A stretch of 64,000 nt of DNA from Gracilaria domingensis (Eukaryota > Rhodophyta > Florideophyceae > Gracilariales > Gracilariaceae), in the NCBI GenBank assembly GCA_022539475.1, contig VCMS01000282.1, forward strand, positions 1 to 64,000, written 5' to 3'. The notes beneath the pieces were generated by a model, which made no database searches, was not told where the DNA came from, and saw nothing but the letters and a program-made list of their open reading frames with translations. Of the stretch, positions 1-64,000 are shown piece after piece. Within the stretch, counting starts at the first letter, position 1, and every line of letters begins with the position of its first letter. The position numbers were made by a program, and so were the translations under genes.

Positions 1-40
1 GCTCATGAAATTTGATCCTATCAATTCGTACATTAAGTGA

Positions 41-186
41 AACCTGTACCCACCTTATAACCCTAATATGAAACAAAATCTCTACCCCTGCAAAAGCCCC
101 TAAAATCAGGGTTCTTTTTCAAATCTGTACCCACCCAAAACCCCTAAAATCGCACCCCGCTAAAAAAACCTCTAAAATCTGGGTAC
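41..186. repeat. Degenerate ~75-bp repeat, two tandem copies
   Basis: Two loosely similar units (about 41-118 and 121-186) each start near 'tgtacccacc' and contain 'cccctaaaatc' followed by a 'gggt' run. A third, better matching unit lies at 39006-39081. No coding frame is visible. The family is not recognised; it may be the end of a dispersed non-coding repeat. Confidence 0.5.
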
Positions 187-407
187 CTTGATGCCTTCCA
201 GAGGCAACATTTGCTGACACGTGTATTTGGATTTTAGGCAAAAATCTATGCGAAGGGTACAGATCACCGATTAATATACCATTACGTCCAGAGTGATAAA
301 GCTTACCCCTTCGAAAACCCTTCGAAGCATATAGAGCGCAAATTCTTCGAGTTTCTATGAACGAATCCGTTCTTGGTCCATACCGTGTATTATCGCTTTG
401 CAGAGAA
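187..407. other. Spacer before element A
   Basis: Non-coding sequence without a supported gene. It is the left flank of the site into which element A inserted; the same locus resumes at 10450. Confidence 0.5.
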
Positions 408-412
408 GTACA

Positions 413-2321
413 TGTGGCCCGTCAAACGGTACACGGACAGGTGTGCGTGTCTACACTCCTGCGTTGTGCCCAACGCAGCGGTAATACAGAATATAGTTTA
501 AAAATGCTTTATTATAGTTAATCCTATCTTAGGTTTAGTTAGTTTTCTACGCAGAATCTACCTTGCGTGTGGCCAGGAGGCGCCGCACTACAAGCAGGGC
601 GACATGAGATTGTCTACTTAAGTGGCAGAGAGCGCTCCAACGCTGACCACCCGACCTCATCGGCTGTCAATTGCCAAATTCGTGGTCACCCACAGGAGGC
701 GCCTGCGCTTGCGCAAATACACGTGCATTCCACGCTGTGTACTGCGTTGCGTAGGCGCCCCCTGTGGCGGCATATGCGCTTAAAGTATCTACCACCTACG
801 CCTCTTATAGGCTAGTACGGTAGATACAACGCATCCATTGGCCAAGCCAACCGTACCGTCGATTCCCGCCTGGAATCGACGGTGCGGTTGTGCATAAAAG
901 GGCCGGAGCAGTCGCCTCCGACTCAACTCCGGCCAGACCACTTCCCTTCGACGACCTTCCCCCTACCCCACCACAACCTTCCAACCTCTCTCCTTTTCCC
1001 TTTGTCGTCCTCAACCTTTCCTCATCCCCTACTTCTCTCTCTACTTCTCCCCTTGGCGGCCTGGTCTCACCGCCCTCCCTCGCTCACTGCCACTCACACT
1101 GACCCTCTGTCTGGGCTCGTCCTGTGTGAGTAGGCAAAGCGTCTGCACCACCCTTCCATTGGGTTAGCCTTGTGCAGGCGTGACTCTGCCTTTCATTATC
1201 CGCTTTGTTTGGCCTTTCTTGTCTCTTTTGTTCCCTTCGTTGGTTTCTTTCGCTGTTGTTGGTCTATCTGCCATTCTGTCTTGCCTGAACTACCGTTGTT
1301 GTTGTCATCTTCGTTTTTTCCCCGTTTCTTGCTGTTTGGCGGCCTTCTGCTGCCTGCATCCGTTCTATTGCTTCCCGTTTCGGCCTTGGTCCCTGGTTTT
1401 GCTGGTTCTTTCGCGTTGCGATTCTGTTCCTCACATAGTGTTGCTTTGCACCTGTTGTTGCTAGACGCACTGTGTGATACAGCGTAAGGTTGTCCTTAAC
1501 CTACGGCCCTGAGGCAATCGTTCAAGAGTAAGTTGTCTACAGCTACTCTTTTGGCATTTTGTGTGACTACTAACGTTTCGTTTGTTTCACATCAAGTGCC
1601 AAGGTCTATCGTTTCATCAGCGAGTATTCGTCCGTGGTCGATCCGGACGAGCGTATAGAAGAAGTCCCCGATCCCGTTCCTCAGATAAAGAAGTCGGCTG
1701 TTCAGCCTCTTGACGGCCACGCGAGCGCCACATCTTTCGTGTAGCCCACCAAAGGAGAAGCGCCGTCGTAACCCCCCGCCACGTAAGCAAATCCTAAAGC
1801 GCTGCCGCGTCTGCGACATTAAGGTTCAGAGTCAACGCCAGCTTGAAGTTCACCAAGCAGGCCGACGCCATCGTAGAGCCGTACGTCGCGCCAACTACAC
1901 CGAGCAGGACATCCACTGCGAGGTTTGTGACATCAAGTTCTCCGAAGCTCACGATCTGCGTGTGCACTACAGAAGCCGTCGCCATCGTGCGACCCTTAGG
2001 AAGAAGAACAATACTATCTATTAGAGCACAGGTCTCTCTTTTCATTGTCCAGTTGTGACACATTTCTATTCATATCTCATTACATATATTATCCTTGTTT
2101 GTTCTTCTTTATCTTCTCGCCTATCGTTTGGTATCCCTCTTCTGTTCTTGTGTTCGTGCTTTGTTGTTTGGCTTCTGCCGCACTCTATCTACGTAAGCTT
2201 ATATTTGGCTAGTGCTTCTTCGTCCGATTGGACTGGTACTCTACGAGAGCAAACTTTATTTTCATTGTTTTTGCCCCCTTTGGCTGTAACCGCCGGCGCC
2301 ATCACAAAAATGGCGTTTTCA
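413..2321 (+). repeat. 5' LTR of element A
   Basis: 1909 bp, bounded by TG...CA, and matching 8532-10444 almost base for base. A TATA-like 'tgcataaaag' at 891-900 suggests transcription starts near 920-930, which leaves about 1.4 kb of the LTR downstream of the start. That is exceptionally long for R plus U5, and this part holds the zinc-finger reading frame. Confidence 0.92.
855..900 (+). promoter_or_regulatory. LTR promoter: 12-bp hairpin plus TATA box
   Basis: A perfect 12-bp inverted repeat with a 5-base loop (855-866 / 872-883, arms 'accgtcgattcc') lies 8-10 bases ahead of a TATA-like 'gcataaaag' at 892-900. A second, 9-bp inverted repeat (785-793 / 819-827) and an inverted CCAAT box lie just upstream. 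The arrangement fits the core promoter of the element. The palindromes may be sites for a dimeric factor; that is inference. Confidence 0.6.
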
Positions 2322-5287
2322 TGGTACTCTCGCCGAGGTGCCCTTGGCCCCGATACTATGGACACCTCGACGCCTCTCTTCGACGGATACAATTCCGATG
2401 TTCGTCGATTTCTCTTTTCTTCGAGAACGTTGCCACCCGTGGAAAGCCTGATGAGGAGCGTTCCTCCGAAATCTTGGGCTTCCTAAGTGGTGACGCCTTC
2501 GATCATTATTATAATAATTTCTCTGTAGATGGCGTGCTCACCCCGAACGCGGCCAACTACATATCAGTTAAGAAGTCCCTGCTCGATCGCTTTGGCGCTG
2601 CTGAGGAACCCGAGGAGTACATCCGAGAAGCTGTGACTGCCCGTTTGGACTACGGTGATCTCCTTGGTTCCCTCCAGCGCATGGACGCTTGCTTCGACAA
2701 GGCCGAGTTCAACGCGAAGGCCAAGTTCGGCCTTCTCCGTAAAGCGGTTATGGAGTACGCAGACCTAGCTCAGTTTGTGATATTCCGCGGAGCAAGCGAC
2801 TATAAGTCGTTGAAAGACCTCATCAAATCCTTTGTGGCCGGCAAAAAGGCCCTCGGAGCAGGTGGTTCACTGGCGTTTATGCCTCCTCCGAAGAAAGTGT
2901 TACAAAGGAGGCCCGTCGACCCTTCTGATAGGGATCCCACTGCAGACAAGGTGGATCAGCTAGCTAGTCAGCTTGCAGAACTCACTCTCTTGATGAAGAA
3001 GAAGTCAGGACCACCTCCGAAGGCTGATGGAGAGCAAGTTTGTGGCTACTGTCAGAAGCCTGGTCACTTTTCTACTCGCTGTCCACAGAATCCGCATCGC
3101 GATACGCGTTGTGGGGGTTGTGGAAAGATGGGACATTCCATCGCAACGTGTTGGAAGCGCCATTCGGAAAAGAAGGTCCGTTTCGATGCCGAAAATCAGA
3201 AAGAAATCCCGGAAGTTCCCAGACCCAACCAAGTTTCTGTAGTCACCGAGGATGACGTTCAGGATCGCGAGACTGTAGCGATGGCCAAACGAGCCGCTGA
3301 TGGCGCCCCATTGCCAAAGCAGGCCCGCCTGGAACATCGGGTTGGTGTCAAGGAGCTTCTGAACCCAGCAAGCGACACCCCATTTCGCTTGATTCGCTCA
3401 GCTACGCGTAATCGATCCGGGAAGCCTAAGAAGGCCTCCACAAAGAAGCTCTCTGGTAAGTCAATGCTCCAGGAGCACGCCGGAAAGTATAACGTAATGG
3501 AGGAGCTCGCGAATGCCCCGACCGGGCTCACATTCGGTCAACTCATTCGCGGGGACGCCGATGCGGCCAAGAAAGATCTGCGTCGAATCATCTCTGGCCG
3601 TTCAACGACCAGAAAGGTCAATGCGACCCAGGTCGAGCGTGAAAACTCTCGTCTTAAGGTTGTGCCTATTACAGTCTATGGGACCATGACCCAAGCCCTC
3701 TTGGACTCTGGCGCTGTCCCGAATCTAATTTCAGCAGAACTAGCGGACCATCTGCTACTGACACCGAACCCCACTGAAAGGACGATTAAAGTAGCTGATG
3801 GCAATGTTGCCCGCATTCGTGGTACTCTAGAGGGCGTTCCTGTAAGGTTCGATGACCTCCGAGTATCCCTCGAGTTTCTTGTTATCGAGAAGCCCCCCTT
3901 CGATGTAATCATCGGGAACCCCACGCTAGAAAAGCTGCATGCCTGTATCGATCTTGGTACACAAGAAGTCACCATGAGTTACAACAAGAAGCACGTCGTT
4001 ATAGGACTCGACTCCGATCGTTCCGGATTAGAAGCATTTGTCCCGTTGTCTGAGACAGATAGCGAAGATTTCACGTCAGACTCTGATGCTATCCCGTCTG
4101 ACTCTGAAGATGAGTCGGAGGACTTTGCTAACCTCCCCCTTCCAAAGCAGCGAACAACTGGTGGCGCCGAAGTGACCCTAGTGGCAGTAATGGAAAGGGA
4201 TGGGGACGCAGGATCCCAGGATGGCGAAGAGGAGAACGATGGTGAGGAAGAACCCGCCAATGTGACAGCGCAGCCCACCCAAGCCGGGCCGTTCGAAGGA
4301 CCTCAAGTATCTGACCAAGCCCGTCGACCGACTCAGGCTGAAGATTCCAACGGCCCTAACTTCACCTGGCGTACCATCGGGACTCAGATCCATCTGGATA
4401 GTTTGACCGCGGAGCGTGGGGAGAACCCTCATGCAAATAATATGCATATTGCCGGACCCGATGGCCCACAAATTCCTCCAGAGGGAGAAAGGGTGGCAGT
4501 CGGACCAGCACTGCGTCAGCAATCCCAGCTGATCTCCCAGTATGATGATGACGAGGATCGACGATTCGAAGACGCGGAGGAAGAAGTGCAGGCAGATCCC
4601 CCTGTCGAAGAAAGGTCCGGACCCAATCCCTCCTCCTTCCAGAGCGAGTCTACGGATACCAGCGTACAGCCAGAAGATGTGAATGTCGTGATTCCTACAA
4701 GTATTGCACCCAGAGCTAATAACGCCAGCGAGGACAGTGAAGTCCGGCCTCCTGACGATGGGCCCGTAGGTGAAAGCCCGGCGGAGTTCCCAGACGGTAG
4801 TGACGATGAGGACGACTCCTCACCGGAGGAAGTAGACCTCATTGGCTCACCACTCTACCGCGACTCTGACCTTACCATCCCGATCAGAGACGAAGTAGTT
4901 CTGCTTCCTTTAGCCGAAGGACAGTCAGTTACTGACTTCTTGGACGTGCGGGTTCAATTGCGACATCCAGTACCGTCACCCGCGCGTCCCCCTCATCTAG
5001 AAGCACAGAACTTACCGCTCAACCGCGTAGGAATGCTGGAGGACGACGACTCCGGCGGTTATGTCATATCATTTGAAGAAGAACTACCTCCGGACGAAAT
5101 CGACGCCCGGACCCCGGGAGATGATGAACATTCACAAGACCCAAGCCGCGACGAAGAAGTTGTGGCCGAGCCTACGTGCCCAGCGCAAGACATTGAGTAT
5201 TCTCTGCAAGATCCAATTGCGCAAGATTCACTCGGTCGCACGCTCGACCGACGTGATTACCCCCCCACACCAACAAGGAGGAGGTGA
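2228..5287 (+). CDS. gag: Element A Gag-protease region (fossil)
   Basis: Long frame of the element's structural protein, beginning within or just after the 5' LTR. It has a capsid-like N-terminal part, two nucleocapsid zinc knuckles of the form CX2CX4HX4C (CGYCQKPGHFSTRC and a second one starting CGGCGKMGH), and a retropepsin-like site LLDSGAVPNLIS. A long, strongly acidic Ser/Glu/Asp-rich stretch of about 400 residues then runs to the end and is unusual for Gag. The Pol frame overlaps the end by four bases in the -1 phase. In life the protein would form the virus-like particle and carry the protease. The region looks close to whole; the exact N-terminus is uncertain. Confidence 0.8.
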   Translation: MDWYSTRANFIFIVFAPFGCNRRRHHKNGVFMVLSPRCPWPRYYGHLDASLRRIQFRCSSISLFFENVATRGKPDEERSSEILGFLSGDAFDHYYNNFSVDGVLTPNAANYISVKKSLLDRFGAAEEPEEYIREAVTARLDYGDLLGSLQRMDACFDKAEFNAKAKFGLLRKAVMEYADLAQFVIFRGASDYKSLKDLIKSFVAGKKALGAGGSLAFMPPPKKVLQRRPVDPSDRDPTADKVDQLASQLAELTLLMKKKSGPPPKADGEQVCGYCQKPGHFSTRCPQNPHRDTRCGGCGKMGHSIATCWKRHSEKKVRFDAENQKEIPEVPRPNQVSVVTEDDVQDRETVAMAKRAADGAPLPKQARLEHRVGVKELLNPASDTPFRLIRSATRNRSGKPKKASTKKLSGKSMLQEHAGKYNVMEELANAPTGLTFGQLIRGDADAAKKDLRRIISGRSTTRKVNATQVERENSRLKVVPITVYGTMTQALLDSGAVPNLISAELADHLLLTPNPTERTIKVADGNVARIRGTLEGVPVRFDDLRVSLEFLVIEKPPFDVIIGNPTLEKLHACIDLGTQEVTMSYNKKHVVIGLDSDRSGLEAFVPLSETDSEDFTSDSDAIPSDSEDESEDFANLPLPKQRTTGGAEVTLVAVMERDGDAGSQDGEEENDGEEEPANVTAQPTQAGPFEGPQVSDQARRPTQAEDSNGPNFTWRTIGTQIHLDSLTAERGENPHANNMHIAGPDGPQIPPEGERVAVGPALRQQSQLISQYDDDEDRRFEDAEEEVQADPPVEERSGPNPSSFQSESTDTSVQPEDVNVVIPTSIAPRANNASEDSEVRPPDDGPVGESPAEFPDGSDDEDDSSPEEVDLIGSPLYRDSDLTIPIRDEVVLLPLAEGQSVTDFLDVRVQLRHPVPSPARPPHLEAQNLPLNRVGMLEDDDSGGYVISFEEELPPDEIDARTPGDDEHSQDPSRDEEVVAEPTCPAQDIEYSLQDPIAQDSLGRTLDRRDYPPTPTRRR

Positions 5288-8200
5288 TTCTAGAACGGAT
5301 CTCTCATCTCCCAAGGGATAGACGGGTGGACCTCCTCGCTGTTCTGGATAACTTGAATGTCATAGCATGGTCCTTGTATGATCTTAGGCCCTCTGACGTG
5401 CCGGTAACGCACAGGTTTGACCTCAGTGTCGAGACCCCAATTCATTCGAAGGTCCGAAGGCTACCCCCAAAGCATGACGACGTTGTTCGGAAAGAGGTCG
5501 ACAAAATGTTGTCCGCCGGGATCATCAAGCCGTCCACCTCTCCTTGGTCCTTCCCAGTTGTCATCGCACATAAGAAGGATGGAAAGCCCCGGTTCTGTGT
5601 CGACTATCGGGGTCTGAACCAGGTCATGACGCCCGACAGGTGGCCCCTGCCAAACATGGAACAGATTTTTGACGATTTGGGTGGTTGTTCGTTCTTCACG
5701 ACCCTAGACCTTTTCTCCGGATACTGGCAGGTGCGCATGGCCCCTGACTGCAAAGAAATGACGACTTTCGTTTGTCGTCAGGGAACCTTCCAGTTTGAAG
5801 TCATGCCTTTTGGTCTCATGAATGCCCCAGCCACGTTTCAAAGAATGATGGACGCGGTCCTTCATGGGGTGGAGTTTGCTCGCGTCTATATAGACGACGT
5901 TGTCATCTTCTCGAGAAGCCTGGAAGAACATTTGTACCACCTAACCAGGGTGCTCGAGATCCTTGCAAGTCATGGTCTGAAGATAAAAATATCCAAATGT
6001 GATTTTGCACAACCCCGTATCAAACTGCTTGGTCACGTCATCAACAAGGAAGGCACTTCGGTTGATCAAGACAAGATCGACGTCATCCAAAAGGCCCCCG
6101 AACCATCGACGGTAACCGAGCTCCGAAGTTTTCTCGGTCTAGCCAGTTATTATCGAAGGTTCATAAAGGATTTCGCAGATACGTCAGCAGTATTGCATGC
6201 TGCCACTACAGGGAAGGGAAAGCTGAATTTCACCAATGAGATGAAGACAGCGTTTAATGATCTAAAGGGAAAGTTAGTATCCCCGCCGGTCTTAGCATTT
6301 CCCGACTTTGAGAAGCCTTTTAGAGTTGAAACCGATGCTTCTTCAGTCGCGCTTGGTGCCGTTCTGTCACAAAAGAAAGAGGACGGAATGTATCACCCAA
6401 TTCAATTTGCCAGTCGCACGCTTAATGCCGCCGAGCGAAAGTATTCTACTTGCGAGAAAGAGGCCCTAGCCGTGGTCTTTGCCTTGAAGAAGTTTCGCAT
6501 GTATCTACTCGGAGGTCTCCCCTTTGAGCTTGTTACGGACCACCAAGCTCTGAAGTATGCATTCCAAAAGAAGGACATTCACGGGCGCCTAGCCCGATGG
6601 ATGGACCTGCTAGCGGAATACGAGTTCGTTATAGTCTATAGATCTGGCGATAAGAATCGGGCTGCCGACTATCTCTCTCGCTTTGCCGTTGGGGATCCAC
6701 CGGAGCCGGATGATGACGTGTCTGTTGTACTGAATGCAACGGACGAGGTCTATGACTTGGAGCCCTTCTGCGCGCACATCAAGTCGTACCTTGCCGCCTT
6801 TTCTTTTCCTGAAGAAGACCCTAAGATCCGCGCTTTGGTTAAGAGGAATGCGAAGAAGTTCTTCCTTTGGGAAGGTCTTCTCTATCGCCGTACCAAGAAA
6901 GGATTAAGAGTGGTACCCTCTGTAAGCAAGCGCCGTGGCATCCTCTCATCCTTTCATGATGACATAGGACATTGGGACTTGGAGGCTACTAAGGATCTGG
7001 TCCAGTTCCGATTCTGGTGGCCTGGAATGTACCCCGACATCGTTTCATATGTTCGCAGTTGTGATGGGTGTCAGTTCACAACACCCCTGCTTAAGTACCG
7101 GCCAGGACAAAGAGCCCCATTGACTGGTCTATTTCATACATTCTCTGTGGACTTCGCCGGTCCTCTTCCGGCTACCAGGAATGGCAACCGTTTTGCTCTG
7201 ATTGGTGTAGAACACATAACAGGATGGCCTATTGCCGCGGCCTACGGTAATCAGACCTCTACCACCGTCATTCACTTTGTTCGATCTCAGATCGTTTCCC
7301 CGTTTGGTTCCCCGCTGACGATCGTGTCCGACAACTTCAGTTCCTTCAAAGCCAAGGCAGTCGAAGCATACATGGAAAGTAAGAAGATATCCCTCAAGCC
7401 CACCATGGCCTATGCCCCTATGTCTAATGGCCGGGCTGAAAGAATGGTTGGAACCATCAAGAAATCGATTGCCAAAACAATCTTCAATAAGGGACAAGAA
7501 TGGGATGAAGCTCTCGAGCAGATAATTTACGGATACAGGAGGCGCCGGCTGGGTGGCGGGTTTTCTCCTTTTGAGCTCATGTATGGCACGGTCCCACGGA
7601 TGAGCTCAGACGACCTACCCCCTCTCATCGTAGATCCAACCCCCACTAATCGTCATCATGAACTACTTGCAAATTCCGCAGGCAGAGCTTCCAGAGTTCT
7701 ATCTCAACCCAATCGACAAGACGACCCCAAGTCCGGGCACCGGTTCAACGTCGGTGATGAGGTCTTGGTGATACATGGGAAGGCTCTGAATCCCAACGTG
7801 AAATGGCCTGCCTTTCAGTCAAAATTCTACGGACCCTGTAAGGTGGTTAAGGCCAGGCACCCCCGATATGTCCTAGTGTCCCCTCATAATCGTTACACTA
7901 GAGAAGGGGTCCACGCCCGCCGGCTCAAGCGGTATCATCGCCGACCAGTTCATCTGCAGGACGAGGTGGTAGCCACTATTACGGAAGGCGAAGACACCCC
8001 TGTCCCATATCCCACTCAGATCACTGTAATGCCACTCCGCGTTGACTACAATATCCTCACTGCACCCCACCTCTCGTGTCACTTTATCATTGGAGGGAAA
8101 AGCATACATTCATGGCTTAGCCCTTTGAACGTCTCTATCCCAGAGGTGGAAAGGGTTACCTGGACGCTGACGCATGCCTCACTCGCCCTGTTCTCAATCT

Positions 8201-8484
8201 CGGGCCCGTTCTTGAGTCGTAGAGGAGGATCTATCTTAAGAACATTATTTCGACGTGTGCACCAGAACTACGGCAGCAATATCGAGCCAGAATTCGCGGT
8301 ATATCTTTACCACCATGCAGTCTCCTTGCATGGGCATCTCCCAGAATCGCAATTCTACATACAAGAGACTCAGGACCATATTTCGCACTATGCTCGCACA
8401 GGAATCGCTCGGATACTCAGCTACACCCCCGACCCAGAGAAGCTAGCAGTACCCTTTCTCTTCCACTATACCACCGAGAATTAG
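5284..8484 (+). CDS. pol: Element A Pol: RT, RNase H, integrase (fossil)
   Basis: About 1066 residues in the -1 phase relative to Gag, overlapping its end, which fits the programmed -1 shift or reinitiation known in Ty3/gypsy elements. Seen in order: reverse transcriptase with the box YIDDVVIFS, RNase H beginning ETDASSVALGAVLSQ, the integrase HHCC zinc domain ending in SCDGCQ, and an integrase core with VDFAGPL and SDNFSSF. After the integrase there is an extra tail of roughly 150 residues (from about 8030) with no recognised domain; no chromodomain is visible. The frame looks whole. Confidence 0.88.
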   Translation: MILERISHLPRDRRVDLLAVLDNLNVIAWSLYDLRPSDVPVTHRFDLSVETPIHSKVRRLPPKHDDVVRKEVDKMLSAGIIKPSTSPWSFPVVIAHKKDGKPRFCVDYRGLNQVMTPDRWPLPNMEQIFDDLGGCSFFTTLDLFSGYWQVRMAPDCKEMTTFVCRQGTFQFEVMPFGLMNAPATFQRMMDAVLHGVEFARVYIDDVVIFSRSLEEHLYHLTRVLEILASHGLKIKISKCDFAQPRIKLLGHVINKEGTSVDQDKIDVIQKAPEPSTVTELRSFLGLASYYRRFIKDFADTSAVLHAATTGKGKLNFTNEMKTAFNDLKGKLVSPPVLAFPDFEKPFRVETDASSVALGAVLSQKKEDGMYHPIQFASRTLNAAERKYSTCEKEALAVVFALKKFRMYLLGGLPFELVTDHQALKYAFQKKDIHGRLARWMDLLAEYEFVIVYRSGDKNRAADYLSRFAVGDPPEPDDDVSVVLNATDEVYDLEPFCAHIKSYLAAFSFPEEDPKIRALVKRNAKKFFLWEGLLYRRTKKGLRVVPSVSKRRGILSSFHDDIGHWDLEATKDLVQFRFWWPGMYPDIVSYVRSCDGCQFTTPLLKYRPGQRAPLTGLFHTFSVDFAGPLPATRNGNRFALIGVEHITGWPIAAAYGNQTSTTVIHFVRSQIVSPFGSPLTIVSDNFSSFKAKAVEAYMESKKISLKPTMAYAPMSNGRAERMVGTIKKSIAKTIFNKGQEWDEALEQIIYGYRRRRLGGGFSPFELMYGTVPRMSSDDLPPLIVDPTPTNRHHELLANSAGRASRVLSQPNRQDDPKSGHRFNVGDEVLVIHGKALNPNVKWPAFQSKFYGPCKVVKARHPRYVLVSPHNRYTREGVHARRLKRYHRRPVHLQDEVVATITEGEDTPVPYPTQITVMPLRVDYNILTAPHLSCHFIIGGKSIHSWLSPLNVSIPEVERVTWTLTHASLALFSISGPFLSRRGGSILRTLFRRVHQNYGSNIEPEFAVYLYHHAVSLHGHLPESQFYIQETQDHISHYARTGIARILSYTPDPEKLAVPFLFHYTTEN

Positions 8485-8973
8485 CCCAGTACTTACGACG
8501 CCCGGCGTAGCGTCGTTTGGGTTTGGTGGTGTGTGGCCCGTCAAACGGTACACGGACAGGTGTGCGTGTCTACACTCCTGCGTTGTGCCCAACGCAGCGG
8601 TAATACAGAATATAGTTTAAAAATGCTTTATTATAGTTAATCCTATCTTAGGTTTAGTTAGTTTTCTACGCAGAATCTACCTTGCGTGTGGCCAGGAGGC
8701 GCCGCACTACAAGCAGGGCGACATGAGATTGTCTACTTAAGTGGCAGAGAGCGCTCCAACGCTGACCACCCGACCTCATCGGCTGTCAATTGCCAAATTC
8801 GTGGTCACCCACAGGAGGCGCCTGCGCTTGCGCAAATACACGTGCATTCCACGCTGTGTACTGCGTTGCGTAGGCGCCCCCTGTGGCGGCATATGCGCTT
8901 AAAGTATCTACCACCTACGCCTCTTATAGGCTAGTACGGTAGATACAACGCATCCATTGGCCAAGCCAACCGT

Positions 8974-9019
8974 ACCGTCGATTCCCGCCTGGAATCGACG
9001 GTGCGGTTGTGCATAAAAG
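8974..9019 (+). promoter_or_regulatory. LTR promoter copy in 3' LTR
   Basis: Identical copy of the 12-bp hairpin (8974-8985 / 8991-9002) and TATA-like box seen in the 5' LTR. In this position it could drive transcription outward into the host DNA beyond 10450. Confidence 0.55.
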
Positions 9020-9647
9020 GGCCGGAGCAGTCGCCTCCGACTCAACTCCGGCCAGACCACTTCCCTTCGACGACCTTCCCCCCTACCCCACCACAACCTT
9101 CCAACCTCTCTCCTTTTCCCTTTGTCGTCCTCAACCTTTCCTCATCCCCTACTTCTCTCTCTACTTCTCCCCTTGGCGGCCTGGTCTCACCGCCCTCCCT
9201 CGCTCACTGCCACTCACACTGACCCTCTGTCTGGGCTCGTCCTGTGTGAGTAGGCAAAGCGTCTGCACCACCCTTCCATTGGGTTAGCCTTGTGCAGGCG
9301 TGACTCTGCCTTTCATTATCCGCTTTGTTTGGCCTTTCTTGTCTCTTTTGTTCCCTTCGTTGGTTTCTTTCGCTGTTGTTGGTCTATCTGCCATTCTGTC
9401 TTGCCTGAACTACCGTTGTTGTTGTCATCTTCGTTTTTTCCCCGTTTCTTGCTGTTTGGCGGCCTTCTGCTGCCTGCATCCGTTCTATTGCTTCCCGTTT
9501 CGGCCTTGGTCCCTGGTTTTGCTGGTTCTTTCGCGTTGCGATTCTGTTCCTCACATAGTGTTGCTTTGCACCTGTTGTTGCTAGACGCACTGTGTGATAC
9601 AGCGTAAGGTTGTCCTTAACCTACGGCCCTGAGGCAATCGTTCAAGA

Positions 9648-9716
9648 GTAAGTTGTCTACAGCTACTCTTTTGGCATTTTGTGTGACTACTAACGTTTCG
9701 TTTGTTTCACATCAAG
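9648..9716 (+). other. Candidate intron in the LTR leader
   Basis: A consensus donor GTAAGT (9648-9653), a perfect branch-point heptamer TACTAAC (9688-9694), a pyrimidine-rich run and an AAG acceptor at 9716 lie in the right order and spacing for a ~69-bp intron, directly before the zinc-finger exon. The same signals occur in the 5' LTR (donor 1528-1533, branch site 1568-1574). Confidence 0.45.
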
Positions 9717-10147
9717 TGCCAAGGTCTATCGTTTCATCCAGCGAGTATTCGTCCGTGGTCGATCCGGACGAGCGTATAGAAGAAGTCCCCGATCCCGTTC
9801 CTCAGATAAAGAAGTCGGCTGTTCAGCCTCTTGACGGGCCACGCGAGCGCCACATCTTTCGTGTAGCCCACCAGAAGGAGAAGCGCCGTCGTAACCCCCC
9901 GCCACGTAAGCAAATCCTAAAGCGCTGCCGCGTCTGCGACATTAAGGTTCAGAGTCAACGCCAGCTTGAAGTTCACCAAGCAGGCCGACGCCATCGTAGA
10001 GCCGTACGTCGCGCCAACTACACCGAGCAGGACATCCACTGCGAGGTTTGTGACATCAAGTTCTCCGAAGCTCACGATCTGCGTGTGCACTACAGAAGCC
10101 GTCGCCATCGTGCGACCCTTAGGAAGAAAAACAATACTATCTATTAG
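9653..10147 (+). CDS. LTR-borne protein with two U1/JAZ-type zinc fingers
   Basis: Open frame wholly inside the 3' LTR of element A; the matching part of the 5' LTR (about 1710-2024) also encodes the finger region. Two fingers with exactly the same spacing CX2CX12HX5H occur about 30 residues apart, starting CRVCDIKV and CEVCDIKF, and are surrounded by Arg/Lys-rich stretches (KRRRNPPPRK, RRHRRAVRR). This spacing is that of matrin/U1-C/JAZ fingers, many of which bind structured or double-stranded RNA. The frame has no ATG near its beginning and follows candidate splice signals (9648-9716), so it may be a downstream exon. Its position downstream of the TATA box would place it in the 5' leader of the element RNA. 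A role in binding the element RNA is inference. Confidence 0.55.
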   Translation: MSTATLLAFCVTTNVSFVSHQVPRSIVSSSEYSSVVDPDERIEEVPDPVPQIKKSAVQPLDGPRERHIFRVAHQKEKRRRNPPPRKQILKRCRVCDIKVQSQRQLEVHQAGRRHRRAVRRANYTEQDIHCEVCDIKFSEAHDLRVHYRSRRHRATLRKKNNTIY

Positions 10148-10449
10148 AGCACAGGTCTCTCTTTTCATTGTCCAGTTGTGACACATTTCTATTCATATCT
10201 CATTACATATATTATCCTTGTTTGTTCTTCTTTATCTTCTCGCCTATCGTTTGGTATCCCTCTTCTGTTCTTGTGTTCGTGCTTTGTTGTTTGGCTTCTG
10301 CCGCACTCTATCTACGTAAGCTTATATTTGGCTAGTGCTTCTTCGTCCGATTGGACTGGTACTCTACGAGAGCAAACTTTATTTTCATTGTTTTTGCCCC
10401 CTTTGGCTGTAACCGCCGGCGCCATCACAAAAATGGCGTTTTCAGTACA

Positions 10450-11159
10450 CATGTAGCTACAAATTAGTTTTATAGACATATATATATATTCTTTACAGCT
10501 ACATCTGTACGAGTGCTGGCTAACGCAAAGAGAAAGGAATACAGACTATCGCAAGCTCTAATACATGAAGCAACAGTTGTAACATGTTTTGCATTGCTAA
10601 AAGGTAAGTAGGGGTTAACCTATAGCTCACCGGCGAAGTCTCAAACGAACTTCATTTGAATGGACATCATGGAACATCATGTCCCGCATGCTCCAAAGGT
10701 TTTGTCTTTGAACATCCTCTCGTCCCGGGAGCATTGAATCGGTCCAGCATTGCTAAACCGATTCCATGAATCGGACTGAGGAGATACGACTTACATCTGG
10801 CCGATTCGTGGTCAACGGATCGAGTCCATGATGCGGATGTTAACGGGAAAGCTATATGTCAACGCAATCGAAAGTAAATGATTCGCAGTTCTCGTCCTTT
10901 CGGTGTGTGAGTCGGGAAGATAATCGACTCAGACAACAGAAGAAAGGTTTTACTTTGCTCGCTTTTTCCTTGTTTCCTACAACAAATACGAGACGCTCTG
11001 TCCAAGAGGACTGAGAAAAAGGCCACGTGATTTGGATGGGTGGTTCACTGGTTCGGCGGTTGAGTGGTGCAAAACGTACCGAAACTCTTGTTACAAAGTT
11101 TATAAAAAAGGTATACAGACCACGTCATGAATGATTCGATAGATTTCTAGGGACACTGT
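10450..11159. other. Spacer after element A
   Basis: Non-coding. It contains an AT dinucleotide run near 10479-10490 flanked by a short imperfect inverted repeat ('atgtagct' / 'agctacat'). No gene is supported. Confidence 0.5.
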
Positions 11160-11588
11160 GGCAATGAGGCGGTAAGCTACGAACCGATTGGCTGTTGGAC
11201 ATCAAATTGGTGCTACACTGGCAACTTTTGATGCACCGTTTGAAATGCGGTCCATCGTTGCCTCCACCTCAGCGCATTTCACCGTGTGAAATTCACACTG
11301 TTCGACGCAGTTATTCGTTACCACGATCACGATCTCCGTACGATTATTTCGTTCCAACCGTCTTACCAAGCTCTTCGCGCTCCTTGCGCGCCATGGTGCC
11401 ACTGGGCGCACAGCAAAACGAATATCATTTATGATGAATCTGGCGTGAGTTTGTACAAATTCCGGTGCGGGCGGGGGTGGCGCAAGGGTGCGTCGGGCGA
11501 CAGTCCTGGCAGGTGTCGACAGCAGCACGAGGAAGTCTTCGCAGCACGAGGAAGTCTTCCTCTCCGTCTCGAGCACTATGGAAGGCGC

Positions 11589-11594
11589 TATAAG
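11589..11594 (+). promoter_or_regulatory. TATA box (TATAAG)
   Basis: TATAAG within 'cgctataagaag', 75 bases before the ATG at 11664. The same box stands 75 and 74 bases before the ATG of the two related genes downstream. Confidence 0.65.
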
Positions 11595-11663
11595 AAGAGC
11601 TGTGCGACAATTCGAATCCACCTGTTACTTGCTCCCCACCTCTCGCCTTCTCAATCTGCAGCC

Positions 11664-12116
11664 ATGAAGATCATCGCCGCTTTGTTCTCTGTACTCTTCG
11701 CGGTCGCGCTGAGCGCGCCCGTGCAGCTCGCGCCCGTGCAGCGCTCATTCTTCTTCCCGTTCCCGTTCCCGTTCGTGTTCGCCACGGCACCCCCGCCCGC
11801 AACGACGACCGCGGCGCCGTCGATCACGTTGACGGACACTGACACGGCCACGGCCACGGCCACCGGCACGGGCGGCGGCGGCGGCGGCGGCGGCGACGGA
11901 ACCGCCTCCGGCGTGATGGCGGTGGCCGGCGTCGGCGGCGGCGGCGCCATGTCGCCCGGCGTCTTCACCGGCGCGATTGGCTCCGGCGGCTCCGGGAACG
12001 CGGCGGCGGCGGGCGGGGGCTCTGCTGCCAACATTGGCACGTTCACCAACATCGGCGCCGGCGCGCCGGGAGGCGCCGGCGGGGCGGGCACCGGCACGGC
12101 CACGGCCTCCACGTAA
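11664..12116 (+). CDS. Small secreted Gly/Ala/Thr-rich protein, paralog 1
   Basis: 150 residues. The N-terminus MKIIAALFSVLFAVALSA is a classical signal peptide. It is followed by an APVQ/Pro-Phe stretch, a short Thr/Ala run (TDTDTATATATGT), a block of consecutive glycines and a long Gly/Ala/Val-rich tail of low complexity. No cysteine pairs, enzyme motifs or membrane spans are seen after the signal. The start is chosen because it opens the signal peptide and lies 75 bases after a TATA box. The protein is likely secreted into the wall or matrix, with Thr runs as possible O-glycosylation sites; function unknown. The paralog at 13693 is very similar. Antisense frames over this GC-rich block are composition shadows. 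Confidence 0.75.
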   Translation: MKIIAALFSVLFAVALSAPVQLAPVQRSFFFPFPFPFVFATAPPPATTTAAPSITLTDTDTATATATGTGGGGGGGGDGTASGVMAVAGVGGGGAMSPGVFTGAIGSGGSGNAAAAGGGSAANIGTFTNIGAGAPGGAGGAGTGTATAST

Positions 12117-12609
12117 GCGGCGCTGACGAGCTGCTGCACGCGCGCGCAGCGATGCAATCGGAGAGAGCGCTTCATACCTCAAGCCTCGTAAACAAAATCC
12201 AAGTTGAGTGCGTGTTCTTGTGTCCACGTGGCGCGCGGCGGCGCCAAGCGCCAACGGCTCTTCATTCGCGCACCTCGACGCGTCGACTCGCCGTCGCGGT
12301 GCGTTCAGATTTATCCTACCTTCTCCGCGACTGCTGGCCAATGTTAATGAGCACGTTTCAATGTGTACAACACGCTAAAGGATTGTCCCCATGCCGCGTA
12401 CGATGACCTTCGGTCGGCTGGGCTTGATAGAGAAAACTCAAAACCGACAAACTGTAGAAACTGTGAAATGTGTTTGCTTGTTCCCATGTTTCCAAAGCCG
12501 CGATCCCGAACAGCACCCCGTATCTTCGTCCCTCCACGCTCTGCGCGCCAGTGTGCTCACCTGTGCAAGCCTGTAGTGTCAGCGAGCTGCGGATCGAAGA
12601 CACTGCAAA

Positions 12610-13228
12610 GTCGATTATTGATTGCTCATGTGTTGCTCTCTGTTGATCTTCATATCTTGGGGATGTGGGAGACACAGGCCGGGCAAGAGCCCAAGGGCAT
12701 CTGCTGCACCATAGAGTCACTACTCTATGCGTTCAGTGAGTGCTCACTAGGACTACTCTGCTCCCACCCGACAAACCGTGATCACGTAGAGAACAGCCGC
12801 TCTGATGCACAACGTGCGGCGCCAAAACAACGAGAAGAACGACGTAGGTCTTCGATCGATCTCGGTGAACAGTGTTCCAATCTCACGGCCAAAACGGCTG
12901 TCGTTGCGTCAAAGATGCGGCGATGTCGCGGCATGATGCTACTACGAGCGGCAGTGAGTCGACGGTGTGGTGGCAGCATGCGGGTCCAAGCGAAAATTAC
13001 AACCACGAGTTTGATCGCATTCACCGTCTACACCATCGTTGATTCACTGTCAAGGATCCCATCTTCCAGCCTAAGCTCCATGGACACGCTCTCGATGGCA
13101 TCGTCCGCCGTGTACTCGTCCGCGTCGGCGTTGGCTGAAAAAGAGAGCGAGACAAACAGAGAGCGAAAGAGAGCGATAAGCTTGATCGCCTCCGCTGGCG
13201 TCGGGATAGTAAAAATCTCGAGAAACTC
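12610..13228. other. Spacer between duplicated segments
   Basis: Unduplicated sequence between the two segmental copies. Open frames cross it on both strands, but none shows a recognisable domain, signal peptide or biased composition, so no gene is called. Confidence 0.4.
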
Positions 13229-13617
13229 GGCAATGAGGCGGTAAGCTACGAACTGATTGGCTGCTGGACATCAAATTGGTGCAACTCTCGGTGTAGTACA
13301 CTGGCAGCATTTAGTGCAACCGTTTTCTGCGGTCCATCGTTGCCTCGTGAATTTCACTCTGCTCGATGCAGTTAATCGGTACCACGATTACGATATATGC
13401 GCGATTATCTCGGTCCAACTGTCGTACCTCGCTCTTCGTGCTCCTTGCGCACCATGGCACCACTGCCCGCACAGCAAAACGAATATTGTATATGAAGAAT
13501 CTGGCGTGAGTTTGTACAAATTCCGGTGCGGGCGGGGGTGGCGCAGGGGTGCGTTGGCCGACAGTACTGGCAGCACGAGGGAGGCTTCCTCACCCACTCG
13601 AGCACTATGGAAGGCGC

Positions 13618-13623
13618 TATAAG
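13618..13623 (+). promoter_or_regulatory. TATA box (TATAAG)
   Basis: TATAAG in 'cgctataagaag', 75 bases before the ATG at 13693, at the same spacing as in the paralog. Confidence 0.65.
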
Positions 13624-13692
13624 AAGAGACGTGCGACATTTCAGGTCCTCTTCACACTCACTCCCCATCTCTCGCCTTCTCAACCTGCCGCC

Positions 13693-14190
13693 ATGAAGAT
13701 CATCGCCGCCGTGTTCTCTGTTCTCTTCGCGGTCGCGCTGGGCGCGCCCGTGCAGCCCGCGCCCGTGCAGCGACAGATCTTCTTCCCGTTCCCGCCGGGC
13801 TTCCCGTTCGTGTTCGCCACGGCACCACCGCCCGCAACGACGACGACGGCCGCAGTGACGACGACGACGACCGTGCCGCTGCCGCCGATCACGGTGACGG
13901 ACACTGACACGGCCACGGCCGGTGCCGCCGGCACGGGCGGCGGCGGCGGCGGCGGCGGCGACGGAACCGCCACCGGCGTGATGGCGGTGGCCGGCGTCGG
14001 CGGCGGCGGCGCCATGTCGCCCGGCGTCTTCACCGGCGCGATTGGCTCCGGCGGCGGCGGAAACGCGGCGGCGATGGGCGCGGGCAGCTTTGCTGCCAAC
14101 ATTGGCACGTTCACCAACATCGGCGCCGGCGCGCCGGGAGGCGGCGGCGGGCCGGGCACCGGCACGGCCACGGCCTCCACGCCGCCCTAG
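13693..14190 (+). CDS. Small secreted Gly/Ala/Thr-rich protein, paralog 2
   Basis: 165 residues. Signal peptide MKIIAAVFSVLFAVALGA, then Pro/Phe-rich and Thr-rich segments (longer than in paralog 1), an eight-glycine block and the same Gly/Ala/Val tail, ending STPP. It differs from the 11664 gene mainly by an expanded Thr stretch and by substitutions within the low-complexity parts. No known domain. It is probably a secreted structural protein; the tandem duplicate may raise dosage or have begun to diverge. The putative poly(A) signal is at 14263. Confidence 0.75.
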   Translation: MKIIAAVFSVLFAVALGAPVQPAPVQRQIFFPFPPGFPFVFATAPPPATTTTAAVTTTTTVPLPPITVTDTDTATAGAAGTGGGGGGGGDGTATGVMAVAGVGGGGAMSPGVFTGAIGSGGGGNAAAMGAGSFAANIGTFTNIGAGAPGGGGGPGTGTATASTPP

Positions 14191-14676
14191 GCGGCGCTGA
14201 CGAGCTGCTGCACGCTCGCGCAGCGATGCAATCGGAGAGAGGCTTCGTACTTCGAACTTCGTAATAAAGAACCAAGTGAGTCGGCCCCATCCGCCAACGG
14301 CTCCTCGTTCGCGCACCTCGACGCTCGCAGTCGCATACGAGTCGTACCCTAATGTGATTAGTCATAATTACCTTCTCCGCGCATGCGGGCCAATGTTATT
14401 GGCCTGAAAAGCTCTTTCCCCGGAGCATGTTTCACTGTGTACTACTTGCAAAAAGATTGTCCCCTAGTAGAGAAAACTCAAAACCGACGAACTGTAGGAG
14501 CTGTGAAATGCCGCATTAGGTCGCATTCACGATATTTGAGTTTGTTCGTTTCCATGTTTCCAAGCCCCGATCCCGAAGAGCCCCTCGTATCTTCGTCCCT
14601 CCACGCTCTGCGCGCCAGAGTTCTCACCTGTGCAAGTCTGCAGTGTCAGCGAGCTGCGGGGCGAAGACACTGCAAA

Positions 14677-15635
14677 TCCGAATGACTCTGTATCCGCTCT
14701 CAGCGGAAAATCTCTATAATGCTGCCGTATGAGCCGCAGGCAGCCACCGTTGGCAGCACACGCTTACCGTCAACTTTCAATTCACCCGTCACACCACGCA
14801 CACTCAAACACAGCGTGCGCACCCCGATATGAAGTTAGCTTCTGTGTGCCACACCCTATATGTACGCCCCCCCCCCCCCCCCCCCTTCCTACATATACGC
14901 TCGCTTCCGCAAATCGACGCCGAGCGCCTTTGGAGACGGCTTTGGAGACGGCTGTCTATCGAGCGCCCATGATTCGCACTGGATGCGTACCCGCCGCAGC
15001 TTGACAGCCGCACAAGCCCTAGATATGTCTCAAGTCCGGCGTCCTTTCGCCTGCGCTCCAGACATCTTGTTTCACGCGTTGACTCGCATCGCCGCGATGG
15101 ACGAGCCGGCTGCGCCATCACCCATCATACGCACGCTGTTCACAACAAGAGTCAGCCTCGTGGCTCGGAAAGGGTATCTTGCGGGATCCCCTTCTCCCAT
15201 ACGGTAGCTCATCCAAGAAGCAAACGCGGCATATGCACCGTGCTCCTGCTGAGTGCTCATAGCGTGAGCAATGTATGTATCACAGGTTCAGTTTCTCCAC
15301 GCCTTGGCGAAGAGTCAGTAACAACGAAATGTTTCGTCGCCATCAAGCGATCCGTTTACAAATTTCAAACTAGATTTCTTCTCGCCCTCGCTGGCGACCG
15401 TTTTAAACAGTTAATCGTTACCATTCAGTGTCTCTGTATCTCTCCGATTTTGTTGCTCAATTTGCATATCTTGCCACGCAATCGCTACTCGAATCACTCC
15501 ACAGCCCCGCTCTTGGAGCGACAACGTCCAATCCACCCAGCGCGCCCCGCGACGCCAGCGCGAAACAAGGCATACAATATGGAGCGCTTGCAGACAGTGA
15601 CTCTCTGCGTCCCCTGTTTTCTCCACCGCGAACGC
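14677..15635. other. Spacer with a poly-C tract
   Basis: No supported gene. It contains an uninterrupted run of 19 C at 14867-14885. Confidence 0.5.
14867..14885 (+). repeat. Homopolymer (C)19
   Basis: Nineteen consecutive C bases. It is probably length-variable and hard to sequence. Confidence 0.9.
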
Positions 15636-15641
15636 TATAAG
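15636..15641 (+). promoter_or_regulatory. TATA box (TATAAG)
   Basis: TATAAG in 'cgctataagaag', 74 bases ahead of the ATG at 15710. The core promoter is the same as for the two duplicated genes although the rest of the flank has diverged. Confidence 0.65.
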
Positions 15642-15709
15642 AAGCGCTCTCCGACCAAGACAAACCCTTCTGCAAGCAAGTGCAACTCGCAACCGCACCA
15701 CCCGACACC

Positions 15710-16036
15710 ATGAAGCTCATCGCCGTTTTGTTCTCGCTTCTGCTTGCCTCGGCGTTCAGTGTGCCCGTGGAGCACATGGTCTTCGGCCCTGACTTTCCGA
15801 TTCCGACCGCAGCGCCACCGACTACGACCACCACCGCGCCTCCGACAACGACCACCACTGCGACGACGACAACCACGGCGGCCATGACGACAACCACCGC
15901 TGCGATGACGACAACCACGGCGCCGATGGCGACGACAACAGTTCCGGCAGCAACGCTGCCGCCATTCCTGCCGCCGTTGATCGCTGCATTTTTCCCGCCA
16001 ATCTTCCCCTTCACGGTTCTGCTGCCTCCGTCGTAA
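15710..16036 (+). CDS. Small secreted Thr-rich protein, divergent paralog 3
   Basis: 108 residues. Signal peptide MKLIAVLFSLLLASAFS followed by VPVEHMVFGP, aligned with the APVQ region of the two upstream paralogs. The centre is a Thr/Ala run made of TTTTT-type blocks separated by AP, AM or PM, and the C-terminus is hydrophobic and proline-rich (from LPPFLPPLIA to LPPS). The Gly-rich tail of the other two is absent. Promoter spacing and signal peptide place it in the same family. It is likely O-glycosylated and extracellular; function unknown. Confidence 0.7.
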   Translation: MKLIAVLFSLLLASAFSVPVEHMVFGPDFPIPTAAPPTTTTTAPPTTTTTATTTTTAAMTTTTAAMTTTTAPMATTTVPAATLPPFLPPLIAAFFPPIFPFTVLLPPS

Positions 16037-16518
16037 CTGGCTTTGAGGCAGCACAGGCTGGCGACGGCGGCCTCGGCGCTTCCATGTCTCCCGGGGGCCA
16101 CTGTGACATGCGCGCCTGTGGGGGTGGAAGAGGTGGAGGAGGCGTGGCAGGTGGTACTCTGCGTGGCGTGGGTGACGTGGTAGTACCCCCATTGGTACCT
16201 CGCCGTTGACGATTCGTTGCCGGCAGACACGGCGATGCACTCCAAGCCATTTGGTGTGCCACGTGGGTGGCTTACGTCATCATCAACCTTTTGTGAGAAT
16301 CTTCCGTAAAGTTACTTACGTGTCCACGTGTTCTTACTGTGCGCCGTGGTGCCACGTGCCCCAGCGACAAACGCGTGCCAGCAAAGCACTGTCAACCTTG
16401 CAGCAATGCCGCGCATCGCACCCACCCATCTTCACGTTCATCTCTTCACCCAGCCGCCGAACAACAAACAACTCGTCGTCCGCCTTCTCGGCGCCAGCAG
16501 CCCAGCCGCCTCGCCACC
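16037..16518. other. Spacer / 5' flank of the RNA-processing gene
   Basis: No supported gene. Open frame extends upstream of the chosen ATG at 16519 but lacks an earlier ATG in frame and looks like untranslated leader. Confidence 0.5.
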
Positions 16519-19500
16519 ATGCGTTCCTGCACCGACGTCCTCAACCGCCTTCTACACGACGCCACCCTCAGCCTCTCCCACGACGCCGTCGTCGGATATC
16601 TCGACCGTTTCAAAGGCGTTCTCGAGCTCCCGCTACAAAAGTTCTCCTCCGCACAGATTCCCTTCCACCGCATCGCGTACTTCCGGCATGGCTGCGAGGT
16701 CATCTGGCACAAGGAGACCCGTCTCGACCTTCTCTTCGACTCCACCGACCGCGCAAAGGCGTTCACGAGCGACGCAATTGCGGTGAGGAAGCGCGACTTG
16801 GAACAGGCTGAAACGAATCGACTGGAGATGGAGGAGAAGTTGAAGGCTGATTTGATGTCAAGGCGTGCACCCCGATCGCGTCCCAGCGTGGCTTCTGCGT
16901 TTGCGGACCTGGTTCGCATCCCCGTTCATTATTGCAGCGTGCTTTCTGACCAATGGGTTTCCAGTGACTCCGCCAGCCACAAGAGACTGGAGCTCCCATC
17001 AATCGATGTACCCAATTCGATACAAATTGCCACCTATAATGTTTTGGACGATCACCATTTACCGTACGCAATAAAGAACCTCACTTCGTTGCGTTGGCAA
17101 GCCATTATTGAACAAGTCCGCCACAACCTGGCCCACTTTTGGATTCTCACCGAGGTCACGCCGCAGTTTGCCTCCACATTGCTTGAAGACCACACTATCA
17201 GATCCAACTACTTTGCCACCGATTCCGCGGCATCGTCCTTCCAAACCGTGTCGGGGGAGGCTGGCAGCACGGGGCAGTTAGTCCTCATTCGTCGCGACAT
17301 TGCTGTGCAGTCCGTGTTCTTCACAAGGACGCAGCTACACACAGGGAAGCGACTCGTGTTTGTAATGGCGCGCCTCCCCTCAGGGTCTAGCGTTGCATTA
17401 TGTGCCGTGCATCTCACGTCTGGTCAGCTTCATCAGTCTCGCTCACCCGCGGCGGTTGACAAGAGACGGCAGCAACTGCAATACGTGCTATCCAAACTGG
17501 ACCAGCTTCAACACGAATACGATCTGCATGTCATTGCTGGGGACTTTAATTTCAAGGGCGAATTGGATGACGCTGTCGCAGGCAGACTCTTAGAAGGATT
17601 CGTCGAAGCGGATCACACCCTGACTTCAGCCACGTTCGACCCGAGACAGAATAGTCTTGCTGGGCTCAATTCCAACCAAACCGCGCCGATGAGATTGGAT
17701 CGTATTTACATGCGCCAGCTGTCAAAAAATGGCTCGATTCAGGTTCAAGGGCATCGCATTCTCGGCCAAGATCCAATTCGTCTCCCGCACAACATCGAAG
17801 AAGTGAGTGAACTATGTCCCAGTGGCATACACGCTTCGGATCATTTCGGATTAATATCTAATTTTGTCGTCCATAACGGGATAGAACAAGAGGAACGAAC
17901 AGTTTCGTGGTCGACAGCATCAGCATTGGCAATCATTCCAGGGCATGACGTACAGGAATGTGTTGACACTCTTTGGCGAGCTGAATACGACCCCTCATAT
18001 CAAAAATGGCCGCCACATGTAAATCTCTTGTACCCTTTCGTGAACGTAGAGGCTATCCCCGAGGTTTGCTCTTCGATTCGTAACGCTCTGACCATTCAGG
18101 CGTATGAGCTTCCTGCTTCACTTCCTATGGAGATGGGTGGTGTTGGAACCTTCAAACACAAGTCAAGCCATACTGTATTTCTCTCTCCCGCTGATGGTCA
18201 ATTCGGGAAGCTACATGAAATCGTCCGACGGAGTGTTTCCCAAAGATACGGTATGAACTCAAGAACTTCTTCAGCACGGAGAAGATCAGATTACACTCCA
18301 CACATGACCATTGCGAAGCTCAAAGGTTATGAGGATGAACAAGTTCAGGATTTCGTACGGAAGGCTGAAATTCAATTACCCAGCATCGCTGAAACACTCA
18401 ATCGGTGCGAAGTAAACTCTCTTTCTGTGCTTCAAAGAATCCATGGTAAGATGATTGTGGTTGACAGCATTCAAATCCCGAACTCGGAGGAGTCACATCC
18501 TGTGAAACGATCTTTTGAACTAGTGAAATCGATCACAAGACAAATCTTCGGGGAAGCATCAAAACCGCAACTAATTCCAGTTGGATCTTCTCTCTTGCTG
18601 GATAAGCGCGTGTTTACTGATCTGGATATTGTGGTCTTACCTCCCGAAGAATGCAAAGAATATGATGCTTCTTCTTTCTTTCAGAAAATGCGGTCACTGC
18701 TTCCTGACAGCGTACACATGCGACTGATCCCTGATGCTCACTGTCCCATCATCTCTCTTTGCGTCAGAAACCCCAACTATTTGCCAATCGATATCATATT
18801 CGGAGATGGTGATTTTACCCGCGAAATCGTCAATGACTCCTCAGCGCTTCAGACGAAAATGGAAATGTACGATACTGCTAGAGCAAACATGGTGAAAGAG
18901 GCTTTGTTTCATTTGAAACTGTGGGCGCAGTCGAAACAGTTCTGCGGAAGAGCCTTCAATTTGTTTCCTGGCATCGCGTGGCCTGTAGCCTTGTTCTGCC
19001 TCCTGGCAGATGATGAAGAGCTGAAATTGGAGAACTGGAGATCTATTTTGACAAGGTTTTTCGACGAGTTCCACAACATGGACTGGAAACGCTTCGCAAT
19101 CAAGATGGACGGGAAGGTTCGCCGAGACTCGTTACGATCTTTGAATGGAAGAGATTGCAGTGGACATGCATGCGTCATTTTCGCCCCAACATCTGCGCTT
19201 AACGTTGCAGAGTTTGTTGTGTCAGCAGCACTCAAATCGTTTTGCAAGGAAGCCAAGCATGCGCTGGCAGTGTTGCGTGCAGACTCATGGGAACGTATGT
19301 GGGCTGAATACGTTGAAGAGGCCATGCGGATAGAAAACTCGTACGAATATTGCATCGACGTCGTGGTGAGAATGCCACACGGCGTGGATCGAGAGGAGAT
19401 ATCTGGGTGGCTCAAGGGGAAGTTTGTGCGTATCATCGAACGCCATTTCGAATCCAAGGGGATTGCGGTACGACCCACCACGGAACTGCAATGGCAAGAG

Positions 19501-19710
19501 TTCACTAGTGACGGTATTCCATTAACTGAAGGGGTTGTTTCCTGTGGAATTGATTCGGACTTAACGACGGTAGAGAGTTCGTCCTGGCACGTATTCATCT
19601 CTGCAGCTGAAGCAGAATTAAGGGATAAGTTCCTGAGATCCGATAAACGGCCGATTAACTCTAAGATATCAATTTTACTCAGGCATCTACCGTCGGTAGA
19701 TATTGGGTGA
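16519..19710 (+). CDS. Four-domain RNA-end processing/repair protein (MJ1316-EEP-2H-nucleotidyltransferase)
   Basis: 1063 residues in one exon; the ATG sits in a strong context (gccaccATG). Residues ~5-85 match the MJ1316 (DUF504) RNA cyclic-end recognition domain: VLNRLL, VGYLDRFKG, IPFHRIAYF, EVIWHKETRLD. Residues ~165-455 form an endonuclease/exonuclease/phosphatase fold with all its landmarks (TYNVLDD, ILTEV, AGDFNFK, ASDHFG); CCR4, Angel (a 2',3'-cyclic phosphatase) and TDP2 belong to this superfamily. Residues ~460-650 carry two HxT/N motifs of a 2H phosphoesterase (HVNLLYPF near 499, HMTIAKL near 594). Residues ~665-1060 are a poly(A)-polymerase-type nucleotidyltransferase: VGSS, then TDLDIVVL, third aspartate in PIDIIFG, and a central-domain NLFPGIAWP. 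The likely role is recognition of a 2',3'-cyclic-phosphate RNA end, its opening or trimming, and nucleotide addition. The chemistry is inferred from families; the domains are seen directly. Confidence 0.85.
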   Translation: MRSCTDVLNRLLHDATLSLSHDAVVGYLDRFKGVLELPLQKFSSAQIPFHRIAYFRHGCEVIWHKETRLDLLFDSTDRAKAFTSDAIAVRKRDLEQAETNRLEMEEKLKADLMSRRAPRSRPSVASAFADLVRIPVHYCSVLSDQWVSSDSASHKRLELPSIDVPNSIQIATYNVLDDHHLPYAIKNLTSLRWQAIIEQVRHNLAHFWILTEVTPQFASTLLEDHTIRSNYFATDSAASSFQTVSGEAGSTGQLVLIRRDIAVQSVFFTRTQLHTGKRLVFVMARLPSGSSVALCAVHLTSGQLHQSRSPAAVDKRRQQLQYVLSKLDQLQHEYDLHVIAGDFNFKGELDDAVAGRLLEGFVEADHTLTSATFDPRQNSLAGLNSNQTAPMRLDRIYMRQLSKNGSIQVQGHRILGQDPIRLPHNIEEVSELCPSGIHASDHFGLISNFVVHNGIEQEERTVSWSTASALAIIPGHDVQECVDTLWRAEYDPSYQKWPPHVNLLYPFVNVEAIPEVCSSIRNALTIQAYELPASLPMEMGGVGTFKHKSSHTVFLSPADGQFGKLHEIVRRSVSQRYGMNSRTSSARRRSDYTPHMTIAKLKGYEDEQVQDFVRKAEIQLPSIAETLNRCEVNSLSVLQRIHGKMIVVDSIQIPNSEESHPVKRSFELVKSITRQIFGEASKPQLIPVGSSLLLDKRVFTDLDIVVLPPEECKEYDASSFFQKMRSLLPDSVHMRLIPDAHCPIISLCVRNPNYLPIDIIFGDGDFTREIVNDSSALQTKMEMYDTARANMVKEALFHLKLWAQSKQFCGRAFNLFPGIAWPVALFCLLADDEELKLENWRSILTRFFDEFHNMDWKRFAIKMDGKVRRDSLRSLNGRDCSGHACVIFAPTSALNVAEFVVSAALKSFCKEAKHALAVLRADSWERMWAEYVEEAMRIENSYEYCIDVVVRMPHGVDREEISGWLKGKFVRIIERHFESKGIAVRPTTELQWQEFTSDGIPLTEGVVSCGIDSDLTTVESSSWHVFISAAEAELRDKFLRSDKRPINSKISILLRHLPSVDIG

Positions 19711-22120
19711 ATCTTTAAGTGGTGAAATCATTGTTCATCCCTAATTATTGTAAAGGCATGGTCTTGTCGATTTGCTGCGGATCATCACATCTGATTTTAT
19801 CAGCTTGCATTTCTCTGCCGCACCAGTAAATTCGTTTTGCAGACATGATGAACCTTCCCTGGACAAAGTTCAACCTCCGTTGTGAACGGAGAGCTAAGAA
19901 AAGATTGTAATCGTTGAAATCATTGTTGGTTGTGTCGGCAGACTTGAACCTTTCCTCCTCCACGCATGAGACTTTCTACGGTGTTACACGATCTAATGTT
20001 AGGCGAATTCTTTTATGATGGGATTGAAAAGGCGTTGAATTCGCACTTTGTTGCTGGCTTCTCTCGTGCGAGTGTCTGCCATGTGAAAGTTCATGAGCCA
20101 TGAAATCCATTCTACGCCATGATCCTTTGGATACACTAGACCTACCAAACGAATTAAAGGACATGTCGTCCTTGACAACCGTGTCCGAACCTGGAGCGTT
20201 CTAGAGCGATGCAGATGTAATTACGTGCAAGAGCTTCAGGTTCTTTTTGAATTTTGATGCTCTTCTGCGGTAAAGGCACTCTCCCTCTCAACGATTGTAA
20301 CCTACATGTTGTCGGCCGGATTATCCTTCGAATCGTGGATGACCATCTCGCGCTAAATGCACCTCAATGCGATCGAACCTGAGAACGAATTCTTCCGCGT
20401 TTACCGTTACACACAGTTAGGAGCGCAATGTCCTTTCTTGACCCTTAGCTTATGGTCTGCGCCGATGACGAAACCCCTTTTGTCGAAATCACTCACTAAA
20501 GATCAGTAAATGCAGCCAGCTGCTTATTACTTGAAGAGGATACAGTACAGAAGTTTTATGGATCGTTGGGTCTCATTAGCTAAAGAACTCATGCGGATCG
20601 AGGTGCGACAAAGTAGCCTTCGAACCAGAGAGATTGACAAAGGCTACACGCCCAGACATTCGCCGCTTACAACTCCTTCTGTAAGACCGAAATGCATTGC
20701 TGTGAAGAACTCTTCTTTGCGAAGGTAGGTAGTACACGTATGTGTCGTGGGAAAGCCCCAGCTATGCAAGCTGTGGCTAACCCAACAAAAGGGTCACATC
20801 GTTTTATCAGAATCACCACAATCTGAATTCGCGTAATCTTTGACGTAATTTATATCTCTCGGAAGTCGCCTTTGCGGGAGCGTTTCAAGCGGTCTTCATT
20901 CTCCGTTCCTCCTAGGAACTGATTCCTCAGAAGTCCACGTCTTACCTTGTGTATTCTACCAATTCTCAGCTGGATTTTGTCCGTAGGGTTCACTTTGGCG
21001 AAAGTTCTGCGTTGGTGCTGGTTGAAAACTGTCAGGAAGACGAAACTGTTCCCCACGAATAACTAGATTGCGTGTTCAAGGCTGTTCTGACTGAGTTATA
21101 CAGTGTTTCTTCCCGGCTTCCCCATACACGTCTATACAGTTATGGTAGGTGGGTGTAAAACGACTGAGCTAAACCGGAGCTCGGATGTGGACTGTAGCCA
21201 CGTATAGCCATTTATACCACAACAGTACACAAGTTCTCAGAAATTCCATACACATTCAAGCCAAGGAAAAGCATACAAGCAAACAAACAAGACTAGCTTG
21301 GTGTGTAGGCGACAGCAGCAGAAGGGCGCGTATTGCTCGATTTATGAAAGTTAGTTGAGCAAGGTTTGAGATACAGGCTGCTGCAACTGTAGTCAAGCAA
21401 AAAACAGCGATCCTGATTGACGTTATGTAACTCTTGTTCTTGATCACCAAATTTGACAACCTCTTACAAGAGAAACGGCCACGAATGTAGCTGAGCTCAG
21501 CCTTCTTTTTTACCTCATAGATAGGTGTAACTAGCTTGGAGAACGTAGCTTGAGGAGCTCTAAGGCGAACTAGGAAGAGCCTTCGGCTCAGTTAAACATG
21601 GAATGTCTGAAAGCCGACTTACATTTCGTCAGTGAAACCCCGTGAACACATTTTGAGTGACATATGCGCATTTTGACGGCTTATCCAGGGTAACCACAAC
21701 TTGGACAACTCTTCGAACATTTAGATATACACGAGCTGTTCCAATTATCGGTTCCCAACTTCCACGAATGGATCCTCATATAAATTCTCAGTCTGTGTCA
21801 TATTTTCTTTCTTCAACCCAAACAATTTAAGTCTAGCATAAATGTCCAGTTGTCACGCCGCATTTCCATATAGAACGATGCTGACGTAACTCGATTCAAG
21901 AGAGGTGTCACGCTTAACCTCTTGGATACAAGCAGCCTTCTGGGAAGAGACCCTATTCCCCGAAAGACATCATGTTACAAATTCAACTCAGAAGAACGTT
22001 GTCACAATGTGAAATAATACCAGAATCCAGTACGATATCTGTTTCAACGCCCTCAATCTTAGTACCAATCCATAAGAAATACTCAAATTGCGCCTCAGAT
22101 GTGCGACCGGACAGTTTTCG
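19711..22120. other. Long spacer without recognised gene
   Basis: About 2.4 kb with only short, uncompositional frames on both strands (for example 20510-20728 plus, 19745-19963 minus). No domain, repeat boundary or RNA gene is recognised. Confidence 0.5.
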
Positions 22121-22125
22121 ACTCG

Positions 22126-22136
22126 GTATTTATACT
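22126..22136 (+). promoter_or_regulatory. TATA-like box
   Basis: 'gtatttatac', about 100 bases ahead of the ATG at 22233. Confidence 0.45.
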
Positions 22137-22232
22137 TCAGGCGCTGTCTCGCTTGGAACTTTTTCGCCGTCCGTCTTCATCGTCGCCGAGCAGAAACTGC
22201 AGGCCTGACTCGAAAAGAATCGTCGCTCCATC

Positions 22233-22757
22233 ATGAAGCCTGTCGCTCTCGCTTTGTTCCTTTCCCTCTCGACCTTTGTCTTCTCCGCAGCCACCGTTTC
22301 GGTTACCGATGGAGTGAATGGCATGGAGGTGTCGGCGTCTGGACCTGGGGAGGTTGCGGAGACGAATCTGTCGCCAGTTGATCATAGTCTCAGGTGTGTG
22401 AAGGCATTTTATTGTTCCTATTGTCCGTACGGGTACTTCTACGGCGGCTATTGTCACTCGTACAAGTTCATTTGGAAAAGATATGACTGGTGTTATGGAA
22501 GAGACTATTGTGTTTGCAAGAAGTGCTTCAAACATCAGAGGTACCTTCCGTTCCACAGGGGACCGCCCAAGTTCAAGATCCCCCGAAAGAGGTTCCCCAA
22601 GTTCCCCAAGTTCCCCAAGTTTCCCAAGGTCCCCAAGTTCCCCAAGTTCCCAAAGTTCCCCAAGGCCCCCAAGGCCCCCAAGTTTCCCAAGGTCCCCAAG
22701 GTCCCCAAGTTCCCCAAGTTCCCGAAGAAGCCTAGGAAGAAGATCTTTCATCATTGA
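22233..22757 (+). CDS. Secreted Cys-rich protein with cationic X-Pro-Lys repeat tail
   Basis: 174 residues. Signal peptide MKPVALALFLSLSTFVFSA. A Ser/Glu-rich linker is followed by a Cys/Tyr-rich block (about residues 54-100) with eight cysteines, suggesting a small disulfide-bonded fold. The tail from about residue 118 is fifteen consecutive tripeptides of the form [F/V/A]-Pro-Lys, ending KKPRKKIFHH. The tail is strongly basic and spaced every third residue, as in polyproline-type helices. The DNA is a matching 9-base (three-codon) repeat array at about 22590-22730. The product could bind anionic wall galactans or membranes, as a structural or antimicrobial protein; this is inference, and no family is recognised. 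Confidence 0.7.
   Translation: MKPVALALFLSLSTFVFSAATVSVTDGVNGMEVSASGPGEVAETNLSPVDHSLRCVKAFYCSYCPYGYFYGGYCHSYKFIWKRYDWCYGRDYCVCKKCFKHQRYLPFHRGPPKFKIPRKRFPKFPKFPKFPKVPKFPKFPKFPKAPKAPKFPKVPKVPKFPKFPKKPRKKIFHH
22590..22730 (+). repeat. Coding minisatellite of 'ttccccaag' units
   Basis: Near-perfect 9-base units (t/g t/c/g cccaag) encode the X-Pro-Lys array. Slippage here would change tail length without shifting frame. Confidence 0.8.
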
Positions 22758-23026
22758 TTGAGGATTTCTAACGGTCTTTGTTTTCAGTTGCAACTTTACG
22801 CCTGTTTGTGACGTGTCTCTTGCCTCAATTCCTATTACATGATGATGTTGTTCTGCGTAAATAGTAAAGCTACGCTATTGTTCTGCATTTGAGAGTTTAT
22901 TGAAGCAAACTATTGGTGGAATCAAACTTGTTCGCCAAGGTGGAGCTCGAATCTGAATCGTGAGTAGCAAATCGGATCCAGTGAGCTCCGATAGATTCGG
23001 TCTTCTTATTAGGGTCACCCCAGAAG

Positions 23027-23075
23027 TAGGGTTGTTCGTCCATCCACCATACTGGTGGATGGACGAACAACCCTA
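23027..23075. repeat. Perfect 23-bp inverted repeat, 3-base loop
   Basis: The arm at 23027-23049 is the exact reverse complement of 23053-23075, with loop 'tac'. It stands in a non-coding stretch just upstream of the duplicated membrane-protein unit. Confidence 0.9.
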
Positions 23076-23124
23076 GTTTCATCGGTGTTCACTTGGGTTG
23101 CACCTACGGCGAGATGCTGTGACC

Positions 23125-25255
23125 CTGTTGTCGTTGTGTGCGTGTGTTCGTGTCCTCGTCACGTCATAGTGGCAAGTCCTGGAGTTCTCACTACATCTGC
23201 AAGTGGCACGAGCCACTGGATGACACCACAACAGCCCTTACAGTAACACCTTGTTACAGCGGGTACACGACGCAACGTGGTGCCACCTCTGGCAGCGCCT
23301 CGCTACACTCGCAATGCAAATTCAACGCGACACATGCCATTTCCCGAAGAAAGAGCTCCCGTGGCTCGTGGCTTTTCGTAAGGCGACGAAGGTATGGCAT
23401 CCTCGTTGACAAATCCTTCTCGGGATGCAATCTCCTGCCCATGGCCAATCGCCGCGTGCCATGAGGCACACCTCGGTAAAACCGTTGGTGGCCTTTGTTG
23501 CCCTTTGATCTGCACCTCCATTCACAACGCGGCAACGGGTTGCCTCAACGGGATTCACAGTTGTCGGGCTTTCGGGCACCAACTCAGCGGCGAAGGTTTT
23601 CTTGCCGTCTCCCCAAGCGAGAACTCCCCCACACGCATTTCGGGCTTGTGTTGCTCATCATGGGCTGCATCAACACTCGACGCATGCGCAACCGAACAAG
23701 CTCCGCTCAACCTGCAAACGTTTCCCTTCCGTCGTCGAGAAGCCGTTCGTCAAAATGTCTATCAGCGATGGCATCGACGTCACGCCGCAGTCCACTATGT
23801 CCACCATTCAGTTTCAGAGCGAGGCCCTCAACACTGTCATCACCTCCCTGCTCACCACACTCGTCATCGCCAACTTGGTAAGCGTCATCAACCGACTGGT
23901 GTTTCTCTCTCGAAACGACCTCTTCTGCTATCGTTCCTTCGCCCGAGCATACGTCTTCCTCAACTCGGACGACCCTCTACGACTCTGGTACTGGCTGCGT
24001 GGTCGTTATGAATATCGCGGCGACAAGGAACCTCCCCTCCGCCACAAGATTCGCAAACGCCGCCTTATCGCCCCGCTGTTTGCGCGTCTGTGTATCTTGG
24101 TTGTCAGCATTGGTTCCATTGCACTGGCGCTGCCCTCGGAAAAGCGCCTTGACGCATGCAGTCGTGGCGACTACAACCTTGTTCAGTCCGTGCCCAACAG
24201 AGAGCTTGTTGTTCCCGAACGTTCCGATGTGATTGAAGTATGCGCGCAAATCCCACTCGAAACAAGGCTCGGAACCGTGAGGTCATCTGCTTCGTTCTGC
24301 TCTTTTGCGCTCTCAATTGGTGATTTGGCCACTCTTGCCGACTTGTCGTCTTCAGTACAGGAACTTCCGGATATTTCGGCTGTGGCAGTGGGCTATGAGA
24401 ATTCTAGCGGTCTCTTTGCATCAGTCGTATTGTCCAGAGGCTCATTTCAGGGCATTGGTGCTTTCGTGGAGTGGAGGGCTGAGAACGGTGATAGATTTCG
24501 TTCTCTGCTACCTTCCTGGACCGCTGACCGACATGTTCAGGTTGTTGTGGATGCCATAAACTCGTTTTCGGAGGAAGAGTGCAGTGTGGTGCTCTCCGTT
24601 GACGAAAGCAATGACGTTGGAACCTTCAGAGTTGCAGCGTTGGACTGCAATTTTGATGCGGATGCGGCGATACGTCACATATCCATACGGATGAGAGAAA
24701 GTCTCAGTTTCCAAAGAGAACAAGGAAACTCACTCAAGGCAAGGTTAGTGGACGGCTCAGAGTTTCGGACAAGTCGAACGTGTGCCATCGACGTCACCGT
24801 TCAGCGCCCATTGATCAACATTGTTCCCCTTTTCATCGGGCTGGTCATGGCGTTCGTTCTCAATGTAACCGTTATGTGTCTGGTTTCGCGATACGGCAAT
24901 ACCATGGATGGCGCGTACCACATTGTACGCGAGGTACTAGGGCATGACACCGGCGCCAATCCGCTGCAGATTGACACATCTGGGATTGATGTGGAGAACG
25001 TAGCTTTGAAAAAGTTTGTTTGCGCCGATGGCGTTTCTGCACACGTCGGGTTTATTCGCGGTGTGGGAGACAACGTGGTGGAGGACTTTGGTAGCGGTCT
25101 GCGGGTGGGTCGGTGCATGCAGGTGGCTTGTAGAGGTGCCCGCTTTGTAACCGAACTTTCTGAGAAAGTGCCGTAGAAAGGTGCTATGATCCAGCTACAT
25201 TTGTATTACAGTTTCGTTCTTCGTTCGTTTTCCACGTGTAATTTTTAAATTATAA
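23125..25255 (+). repeat. Tandem duplication unit 1 (membrane-protein locus)
   Basis: 5' flank ('gtgtcctc' region), gene and 3' flank ('cgttttccacgtgtaat') recur in the same order at 25389-29298. The non-coding flanks are more diverged than the coding part. Confidence 0.7.
23755..25176 (+). CDS. Three-pass membrane protein of unknown family, intact copy
   Basis: 473 residues; start at caaaATGtc, shared with the second copy. There is no cleavable signal. Hydrophobic spans are seen at about 26-46 (LNTVITSLLTTLVIANLVSV), 105-128 (LFARLCILVVSIGSIALALP) and 360-385 (INIVPLFIGLVMAFVLNVTV). Between spans two and three lies a ~230-residue, probably lumenal or extracellular, region with several cysteines. 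The last ~90 residues are soluble and strongly conserved between copies (for example EVLGHDTGANPLQIDTSGID). No enzyme or receptor motif is recognised. It may be a lineage-specific surface protein. Confidence 0.75.
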   Translation: MSISDGIDVTPQSTMSTIQFQSEALNTVITSLLTTLVIANLVSVINRLVFLSRNDLFCYRSFARAYVFLNSDDPLRLWYWLRGRYEYRGDKEPPLRHKIRKRRLIAPLFARLCILVVSIGSIALALPSEKRLDACSRGDYNLVQSVPNRELVVPERSDVIEVCAQIPLETRLGTVRSSASFCSFALSIGDLATLADLSSSVQELPDISAVAVGYENSSGLFASVVLSRGSFQGIGAFVEWRAENGDRFRSLLPSWTADRHVQVVVDAINSFSEEECSVVLSVDESNDVGTFRVAALDCNFDADAAIRHISIRMRESLSFQREQGNSLKARLVDGSEFRTSRTCAIDVTVQRPLINIVPLFIGLVMAFVLNVTVMCLVSRYGNTMDGAYHIVREVLGHDTGANPLQIDTSGIDVENVALKKFVCADGVSAHVGFIRGVGDNVVEDFGSGLRVGRCMQVACRGARFVTELSEKVP

Positions 25256-27119
25256 TCGTTTTATAATAATAATGCGACTGGCTGTACACGTATCTTTCAA
25301 ACCTAAAAATATTATTGTAACAATTCGCAGATTATTTCTCAAAAATGTCATCAAGTTTTATTCCGATTGCTTCAGTTATTGGCTTTGTTGTCGATGTATA
25401 CGTGTGACCGTGTCCTCCTCACATTATGGACCCAAGAAACTGTAAAGATACCACAACGACGCTTACAGCAATAAAGGCCAGCGACTACACGGTGCGGGAT
25501 GGTGCCACCATGGGCGCCATCTCGAAGGGCAAATTCAACGCTGGGAGTCCCAAAACGAGCCCATGCGCCTGGTGGCATTACGTAACGTGGGTATGACATG
25601 TGCGTTGATAGCTCCTTTTCATACGAGAGCACAATCTCCCGTTCAAGTGTCCAATCGCCGCGTGCTCTAAAGCACGCATCGGTAAAACCGTTAGCAGATT
25701 GCCGTCGTTGCCTTTTGATCTGGAACTCAGTTCACAACTGATTCACCACACGGCAACAGGTTGCCTCAACGAGATGCGCAGTTGTCGTGCTGCTCAATGA
25801 GCACTAGCGCAGCAGAGATTCTTCTCTCCTCACCTCCTCAGCGAGGCGGCTCCTCATAAACAGCTCCGGCCTGTGGCGCTTATCATGGACTGCGTCTGTG
25901 ATGCTTTAAACGCTCGACGCATGCGCAACCGAACAAGCTCCGCTCAACCTGCAAACGATTCTCTTCCGTAGCCGAGAAGCCGATCGTCAAAATGTCTATT
26001 ACCAAGGGCATCGACGTTACTCCGCAGTTCACTATGTCCACCATCCAGTTTCAGAGCGAGATTCTCAACACTGTCATCACCTCCCTGCTCACCACACTCG
26101 TCATCGCCAACTTGGTAAGCGTCATCAACCGACTGGTGTTTCTCTCTCGAGACGACCTCTTCTGCTATCGTTCCTTCGCCCGAGCATACGTCTTCCTCAA
26201 CTCAGACGATCCGCTACGACTGTGGTACTGGCTGCGCGGTCGTTATGATTATCGCAGCGACAAGCAACCTCCCTCTCCTCTCAAGATTCGCAAACGCCGC
26301 CTTATCGCCCCGCTGTTTGCCCGTTTGTGTATCTTACTTGTCACTATTGGTTCCATTGCATTGGCGCTGCCCTCGGAAAAGCGTCTTGACGCATGCAGTC
26401 AGGGTGACTATATCGTTGTTCAATCCATGCCAAGCAGTAAGCTTGCTGTTCCCGAACGTCCCGATATAGTTGAAGCATGCTCGCAGATCCCACTCGAAAC
26501 GCGGCTTGGAATTGTTAGGTCCTCCGCTTCATTTTGCAATTTTGGGTTCTTTGTCGGTGATTTGGAGGATCAGACTGAGATGTACCCGTCTATCCCAACA
26601 AACCTTTCACAGTTTTCCGCTGCAGAAGTGGTTTATGAGAAGAGAAGTGGTCTCCTTGCATCGGTCATTTACTCCGGCGGCACAAAGTACGGCATTGGTT
26701 CTTTCGTGGAGTGGAAGACTGAGAACGGTGACACGTTTCGTTCTCTGTTGCCTTCTTGGAGTGCTGAACTGCATATTCAGGTTATTGTGGATGCCATAAA
26801 CTCCATGGACGAAATATTCGCCCCGTTGGAAGAGTGCAATGTGCTGTTTTCCGACAGTGTAGATGATGAGGAATATTCCTCAAGCATGGGAGTGTTGAGC
26901 TGTACTTTTGATGTGGAGGCGGCGGTACGTTACATATCCATTTGGATGAGAGAAAGCCTCAGTTTGGAAAAGGAGCAAACAACGTCTCTCAAGGCACATT
27001 TTATGGACGGCTATGAATTTATGACAAGTCGAACGTGTGCTATCGACGTCACCGTTCAGCGCCCATTGATCAACATTGTTCCCCTTTTCATCGGGCTGGT
27101 CATGGCGTTCGTTCTCAAT

Positions 27120-28904
27120 AGACATACAACGAAAATACATAACTTTTGCTTAATAGATGTATCTTCTAGTTTACTACTATTTCTTCCGAGAAATAGGGTA
27201 GTATACAGAAATATACCACCTCACAAAAACTCAGACTACAATAAAGAATATTTAGCACACTCACAGTAACCTAACATATAGCATAAAAATTAGAAACAAG
27301 TAGAAATGCAAAGATCTATTCTATTAGTAGAAAAGTAAATCTTCTAAGAGATGACTCTGTATATAAGCAAAACATAGATGTCCGACTTTGCTCGTTATCC
27401 GACAGAGAGCCCAAGCCGCATTCCTTTCTTACTACGCAACCAATCACCCCCGAACATGCCTCGAAAAGCATAAATCTGCCTGCTGCTCAACGCCTAGAGC
27501 GAGAGGCCAATTTACAACAATTTTCGAATAAAAAACTTGTAAAAAACTCTCACGAAAAAAACAATTCAGACTGCACTATCTACGATTCGTTTTATTTTCA
27601 GAATGGCTCGCAATCAATTCTGTTGATGAAAATGTTTTCATCTATTGCGTTTTTAAAGCTCTAAGATGTAATTAATCGTGTTGAGAAAAAAGGTTGGAAT
27701 TCTGGACGCAGACGTCCCTTTACAATTTCCGAGAAAGATATTTTCTTCATGACCCTAACAACTCTTAAACATGGCGGAAAATGGGACTTTCTTGGTCAGA
27801 TGTTCAGTATCACCGGATCTACTTTTCAAAAGGTTATAATTAAATTTATAACAGCTGTAGCCGAAGATTTGTTTCATGAGTACGTCACGTTAAATGATGG
27901 TCGTTGGACAATGAAAAAGGTTTTAAAGAATAATTTAAGCTTTCAAAATTTTCCATTCTGTCGTTACGCAACTGATGTCATGTTCCAGCAAGCCTTTCGC
28001 CCATCTGGGAGTTTAGAGGAAGGGAAAAAATACTACAGCGGGAAACATAAATTATATGGATACAAATCGGTAGTGTCTGTTTTGTCAAATGTTTTAGCAA
28101 TTTTTGTTATGCCGCATGCTCCGGGTGCTACCTCCGACATTGATATTTTTCAAAACAATATAGACGATCACAAGACGGCATTGAAGAAGCGAAACGATGA
28201 AGGTTTAAATTTTTTGATCGATACGCGAGATCTAATTTCGAAATATGAGAATTCTTGGGGTGTTTTATTGGACAAAGGGTACCAGGGCGCAGCTGAGGTG
28301 CGTGCCATTCATCCTAAGAAGAAACCGCAACGTGGACATTTAACTTTTGATGAAGAAGAACAAAATTCTAAGGTGTCATCTGATCATGTTTTGGTTGAAA
28401 ATTATTTTGGCCGATTAACTCAGCTTTGGAACGTTCTAGGTTCGAAATATTGTTGGAATGAAGCCGTATAGGACTACATATTTTTATTTTGTGCTGCTCT
28501 GACAAATGCTCATATAATGGAAAATCCGCTCAGAGCCGCTGACGGAGAATTTTATAATAGAATTCGAAGCCGGCTAATGTCTATTGGTAAAGAATCTTTG
28601 ACGAAGCGCAAACTTTCTCAAAAGAAGTATCGCGCAAAACGGCAGAGGAAAATGGATGCGCATTTTAGTTCCTTCAGGTCCGATGATGAAAACATCGAAC
28701 CGGGAAATATTTAATGATTTGCGCAATATCTAAGTATTTCGGAGATTTCAAAGTCTTTTGGTGAAATAAACGTTATTTTCTTTCTTTTATAATGTGTGCT
28801 CTTCTACAAGCTGTTTTTTTCTTTACTGTGTTGCTGCTCATTGACCACTAATAAGTTGTTTTTCTTTTATTCGCGCAAACAGCCACTATTAGTAGGGAAG
28901 ATCT
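27120..28904 (+). mobile_element. PIF/Harbinger-like DNA transposon
   Basis: 1785 bp inserted into the membrane-protein gene and flanked by the 3-bp duplication AAT (27117-27119 and 28905-28907), the size used by PIF/Harbinger elements, although their usual target is TAA/TTA. The terminal inverted repeat is very short or decayed (both ends begin AGA). The element is more AT-rich than the host gene. It carries one transposase region and no visible second (Myb-like) ORF. Confidence 0.75.
27749..28714 (+). pseudogene. Harbinger-type DDE transposase, interrupted by an in-frame TAG
   Basis: DDE_Tnp_4-type nuclease: first Asp in RYATDVMFQ, then KYYSGKHKLYGYK, second Asp in LLDKGYQG, and the Glu in VENYFGRL. 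The frame runs to a TAG at 28469-28471 and then continues in the same phase from 28472 to 28714, ending in a Lys/Arg-rich C-terminus. Upstream of the ATG the frame stays open back to 27665 (SGRRRPFTISEKD), so the true start is probably earlier and lost. With one premature stop and no clear start the transposase is probably dead, or acts only as a substrate for another copy. Confidence 0.75.
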
Positions 28905-29292
28905 AATGTAACAATAAGGTTGCTGGTCTCGCGATATGGTAATACCATGGATGGCGCATACCACATTGTACGCGAGGTATTGGGGCATGACACCGGCGCC
29001 AATCCGCTGCAGATTGACACATCTGGAATTGACGTGGAGATCGTAGCTTTGAAAAAGTTTGTTTGCGCCGATGGCGTTTCTGCACACGTCGGGTTTATTC
29101 GCGGTGTGGGAGACAACGTGGTGGAGGGCTTTGATAGTGAAATGCAAGTGGGTCGGTGCATGCAGGTCGCTCGTAGAGGTACCCGATTTGTAACCGGTAT
29201 TTCTGAGAAAGTGCCGTAGGTGGTGCGATCCCAGATCCACTTTTTGTATACAAGTACAGTTTCATTCTTCATTCGTTTTCCACGTGTAATTA

Positions 29293-29589
29293 TTAAATGA
29301 GAATAGCTTCTTGCGTAAAACGAAAGCTTCCACGAAAGGATTCAAATAGAGGTGATCTGATGGTACTGACGCAAAGCCTTTCACCTTCAGCTTTACACTT
29401 GATCAGCACTTTGATAAAAGTCAACAGAATTTCAGAATCCGTTACATACCCAGGGTAGCCTTGTTTGTGGTTGGGAATTTGACAGGTGTCGCGAAAATGG
29501 GAAGACTCCTCCAATAAGATGCAAGCCTTGATTTCTTCACGTACCAAGGGTACACGTCCTATCGATTCTAGAAGTCTAACAAACTCCAT
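29293..29589 (-). CDS. Small hypothetical protein or fragment
   Basis: 98 residues with balanced composition (MEFVRLLESIGRVPLVREE...) lying antisense between the membrane-protein locus and the nucleotidase gene. It has no signal peptide and no recognised domain. The residue mix is protein-like, but there is no second copy or promoter to support it. It may be a fragment of a decayed gene. Confidence 0.25.
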   Translation of the reverse strand: MEFVRLLESIGRVPLVREEIKACILLEESSHFRDTCQIPNHKQGYPGYVTDSEILLTFIKVLIKCKAEGERLCVSTIRSPLFESFRGSFRFTQEAILI

Positions 29590-29751
29590 TTTCCCGTGAT
29601 TAATCCTGTAATATCATATAACCATCGCGAAGGAGAATCTGTCTGCTTCCAAGCAGTCTGCTTCCAAAGACGAATCGTCTGATTGGGGCAGTTTGAGAGG
29701 ATCAGAGTCCCGCACGCAATGCCTTACCTGGCTTATACAACGTTGCCCTTC

Positions 29752-29759
29752 TTATAACC
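29752..29759 (+). promoter_or_regulatory. TATA box
   Basis: 'ttataacc' at about 80 bases before the ATG at 29833, similar spacing to the other TATA-driven genes in this window. Confidence 0.5.
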
Positions 29760-29832
29760 AAACCTCCGAGATCGAGGATTGCTTTCTCCTCTTTGTCCCT
29801 CCCACTTAGACCTCTAGTCTAGCAAACTAATC

Positions 29833-31584
29833 ATGGTAATCAGATGCTTCCCCGTTCTCCTCTTACTCTTTTCCGTGGTCTACGCCAGGACACTTCGTAT
29901 TTGTCACACTAATGACTTCCATGCCAAGTACCTCGAAGTCGGAGACACCGACGTCAAATGTCAATGGTGGGATATGGTGAAAGACGAGTGTTATTCCGGT
30001 ATCGCACGTCTTTCAACCGCTCTCAAGTCTCTCTCGTGTGACGTAAAGATCCAAGCCGGCGATTGGGTTCAAGGATCACTTCTGGACACAGTCTTCAAAC
30101 AAGACATTGCCATTGAAGCTTACAAATGGATCAACTATGATTTTGCCACATTTGGAAACCATGAGTTCGACTACGGTAACACGCATATCAATGACACCGT
30201 CCGTCAGATCGCTCCACGAACCACGTTTCTTGCTTCAAACGTATTTTTCTCGGGCCAGGGAATGGATGATCTTCCTCTTTTCCGCTACGTTGACCGCCAT
30301 GATATCTGCTGGGTGTCTGCTCTCACTAAAGAGACTCTTGACCTCGCGGCTGTTGAGGATAATGTTTCCATCGAAGATGAGGATTCGTTCATGGTCAAGT
30401 ACATCAACCAATGTGCCCAGACGAAGAACGTCATCGCCATTACGCACCAGGGTTACAACAACGATCTTGAGACTTGTCGCAACGTGAAAGAGATTGATAT
30501 CATCATCGGAGGGCATTCGCACACAAACCTCAATCAAGGACAGTATCCCGTCAAGGTCACTCGCGATGATGGCTCTGTTTGTTTTGTGACGCAGACGTAT
30601 GCGCATGGTCGTTACGTTGGTGTGCTCGACGTTGGCTTTGATGAAAATGGGAATGTCTTGCTCGAATCTCATGCGTATGTCCCGATGGACTTCCGAGTGA
30701 AGTACGACCCCGAGGTGCTCTTAAAAGTACAGTTGTACAACTATCAAGTGGCTAAGAAAGCGGGAGAGGTCATTTGCACCGCGACAGATGATGTGGTCGG
30801 TGGACAGCTTTGCAGAGGTCCGGTAAACCTTCCTGATGACGGATCTTACGTGCACTCCGGTTGCAGCATGGGTCACTTGGTGTGCGATGCGATGATATAC
30901 GTTTCGGCCGCTTACGCATCCGATATTCCTAGACTTTGTTTCATGAATGGTGGTACTTTACGAAACTCGTTCAGCAAAGGAAAGGTTACACTTCGCGACA
31001 TTGTTAACGTTCTTCCGTTTGGTAACACGATTGTTTCGATGAAGCTGAAGGGATCGGCAGTTCTTGATGCTCTCAACCATGGATTTTCCGTGTACGGGAC
31101 CGACAACAAGGGGGCTTTCCCAGGCGGTATGAGCAACATGGTGGTGAAGGCGCATGTGGATGGATCGAAACCGGAAGGAAGTATGGTAACTGTTGAAAGC
31201 GTAACTATCGACGGAAAGGTTTTGGAAGCGGATAAGGAGTACATTTTGCTAACTAACAGTTATATCGCAGGTGGCGGCGACGGCTATTCGTGGCCTGTCG
31301 AGGGCACTGACTGGGGAACTATGCTTCGAGAAGCCACGCAAACTTACCTTGAGAAGCATGACCCGTATTCACCGGTGACTGAGGGAAGACTGTTGATGAG
31401 GGGATCGAATGTGGCCTCTGTTAATAAAGCCAGCGCTGCCGCATATGCCTCTGATAGTGGAGATTCTTCGCTGGCGTTCATGGATGAGGCCGTCGACGTT
31501 GAAACGGAACTGGATGAAACGCTGGTCACCCCACCCAAGGTTAGGAGAACGAGCACATGCCAAGATGACACGTGTCATATTTGA
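29833..31584 (+). CDS. Secreted 5'-nucleotidase (metallophosphatase family)
   Basis: 583 residues, the usual family length. The signal peptide ends near residue 18 (LLLLFSVVYA). The N-terminal calcineurin-like domain has every metal-ligand motif: HTNDFHA (D28, H30), AGDWVQGS (~76-83), FGNHEFDYG (~108-116), THQGYNND (~208) and GGHSHTN (~226). The C-terminal 5_nucleotid_C domain has MNGGTLRNS (~370) and the substrate-stacking loop GGGDGYSWP (~480). It should release phosphate from extracellular AMP or other nucleotides, feeding phosphate and nucleoside scavenging. No clear GPI signal is visible; the tail ends with two cysteines. The substrate is inferred from the family. Confidence 0.9.
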   Translation: MVIRCFPVLLLLFSVVYARTLRICHTNDFHAKYLEVGDTDVKCQWWDMVKDECYSGIARLSTALKSLSCDVKIQAGDWVQGSLLDTVFKQDIAIEAYKWINYDFATFGNHEFDYGNTHINDTVRQIAPRTTFLASNVFFSGQGMDDLPLFRYVDRHDICWVSALTKETLDLAAVEDNVSIEDEDSFMVKYINQCAQTKNVIAITHQGYNNDLETCRNVKEIDIIIGGHSHTNLNQGQYPVKVTRDDGSVCFVTQTYAHGRYVGVLDVGFDENGNVLLESHAYVPMDFRVKYDPEVLLKVQLYNYQVAKKAGEVICTATDDVVGGQLCRGPVNLPDDGSYVHSGCSMGHLVCDAMIYVSAAYASDIPRLCFMNGGTLRNSFSKGKVTLRDIVNVLPFGNTIVSMKLKGSAVLDALNHGFSVYGTDNKGAFPGGMSNMVVKAHVDGSKPEGSMVTVESVTIDGKVLEADKEYILLTNSYIAGGGDGYSWPVEGTDWGTMLREATQTYLEKHDPYSPVTEGRLLMRGSNVASVNKASAAAYASDSGDSSLAFMDEAVDVETELDETLVTPPKVRRTSTCQDDTCHI

Positions 31585-32874
31585 AAATAGAGCGCAGCTG
31601 TCTTAGCTGTATGGCCATTTTCTCCCCGTGGCATGGCGTTTTGCTTCTATCTCAGCAAGACCGAACCAAAGATAAAGGTCTCAATTCACGTAAAACAGGA
31701 GCCTAAGCCCAACTCAACGAAGAGAGCAACCGATGGTATCTACGAGCGACAAGGTATCCTAAGCTAACGTTGGTGGGCAAGTAGACGCAGTCTATCAGGT
31801 GACGTTCAGAAGCTCAACATTCAGCATCAAGATCGCTCAGACCAAGAAGCAACCTAAGCCTCAGAATCGAGGACCACAACCCACCCGGGCTGAGAATCCT
31901 TGTATGATGCATTGCCACATGCTGGAAGCATCCACACTCGCAACTTCCGTCTTGTCCCGAGCGACCATCAAACCCTGTGGCCCGAACTGACAGCTTTCTT
32001 TCAGCTCTAGATCTACGGGATGCATCGCCGCTGAATCTTGGAAGTAAACATTTGTATTGTATTGTGGATACGCACGGGCCTATTGGGCCAAACAAGATAG
32101 GAGCAAAGTTTTTCACTGTCTGGGATGAGATTCGACAGCGGTTTTCTCGCCAGTGAAGACCACCAAATACCGAACCTCGGCCGTCTTTCCAGAAACGCGG
32201 CCCTCGGCTTCCATCGTTAATCGACCTTGACCTCAAAATCTAAATGTCCCAGCTTAGCGTTAGGCACAACTTCGGATTCAGAGATGGTCAAAAGTGAGGC
32301 GAAGCATCCATGCAAGAACGTGCCAGTTTTCTTTGCAGAACCAAGAGTGTCATGGACTCGTCTCAACATGTTTGGGGCGGAACAAAATTTCGGAAGAATA
32401 TGGATCTATACATGGATAGTCTTACCTTCTATTACTGAATCGGATGCAATTAGAAGATTTCATAGTTCGTATGCCAGGGGTCACTCTGGGGAACAGAAAG
32501 GATGCACTTGTAGAACCGAGGAAAATGCAAATCAAAAAGCTCTCAATAGCCAAAGAGAAAGAAGATTGGCCAACAATGCTGTTCAGAGCTATTTTCTTTG
32601 GACTTGAGCTACGATCAGTTGATTCTACAACTCGTTGATTCTTTATTTGTTTTCAAGTTCGCTCCTTAGGCTGGAAGGAAATCTCTGTTGCGCGAATTTA
32701 GGATGCTCTTGGATGCAGCTGGAAACTAGATTGTTTATGAGTTAGATAAAGGTAGAAGCAGAAGTATACTGGACTTTCTAAATACGCTCAAGCTACATAG
32801 AATCCGTGAGAATAATATCAAAACTTGTGCACGATATCCCTGTGTTCGTATCCACAAAAACGGGTTGTCCTGTT
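31585..32874. other. Spacer without recognised gene
   Basis: Short frames on both strands (for example 31814-32236 minus and 32227-32607 plus) show no domain or signal. Nothing further is recognised. Confidence 0.5.
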
Positions 32875-33744
32875 CTACTCCCGTGCCATTTGATAGCTGC
32901 GGACATAGTATACCTTCCAAGCGTTCGGCAATCGCTTCGGTCCATACTCCCCAGGTTCGCCAAACCAATTCGGAAACACCTCGGAGTCGAGTTGTAAATA
33001 CAACGGTTTATGGAAGTCGTAGTTAGGAAGTCGACGCACTTCCCGGTCATTCAGATACCATACGAGAACGTCGGGCTTCCACAAGAACCCAACCTTGACG
33101 ATTTCTTTGCTGAGATCACGTCCTACGTTGATTTTCAGAGGGTTCGAACGAACTTGATCTCTCTTTGCTCCGGAGTAAACAAGGGTGTTCATGTTGAACT
33201 TCTGGCAGAACGGAACTTCAGACTTATCATAGATATCGATGTTCTTGCGGGAGGTGGAGTACTCAAACACGTCAATCTCGGTGTCACGGTCGTCGATAAA
33301 CCAGAAAGCAGAACTGACGTTAGAGTCCATGAGCTCGCAAGCGATCTCGTAATACCCGTATGTACGCTTCTCAGCGGTACGAATAAAACTGGTGGCGTAC
33401 TTCCAGTCGTCGTCATCAAGGAGATTTCCCATCCTCTCACGATCCTGTGGAGTCGGGGCCGTCTCCGTAGACTGGAGCCAGAGGCAGTTGTCCTGCACAT
33501 AGACATTCTCCTGAGAGAAGAAACTTGGGTGCCTTCCTCGCCAGAGCGGGTTGTATCGAACCCACTTTTTGTTGTTGTACCAGGAATGGGCCGGAGAGGC
33601 ATTGAACTCGTCGGACATTTTCCAGTTCTTCACCCACTTCATATTCCTGGGCTTTTCGCGCTGGAGGTAGTACGGAAGAGGCGTATCATGAGTAGTCTTG
33701 GATGGGTCGTACTTGAGAGGGGGAACATCCTTGTATAAAGTCAT
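32875..33744 (-). CDS. Glycoside hydrolase family 16, agarase/carrageenase-like
   Basis: 289 residues. The active-site strand reads TEIDVFEY: nucleophile E156, D158 and acid/base E161, the ExDxxE form of GH16 galactanases and laminarinases. Around it are the family's WKMSDEF near the start, TYGYYEIACELMDSNVSSAFWF (a long variant of the GxYExR-type strand, residues ~128-149), and the closing strands KVGFLWKPDVLVWYLNDREVRR and PLYLQLDSEVFPNW. It should cut or transglycosylate beta-linked wall polysaccharide; galactan (agar, porphyran or carrageenan) is inferred. No signal peptide is visible at this ATG, which is odd for a wall enzyme. An upstream hydrophobic frame (33741-33938) is in another phase and overlaps the promoter. 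Confidence 0.85.
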   Translation of the reverse strand: MTLYKDVPPLKYDPSKTTHDTPLPYYLQREKPRNMKWVKNWKMSDEFNASPAHSWYNNKKWVRYNPLWRGRHPSFFSQENVYVQDNCLWLQSTETAPTPQDRERMGNLLDDDDWKYATSFIRTAEKRTYGYYEIACELMDSNVSSAFWFIDDRDTEIDVFEYSTSRKNIDIYDKSEVPFCQKFNMNTLVYSGAKRDQVRSNPLKINVGRDLSKEIVKVGFLWKPDVLVWYLNDREVRRLPNYDFHKPLYLQLDSEVFPNWFGEPGEYGPKRLPNAWKVYYVRSYQMARE

Positions 33745-33860
33745 TTTGAGTGCGAGTGAAGTGAACTGTGTGTAGTTGTGTCGGAATGAAATGGGTTCTT
33801 CTCAATGCCGGTGGTTTGGTTTGTGTGGATGAAGGCAGAGAAGAAGGAGGCCTCGATGGG

Positions 33861-33870
33861 TCTTTTATGC
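33861..33870 (-). promoter_or_regulatory. TATA box of the GH16 gene
   Basis: 'gcataaaaga' on the minus strand, about 120 bases before the ATG at 33744. Confidence 0.5.
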
Positions 33871-33939
33871 CAAAGCTGCGTGAGAAGAAAGATGGTCAAA
33901 TGTAATGCGAGAAAACTCTGCAATAGTTTTCTTACCATA

Positions 33940-35590
33940 TGCTACGAATGACAACATTATATCGTCTGCGACAACGAAAGATATGAGAGCAAGTAGATCG
34001 AAATGCTAATAGGCACGGTAGCAGCAGCTTAGTACTGTTTTCGGGACAGCTTGGCAACAATAGTTACAGTTGTTTCATAGATATTTCAAACTGCAGTCTG
34101 CGGACGATGAGCGCAGACTGACGTAGTACTTGAGTCAACTTTTTTTGCGATCACAACAAGGTTTTGTTGCGTGGAAACGTTTGACATGGTGGCAACTACG
34201 ATCTGTTGCAATGCCGCGGAAGGGATGTCTTTGTGAGGTGTTAACCTTATGAAGATAAAACCTCGATATGCCTCAGAGATTGTCCGTGACTAAGCGGAAA
34301 GGACCGCGGCTCACAAGGCTTCGTTGTCTCTCCCGAGCCAAAGTGTTAGGCTGACTTTGCAAGGACTCACGTAAGTGACAAGTAGAGCGACTGTGATATT
34401 TGTTTCGACAGTCTCCGAACGCTCTGCGAAGGGCAAAAGCGCTTTCTTTTTGCGGTGGATATGCAACGAGCGAGTGCTACTCGCAGCTGCCATAATTCAA
34501 TGGGTCTGTGCTCCACGAGAGCCATCAGCATTGCTGTATCTAGGTGTATGATGTGGCGGCAGGTCCTAGCTAACCAATCAAAGTCCTCATACAACAGTCG
34601 AAAACGTCGATTTTATTTTGGAGGTGGGGAGAAGACCCGTGATCCATGCGGCACAGGTTCGAGGGGAGTAAACCGAGCTTCACAGATCTGCTCCGGACGG
34701 GTCATACCCAAACTCTTCCTCGCAAAGCGCGTCGGTTCCGCTCATCTTTCCAAGACCTGGACCTGAGTGTTTTATATTCATCGATAAAAGTCCTCCATGG
34801 AACCACAAACGCAACCACTAATCTATTAGTCATGTTAAAAGAAAAAAGCGTGGGTGAGGGATGACATGGTTGCTTTGGTCTCCCTACCTGGTTTATTGGT
34901 CTACGACTACCGTATGCAGCTACATATAGATTCGAAGTCCCAGTCTTTCACAGTCAGTTCCACTCCCTTGTGCTCGCTCAGTTCAGAGAAGCAATGCGCA
35001 CCATCAGAACGCTTCTAAGTCCTTTCAGTCTACATACTACATTAATGTTACGAACTGCATCACAATATTGTAAACAGTATGCGAACATCACTTTTATAGT
35101 GTAATGACACATGGGGTGAGAAAACCAAGAAAATGCAGAAATGCCAGAAAATGCTAGCCAGAAATGGAGCCATGTCGATGTGCACAATAAAATAGGCAAC
35201 AAGTAAAACACGAACAAATCGCACGCTAACTCCACAAGAGGGCTCAAAGTAATTCGGCCAAAATTTAAATGACACTTCAGACACAAATTTGTAACGAAAT
35301 GGCTCAAGCTTGCGCTAAGCGTCGGACAAAAGCTTGACGTCACTCGGCAAAAACTCGTGTTAAACTTCAATGACAAACAAAAAATAATAATAAAGTAATA
35401 AGATCCCATTCCTAGAACTAGGCAGATAAAATGAAAAAAAGCAAAAAAAAGAGCCAAAACTACCAAGTAGCCAACAGTGAAGATAAAAAATTATTAAAAA
35501 CAGCCAACCGCAATATCGAGGAAACGAGTGACAAAGTTGACTACGAAGTTAAGCGAAAGCTGCTTCTGTTTTATTTCAAGAATTTATGGA
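33940..35590. other. Spacer
   Basis: No supported gene. A 162-residue minus-strand frame (34978-35466) is Phe/Leu/Cys-rich, as expected from AT-rich non-coding DNA. The outer end of the LTR piece that follows may lie somewhere in 35.0-35.6 kb but was not found. Confidence 0.4.
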
Positions 35591-35994
35591 TTATAAGTAG
35601 ATAAACAGAAATCTATCTCGGCTTTTGCTACGCCTCTTCAGCTTAAATAGACAATTGTATCCATCATTCGACCACTTGATTGAGATTACAATATCGTGTA
35701 AATGTCTTATACTCTGTGATAACTCAACATAATTGAAAAGAGATTTTGGGACACTTTGTTGCCTAAATAATGCCATCCAATCCAAATTTTTCTGTAAAAA
35801 ACCCAATTCATACAAAAGTACACGCGATCCACTGCTACAACCAGTTACCAATCTATTAACCCCATCGTATGCGGCCATGCCATAGCGTGTCAGAATGCCA
35901 CCTAAATTCATAATCTTGCTGAAGAGGCGACTTAGAGAGCCGAGGTGTTATAAGAAAAAACACCTCACAAACGCAACATCGCAATTGCTCTACA
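35591..35994 (-). mobile_element. LTR fragment related to element B
   Basis: Strongly similar to the inner edge of the LTR at 47011-47423, including 'tcagaatgccacctaaattc' and the terminus 'gctctaca'. The TG end (minus strand) lies at 35994. Directly outside it, on the internal side, the minus strand reads a purine-rich 'aagtaaggaagagga' (35997-36011), as expected of a polypurine tract before a 3' LTR. Its far end cannot be placed by eye. Confidence 0.6.
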
Positions 35995-36299
35995 AATCCT
36001 CTTCCTTACTTCAGGGAACAATGTGTCGGCAACATCATCACCTCGTTCGCAAGAATGTATAATCTCAGGCATGAGTGATTAGTACATCTCGATACCAAGA
36101 AAGCCAACGCTCACCAGCGACACACTCCCAAGTGAACCCACGCCTCCTGCAAATTTCGATACTCCAAATGACCAAGCAACGCAAGCAGTCGCTTCTTCGA
36201 TGAATGCGACTTCTATCGACAGCACTTTCCCTTTCTCAAGAGGTCCCAGCCAGTCTGTTCTCCCTCCGGTGCTGTAACTCCCTCTACTAGAGCCGGATA

Positions 36300-37900
36300 C
36301 TTCGGCGGTTTGGCAACTGCCCCGCTGTCACAGGAGAGTCAGCAGCAGGCCGCTTCACCTATGAACGTCGCCGCAGTATCGGCATGGAACTCTTCTGGAG
36401 CCATGCCGGTTTCGTCGCACGCGTCAGGATGGATCACACGCGAATCGCTTCTCGTGCGAGACCCGGGACTATACTGCCGTTGGGCGTATTCTAGAGCTCT
36501 CTGGTTCCACACTTAATCGGTGAAGGACGAAGACCTCATCGATTCCTACACGGAAGACGGCACACTGCCAGGCGATTTGCCACGGGATATTGTGACCTTA
36601 TGGGATTAAAGAACTCGCATTTCGGTGCCGTCCCATCTCCTCGACAGGAAAAGAACCGGCAGACGGTACGAGACGCTTGAAGAAGCTCGCGTAGGTATGG
36701 CGCGTCTTTTGTACTTCCGAATGAACCGTGCTCACAACCCACCAGAAATGGTACCGCTCTAGTACGGGTTCGACCTTTCCCGTTACCGAACGTACGGTGA
36801 AATCACCTATAGAACGAATCTCACTGCCTTCTATCCGACGAAGATTGACCCGAATGCTCCGATGGACCCGGATATGTTGCTCTTCAATCGACCGATTCTG
36901 CGAGCAGAGTTCCGCTTCATGTGACGCCCTTCTGGCGAGGGGACCTTCAGCGACCGTGTCCGAAGTGAAAGGAAGTGGCGATGCCGGTTCGGGTTCTTCG
37001 TACCTTACACGAATTCTGAAGTCGAACGTCTGCGAAATGACGCACTACCGGGTCGTTACGTCCCAATTCCTCCGTGGTGGAGCAACCTTGAGGTTCCACG
37101 CGTTTGTTTCGCGGAGTGTCCTCCCTGCATCGCCTATATTGGCTCCCGCATGATTGCGAATCCGAAGTCTGGTTACCGGCCCCTGATGATGTGCGAATGG
37201 GCTGCCCGCGTTGCCACGTTCAACCTCTGGAAAGTCTACGACCAGTGCCGTATTTGGTACCTTCCCCCGAAGTTGAAGCAGCTCATCCGACAAGTGGATT
37301 TACACACCGCTCTCGGTTCCTCCACCAACGTGGATGAATTGCTGTACCTACTCGACGTCATCGATGATATCGATTGGAGCAGAGTACCGCCCGAGAACGT
37401 TCCACCGGGTCAGCGTACGCGCTTCGATAAGTCGCCAGGTAGACGATATCCAGGGGCTGGAGATTTCTTATACTTCAACCCTTGGTAGGGGACCGTGACC
37501 GACTTCGCGGAAGCACGCGCCTTGAAGCAAGTGCCTCGTGTCGTGCTGAGTGATCACCCTGTCGGGTTCATGTTCTCCGACAGTTACTATGCCCGAGACA
37601 GCGGGGACGATCCGATGGTGGATAGCTGATTCAGTGAATCCTGGAGAGGGGATGCAACCGACGCCGGTGAGTAACTTGCAGGTTATCCCAACGACGGGAG
37701 CAAGCGGGGGTAGCGCTTCACCTGGTTGGAACATCACGCCGACTGGGGCGGTTGATCCGCAGGCTGCTGCGTTGCGAAACCAGCTCACCCAGACTGGCGT
37801 CCCGATTCCACCGGGGATGACGGATGTCGGCCAGATGCTGGCGTTAGCTGCGCAGAGCTACCCTTCGCTTTCCCTGACTTAGGGTGGTCCCACCAATCCG
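36300..37900 (+). mobile_element. Degraded coding region of unknown type
   Basis: Several plus-strand frames in succession have protein-like composition (Trp/Tyr/Pro/Asp-rich, for example around 37150-37488 and 37550-37882), interrupted by several breaks. No reverse transcriptase, protease or transposase motif is recognised. Its setting between an LTR piece and element B suggests a fossil retroelement or virus-like fragment. Confidence 0.35.
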
Positions 37901-37989
37901 GGAGGTGCCGGCCCATCGACGGGGGTGTAAGAACCCCACAGTGGGAGCAATGACCTCTCGTGATCCCTATAGCTAGGGAAATAGTACAT

Positions 37990-39000
37990 ATCATCATAGA
38001 ACCAGACTTGTGGTTAAACTGAATTGCAGTGATAGATCTTCTTTCTTCTTCTTCAACTTCCTGAAACCATCGTTATCGATTCTTCTTACTTTTTACTTCA
38101 CGATTCCGTGTACTTCATACTTCATACTTCATGAACTTCTGTTACTTCATTACCGTTAATTCGGTTTCTCCGATAATTCGGAATTTGCTTCTCCTTCATC
38201 CCCAAGATTTTCTCGAACCCACGAGTAATACTTCTCTACCACGAGACCTTTCCGAAGGGCGGACAACATCGAGGACGAATATGCTCGGTCGCGAGTTACC
38301 CCACCTGGGAACAGTCCAGATATGGAGGAAGAGCTGTACGCGAACGCCGGTGATAGGCGATTACCTTTGAGCGAGGTAAATGCTCAATTGGTTCTTACGT
38401 GTCCTCTTCTGGAGGGTATCCGTACCCGCGGATTTGGTAACGAAACCTCCCACCGGGAACTGTGACATGCTGCACGATTCGATCCACGACATACTCTAGG
38501 GAGTGAACATCCACTTCCGGATTAACCATGGCTCAACTCAGTAACTGAGAACACCTCAAGACGTTGAGCAACTCACCCCTAGAGCGTGGGACAACTTTGC
38601 AGTGGAAGCTTCCGCGACGGCTTAGCGCTTTTTCGGACACGCGAGCTTCGCGAACATCCCTCCTGACGGCGGTACAGTAGCTCCACTTGGGTATTCCAAA
38701 ACTTCCTATAACGAATTGCAACGGACAGTCCTCAAGCTCCTGAGTTCAACGGTGTTTCGTTGGTTAACAACGCCCCACAAACCGACGAACGGTGATAACG
38801 ACGATAAAGCGGTACACTCGGCTTCACGAGGTTGACCGTTCTCTGAGCTTCCCCACTTCAGACACCCATTACGCATGGAGGCGGTTCACCGGGCCACGGG
38901 GATTGTGCACTTGAATGCCATTGGTGCGGCAAAACGCCACGTGGGCGGTTGGATTGTGACGGCGGTTGTCCGTGCACACGGAGTGCAACGCAATATCATT
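37990..39000. other. Non-coding spacer within the repeat cluster
   Basis: Contains short direct repeats ('acttcatacttcatacttcat' type near 38110). No gene is supported. Confidence 0.4.
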
Positions 39001-39005
39001 CCCAG

Positions 39006-39081
39006 AAATCTGTACCCACCTAATACCCCTAATATGAAACAAATTCCAACACCTCCAAATACCCCTAAAATCGTGGGTTAC
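39006..39081. repeat. Third copy of the 'tgtacccacc...ccctaaaatc' repeat
   Basis: Clear match to 41-118 (shared 'ccctaatatgaaacaaa' and 'cccctaaaatc'), 39 kb away in the same orientation. Confidence 0.6.
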
Positions 39082-39573
39082 CATTGGCCGTGCACTCCGC
39101 CACGTGTGCTTGGGCAAGCGTTCCCGATTGGGAGGGCAAATTTGCCCAGTGTCCATGTGCCATGCCATTCGTTTGCGCCGGAGTCCACGCGCCGTGGCAA
39201 GCCAAAAAATCAGGCAATTAAATTGCGCGCGCTGTTGCAGGCGGTACGCGTGCCACGCGAGGACACCGTGAGCGGTTGGAAACTCGAAAATTTGAGATTT
39301 TTCGAAATGCGGCCATGCGTACAGCGCCGAATTCGGTCCCTTCATTCGTGAACAGCAAACCAACTCTCGATAAGGAGATTCCACGTGATCACCGTGCTCG
39401 CGCGCAGCGCGTGGATATGTAATCCCATCTGGAGCCCGCGCGAGTGCCCCTGAAGTGCGAGGTAGATAAGCGCACCGTGCAAACGGTCTTTCCACGTCGT
39501 GGATCATCTTATGCAGGTAAGTTACAAAGTGCCCAAAGGGTATTCATCAGCAATGATGTCAACGTTATCCAAA

Positions 39574-42500
39574 CTACTCTGGAATCCACAGAGCCATCCA
39601 GGCTGGATCAGATTCGATGTCTTCGAAGTTCTTACTATCTTCCGCGTGCGACGGCAACTCCGGATCAGCGGAAACTTCTTTAACAACTTGGTCTTCCGAG
39701 GAAGTGACGTTAACGATGCGCAACGGTCGCGAGGAGTCCTGACGGGGCGGTGCCGGCTTCGGCGTACCTGGATTGTTAGCCAGTTGTCCGGCGTCCACAG
39801 CATTGGCTTCAGGCACGTTCATCGCTGCAGTAGCGTTACGCGACGTGCAAGCCGTATCCTGTTCAGGAGATTCCGTCATTGGCGAACGGTCCTCGACCTG
39901 AGGGTCGGTAGTATCACCAGTTCTTGTATCTCGGCGCGGAGCAACACCATTATCAGCGAACGTGGCATCCGTTCCATTACCTGGAGAACCGTGCGACGTC
40001 GGAACATCGTTAGCGATCGGATCAGCATCACCCTCCCCCTCCTTAGGCGGAGCCACGGGTTCCGTCAGGATATGGGTGGGTGGGTTAGCTCGAGTAGAGT
40101 CCCTCGAAACTTCTCGAGTATCAGTGGTATTATCTCGTATTTGAGAGTAACCTTCCAAAGTTAGATCATTTAAACCTCGATCCTGGTGCGGAAGAACAGC
40201 AGGGCACTGTGATGCACCATGCGTTGAAGTGGATTCCTCCTGCGTAGGATCACCTGAAGCGGTAGGGCCAGTAGACAACTCCACGTTTGGATTTGGCGCG
40301 AGCGTAACGCGGTCACGAGAAATACGTTCGTGTTGAATGTCAATGTCGAGAACGACCGTATCGGAAGCGACTTCAACAACTCGATAAGGACCCTCCGTAA
40401 TCGGAGACAGCTTATGACGCCGTTCCTTTTCAGGATTATAGTGTTCTTTGCGTACGAACATGTAGTCATCCTTACGGATTGTAGGTAGCGGACGTCGAAT
40501 TCGCTCATCGACGTTACGCTTGTAGGCCAGCTGCGCTTTATCCATAGACTTCCGGGCAACCGGTACCATCTTCGTTAACCAAGATTTCCAGGCATCCCTG
40601 TACTTCCCCGGCGACGGGTACGTCGACAGCGTCGGTTCAGCTTCTATTGCAACCGGCGGCGGTCTTCTCGATAAAACCAACTCGAATGGTGATTACGAGG
40701 TAACCCGATGAACCAGGGTGTTGTACGAGTAAGTAATCGCGTCGGTGTACAGGTTCCAGTTCTTGGGATGATCCGCAACATAGGATCGTAATGCGTTCAG
40801 CATTGTTCGGTTAAACCTTTCAACCTGCCCATTACTCTGGGGATGATAAGTTGTCGTGAACAAGTTCTTGATATCCAAGATTTTGCAGACGTCCTGAAAG
40901 AACTTCGCAGTGAATTGCTGTTCAATATCTGATAGCAGATGGACGGGTGGACCGTATGAAAAGACCCAATGCGTGACGAACGCTTCCGCGACCACGCGAG
41001 TGGTGATACGCTCTAACGGAACTGTCTGTGCCAGCTTTGAAAACCTGTCCGTGATAACCAGGAGAAAGCGGTTACCGCGAGCACTCTTGATCAATTCACC
41101 AAGAATATCGATAGCGATGAACTCCAAGGGAGCGCGAGCTGGAAACAGCGACAACTTCTTAGAATACCGTCGAAGTCTGACGTTGTTTCGCCCGCATTCC
41201 GTACACGAACGGCGTACTGCATAGCAGTCGAACGCCATCGCTAGCCAATAGAAATATCTTCGGAGAGTCAGATAGAGTTTCCTGCCCCCAGGGTGTGCGC
41301 CTACCTTGACGTATTGTGAGATATGCAACACCCGTTGTTGTAAGGAGTGGGGAACCACAATTTTTGGGTTAGATTAAACCATCCTGACAAGGAATCCCCT
41401 GTCGTTAATCAAAAAGGGTATCTTGAATCCTCCGTTGAGTCGACCACGAATCTGCGTACAGAAGGCATCCACTTGTTGTTCACAGATTAATTCTTCTGGA
41501 GTAATGGGTACAAATAAACCAGACGGTGGTTCAGCCGTTTCTGCCACGAGAATATCGTCGCATACGTTCATCCGTAATGTACTCGGCTCCATCCACGAGG
41601 TCTTCCACCATGAAACAGGGTGTGTCGAGGTCATCGACTGGTTCTGCTTCACCAGATGTCCCGAGTCGGGAGAGCGCATCGGCCTGAGTGTTCAGGGTCC
41701 TCTTCTTGTAGCGTACATCGAAATCGAATTCCGAGAGTGGGAGGCGCCAGCGCATGAGGCGGCCCGAAGGTTCGGATATCTCCATAAGCCAACGGAGTGA
41801 CGAATGGTCCGTATGTACCACGAAGTGGGTTCCCATGAGATAGGGTCTCAACGTTGATAATGCCCAAACAACGGCAAGACACTCTTTCTCAGAGACCGAG
41901 TAATTGCGCTCGTGCACGTTCAAGGAACGAGACCAATATCCAATTGATTGTCGCTCACCATCTTCCGAGGTTTGAAACAGTGCACAACCGACCTGGTTGT
42001 CACTGGCATCAGTGTCAACCTCAAAAGGTAGACCCGATTTGGGTAAAGCCAGTACAGGCGGAGACCTAACAGCGTCTACGAGAGACGAAAAGGCAGACGC
42101 TTCCGCGTCGCCAAAGGGTTCCAGTTTGACTGGTTTCCTTTTCTGAGCAGAGCGTTGAGAGGTGCCGCAACATCTGGGAATTTCGGAACGAACCGACGGT
42201 AAACGTTGCACAACCCGAGAAATGATCGGAGCTCCGTTTGAGTTGTCGGATGACGCGCTTCCTTCAGCGATTTCACCCTTACCTCATCGCCTGAGAGCAT
42301 CCCAGGACGAATGATGTGTCGCAAGTATTTCACCCAGTCGGTAAAGAACCCACACTTCTTGAGTTTAAGCGTTATACCCGCGTCTCGCAGTACGCGCATT
42401 ACCTCCCGCACATGGGATCGATGCTCATTCAGACTATTGGAGAAGACAATTATTTCGTCCAAATACACCAGGCAAGTACGCCACTTGAATCTCGCTAAGA

Positions 42501-45500
42501 GACTGTCGATAGTACGGTGAAAAGTTGCCGGCGCATTCGTTAGACCGAAAGGCATCCGATTAAACCGGAAAAGTCCCTGATGACAGACGAAAGCCTTTTT
42601 ATCCCGGTCTTTCTTCCGTATTTGAACTTGCCAGTATCCCCAATTGGCGTCAAGGGCGGTGAACACCGAGGCACTCCCAAGTGAGTCAATGTACTCGTCC
42701 ATCCGAGGGATCGGATAAACGTCTTTGACAGTCACTGCGTTCAGTCGTCTGTAGTCGATACAGAATCGCCACGATCCATCCGGTTTCGGAACCAATACGA
42801 CTGGTGACGCCCATGAAGACTGAGCGGGCTCAATTACACCTGCTCGCAGCATTTTCTCAACTTGAGATTTCTCTTCTTCCCGAGCGGTCGGGCCTGCCCG
42901 ATATGGGTGTTGTGAAATAGGCCGTGTGCCTGGTAGAAGATCAATACGGTGTTCCGTGACCCCTATGGTGCCAAGGGAACCATCCCACATGCGAGTAAAC
43001 TGCCTGAGCATATCCCTCAGTTTCTCCCGATGAGTTCCGGGGACATGGCTCAAGTCCAATTTCTCTAACTTCTCGACAGGATCTGTCTGCTCGCATCCCG
43101 GCGGTAGCGCCTTAACCGAAGCTATCGGACGTTCGAGACCCGAATCATCTCCATTATTTGCGGTTACAGTGTCGTCTTCTTCCGAATTTCCGGATAGCTC
43201 CTCCCCCTCCTTGGGGTCTAGGACGCCGAGAACATCCGATATCGGAATCCGTGTCGGCACGAGAGCCTTAGGGTGAGGCAGAACTGAGCCCAGTATCTGG
43301 TTTTTGACTAAACACTGTGTGGTTTTGCCAGAGTTGGCGACAAGTACCTTAAAAGTGGTATCGGGATCGATAGAAACGACACCGTTGGCAACTGCAAGTT
43401 GACGTTGGTTGTACAACGACTCGGACGGTTGGACCACGTGCACTCCGTGTTTTTTGGAGACACACGAGATCCAGCACTGGGATTCCGGTGGAATTGCAAC
43501 CGATTTTGCAACGCGAAGCTTCGTCGGAACGGGGTCCATGTTCGTTACTTCCTGAGCGGCAGGTATTGGTACCCGCTTCTGGCTTGCCCGCTTGAGCGGT
43601 TTCCGAACAATCGGGATAGTAGAGCCATCCACCATTTCAACGGTTTTCGCTCGAGGGCGTATCGTTTCGACAAAGCGGTCGCAGAAATCACAACCGAGGA
43701 TAACCGGTGCTGCGAGTGAGTCGCATACAATGAAGTCGAGCTGAACGACGTAACCGCCTAAACTCACGACGAGGGGAATGTAGCCAACCCTTTTCAACGG
43801 GTTATTGTTCGCGTCCGAAATAGCCAGGGAAGGACCAGAACGGACGAGAGCCCGAAGTAGCGGCGGTACAATCGCCGAATTGATTAGGTTAGGGGCAGCA
43901 CCTGTGTCCAGGACAGACAGTTGTCGAACCATAAACTGGTTGGAAAGGCCGAGGTTGGCGTAAACCTTATAATTCCTCTTGGCTATAACCAAGACTCTCT
44001 CCGGGATACGGAGATTACGGGAACGTATCCGTGGACGACGCAAAACAGCGAGCTGTTTAGAGTCTGCGTCTGCAGCCTGTGTCCTTGTCAGGATTCGGAC
44101 TGGGCAGCGAAGCTTCGGTGCCTCGGGCGTCTTCAACTTCGGCTCAGAAGACGCCCCTCCCATAGGGGAGACTCTCAAACTTAGTTTTTCGAAACGGAAG
44201 TGGCCGGATTTGGCAAATTATCTCCGTTCCTGGGTCCAGGTAGATCCTCTCGTGCAGGTGCGCGCGCTTCAACCTGTTCCTCAGGGTTCCGAGCTTCTTC
44301 GGTCTTCTTGTCTTTCCCTGTATCAGGGGCGCCTGGAAAGGCATTCATGGCTTCATATGAGGCACTCGGAACACGAGATTTCTCAGCTGGCGTAAGCGAT
44401 TCGTACTGCACGAAGATACTCGACATCTCCCGAGCGGGCAACATACACGCAGGTGATATGTGACCGTGTCGGTAACAGAAATGACAGATGGTCGACGTCG
44501 ACTTCTCGGGTAACCGATAACCATCGTCACGACGCTGTGGAGCGGTGCCTACCCAACCGAGGCGGGAAAAACGAGAACCGTTGAACGCATGAGCAAGCGG
44601 TGCCGCGGGTACGCGAGCTGTTCCTGCATACAGAGCAGGGTCACCCTCATGGGTATCAACCGATGATGACGGTAACTCTGACGTTCCAAATGAGTCCGGA
44701 TTACTTCCTACGAAGTGCACATGATCTATATCCGGCTTCACGTAGTTTCCATTCAGCATGGATGAAGACAAAACTGGCCCTTCGGCGAACAACGCCTTAG
44801 ACCGGCGCCTCGGTTCTTGTCGCGCACGAAGCGTTTCACCCTCTGCCTGGGCATACTGGACGAGCTCCAGGTGAGTCATTCGACGCTTTTCTTCACGGTG
44901 ACGAGCCATCAAAGCCCGTATCGCGGGGTCGAGTCCATCCACGAACATCGTGCATCTCTCTTGAGCAGAGTACACATTTCCACAGCGATGAAACGCTTTA
45001 TTCAAAAGAGTTGAATATACCGTTTCGGTTTCACCAGGCTTCTGCTTGGTATCTCGGAGAGCGAGGATCGCGTTTTGGATCGCGTTGGCAGTTGCGTACG
45101 ACCTGAGAAGGTACTGTATCGCTTCTAGCCAACAAGTAACTCCACCTTCGGAGGCTCTCGAGGAACCTCGAACAGAATTAAATTGATCCTCCGCCATACC
45201 GGATAAGAAGTACGGTAAAGCAAGATACGCTTGAGCTTCACTCATCCCGAGTATATCGGCTTCCCGAACGAGCCGGGCGAGAAAGTCTAACACTACGATT
45301 GGGTCTTAGCCATCGAATTTCGTTTGCATGACGATGTATAATCGCTTGATGTAGTCTTTCACCTTACCGGTGCTTCGCGAACCGCGGTCAGACGACGAAT
45401 CGTCCAATCGGTAATACCGATAGGAAAGCAGCTTCCTGTATAAAGGATTCGTTGGTTTCCACTCTTTTAAGCCAAGATGGCGCCTACTCTTCTCGCGGGT

Positions 45501-47423
45501 GCGAATAATCCCTTGAGTGGCTTGCGTCGCTCTCGACTTTGTAGCACGTGACCGCGTGCGATGTCGACGACCATCGTCCTCGCTGTCAGACCAGTCGGAC
45601 GACGACTTCATAGAGCCAATGCTTGAGTCGGTACTCGACGAATACGAATTGTAACGGACTTTCTTTTTGGACCTTCTGTGTCCCTTAACCGGCTAACGGT
45701 GTGTCGAATGCTTCGAGCCTTCATCTTCTTCATCTTTCGCGTTAACCGCGGCATCCATACGGATGATTTCCTCAAGGGAGTTCAACCGGACACGGAAACG
45801 GTTCATTTCTTCACGACATTCCTGCATGAAGGAGGGGTACGTTTCGACAAACGTTGCTGGGGAACCCAGATTTTCCAGAATGGAATTCACGTCACGTCGC
45901 AGAAGACGAATGTCTTCTGAGCCGTCCCTAAGCTGGGCCTCATCCACCTTCCTACGAAGGGATTGGACCTCCTCGAAGAGGGAACTCTGAGCGAGTTGAC
46001 TCACTCTGAGTTGCGCCTCCAAGAGGTTAAATTCGGGTGAGCCATTGACAGTTGGCTGAGCCGCAGACGGCGTTTCCACAACAGGTGGAGCTTCCGCTGT
46101 AGCCGCGATCAGCAATGGCGCAGACGCAGCCGAGGATGCTCTTCGGGTCACCGGGGTCGGTTCAGTACGGTTCAAGTTTTCCGGGACGGACAGCCCGGAT
46201 CGCGGCGGGGCAGGCAGTACTGCAGATGAACCTCCCACAGGGCGATTGGTGCCAGATCGGGATACCAGATCACGTGTAGGCATCGGAAACGATATGAATC
46301 GATTTCGATACTCCCAAGAGCGGAGACAATAAAACGAGACAACTGAAAACCAGTGTTCCCAACAACTAAATCTTCAAGACTTCCAATCGGAAACACTTCC
46401 AAATCGGAATCAATTCAAGAACGAATCCCTTCTAAGTCGGGAGACCACTTGTAGTGCAAATCCCACTTAGGAGAAATGACACTCAAGGTGCTCGAATCCT
46501 TGCTCCCTTAGGAGGTAGACTCAGCAGAAGAGCCCTCCGTATACAGATAGGGCGTGTGTAAAACCGCCCGTACTCCGGAAATACCACGGAGGTGATGGCG
46601 GGAATCGCCAAGAGGGGATCTGTAAGCAAACGTCTGAGAGTCGGAGATCTCTGATCGGAGGCGGAAGCGGAGGAACCCAGGTCGATGGGGTGCCTCGAAA
46701 AAGAGGAAAAAGATAGGGAAAAGGATGATAAAAAGGGGAAAGGAAATAAAAGAAAAAGGGACAAACCCGAGGGCGGGGTCGTGCGACAAGCGGCAACAGA
46801 CCCGGGCCGAGGATGACGATGTGTATTGAGCCCACGCTGCAGACCTCTATTAAGAGTCGATACATGAACATTAGAGTAGCAGACACCTGCAAATAAATGT
46901 GCGAACACAGTCCAAAGACAAACGTACTGTTAGATCAAGGTACCTGAGTGATCCCTTGGGGATGAAATAAGCGAAACTGTACGCGGTGACCTTCCTCGCG
47001 GAGTTGTGCACTACGCGCAGGCGCTCAAGTCAGCGCTGCGGACAAGGTTGAGTTTACTTTGTGGTGGTGACGGCGAGGTCGCCATCACCTGAGTAGGTTT
47101 CCACAAATTAAACAAAATAATTAAACTAAGTAGTGCCAAATACGGCATAGCCACACACGTGCTGCACTTGTGCAGAACCGCCTTGGCGGCCACTAATTCT
47201 AAAAACAAATCCAGTTTTCTCTGTAACAGAGCCAATCTATAGACGCGTACAGGCGGTCTACTGGAAAAACCAGTCACTCTTCCATCAAACCCATCGGGTG
47301 CCAACATGACATATGGTGTCAGAATGCCACCTAAATTCATAACCTTGCTGTAGAGGCGACTCGGAGAACCGAGGTGTAATGAGACGGAACACGTCACAGA
47401 CGCGAAATCGCGATTGCTCTACA
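39574..47423 (-). mobile_element. Ty3/gypsy LTR retrotransposon B, fossil
   Basis: Reading leftward: 5' LTR 46450-47423; a coiled-coil and capsid-like Gag region about 44.2-46.3 kb with one CCHC knuckle (CHFCYRHGHISPAC); protease with LDTGAAPNLI; reverse transcriptase and RNase H about 41.5-43.0 kb (FCIDYRRLNAVT; VDTDASDNQVGCALF); integrase about 40.7-41.4 kb with its HHCC domain; and an acidic, proline-rich tail to 39574. The order is that of Ty3/gypsy. A primer-site-like 'tggtctcccgac' lies two bases inside the 5' LTR. The coding part is broken in about five places. Together with the LTR fragment at 35591-35994 the element would span roughly 12 kb, with foreign or unrecognised matter at 36.3-39.5 kb. 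It is clearly older than element A. Confidence 0.85.
46450..47423 (-). repeat. 5' LTR of element B
   Basis: 974 bp bounded by the short inverted repeat TGTAG...CTACA. The half nearest 47423 matches the LTR fragment at 35.6-36.0 kb. An open frame (47011-47397, minus) shares its first ~50 residues (MNLGGILT...) with a frame in that fragment. Confidence 0.75.
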
Positions 47424-47649
47424 AAATAGTTCTGACAAGAGATGTCGACACCCTTCGGCGTCAGTCCAGAGTCTTCTAGAATTTTCTGAAAATTACCAGA
47501 TCATTCTCATGAAGTTCTTGTTTTTTGTTTTGCTTTGAGGCGTCCGCTTACCGTTGCTTACGGTGCTCATCCAAGTACTCGTGACCGACAGGCGCCACGT
47601 TTGACGTTTAGTGACACCAAATAACTGTTAGCAGGCGCCTATATCACTA

Positions 47650-48144
47650 GTGACTTCCTTCGCCGTGCTTCGTCTCATGTCAGTGCTACCTCGGCCTCGC
47701 ACCATGGTCCCCGTTGTTCCTTCAAGCTGCGATCTTCCGCCTCAATCCGATTCCTCTCCACCGCCCGTCGCCACTCCGCCGCATGCCTCTCCGTCTGCTG
47801 CCACCTTTTCTGGTGCCGCTCCTCCTGCTGCTGCATTGCCTGGTGCAGCGGCACTCCGTAACGACGTTAGAAGTGAAGATGCAGATTCGCTGGAGTTCGT
47901 GGCTCAATATCAGGCGCCTTACGTGATGCGCATGGCTGGCCCACCGTTGCCGAGACCCCCGGCGGTAGCGTCGTTCCACTTCAAGCGCACATATCTGGCT
48001 GATTGGCAGGACGCTTACGGCTGCGTAGAAGAGTCCCTCCACAGACACCGTCCGACAGGGATAAATTATGCAGTAACCGTTTGCATTCTTCGGACCCTCC
48101 GTCGGTTCATTTGGGCCCTGCAGACACGCCTCTTAGATTCGTAA
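47650..48144 (+). CDS. Hypothetical Pro/Ala-rich ORF next to the copia fossil
   Basis: An open frame of 164 residues; the ATG in the best context is at 47701 (cgcaccATGg), giving about 147 residues. The first half is Pro/Ala/Ser-rich low complexity. The second half (LEFVAQYQAPYVMRM...DWQDAYGCVEESLHR) has normal composition. No domain is recognised. It ends where the copia fossil begins, so it may be the cut N-terminal part of a Gag-like or host protein. Confidence 0.3.
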   Translation: MTSFAVLRLMSVLPRPRTMVPVVPSSCDLPPQSDSSPPPVATPPHASPSAATFSGAAPPAAALPGAAALRNDVRSEDADSLEFVAQYQAPYVMRMAGPPLPRPPAVASFHFKRTYLADWQDAYGCVEESLHRHRPTGINYAVTVCILRTLRRFIWALQTRLLDS

Positions 48145-48149
48145 CCTCG

Positions 48150-50990
48150 TTCTCTGCCTCTTTCATTAAAGTTACATTTCTTTTTGCTGTCACACAGCAC
48201 ACGTTGTTCTTGCAGAGCACCGATATCGTTCCAAGCGGATCCTTTGATCTCGCTACCCTCTTTCTCGTTCCAATCGTCGAAACTGCAAGCCAAACTTTGC
48301 ACAAAGTCGTCGATGCTTCTCAGTGTTTTGTTCCGTCGTGAATAGAGACTGCGGAAAGCTTGCAGCGAGATCGATATACTAAGTTCACCAGTTCTTTCTC
48401 CATTGCATGTTTGACAAGGTGACACTTCACCTCGATGTTCTTTGTGCGTTCATTGAGAACCTCATCATTACTAAGAGAAATCATACCTTCATTATCTACA
48501 AAGATCTCAAAACACTTCTTATCGAGTCCGAGTAGTTCGTCCGCGAGTTTCCTGATTCACACTCCTTCTCGAACGGCAAAGAACTTTACCACGTACTCCG
48601 CTTTTAAGGTAGACGGAACAATAATGGATTTCTTTTTACTACGCCAAAAGAAAGACCCACACGGTACGTAAACATGAAGCCACGGGTAGACTTCCTGTCT
48701 TCTCGATCTCCGGCAAAATCAACATCTAACATCTCTTCCAGAACAGCTGCACCATCATAATGGTAGATGATGGGAGTCTTTCACGTGCTGTGCAAGTACC
48801 TCAGATTTCGCTTCGCTGATTGCCAGTGTTCTCAAGTGTAGCGTCGCATGAACCGAGCGAGATAAGAAAACTGAAAATGCGATATCCGGGCTAACAGTAT
48901 TGCACAAGGGCATCACGGATCCTATAATGATCCGAAGAGATAACTCTTGGGGATTATTTTCGTACAGATTCGCGTTCTGAAACACTGTTTTCTGAAGTGG
49001 CGTGCTAACTTTGGTAGCGTTCTCAACCCGAAACTGCGACGCTAAGCGCTGAATCATTAGCTCTTTATGGAGATAGAATGTCTTGCGGTCGTCACTACGT
49101 CAGACAACCATCCCCAAAACCTTTCGAGGCTCACTATATACGCGAATATCGACATGTTTCTCAAGTTCGGTAGTAAATGCAAACAGAAGCTTCTTTCTCC
49201 GGCCAACGACGATTCCATCATCCACATGAACAAGAACCATTATGCGATCTTGTCCGTGTCCGTGAAAGAACAACCCAGGGAAACTGTTCGAGATTTTACA
49301 GCCCATTCGCTTCATGATCCACTTAAACTTCCTACGCCACGCACGTGATGCTTGCTTGAGGGCGTAGATCGCTTTTCTAAATTTGTAAACATGATCCCTC
49401 TTAGCCTCATTTACAAATGCCTCTGGTTGTTACATGTATAGCTCTTCTGATAAATCACAGTGGAGGAATGCAGTTCGCACATCAAATTGTATTGCCTCCA
49501 TGTTATGTGCAGCCATCACGGATAGTACAGTCCGAACAGTGCTGTTCTTTACTACTGGCGAAAACAATTCTTCATAGTCGATTCGGGCTCTTTGAGTGAA
49601 GCATAGGTTGCCAGTCGGGCATGAAAGCTTTCTACTTCACCAGATTCGTCGCGCTTCTTCAAGAATAACCACCGATTGCTGATTGATTTACAGTTGGGCG
49701 GGCGCGGTACAAGTTCCCATACCGATCTCTCCTGTATATTTCCCATCTCTTCGCGTATAGCAGCTTTCCAATTTGGAGCATCGATATCGCCCAGAGCATT
49801 CCGGGCGGTGCGAGGACTGTCCTGATCAGTCTTGCCCATGAGATCTCCTGTCATCATGGCTACTGCTGCATATGGGGAGTATCGCTGTGGCTTCTGATGA
49901 TTCCTTCCTAATCGTGTGGGTTCAGGAGGATAATGCGTAACAAATTCAGGGTCATAGAAGTATTCTCCGTGCTCGTCAACGTAGACCAAATCATCTTCTG
50001 CTTCGTCCACTTCCAAATCTTCCATATATTCATGCTTCGGGGTCTTCTTAGTCCGGTCCATTTACAATACTTCCATCTTCACTCAAGGCTTCCGTACTTC
50101 GTCTTCTTCATCTTCAACAATGGAGACCTCTGATAGGTCCAATTCATCTTCAGCGCGTGCGGTTGTGTCACTCTTTCATCCAACCATTGCTTCATTGAAT
50201 ATCTCATCCTTCGACACGATCGTTTTACTTTGATCGGGAATGTACACTTTGTAGCATTTTCTCTTATCTTAGCCGACAAGAATGACTTTGACAGTGCGAT
50301 TCTCGTACTTGGCACTCTGCTTTCGTCGTTTTTTGGGGATATGTACGTAACCTAACGACCCGAATGTGCGAAGGTGCGAGATATCCGGCTTCTTTCCCGT
50401 GAAAGCTTCATAGTGGGTCATTTGTGGTTTACCATCACGGCGGACAAAAGATCTGTTCCGCAGATAGTTCGGCGTATTCACGGCTCCAGCCTGCAATTGA
50501 CTGCTACGAGAGTTACGTCAATCGTTCATAACATCATACGGGCTTTGTCGTTGAGAATGCGATTCAGTCGTTCTGCCTTCCCATTTGATTCAGGGCTGTA
50601 TGAGGGAGTAGGTTCTCCGCAGATACCTCGCTGCTACTGCCAGTCCGAGAAACCTTCAGAGATATACTCCCCTCCTTTATCGAATCTAATCCGTTTCAGT
50701 TTGGGATCGGACTGCGTTTCAAAGAGACCAAGCATCTCTTTCACTCGTTGTTCAACTTGCGTGCTGTCTCGTATGAACCTTACTGCAGATGTCCTACTCT
50801 TGTCTTCATAAAACGACACGAAACTTGGATCTTGGAAGAGTTTGGGTGTCTACTGGTCCGAGGACATCAGAGTGGACGAGTTTAAGAACATCATCCACAC
50901 TAGATTCAGTGAGTGGTAGTCGCGGCACACGGTGCGATTTACGTACCCGCACTTGCCGTTGACGCTTGCCAGAACGAACTTGCGAGATCT
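48150..50990 (-). mobile_element. Ty1/copia fossil, Pol part
   Basis: Reading leftward: pre-integrase and integrase core (KLVHSDVLGP type, ~50.6-50.95 kb), an acidic linker, the reverse transcriptase opening with RSVWELVPRPPNCKSISNRW (~49.7 kb), the YxDD-type box VHVDDGIVV (~49.2 kb), the PDIAFSV motif (~48.9 kb) and RNase H (~48.4-48.65 kb). The integrase-before-RT order and these motifs are diagnostic of copia. It has many breaks and is old. Its Gag-protease part lies at 56270-56760, separated by element C. Confidence 0.85.
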
Positions 50991-52476
50991 CGGCTGAACC
51001 GATCCGGAAAGCGAAGTCGCTCCGACGCCTCGCGAAAGGGTGGAGATCCCTCGAAGTCTAGGCGATTTGGGACCGATCGGAAGGACACATTAGGAACAGT
51101 TGCTGGCAGAGGCACTGGAAACGATCAGAAGAAGACGAGAACGAAGGAATGGGCAGAACGTTGTCTGAATCTGAAGTGTGGTGAGGTGCACCGAGTGAAG
51201 CACTGTCCTATGATCTCCAAAACGGAAAGGAAGGAACTCCTTGATAACTATTTCAAGAATAAGAAGGCCACCAAGGCTGTCAAAAATTCCGACCCAGTTT
51301 CAGAGCCCAACTTGGATGGAAGATATCATGTCCTAATCGAGGGAAAAGTGCGCTCCGTAGCCCTTGGAGACTACAAAGAAGACTGTAGCGCCTTGGCTTA
51401 CACCCTTCTGAACGAGATAAGGGAAGCAGAACCGTCTTTGCCTGTCACAGTACTGCCCAAACCGATTGGATTGAAAGCCGGTTTGAATGTCGAGCCAGAC
51501 TACACCGCGTCCAGCACCATCAAGATATCCATCACAATCCACCTGCCAGGTTCCAATATACCCGTACGCATTCGCGGCGTCACTTTCTACGTTGTGGATG
51601 AGGTCCAACTAGAGAGGCCTTTCTTGAAAGCCGTTGGCTTCAACTTGAATGACCATCTTTAACGTATACGCGAGCATGTGCATGACAAGACGCTTTCGGA
51701 AATTGATCCGTCGCAGCTGACATTCTCTGCTGCGAAGTATGAGCGCTTGTCTTATCAAGACGCTGATGAAGACCCCATTCCTCTTCCCGAGGTTCTTGCG
51801 GCTGGAATTGGCAAGGATTCGGAAGAATCAATCAAAGCAGCGTTCGAGACGATCTTGAACCGAGTAGCGGACAATGGCATATCGCAGGAAGGGAGGAATC
51901 GTCTAGCGACAATTCTGAAACACAACAGAGACGCTTTCCGAATGAAGTTGGGACCAGACCCACCCTGCAAACGTTCCACCGTTGATTATCACTCCTGCAC
52001 CAACCGCGAAACCATTCCGTTCAACGCAAAGGCGGTACGCTCGTCAGGAAAGAGATTTTATCAACCAGACTATCCGAGAGCTAGAGTCAGTTGGGGCCGT
52101 TTACAAGAATCCAGGAGCCAGATGGGCAAGCCCTGCACTGGCTGCACCCAAACCTGGATCAACGAAGTTGCGTTTCACTTTGGATCTAAGAGGCTCGAAC
52201 GCACAGACGATACCTATCCAATCGGCTATGCCTCATTTGGACTCTACGTTTCAGGATGTATCTGGTAGTACTTGTTTTGCCAACATTGACTTAGCCTTTG
52301 GCTACTGGCAAGTTCCATCGTCGCCAGAATCTCAGGAATTCATGTCGATACAGACCCCTCTCGGGGTGTACTCATCAAGGCGACTGCTCCAAGAAGGGAG
52401 CGATTCTGGCAATCATATTCAAGCAGTTTTGCAAGACAAGTTTGACGGCCGGGTTGCCAAAATGATTCAGTGGCTG

Positions 52477-53305
52477 GGAGATGCGGGAAAAAGCGGTCTG
52501 TGCAAAATATTAAAATTATAATGCACGAGTGTATAATATAGATGACGTCCTTAACATGGGGCACATGCCACGCCAAATATGATTTAAAAATAAATAAGCG
52601 CTTGGCAATACCCACGTGGACGACGTATACACGTAGAAGAACTGACAAATCCCAGTAGATAACTTACAGACGTGTTCAAAGTTATCACTGTGATAGCAGC
52701 TCTCACATGTTAACATGTTGAGAATTGTATGAAAAGTATTACGCCGTAAACTTTGTCTCTACTACCGAAACGAACTAGGTATACTCATAAAGTTTGAGTC
52801 TTAGAGGTGCGGCGTAGAGGAATGGTGACGATAGAAAAAGAGTCCAACGAAATAGGATTTTTACGCCAGTGTAAGTCGGCAAAAATAGCGTTTTTTGGCG
52901 TAAATATCGTTTTGTATTATGGCATAAACTTTGTCTACTAAACGAATTTTGTCTTTTTGTTTTTCTACCCTGCTAGTACACTGGTTTGGCTATGTAGTTA
53001 TGCTTTCATATTTATCTCTACTCGTAACAGCTTTGTTTTTACGCCGACATAACTCTCTGTGAAAGTCGTCTCGACTACATAGCAAAATATGCCGAAAGAT
53101 AGCACTTGTTAAGGCAAAAACGCTGACGCTGCTTACAATAAAATGCACCACTGCAAAAATTAAAAAACTGCTTTAATGTACAGCATGGTCGTCTTTTGAC
53201 AGCAATGCCTTATTCTAACACGACAAAAAGTAGGTGCAGATAAAATAAACAATACTTGTTGTTTGTACTGTAGAGTTTCCCTAAAACGCTATTTCCCGCA
53301 TCTCC
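52477..53305. mobile_element. Non-autonomous TIR transposon (MITE-like) inside element C
   Basis: 829 bp, AT-rich, no ORF. The ends are inverted repeats GGAGATGCGGGAAA (left) and TTTCCCGCATCTCC (right), extending to about 19 bases with one mismatch. It is flanked by a 3-bp duplication CTG (52474-52476, 53306-53308). Internal direct repeats share 'taaactttgtct' about 180 bp apart. The family is uncertain; 3-bp duplications occur in PIF/Harbinger and CACTA elements, but the termini are not CACTA. Confidence 0.85.
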
Positions 53306-54496
53306 CTGGACTACTTCCTTTTCTACGCGAGAACAGAAACCGAACTTCTGGATAATTTGGAAGCTTATGTTCAGGTGTGTATCGAGGTAGGCATCAAAGT
53401 GCATCCAAAGTAGAGTTTCCTATTCGAGAAGGAAGTTTCATTTTGTGGAAGGACAATTTCTGAGGATTGAGTTCAGTACCATCCAAGGCATTTTGACGCA
53501 CTTCTCTCAATGAAGAACCAATCACATCCAGCGAACTGCAGCAGATTCTCTGCGCTACGAACTGGATGAGGAATTCTATACCTTCATATGCAGAGCTCGT
53601 CGCACCGCTGCATGCTCTAATGGAAGAGGCTTACACTCAGGCAGGAAAACGGACCAAGCAGGCAGTGCGCAAAATTTCCCTCTCCCACTCGTGGGGCGCA
53701 GACCATGATGAAGCTTTTGCTTCTATCAAGAAACAACTCGCGGCCTCGGTCAAACTTGCACATCCTGTCGCCGAGCAAGACCTCTGTCTCTCTACAGACG
53801 CATCTGACACACACTGTGCAGCTGTACTGACACAAGTACCAAGTTCGCAACGCAACCGTTCTATCGAGGAACAGAAGTACACGCCGTCATGTTTCCTTTC
53901 TGGTGCTTTTACTGGGTCGGCCGCGAACTGGAGCGTACCGGAAAAGGAAGGGTTTGCCATTGTCGAAGCGATGTGTAGGCTGGATTATCTGGTCATGGAG
54001 CGAGAAGTTTCTATATTCACCGATCACGCGAATCTGGTATATCTTTATGACCATTACGGCAGGAACCCAGGTATTTCACGACATACAGCCAGTAAGTTGC
54101 TGAGATGGGCTTTAAAGCTTAGCGCTTTTAGATATGTCATCGAGCACTTACCTGGGGAAAGAAATGTCTGAGCCGATATGCTACCTCGCTGGGCGGTGAA
54201 GGCGAATGCAGCTCTGAAGGAAGCCAGCATTCGTAGACTCAGAACGCTTCTATTACATCCTGTGAATCCAGGACAAGATTCCAAGCTGGATTGGCCATCT
54301 CTGGATGACATCATTTCATCTCAGGAGAAGCAGAGGACGAAGCCGAATAGTGCGTTCTCGAAGAAAGAGAAAGGCTGGATGAATGACAACGGCATCGTTT
54401 GGATTCCGCAGGAGGACAGAAGACTGCAACTACGACTTTTGATCGCCGCACACACTGGTATGGGAGGACACCGTAGCTGGCGTGTCACGAAGGCTA

Positions 54497-54558
54497 CCGT
54501 AGAGGCTCATGTTTTCTGGCAATCGATGAAGATTGCCAGAAAACATGAGCCTCTACGG
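54497..54558. repeat. Perfect 28-bp inverted repeat, 6-base loop
   Basis: The arm at 54497-54524 is the exact reverse complement of 54531-54558, with loop 'gatgaa'. It lies within the integrase region of element C. Confidence 0.9.
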
Positions 54559-56269
54559 GTGGAGAACTTTGTGCCATCGTGTCTTCACTGTTTGTGCACC
54601 CAGCCAGGCAAAATCGTGCCACGACCTCTCGTCTATGCCTTGCATGCGGATAGGCCTAATGAGATGCTGCACTTTGACTTTTGCTATTTGTCGAAGGCCG
54701 AAGACGGCTTCCGTTACGTGCTAATATTGAAGGACGATCACAGTGGTTACTTGTGGTTAACGGCTACGAAGGAGGCAACTGCAGAGGTAACCGCTGAAGT
54801 ACTGATTCGATGGTTCGCAGCGTTCGGAGTAGTGCAGCAATGGAATTCAGACAGAGGCCCTCATTTTCGAAATGATCTCATCATGTTTCTTCGAGAGCAG
54901 CTGAAGTCTTCACATCATTTCACATTGGCATATTGCCCATGGTCTAATGGCACTGTGGAGGTGGCATGCCGGGAGTTGCTACGCGCTACGAGACTCTTTT
55001 GTCAGAGTTTCAACTTCCGCAGAAGTGCTGGCCAAGCGTATTACCCATTGTCCAGTGGGCGTTGAATAATTCCGTTCTGGATAGATTAGGAAACAGATGT
55101 CCCCTCACTGCATTTACGGATCTTCCACAAAACACATCACTCACGGCAATCAAACGCCGGAATCATGATTTCGTGAAAGTTCTAGGTATTGATTCTGGGC
55201 GTGCTAAGCAACTACTCAACGTTGGACACCTCAAGAAGGCCATGAATGGAATGCAAAAGGATAATGCGAAGAGCACAGGATTGAAGCGTGAGAAAACTGT
55301 TGCAGCCCACAACAGGAAGACGAATGTGCGCCCCGTTAACTTTACCGAAGGGGACTACGTTCTGAGAGGACTGATTGAACGCGAGCAGGGTCGGAAACCT
55401 TCCTTCAGATGGCGGGGGCCTTTTCGAGTCGTGGACTGTAAGTCGGAATATATCTTTGTAATTGAGTGCTTGCTTAGCGGAAAACAAGAAGATGCTCACG
55501 GGCGCCGTCTCACGTTCTTTCGTAATAAGGACTATGAAGTTTGCGAAGAACTTAGGAGCCACTTGGTTTACCAAGAAGATGAACTACTGGTGATTGACCA
55601 GTTCGATGACATCCGACGTTTGAACGGTTCTGTGCAGCTTTTGGTGAAATGGAAAGGGTTCACAGAAGATGAAACAGACTGGGTGGATTTGGAACCACTA
55701 CAGATTGATGTTCCAGTACTTGTCAACGAATATTTCGAGTTTATTCTGAAAGAGGGAACGAAACGTCAGCGTGCTAAAGTGAAATCTACTTGAATCCGGT
55801 GTAATCACTCTCATGATCACCGTATGAGGCGCTGTTGTATTTCGTCACTACAGCACGATGAAGTGATAGGAAAGTCCCGAGGACCCTGTTTGGAATCCCG
55901 GTAGGAGCCGGGGATAGCTCAATTGAGAACTTCATATGAGCCGCGATAGATCCTTTCGGTGTACGCAAAAGCTGACAGTGGGGTATTCAAAATTCGCATT
56001 TGCAGATTTTACAGTGTTATTGAGGTTAGCTCTCCGGAGTGGAATGCCTCAGACGTCTGATAAGGAAGACTAGCCGCTAAGGCTCAGTCTGGGCATTTCT
56101 TAATAAAAGCTACCGTCGCCAAGACGGGAGCAACCTTCAGAGAGCAGGGCAACTGCCATCTCTTCCAGCTCTGAAGGTGTGCCCGATCACTGTACCCATC
56201 TTTCGCCACTCGGCTAACGGCCAACTCCAGCGCGGCGCACGTATCTTTCTTCGTCTACACTTCTCATCA

Positions 56270-56760
56270 AGCACTCACTGACATCAGATTGTACATGATC
56301 TCTCGGACAAGTAGTACATCATAAAGATACGCTTTAGTACGATTTCCTTCTGCATCGGACACCCAGCACTGGACTCTGCCTTACCCAGTGACAAAGATTT
56401 TGCTGCCACCACCCACGGAGATTTTCTTCTTCTTGAACGGCTGATTCTCACTAACAAAAAATCTCACGTCATTCGTCATGTGTCGTGACGCTCCTGAATT
56501 CCAATACCAACAGCTGCTCTGCCCCTTAAGCATTCTATGATTCACTACAAATATAGCTTCATTGGGGGTAACAACATCGACGTTGTCGACTGCGTCTTCT
56601 GTGAGATCAACGAATTCAATTGCCGAGCCACTGACATCTTAAAACTGTGGCACAAGAAGGCCCAGATTATGTGGGTATGGATGCAGCGTCTGTGTTCTGC
56701 AAAGTGGAATATAGTCTGTTCGCTTTGGAAACTAAGCTAGTTTTGGGGCTATTTGGGGCG
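56270..56760 (-). mobile_element. Ty1/copia fossil, Gag-protease part
   Basis: The minus strand reads a copia-type protease neighbourhood (NSGASRHMTNDVRFFVS) at about 56.43-56.50 kb, preceded by decayed Gag. In orientation and order it fits upstream of the copia Pol at 48150-50990, so the two are one element split by element C. It is strongly decayed. Confidence 0.7.
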
Positions 56761-57263
56761 CGCGAGGAGGTGGCAGAGGCTGGCAATCAAAATAATTAAG
56801 AACTTTTGGAATATTAAATTCCATTTCGCGCAGTTTAGTTCTTGGGTCTCCTAGTTTTTGTAGAGGTTCTACTTCGCCGCACCACCCCATTCACTCTTTT
56901 CTGCGACGCAACTCTCTCAAAACTGCACTCGTGCGCGTTTGCGTCTCCATTTTCTCCCATGTTGCAATGCCAATCGCAACTTATCCCACCTCAATCATCC
57001 CATCACTTCTTCTCAGACCACACTACTCCCGCTATTTACCCATTTCTCGCTCATCACGCGTTCATTTTGTAGAAGTCAGGTTGACAACTCTCCCCTTTCT
57101 AGCATACCCGCCTCGCCCGAAAACGGCTTCAAATCCCTCCCATCCTTCTCTCCTCCTGTCCCCTCAGAATCCCCTTCGCAGTTCGCGCTACCTCCGCCGC
57201 ACTCCTAAACCCAGTCACCAACGGAGCTCCGACTCCCTCCCTCGGCACCTCCTCCACCACCTT
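56760..57263. other. Spacer
   Basis: Pyrimidine-rich on the plus strand. The plus frames here and beyond (to 57961) are Pro/Ser/His-rich antisense shadows. No gene is supported. Confidence 0.4.
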
Positions 57264-58058
57264 CTACATCTCCTTACGCCTCTTCTTCAGACAGCTCTTC
57301 CCATCCCCAACCCTACCACCCTTTGTCTTCGGTGTCACAGGGGACTTCTTCTGCACCGCCACGCTTCCCACACTTCCCTTCTCCGTCTTTCCCTCCACAC
57401 CTCCTTTCACCCTCTCCTCTTCCACCAATCTTTGCCTCTTGCACAGCTCCTTCACCTCCTTCTCCAGCACGTCCAACCTCTCGTTCAGAACCCTATTCTC
57501 CTCCCGCAACTCTCCAACCTCCCTTCCCGCACACTCCACTATCCGATACACATGATTTCTCATCTCCACTCCCAATACCGACAACGAATCCCGCAGGCTC
57601 GAAATCGCCTCAACCGAAATACCACTACGAGCCCCACTCAGCACCACACCGCCCATTTCCGTTACAATCTCCACAATTCCATCGTCCAGTCGCTTCTTCT
57701 TCACCAACCCCAACATCCCCACCCTCGCCTTCATCTCCCCCACAAACCGCATCTCCCTGTCACCCTCTCCGCCCCCACTCTCTATCTGGTCTCCAACCTC
57801 TAACTAACTCAGATGCACCGCACCCCTTCTCTCCATTGCGACCCCCTCCACCTCCTATTCTACACCCTTCTCCACCTCATCACCATCCCCTCTCCTCGCC
57901 TCACACTTCTTTCCTTCATCGGCCACTTCCTTCTTCTGCGACATCCGACCAGCAGCCGTAATCACGTCCTCTTCCCGCTTTGGTGACGGCGTCCGCGGTA
58001 CCTCCTTCCCCTCCAACAGCGCCAACAGCTCCTCATCCTTCACGTATCCGTTCGACAT
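57264..58058 (-). CDS. Coiled-coil basic protein, two exons with a 66-bp intron
   Basis: Modelled as exons 57866-58058 and 57264-57799, giving 242 residues from MSNGYVKDEELLALLEGKE. The intron has GTGTAG at its start, 'ctgagttagttag' at its end, and contains in-frame stops; its removal keeps phase exactly (193 + 536 bases). Residues ~65-110 are acidic/basic linker. Residues ~175-210 form a heptad coiled coil (LREENRVLNERLDVLEKEVKEL). The C-terminus ends in a basic cluster CLKKRRKEM, a possible nuclear signal. The coiled coil suggests a dimer. No named family is recognised. If the intron is false, the two halves would be separate ORFs. Confidence 0.5.
57800..57865 (-). other. Probable 66-bp intron
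   Basis: GT...AG on the minus strand, with a branch-like 'catctgagtt' near its end. Both exon frames join in phase. Confidence 0.4.
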
Positions 58059-58354
58059 CTTCAGAAGAAGAAGTAGTAGTTGGATCGAAGTTTCCGCTGC
58101 GATACAGTGCAATCGAGCTAAACTGTGCTGTCCACCCCCACTGTCCAACCACACGGGCTATATCCAGCACCATGATTGTCCCTGTTTCCCTCATCCCATT
58201 TCTCGCCAAAACATCTACTGTACACCTCCGCACCTTCCACTATTTAAGCGCCACCCCTCTGTCCCCTCTTTCGCGCTCACATAGTCCCCACCCACCTCGC
58301 CTCGACCGGCGATATTTTTCTCTTCCACCATAACCTCACTCGATGGTTATAGCA

Positions 58355-58660
58355 AAACAGGAAGATATTGCCAGTGGAGGCAAGCTAGGGACTAGTGATT
58401 GTACTTAGAGTAGCTCACCCTCCGTCTCGACTGGGGGCATCTTCTTCTTCCGTCACATCCTGTGTGGGTTGTGACAAAAAAAGAATATGTCACCACTCGA
58501 CACCGGATGGGTAACAATGATAGCACGTAGAGTAGTTCATCCTCCCTCTCAGCGTCCAGTGGGGATATATTGATGTTCTCTCACATCCTTTCCCGGTTGT
58601 CATACAAGAGAAATACATCTCCAGTGGAGACGGAGAATATAGTCGTGATAACACGTAAAG
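58355..58660. repeat. Degenerate ~125-bp tandem repeat, about 2.5 units
   Basis: Recurring elements 'agaatat.. / ccagtggag', 'cacgtagagtagttcatcctccctctc' (second unit) versus 'cttagagtagctcaccctccgtctc' (first), and 'tcacatcct...ggttgt'. Non-coding, between two minus-strand genes. Confidence 0.5.
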
Positions 58661-58698
58661 GTAACAATGTAATAAACAATAATTTTATGCTACTATCT

Positions 58699-59459
58699 CT
58701 AACCAACCTTTCGAAAACCAGCTATGACATGAGCTGGGTTACTCGAGCCAAAGATGGCAGATCCTGCAACTAAAATGTTTGCACCGGCGTTCACTACTCC
58801 TTTCACAGTACTCAGTCCAATACCCCCATCCACTTGTATCCCTATTCTTGGGTACAACTCCCTTGCATGTCGCACCTTATCAAGAACACCCCCCATAAAC
58901 GCCTGTCCTCCAAACCCTGGCTCCACCGTCATCAACAATAACATGTCTACAACTCCTTCCTTCATAAGTGCTTCTACGACCTTTATAGACGTATTCGGGC
59001 GCAACGCAACGCAACTCCAACCTGCATTCCCATCCTTTTAATTCGGTTACATAATTCCTTCAACACCACGTTCTTCTCCTCAGTTGGTACCTCGCACTTT
59101 TCTAGTCCCTTAGCCACACTCTCGATATGAAATGTGACTCCGTCTGCGCCTGCTTCTGCAAGGTCTTTTATCCAGCGCCCAGGATCTGATACCATCAGAT
59201 GACAGTCCAAAAACAATTTCGTATGCCTTCGCAACGCTTTCACAACAGGCGGTCCAACAGTAAGGTTCCCCACAAAATGACCATCCATTACATATATATG
59301 CAGCCACTCCGCTCCAGCCTCTTCCATTGCACTCGCTTCATCTGAAAGGCGAGCAAAGTCTGAAGCCAAAATTGATGGCGCTATAATTAAACGAAAATCC
59401 ATACTGAACATCGATAACTTCAGTAACGCCAAACCCGTCCTTCCCAGACACACCCCCAT
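58699..59459 (-). pseudogene. rpe: Ribulose-phosphate 3-epimerase, pseudogene
   Basis: The N-terminal part reads [19 protein letters not shown], then [24 protein letters not shown] and [14 protein letters not shown]. The C-terminal part reads [36 protein letters not shown] and GSAIFGS: the full RPE barrel, about 240 residues. This enzyme interconverts ribulose- and xylulose-5-phosphate in the pentose phosphate and Calvin cycles. Two independent faults are seen. A third copy of the 5-base unit GCAAC (59001-59015) shifts the frame between the halves. The catalytic Asp of the HxDxMDGHF motif is Tyr (codon 59292-59294), with Pro to Gly three residues after GHF. The second fault argues against a mere sequencing error. 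A working copy must lie elsewhere. Confidence 0.8.
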
Positions 59460-59863
59460 TTTATACCTCAATAAAAAAGAAGATTATGGCAATCCGAGTG
59501 AAGCTATAGAACCCGTTCACGTCATTTATGAAGCCAAAATGGCTCCTTTCATCCTGTATTCAAGCTCCCCGTAACTCTTACTTTACAACTCAGGTTCGAA
59601 TACAGTTTCATTCATTGTACACTTTCTACTTCCACCTACTTTTCATAAAACATCATCACACTTTGTGGCTTGTCGTCTCATACAAGCCCTATCATTCCTT
59701 CAGTACAATCACATATCATACATTTCGCTCACTTTCACAAAGTGAACCATGTTCCCGTTCTGCGCTTCCCAACCGTTTGTACTTAAGTATCACTCTTTAC
59801 CCCAGCAGTTCTCAGCCCCATCTTCCATTTCTATCGTCACACAAAACCAATCGAACACTCGCA

Positions 59864-60763
59864 ATGAACTCCAAGTCCGACATGCCTCCGACTCCGCCTC
59901 CGAGTCCCAGATACTCTGACGTTCCTCAGGCCTCATCTCCCACCCGAAGGACTCGGGCCGTTATTGTTGGAAGGGGGCGTATAGGTATCATGCTGGCGAA
60001 CGAAGAAGATATGGTCATTTCCGCACAAAAATTCTGCAGCATGGCTGCTACATCCCATCTTTCTGATGTACCGATACTAGTTTGTGGAAGAACGAACACC
60101 CTGGAGACCGTAATTCAGGCTTGCCCTTATTCGTTCAGAGAGAATCTCGTTTTCTTCCAGAATGGAGACATCATACCATTGGTTTCGAAGCTCGGTGTGG
60201 ACAAATGTTCAAAAGTTGTCCTATACGTTGGTGTCCCCTCAAGAAACGCAGCTCCGCAGGATGGTGTCACTCCTCAAAGTCCGGATGGTCTCACTGTCGC
60301 AACAGGAAAGTGGGCCTCCAACGTTGCAGACAGGTTTAGGTCTATGGGTCTCACTTGCGGGGTTGTCGACGAAGACACATTTCTCGTAAGCTATTATGAG
60401 AAGCTCGTGTGGCTATCAGCGTTCAACATCGTCGGGGCCTCAAGAGGTTTCATTCCTATGGACGTAGTCGCTACGGAGTGCAGTACGGTTGTGCTCACAA
60501 TAATGAAAGAGCTGTTGAAGATAGTTTCGCTTAAGACAGGTACTACTTTCAACCTGGAAGAGACCGTTGGGCTACTTTTTGCATATGGGAAAACTCTCGT
60601 TGGCTTCCCTACTTCTTTATCCGACTTTCAGTTTAGGAACGCGTACTTCTACGACTTTTCCCGCCAAGAAAGAAACATCGTAGGCGGTGACCCCGCTCCT
60701 TTTCATACAAACGTCAACGTTGTTAAGGAAAAGCTATCCCCCTTCCCATTCCCCCAGCTTTGA
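59864..60763 (+). CDS. Ketopantoate reductase-like (ApbA/PanE) protein
   Basis: 299 residues from MNSKSDMPPTPPPSPRYS; the open frame extends further upstream but only as leader-like sequence. After a Pro/Ser-rich N-terminus of about 38 residues comes a Rossmann start RAVIVGRGRIGIML (GxGxxG). FQNGDIIPL and VGVPSRN follow where the family has its conserved NG and cofactor-loop residues, and then the helical C-terminal domain with the family-like EKLVWLSAFNIVGASRG, whose Lys and Asn are catalytic in PanE. The expected reaction is NADPH reduction of 2-dehydropantoate or a related keto acid. Divergence is high, so the substrate is uncertain. An organelle signal is not evident. Confidence 0.55.
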   Translation: MNSKSDMPPTPPPSPRYSDVPQASSPTRRTRAVIVGRGRIGIMLANEEDMVISAQKFCSMAATSHLSDVPILVCGRTNTLETVIQACPYSFRENLVFFQNGDIIPLVSKLGVDKCSKVVLYVGVPSRNAAPQDGVTPQSPDGLTVATGKWASNVADRFRSMGLTCGVVDEDTFLVSYYEKLVWLSAFNIVGASRGFIPMDVVATECSTVVLTIMKELLKIVSLKTGTTFNLEETVGLLFAYGKTLVGFPTSLSDFQFRNAYFYDFSRQERNIVGGDPAPFHTNVNVVKEKLSPFPFPQL

Positions 60764-61280
60764 GGTTAGAACACATGACTTTTCGGTGTTGTAAACCTTT
60801 TAGAGATAGTTAAACATAAAAGTTACTTTATCGAAATGACCTGTTCCTATTACATTAGTTATATTGTTCGTCCTTCTGTGGTTCAAATATGCCCCTTTAA
60901 ATCCTACATCCCTTATCACTAGTACCTGGCTAAGTTTTTGCTAGATGGAAAAGGGTCATTCCACATCATTAAAGTGCACGATACTAGTAAGGAAACAAGT
61001 ACAAAATTGTGATATTTCTGAAGAACTAAGCTTTTGCAATACTTGGGGCACCCGTATAAAGTAAGGTAAACCTTTTATGGGTTTCAACCCTTAATGGAGG
61101 TTGTTTTACTGATCTTGATTTCTAAGCTCATGTTGAAGATATTCATAGTTTTCTTTACCCACTTGAACCCGTACATATAATTTATGACTAAATCATTCTT
61201 TCTTTACTGCAAATCGATGCAAAAGCTTCTCGTCGTAGTAACGTTTTAAAACAGTACTACAATACCCGCATATGGTCGTT
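60764..61280. other. Spacer
   Basis: AT-rich, without a recognised gene. Confidence 0.5.
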
Positions 61281-61289
61281 CTTAGACTC

Positions 61290-61299
61290 TTTTTATACT
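61290..61299 (+). promoter_or_regulatory. TATA-like box
   Basis: 'tttttatact', about 95 bases before the ATG at 61390. Confidence 0.45.
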
Positions 61300-61389
61300 A
61301 CGAAACACCTTGTAAACATCAATCACATCCTTCTCATTCGTATACCCACACCCATTTGCAAAACGAACCCTTTCGAAAGCTTTCAAAAC

Positions 61390-62262
61390 ATGTATGACTC
61401 AGAAGTTAGAGCCCAAGAAGTAACTCCTCAGCAGCTGGCTAACGAAATATTCGAAAATGGCTACGCCGTCACTAGTGATATTGACAGTACTCTGAAAAGA
61501 GCTGGGGAGAACATTCCTGCCGAAACAGTCAAATGCATGAAGTACATCAATGCACGCGTTGGTTTCGGAATTGCTACTGGGCGAGATATAGAGGATGCCG
61601 AGAGTTTCATGGAGCACCTGGGTGGCTACACTTTTGGCATCTCTGGAAACCAAGGCGCACGGGTGAGATTATCCAATGGTACCGAAATTGATCAGGACCT
61701 TGAGAGGGAAGGCTACGAAAGATGTGCAGCCGAACTTGAGAGACTTGCACTCTCCTTAAATGAATCGCACGGACTTCACGAAGAGCGTCAACAAGCAGTT
61801 GTGAGCACTAGAAAAGACAGTAGACTCCCTAACTTCACGTACAATGGACTGTCGAAGTGGAAAACAGAAGTTAACTCCACTATTTCAAAAGTGTTGACAT
61901 CCTTTCCGAACCTGGTTGCGTACCCTAAAGATGAAAACTGTGACATAGGGGACATTCGTTTCACGAAAAACAGTGGGGCGCTCGCCTTGGTTGAAAACGA
62001 CCCCCAGTTCGACACACATTTAATCGTTGCTTTCGGGAATGCTTCCAATGATGGCCCTCTATATGAAATGGCAACTCTGGCAGTTCATGTGAAGGGAGAC
62101 GACCCTCCAGCAGCGGTAACATATCTTGTTGATGGGGTGGAGGACGTGCATGAGACCATCAGAAGGGTGGCAGAACTGTACGGGTACAGAAAATGCAAGT
62201 GTCAATGGTTTAGAAATGCTCTTGGAATTTGTTTCAAGTGCTACGATGCCTGTAATACTTAG
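61390..62262 (+). CDS. HAD phosphatase-like protein (trehalose-phosphatase type), paralog 1
   Basis: 290 residues. HAD motif I is intact: TSDIDSTL with nucleophile D30 and D32. Motif II is GIATGRD (Thr ~67). A cap region with SGNQGARVRLSNG resembles the GsHGA segment of trehalose-6-phosphate phosphatases. FTKNSGALALVE may supply the motif III Lys, and motif IV reads FGNASNDGPLYEM, with Asn in place of the first Asp of the usual GDxxND. The C-terminal ~25 residues are Cys-rich (KCKCQWFRNALGICFKCYDAC). It would dephosphorylate a sugar phosphate, perhaps in compatible-solute synthesis; that is inference, and magnesium binding may be weakened. A tail-to-tail paralog lies 52 bases downstream. Confidence 0.65.
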   Translation: MYDSEVRAQEVTPQQLANEIFENGYAVTSDIDSTLKRAGENIPAETVKCMKYINARVGFGIATGRDIEDAESFMEHLGGYTFGISGNQGARVRLSNGTEIDQDLEREGYERCAAELERLALSLNESHGLHEERQQAVVSTRKDSRLPNFTYNGLSKWKTEVNSTISKVLTSFPNLVAYPKDENCDIGDIRFTKNSGALALVENDPQFDTHLIVAFGNASNDGPLYEMATLAVHVKGDDPPAAVTYLVDGVEDVHETIRRVAELYGYRKCKCQWFRNALGICFKCYDACNT

Positions 62263-62314
62263 CTAGGATATGAGATCTCAGTAATAAAAGTGTCGTATAT
62301 ATCTCAATACCCTT

Positions 62315-63226
62315 TTATGATTCATGGTGGTTTTTATCGTGCTGCTTTTCCTCGTAGCCGTACAACAGAGCCACCAGCATAATTGTCGAATGTACATCCT
62401 CCATGCTTTCGAACAGGTTGTGTACTCCACCCGGGATACAATCTTCTTTGACGTGAACGCCGTACACGCCTACCTCATGCAAAGGCCCGTCGCTCAAAGC
62501 ACTTCCGAACGTCACGACGTCATCCGTATCAATAAATCTCGGTTCATTATCCACAAGATTTGCTCCTCCGCTTCCTTTTGTGTATCGCTTGTCCACAATT
62601 TCGCAACTTTTATCGCCGGGATAGATAACAAACGCATCCATCTTCTGCAACAGGTCCCCAATAGCAGAATCCACTTCTTCTCTCCACTGCCACCGTTTGT
62701 TGTACACGAAATTGGGAAGGCCACTATCACTTCTGGTCTCCACGAACCCCTTCTCATCATCATTCACAATACCATGCCTCCTATTCAAATCCCTTTCCAG
62801 GAACAGTAGTCCGTCAACAGTGTGGTCAAGGGTGTGATCATTGAATGCAGCCTTAATTCCCCTTTTGTCAGAGAAACGGAGGAAAGCTCCATGATTCGCC
62901 GAGACACCAAACTTATAGTCTGCGAGTCCTTCCATTTTCCCCTCCACGTCGCCCACATCATCCCCTGTGACAATTCCAAAACCAACACGTTCGTCAATGA
63001 ACTTCATACACTTCACAACTTCTTCTGGAATTGACTCTCCTTCTCTTCTCAACGTTCCATCAACGGAACTTAATATACCGTAACCATTGGCATATATGAA
63101 CTTAGACAAGGTATTGGGTGAAATTTCCGCCAAGTCTCCCTGTTCCTCTGCCATTTTTCCTGATACAGTCACCATACTGCCACAAGTACCGCATAGACAG
63201 GAACTGCATAGACTTCTCAGTTTCAT
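62315..63226 (-). CDS. HAD phosphatase-like paralog 2, probable pseudoenzyme
   Basis: 303 residues from MKLRSLCSSC; an internal ATG at 63154 (MAEEQGDLAE) aligns better with the paralog's start and is a plausible alternative. It aligns along its whole length with the neighbouring gene (ANGYGILSSVDGTLRREGESIPEEVVKCMKFID against the corresponding paralog stretch, quoted here only in part: ENGYAVTSDIDSTL). Motif I reads SSVDGT, so the nucleophilic Asp is Ser. Motif II is VTGDD, and motif IV is FGSALSDGPLHE. With the nucleophile gone while the frame and fold residues are kept, catalysis is unlikely; a binding or regulatory role is inferred. The two genes converge and probably overlap in their 3' UTRs. 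Confidence 0.6.
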   Translation of the reverse strand: MKLRSLCSSCLCGTCGSMVTVSGKMAEEQGDLAEISPNTLSKFIYANGYGILSSVDGTLRREGESIPEEVVKCMKFIDERVGFGIVTGDDVGDVEGKMEGLADYKFGVSANHGAFLRFSDKRGIKAAFNDHTLDHTVDGLLFLERDLNRRHGIVNDDEKGFVETRSDSGLPNFVYNKRWQWREEVDSAIGDLLQKMDAFVIYPGDKSCEIVDKRYTKGSGGANLVDNEPRFIDTDDVVTFGSALSDGPLHEVGVYGVHVKEDCIPGGVHNLFESMEDVHSTIMLVALLYGYEEKQHDKNHHES

Positions 63227-63661
63227 ACTTCTCTTAAAAGCAACCTTAAGTGCAGTTTCAGAAGTGTTAGAACGCTACATGTTCAATTGCGAATTGAATG
63301 GTGCCACCAATGATGTTAACGATACCGAGCATGTGGCATGTTGCAATTAGACGAAACTGGACCAAAGACGTATGACATTTGTTCAATTACCAGCCTGCCG
63401 CACCTTTTCCGTGTTCATATGTATAGCCTTGCAATATTATACTACTCTTAATACTCGCAAGACACTCATAATTTACTAATCATCTCATTCTCATCCACTT
63501 CAAGGCGCTCGCAACCTCATTATTGGCAAATCGTCATCACTACTACTCTCGAGCACTTCAGTTCTACCGGCCTCCGCTTCCACACCAATCTCCACGACCA
63601 CTTGGTCTTCTTCCATGTCAACCGCCCAACCCTCCTTATCGGACAACAGTTCATCCTCCGC
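63227..63661. other. Spacer
   Basis: No supported gene between the HAD paralog and the partial gene at the window edge. A 63520-63825 minus frame is a shadow. Confidence 0.45.
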
Positions 63662-64000
63662 TTAATCCTCCTCGTCACCATTGATAAACGTGGGTCGGAA
63701 ATCCCGCACCCGATGAACAGCATCAGGTAGTGCGTAGCCCTCTGGTACCATGTACATGTGGTATCTAACCAGCAAATCCATAGACTCGGGCCTATCCACC
63801 TTGTCCTTTCCACTTGCTCCAGCATGTGTCACATCACCACGGCCCACGAATGCAGAGTACGGTGGGATGATTATCTTCTTCGCTGGATACACCTCCGACA
63901 TCACTCGCAACTGCTGGTTGTTCATCCCCACCAGTTGATGGCTTCCAGCGCTCACACAGAGAGGAAAGCCCTCTTTCCCAGAGGCCATTACAAAGTATCC
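63662..64000 (-). CDS. C-terminal end of a cupin/dioxygenase-like protein (partial at window edge)
   Basis: The frame enters from beyond 64000 (GYFVMASGKEG...) and stops at 63662, about 112 residues visible. It reads LCVSAGSHQLVG, then IIIPPYSAFVGRGDVTHAGASG and LLVRYHMYMVP. The GD-x2-HAG motif followed by R-x-H-x-Y resembles the second half of double-stranded beta-helix (cupin or 2-oxoglutarate-dioxygenase-like) proteins common in algae and oomycetes. The tail ends in Asp/Glu. Without the N-terminal half neither metal site nor substrate can be judged. Confidence 0.4.
   Translation of the reverse strand, partial: GYFVMASGKEGFPLCVSAGSHQLVGMNNQQLRVMSEVYPAKKIIIPPYSAFVGRGDVTHAGASGKDKVDRPESMDLLVRYHMYMVPEGYALPDAVHRVRDFRPTFINGDEED

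What the first reader, a model, noticed from the sequence alone, without database searches (positions are those of the whole stretch)
16519..19710. Single protein combining RNA-end recognition, EEP nuclease, 2H phosphoesterase and nucleotidyltransferase
All four domains keep their signature residues, in the order MJ1316, EEP, 2H, poly(A)-polymerase type. Each is separately linked to RNA 2',3'-cyclic-phosphate or 3'-end chemistry, so one polypeptide could sense a cleaved RNA end, heal it and add nucleotides. That is a self-contained RNA repair or tailing device. The catalytic roles are known from families; the combined pathway is inferred.
Basis: partly seen in the sequence, partly recalled or inferred. 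Interest (0 to 1): 0.78.

Follow-up and report, generated by a model that had tools for sequence, protein, structure and literature searches.

The report
Four-domain RNA end-healing and tailing protein
An alga, most likely a red alga, makes one long protein that joins four RNA-end modules (a broken-end recogniser, two phosphate-clearing enzymes and a poly(A)-polymerase-like tail adder), and the same combination turns up in several groups of bacteria, so it looks like a real but untested machine for cleaning and tailing cut RNA.

Summary
One uninterrupted frame (16519-19710, +, 1063 aa) encodes, in order, MJ1316, EEP, 2H and a nucleotidyltransferase. In the alga the first three pass Pfam's curated cut-offs; the fourth does not. 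Homologues settle it: a profile of six bacterial proteins matches the alga co-linearly (252.6 bits), and in Myxococcus and Calothrix the last module is a class I poly(A) polymerase. A low-confidence model of the alga's own segment has poly(A) polymerases as its 11 best PDB matches.

The fusion is not confined to this alga: Myxococcota (frames of 895 residues or more in 47 of 64 MJ1316 matches), Actinomycetota, a Calothrix conjugative plasmid, Planctomycetota. Eight EEP, two 2H and two nucleotidyltransferase residues are invariant in the 18 proteins compared.

"Self-contained repair" is only partly supported: no ligase is fused, and the EEP domain is closest to TDP2, a 5'-end enzyme. Best reading: an RNA 3'-end healing-and-tailing enzyme, with every reaction step inferred; a new member of the MJ1316 RNA-repair fusions already noted in print.

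The parts
16519..19710 (+). whole gene, one uninterrupted frame, 1063 aa plus stop
   Evidence: GCCACCATGC at the start codon
16519..16713 (+). MJ1316 RNA cyclic-group end recognition domain
   Evidence: Pfam PF04457 8.9e-14; place 16519-16713
17000..17890 (+). EEP (endonuclease/exonuclease/phosphatase) domain, TDP2-like; edges approximate
   Evidence: Pfam PF03372 7.5e-8; Foldseek best hits TDP2, TM by target up to 0.83; eight active-site residues in 18 of 18 proteins
17900..18440 (+). 2H phosphoesterase domain, motifs HVN (H500) and HMT (H595); edges approximate
   Evidence: Pfam PF13563 2.5e-22
18480..18800 (+). poly(A)-polymerase palm (nucleotidyltransferase) with D701, D703, D758; edges approximate
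   Evidence: MTPAP-like 7.4e-4, below cut-off; profile of alga plus seven homologues vs mammalian PAP 3.4e-51; residues
18860..19290 (+). poly(A)-polymerase central domain; edges approximate
   Evidence: Nrap_D2 1.5e-5, below cut-off; PAP_central in homologues; Foldseek on the modelled segment
19330..19707 (+). C-terminal domain, read as the RRM-like RNA-binding domain of class I poly(A) polymerase; edges approximate
   Evidence: Myxococcota profile aligns this part (to residue 993) in the alga protein and the matching part of both canonical algal PAPs; Foldseek alignments span nearly whole PAP chains, at low TM

Best explanation
It is an RNA 3'-end healing-and-tailing enzyme. The MJ1316 domain docks RNA fragments that end in a 2',3'-cyclic phosphate. 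The 2H domain opens the cyclic phosphate (or trims the end), and the EEP domain removes the remaining phosphate or a blocking group, leaving a 3'-OH. The class I poly(A)-polymerase module, with its own RNA-binding domain, then adds nucleotides, probably adenosines. The tail either marks the fragment for decay or restores length before a separate ligase such as RtcB seals it. Shown here: the domains, their order, fusion in one polypeptide in an alga and four bacterial phyla, and conservation of catalytic residues. Inferred: every reaction, their order, the substrate and the nucleotide added.
For: Domain identity and order in the alga and homologues. Co-linear similarity over most of the protein, 252.6 bits. 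EEP active-site set, both 2H histidines and two nucleotidyltransferase aspartates in 18 of 18 proteins; third aspartate in 17 of 18. PAP module: profiles vs mammalian PAP 3.4e-51 and human PAP gamma 3.4e-58; the 11 best fold matches of the alga segment are all PAPs. Context: in a Pseudomonadota genome a lone MJ1316 gene overlaps the end of an rtcB gene by one base (L120), and RtcB joins such ends (recalled). In Myxococcus eversor two RlaP RNA-repair nucleotidyltransferase frames lie about 2.7 kb away (L117, Pfam); in M. dinghuensis two similar frames lie about 1.7 kb away (L116, by eye). A two-domain MJ1316-2H protein exists in Streptomyces. An EEP protein acting on 2',3'-cyclic phosphates is known, Angel2 (PMC12265940, passages).
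Against: No biochemical data. The EEP domain is nearest to TDP2 (5' adducts); ANGEL2 ranks 39 with TM by target 0.52 against up to 0.83 for TDP2. 2H enzymes of the ThpR type are recalled to leave a 2'-phosphate, which must be removed before tailing. No ligase is fused. The RlaP frames stand on the other strand with other ORFs between, both cases are one genus, and the Polyangia region shows none in its ORF listing. The alga PAP module is divergent: Pfam below cut-off, fold matches with TM by target only 0.34-0.39 and rmsd about 10 A from a model of mean pLDDT 57, and Cys where 8 of 18 proteins have the PAP-like Tyr. Ten Myxococcota genomes looked at keep MJ1316 with no other part of the fusion in the roughly 3.2 kb locus, so the modules are separable.
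Confidence: 0.55

Rival explanations
1. Tagging for decay with no repair: the protein oligoadenylates RNA fragments made by stress RNases so that exonucleases remove them; 2H and EEP only clear the end so that the tail can be added.
For: Class I PAP module; no fused ligase.
Against: MJ1316 pairs with rtcB in one bacterium and RlaP lies near the Myxococcus gene, both repair contexts; the alga has RtcB.
Confidence: 0.25
2. Two-ended processor: the EEP domain works like TDP2 on 5' adducts or caps while 2H and PAP work on the 3' end.
For: TDP2 is the best solved relative of the EEP domain by profile (1.8e-18, 1.5e-23) and by fold.
Against: Nearest solved relative does not fix the substrate within the EEP superfamily; MJ1316 and 2H point to 3' ends.
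Confidence: 0.12
3. Nucleotide-signal circuit: an OAS/cGAS-like synthase joined to 2H and EEP phosphodiesterases that break down its own oligonucleotide product.
For: PAP and OAS/CD-NTases share a fold (recalled); profile match to a CBASS synthase, CdnC 2.3e-7; 2H and EEP enzymes degrading 2-5A are known (recalled).
Against: Class I PAP matches are far stronger (3.4e-58); no PADLOC family matched the alga or the Myxococcus protein at E 0.1.
Confidence: 0.05
4. Decayed or mis-assembled gene with no function.
For: Very divergent (end branch 3.29) and a single copy.
Against: Uninterrupted 1063-codon frame and every listed EEP, 2H-histidine and nucleotidyltransferase residue kept.
Confidence: 0.03

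Closest known systems
Long myxobacterial MJ1316-EEP-2H-PAP protein (e.g. Myxococcus eversor, L012/L117)
   Same: Same modules in the same order, co-linear over most of the protein
   Different: 24-27% identity to the alga; PAP module scores above Pfam cut-off; the alga copy is a long branch
Calothrix brevissima plasmid protein BAY66805.1, annotated 'RNA 2',3'-cyclic phosphodiesterase'
   Same: Full architecture by Pfam
   Different: On a plasmid typed conjugative; the database name reflects only the 2H part
Human LENG9 and the Streptomyces MJ1316-2H protein
   Same: MJ1316 with 2H (Streptomyces tested; LENG9 architecture recalled)
   Different: No EEP and no PAP module in the Streptomyces protein; LENG9 has a CCCH finger (recalled)
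Class I poly(A) polymerase (PAPOLA, yeast Pap1; alga contigs C33 and C178)
   Same: Palm and central domains and C-terminal part
   Different: Canonical PAPs lack MJ1316, EEP and 2H
TDP2
   Same: EEP domain by profile and fold
   Different: TDP2 is a separate 5'-tyrosyl phosphodiesterase
MJ1316/RlaP/RtcB RNA-repair systems of Burroughs and Aravind 2016
   Same: A later paper of the same authors states that MJ1316 shows diverse fusions to RNA-repair domains across eukaryotes (PMC6514570, passage)
   Different: The 2016 paper is not held, so whether this exact architecture is drawn there could not be checked; no ligase here

Membership tests
MJ1316 domain (PF04457) | Pfam curated score | tested here: met
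   52.4 bits, cut-off 26.3
EEP superfamily (PF03372) | Pfam score and N, E, H, D, N, D, D, H active-site set (set recalled) | tested here: met
   32.8 bits, cut-off 24.5; 8 residues in 18 of 18
EEP superfamily (PF03372) | 2',3'-cyclic phosphatase activity as in ANGEL2 | not testable with these tools
   nearest fold is TDP2, ANGEL2 rank 39
2H phosphoesterase (PF13563) | Pfam score | tested here: met
   80 bits, cut-off 27
2H phosphoesterase (PF13563) | two HxT/S motifs | tested here: inconclusive
   second motif HMT; first is HVN; N in 7 of 18 proteins and 24 of 70 motif loci
Class I poly(A) polymerase | Pfam curated score in the alga protein itself | tested here: not met
   PAP_central 11.8 vs 27.1, MTPAP-like 20.1 vs 27, Nrap_D2 25.3 vs 33
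Class I poly(A) polymerase | same by homologue profile, fold and catalytic aspartates | tested here: met
   the models have mean pLDDT 55-57 and the PAP fold matches low TM
Class I poly(A) polymerase | adds adenosines to RNA 3'-OH | not testable with these tools
   no assay
Self-contained RNA repair system | RNA ligase present | tested here: not met
   no ligase family among the Pfam matches of the protein; RtcB elsewhere in the genome

The most novel reading that the evidence does not exclude
A widespread, unstudied enzyme family in which a eukaryotic-type class I poly(A) polymerase has been wired to a broken-end sensor and two end-clearing enzymes, so that one polypeptide converts RNase-cut RNA ends into tailed RNA, in bacteria of at least four phyla and in an alga.
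Probability: 0.45. Interest if true: 0.75.

Novelty: new member of a known kind. Interest (0 to 1): 0.5.

Why it matters
RNA cut by many stress or toxin RNases carries 2',3'-cyclic phosphate ends that most polymerases and ligases cannot use (general knowledge, recalled). A single protein that recognises, clears and tails such ends would explain how cells handle them in one step, and it puts a eukaryotic-type poly(A) polymerase into bacteria. The question is directly testable with purified protein and a myxobacterial knockout.

Tried and rejected
Single-sequence pattern scans of viral contigs and genome contigs found no relative; the 2H motif scan of viral contigs found nothing; an alignment-based scan of viral contigs gave 18 pattern matches, none a relative; tblastn of the alga protein on phages found nothing. 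So no giant-virus or phage copy was seen. No eukaryotic genome collection is available, so spread in other algae, fungi or animals was not surveyed.

Recent bacterial transfer into the alga: neither supported nor excluded. In the 18-protein tree the alga is an end branch of 3.29 with unresolved placement.

Two separate genes or an annotation artefact: rejected. Listed defence systems: no PADLOC match at E 0.1 for the alga and Myxococcus proteins. NCBIfam gave only below-cut-off matches. Rfam found nothing in the window at gathering scores. The promoter/terminator scan found no more than its shuffles.

AlphaFold: full-length model mean pLDDT 55.3, PAP segment 57.3. Fold matches are read only as support for profile results.

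Literature searches: MJ1316 with RNA repair (1 paper), MJ1316 (2 papers), DUF504 (0), LENG9 (41 papers, 20 listed, none followed), four RNA-repair terms (5 papers, 4 listed), RlaP with RNA repair (2), ANGEL2 with cyclic phosphate (10, 8 listed), 2H phosphoesterase with exonuclease phosphatase and poly A polymerase (0). Passages were read in PMC6514570, PMC7824862 and PMC12265940; the others were seen as listings only. Burroughs and Aravind 2016 is not held.

Rows left out of the 18-protein count and tree: L150, L154, L158 (cut or partial frames), L051 and L074 (cut), L012, L050, L054 and L060 (same genomes as L117, L116, L114 and L115), L058 (not re-entered), Streptomyces L145 and L146 (two-domain).
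Full report
Source. The window is contig C282 of a 77.9 Mb assembly of 680 contigs. There are 12 Phycobilisome matches in the genome, 10 on contig C680 and 8 of these full-length, so the organism is most likely a red alga. A glaucophyte is not excluded. The search for ribosomal RNA failed twice for technical reasons.

The observation. A single frame, 16519-19710 on the + strand, encodes 1063 residues without a stop. The frame is open further upstream but has no other in-frame ATG; the ATG at 16519 lies in GCCACCATGC. Pfam finds MJ1316, Exo_endo_phos and 2_5_RNA_ligase2 above the curated cut-offs. Nucleotidyltransferase families are found only below them. On the alga sequence alone the fourth domain would therefore be doubtful.

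Homologues. A degenerate DNA pattern for the first 2H motif, run over genome contigs, gave 70 loci. In 7 of these 70 the surrounding frame matches the alga protein far beyond the 2H domain: L012, L050, L051, L054, L058, L060 and L074, all titled as Myxococcota (BLASTP E 1e-33 to 2e-46). The other 63 match chiefly in the 2H domain. Four of the seven were scanned by Pfam: all four show MJ1316, Exo_endo_phos, 2_5_RNA_ligase2 and PAP_central above cut-off. A profile made from six Myxococcota proteins, without the alga, scores 252.6 bits on the alga protein, over residues 3-749 (223.3 bits) and 786-993 (26.4 bits). The printed E of 1.4e-78 is for a set of three sequences. The last part of that profile (from position 637-641 to 961 and 1022) matches the two canonical poly(A) polymerases of the alga itself, on contigs C33 and C178.

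The fourth module is a class I poly(A) polymerase. A profile with the alga and seven Myxococcota rows matches mammalian PAP at 3.4e-51; a broader 12-row profile matches human PAP gamma at 3.4e-58. An AlphaFold model of the alga segment is poor (mean pLDDT 57.3). Its 11 best PDB matches are all poly(A) polymerases, with alignments along nearly whole chains, but with TM by target of only 0.34-0.39 and rmsd near 10 A. At the place of the PAP tyrosine that, as I recall, contacts the incoming nucleotide, 8 of 18 proteins have Tyr (seven Myxococcota and Calothrix), the alga has Cys and the rest have His, Asp or Glu. Nucleotide preference may therefore differ.

The EEP module. All eight active-site positions examined are the same in 18 of 18 proteins. 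By profile the nearest solved relative is TDP2 (1.8e-18, 1.5e-23). By fold TDP2 also leads (TM by target up to 0.83), with ANGEL2 at rank 39 (0.52). TDP2 works on 5' adducts; Angel2 hydrolyses 2',3'-cyclic phosphates (PMC12265940, passages). The EEP substrate is therefore open.

The 2H and nucleotidyltransferase residues. H500 and H595 are in 18 of 18. Two residues after the first His stands N in 7, T in 9, S in 1 and P in 1. G689, D701 and D703 are in 18 of 18, S690 in 17 of 18, and the third aspartate (D758, aligned by eye) in 17 of 18. The P and both exceptions belong to the second tandem copy of Pyxidicoccus fallax.

Spread. MJ1316 was sought in whole genomes. Myxococcota: 63 of 195 genomes, 64 matches, 47 of them in open frames of at least 895 residues; frame length alone does not prove the fusion, which I checked by profile in the regions fetched. 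Of the other 17 matches, 13 were looked at: ten hold MJ1316 with no other part of the profile in the roughly 3.2 kb locus; two carry MJ1316, EEP and 2H in frames of 748 and 659 residues, one of them with PAP sequence in another frame; one runs off its contig. Pseudomonadota: 2 of 398, in frames of 149 and 568 residues, read by eye as stand-alone MJ1316 genes. Planctomycetota: 8 of 392 (7 over the cut-off). Two of the 8 (G779, G792) match the profile through 2H into the PAP part; G750 matches MJ1316-EEP-2H and runs off its contig; G638 has MJ1316 and 2H in different frames; three frames are 85-89 residues; the eighth, G992, is below the cut-off and did not match the profile. The phylum of a Lokiarchaeia genome: 37 of 227 (35 over the cut-off), 32 of 37 in frames of 185 residues or fewer, five in frames of 307-404; the two longest gave no profile match. 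tblastn of the Myxococcus protein on plasmid records found 7 records: Calothrix brevissima (94% covered), two Embleya (87 and 75%) and Nonomuraea (77%), and three Streptomyces with 11-24% covered. Profile matches in the four long ones reach into the PAP part. Two of the three Streptomyces loci were fetched and show MJ1316 with 2H only (one by Pfam). The Embleya and Nonomuraea records are megabase-sized, so calling them plasmids may be wrong. In all, the fusion is seen in the alga and in four bacterial phyla (Myxococcota, Actinomycetota, Cyanobacteriota, Planctomycetota). No eukaryotic collection could be searched. The alga's place in the tree is unresolved because of its long branch.

Context. 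In one Pseudomonadota genome a 94-residue MJ1316 gene overlaps rtcB by one base on the same strand (RtcB 6.5e-167). In Myxococcus eversor two RlaP frames lie about 2.7 kb from the fusion gene, on the other strand with other ORFs between. The M. dinghuensis region shows what look like the same two genes by eye, about 1.7 kb away. The Polyangia region shows no such ORF in its listing, and the Pyxidicoccus contig ends too near to tell. RlaP is described as an RNA-ligase-associated nucleotidyltransferase (PMC7824862, passages). Calothrix neighbours scanned: a dynamin-family GTPase and two proteins without a match; the plasmid is typed as conjugative. The alga encodes RtcB on another contig.

Mechanism. 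From these facts I read the protein as a 3'-end healing-and-tailing enzyme: MJ1316 holds the cyclic end, 2H opens it, EEP clears the remaining phosphate, PAP extends. The anatomy is shown; the chemistry is inferred. The protein has no ligase, so it can prepare and tail ends but not seal them.

Novelty. [quoted passage not shown] I therefore file the alga protein as a new member of a known kind. What I add, without knowing whether the 2016 survey has it, is the identity of the fourth module as a class I PAP, the TDP2-like nature of the EEP, the spread over four bacterial phyla, and the rtcB and RlaP neighbours.

Noticed in passing
L114 6623-9796 (Pyxidicoccus fallax, - strand): Tandem second copy of the fusion gene in which the first 2H motif is HxP, the nucleotidyltransferase GS is GA and the third Asp is Glu: possibly a degenerating or regulatory paralogue.
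   Followed up: partly
L086, L093-L099, L108, L110: Ten Myxococcota genomes in which an MJ1316 closely similar to the fused one (141-158 bits to the fusion profile) has no other part of the fusion in the ~3.2 kb locus: apparent loss of the enzymatic modules while the end-recognition domain is kept.
   Followed up: partly
L120 1462-3182: 94-residue MJ1316 gene overlapping the end of rtcB by one base in a Pseudomonadota genome.
   Followed up: yes
L146 3977-4855 (Streptomyces exfoliatus plasmid): Two-domain MJ1316-2H protein (frame of 293 residues) with no CDS listed in the plasmid gene table, which is incomplete.
   Followed up: partly
window 2228-8484 (+) and 39574-45293 (-): Two sets of retroelement-like ORFs; reverse transcriptase and RNase H domains confirmed by Pfam for 5284-8484 only, the rest read by eye.
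   Followed up: partly
window 23602-25176 and 25992-27269 (+): Tandem pair of closely similar, membrane-protein-like ORFs (by eye); the first has no Pfam match.
   Followed up: partly
window 61390-62262 (+) and 62315-63226 (-): Two similar HAD-type hydrolase genes facing each other; the second matches Hydrolase_3 just below its cut-off.
   Followed up: partly
window 27749-28471 (+): DDE_Tnp_4 transposase-like ORF.
   Followed up: partly
window 32875-33744 (-): Glycosyl hydrolase family 16 gene next to a 5'-nucleotidase gene (29833-31584, +).
   Followed up: partly
window 16519-19710: Third-position GC falls from 0.78 at the 5' end to 0.39-0.58 in the second half, along with a regional change in base composition.
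   Followed up: partly
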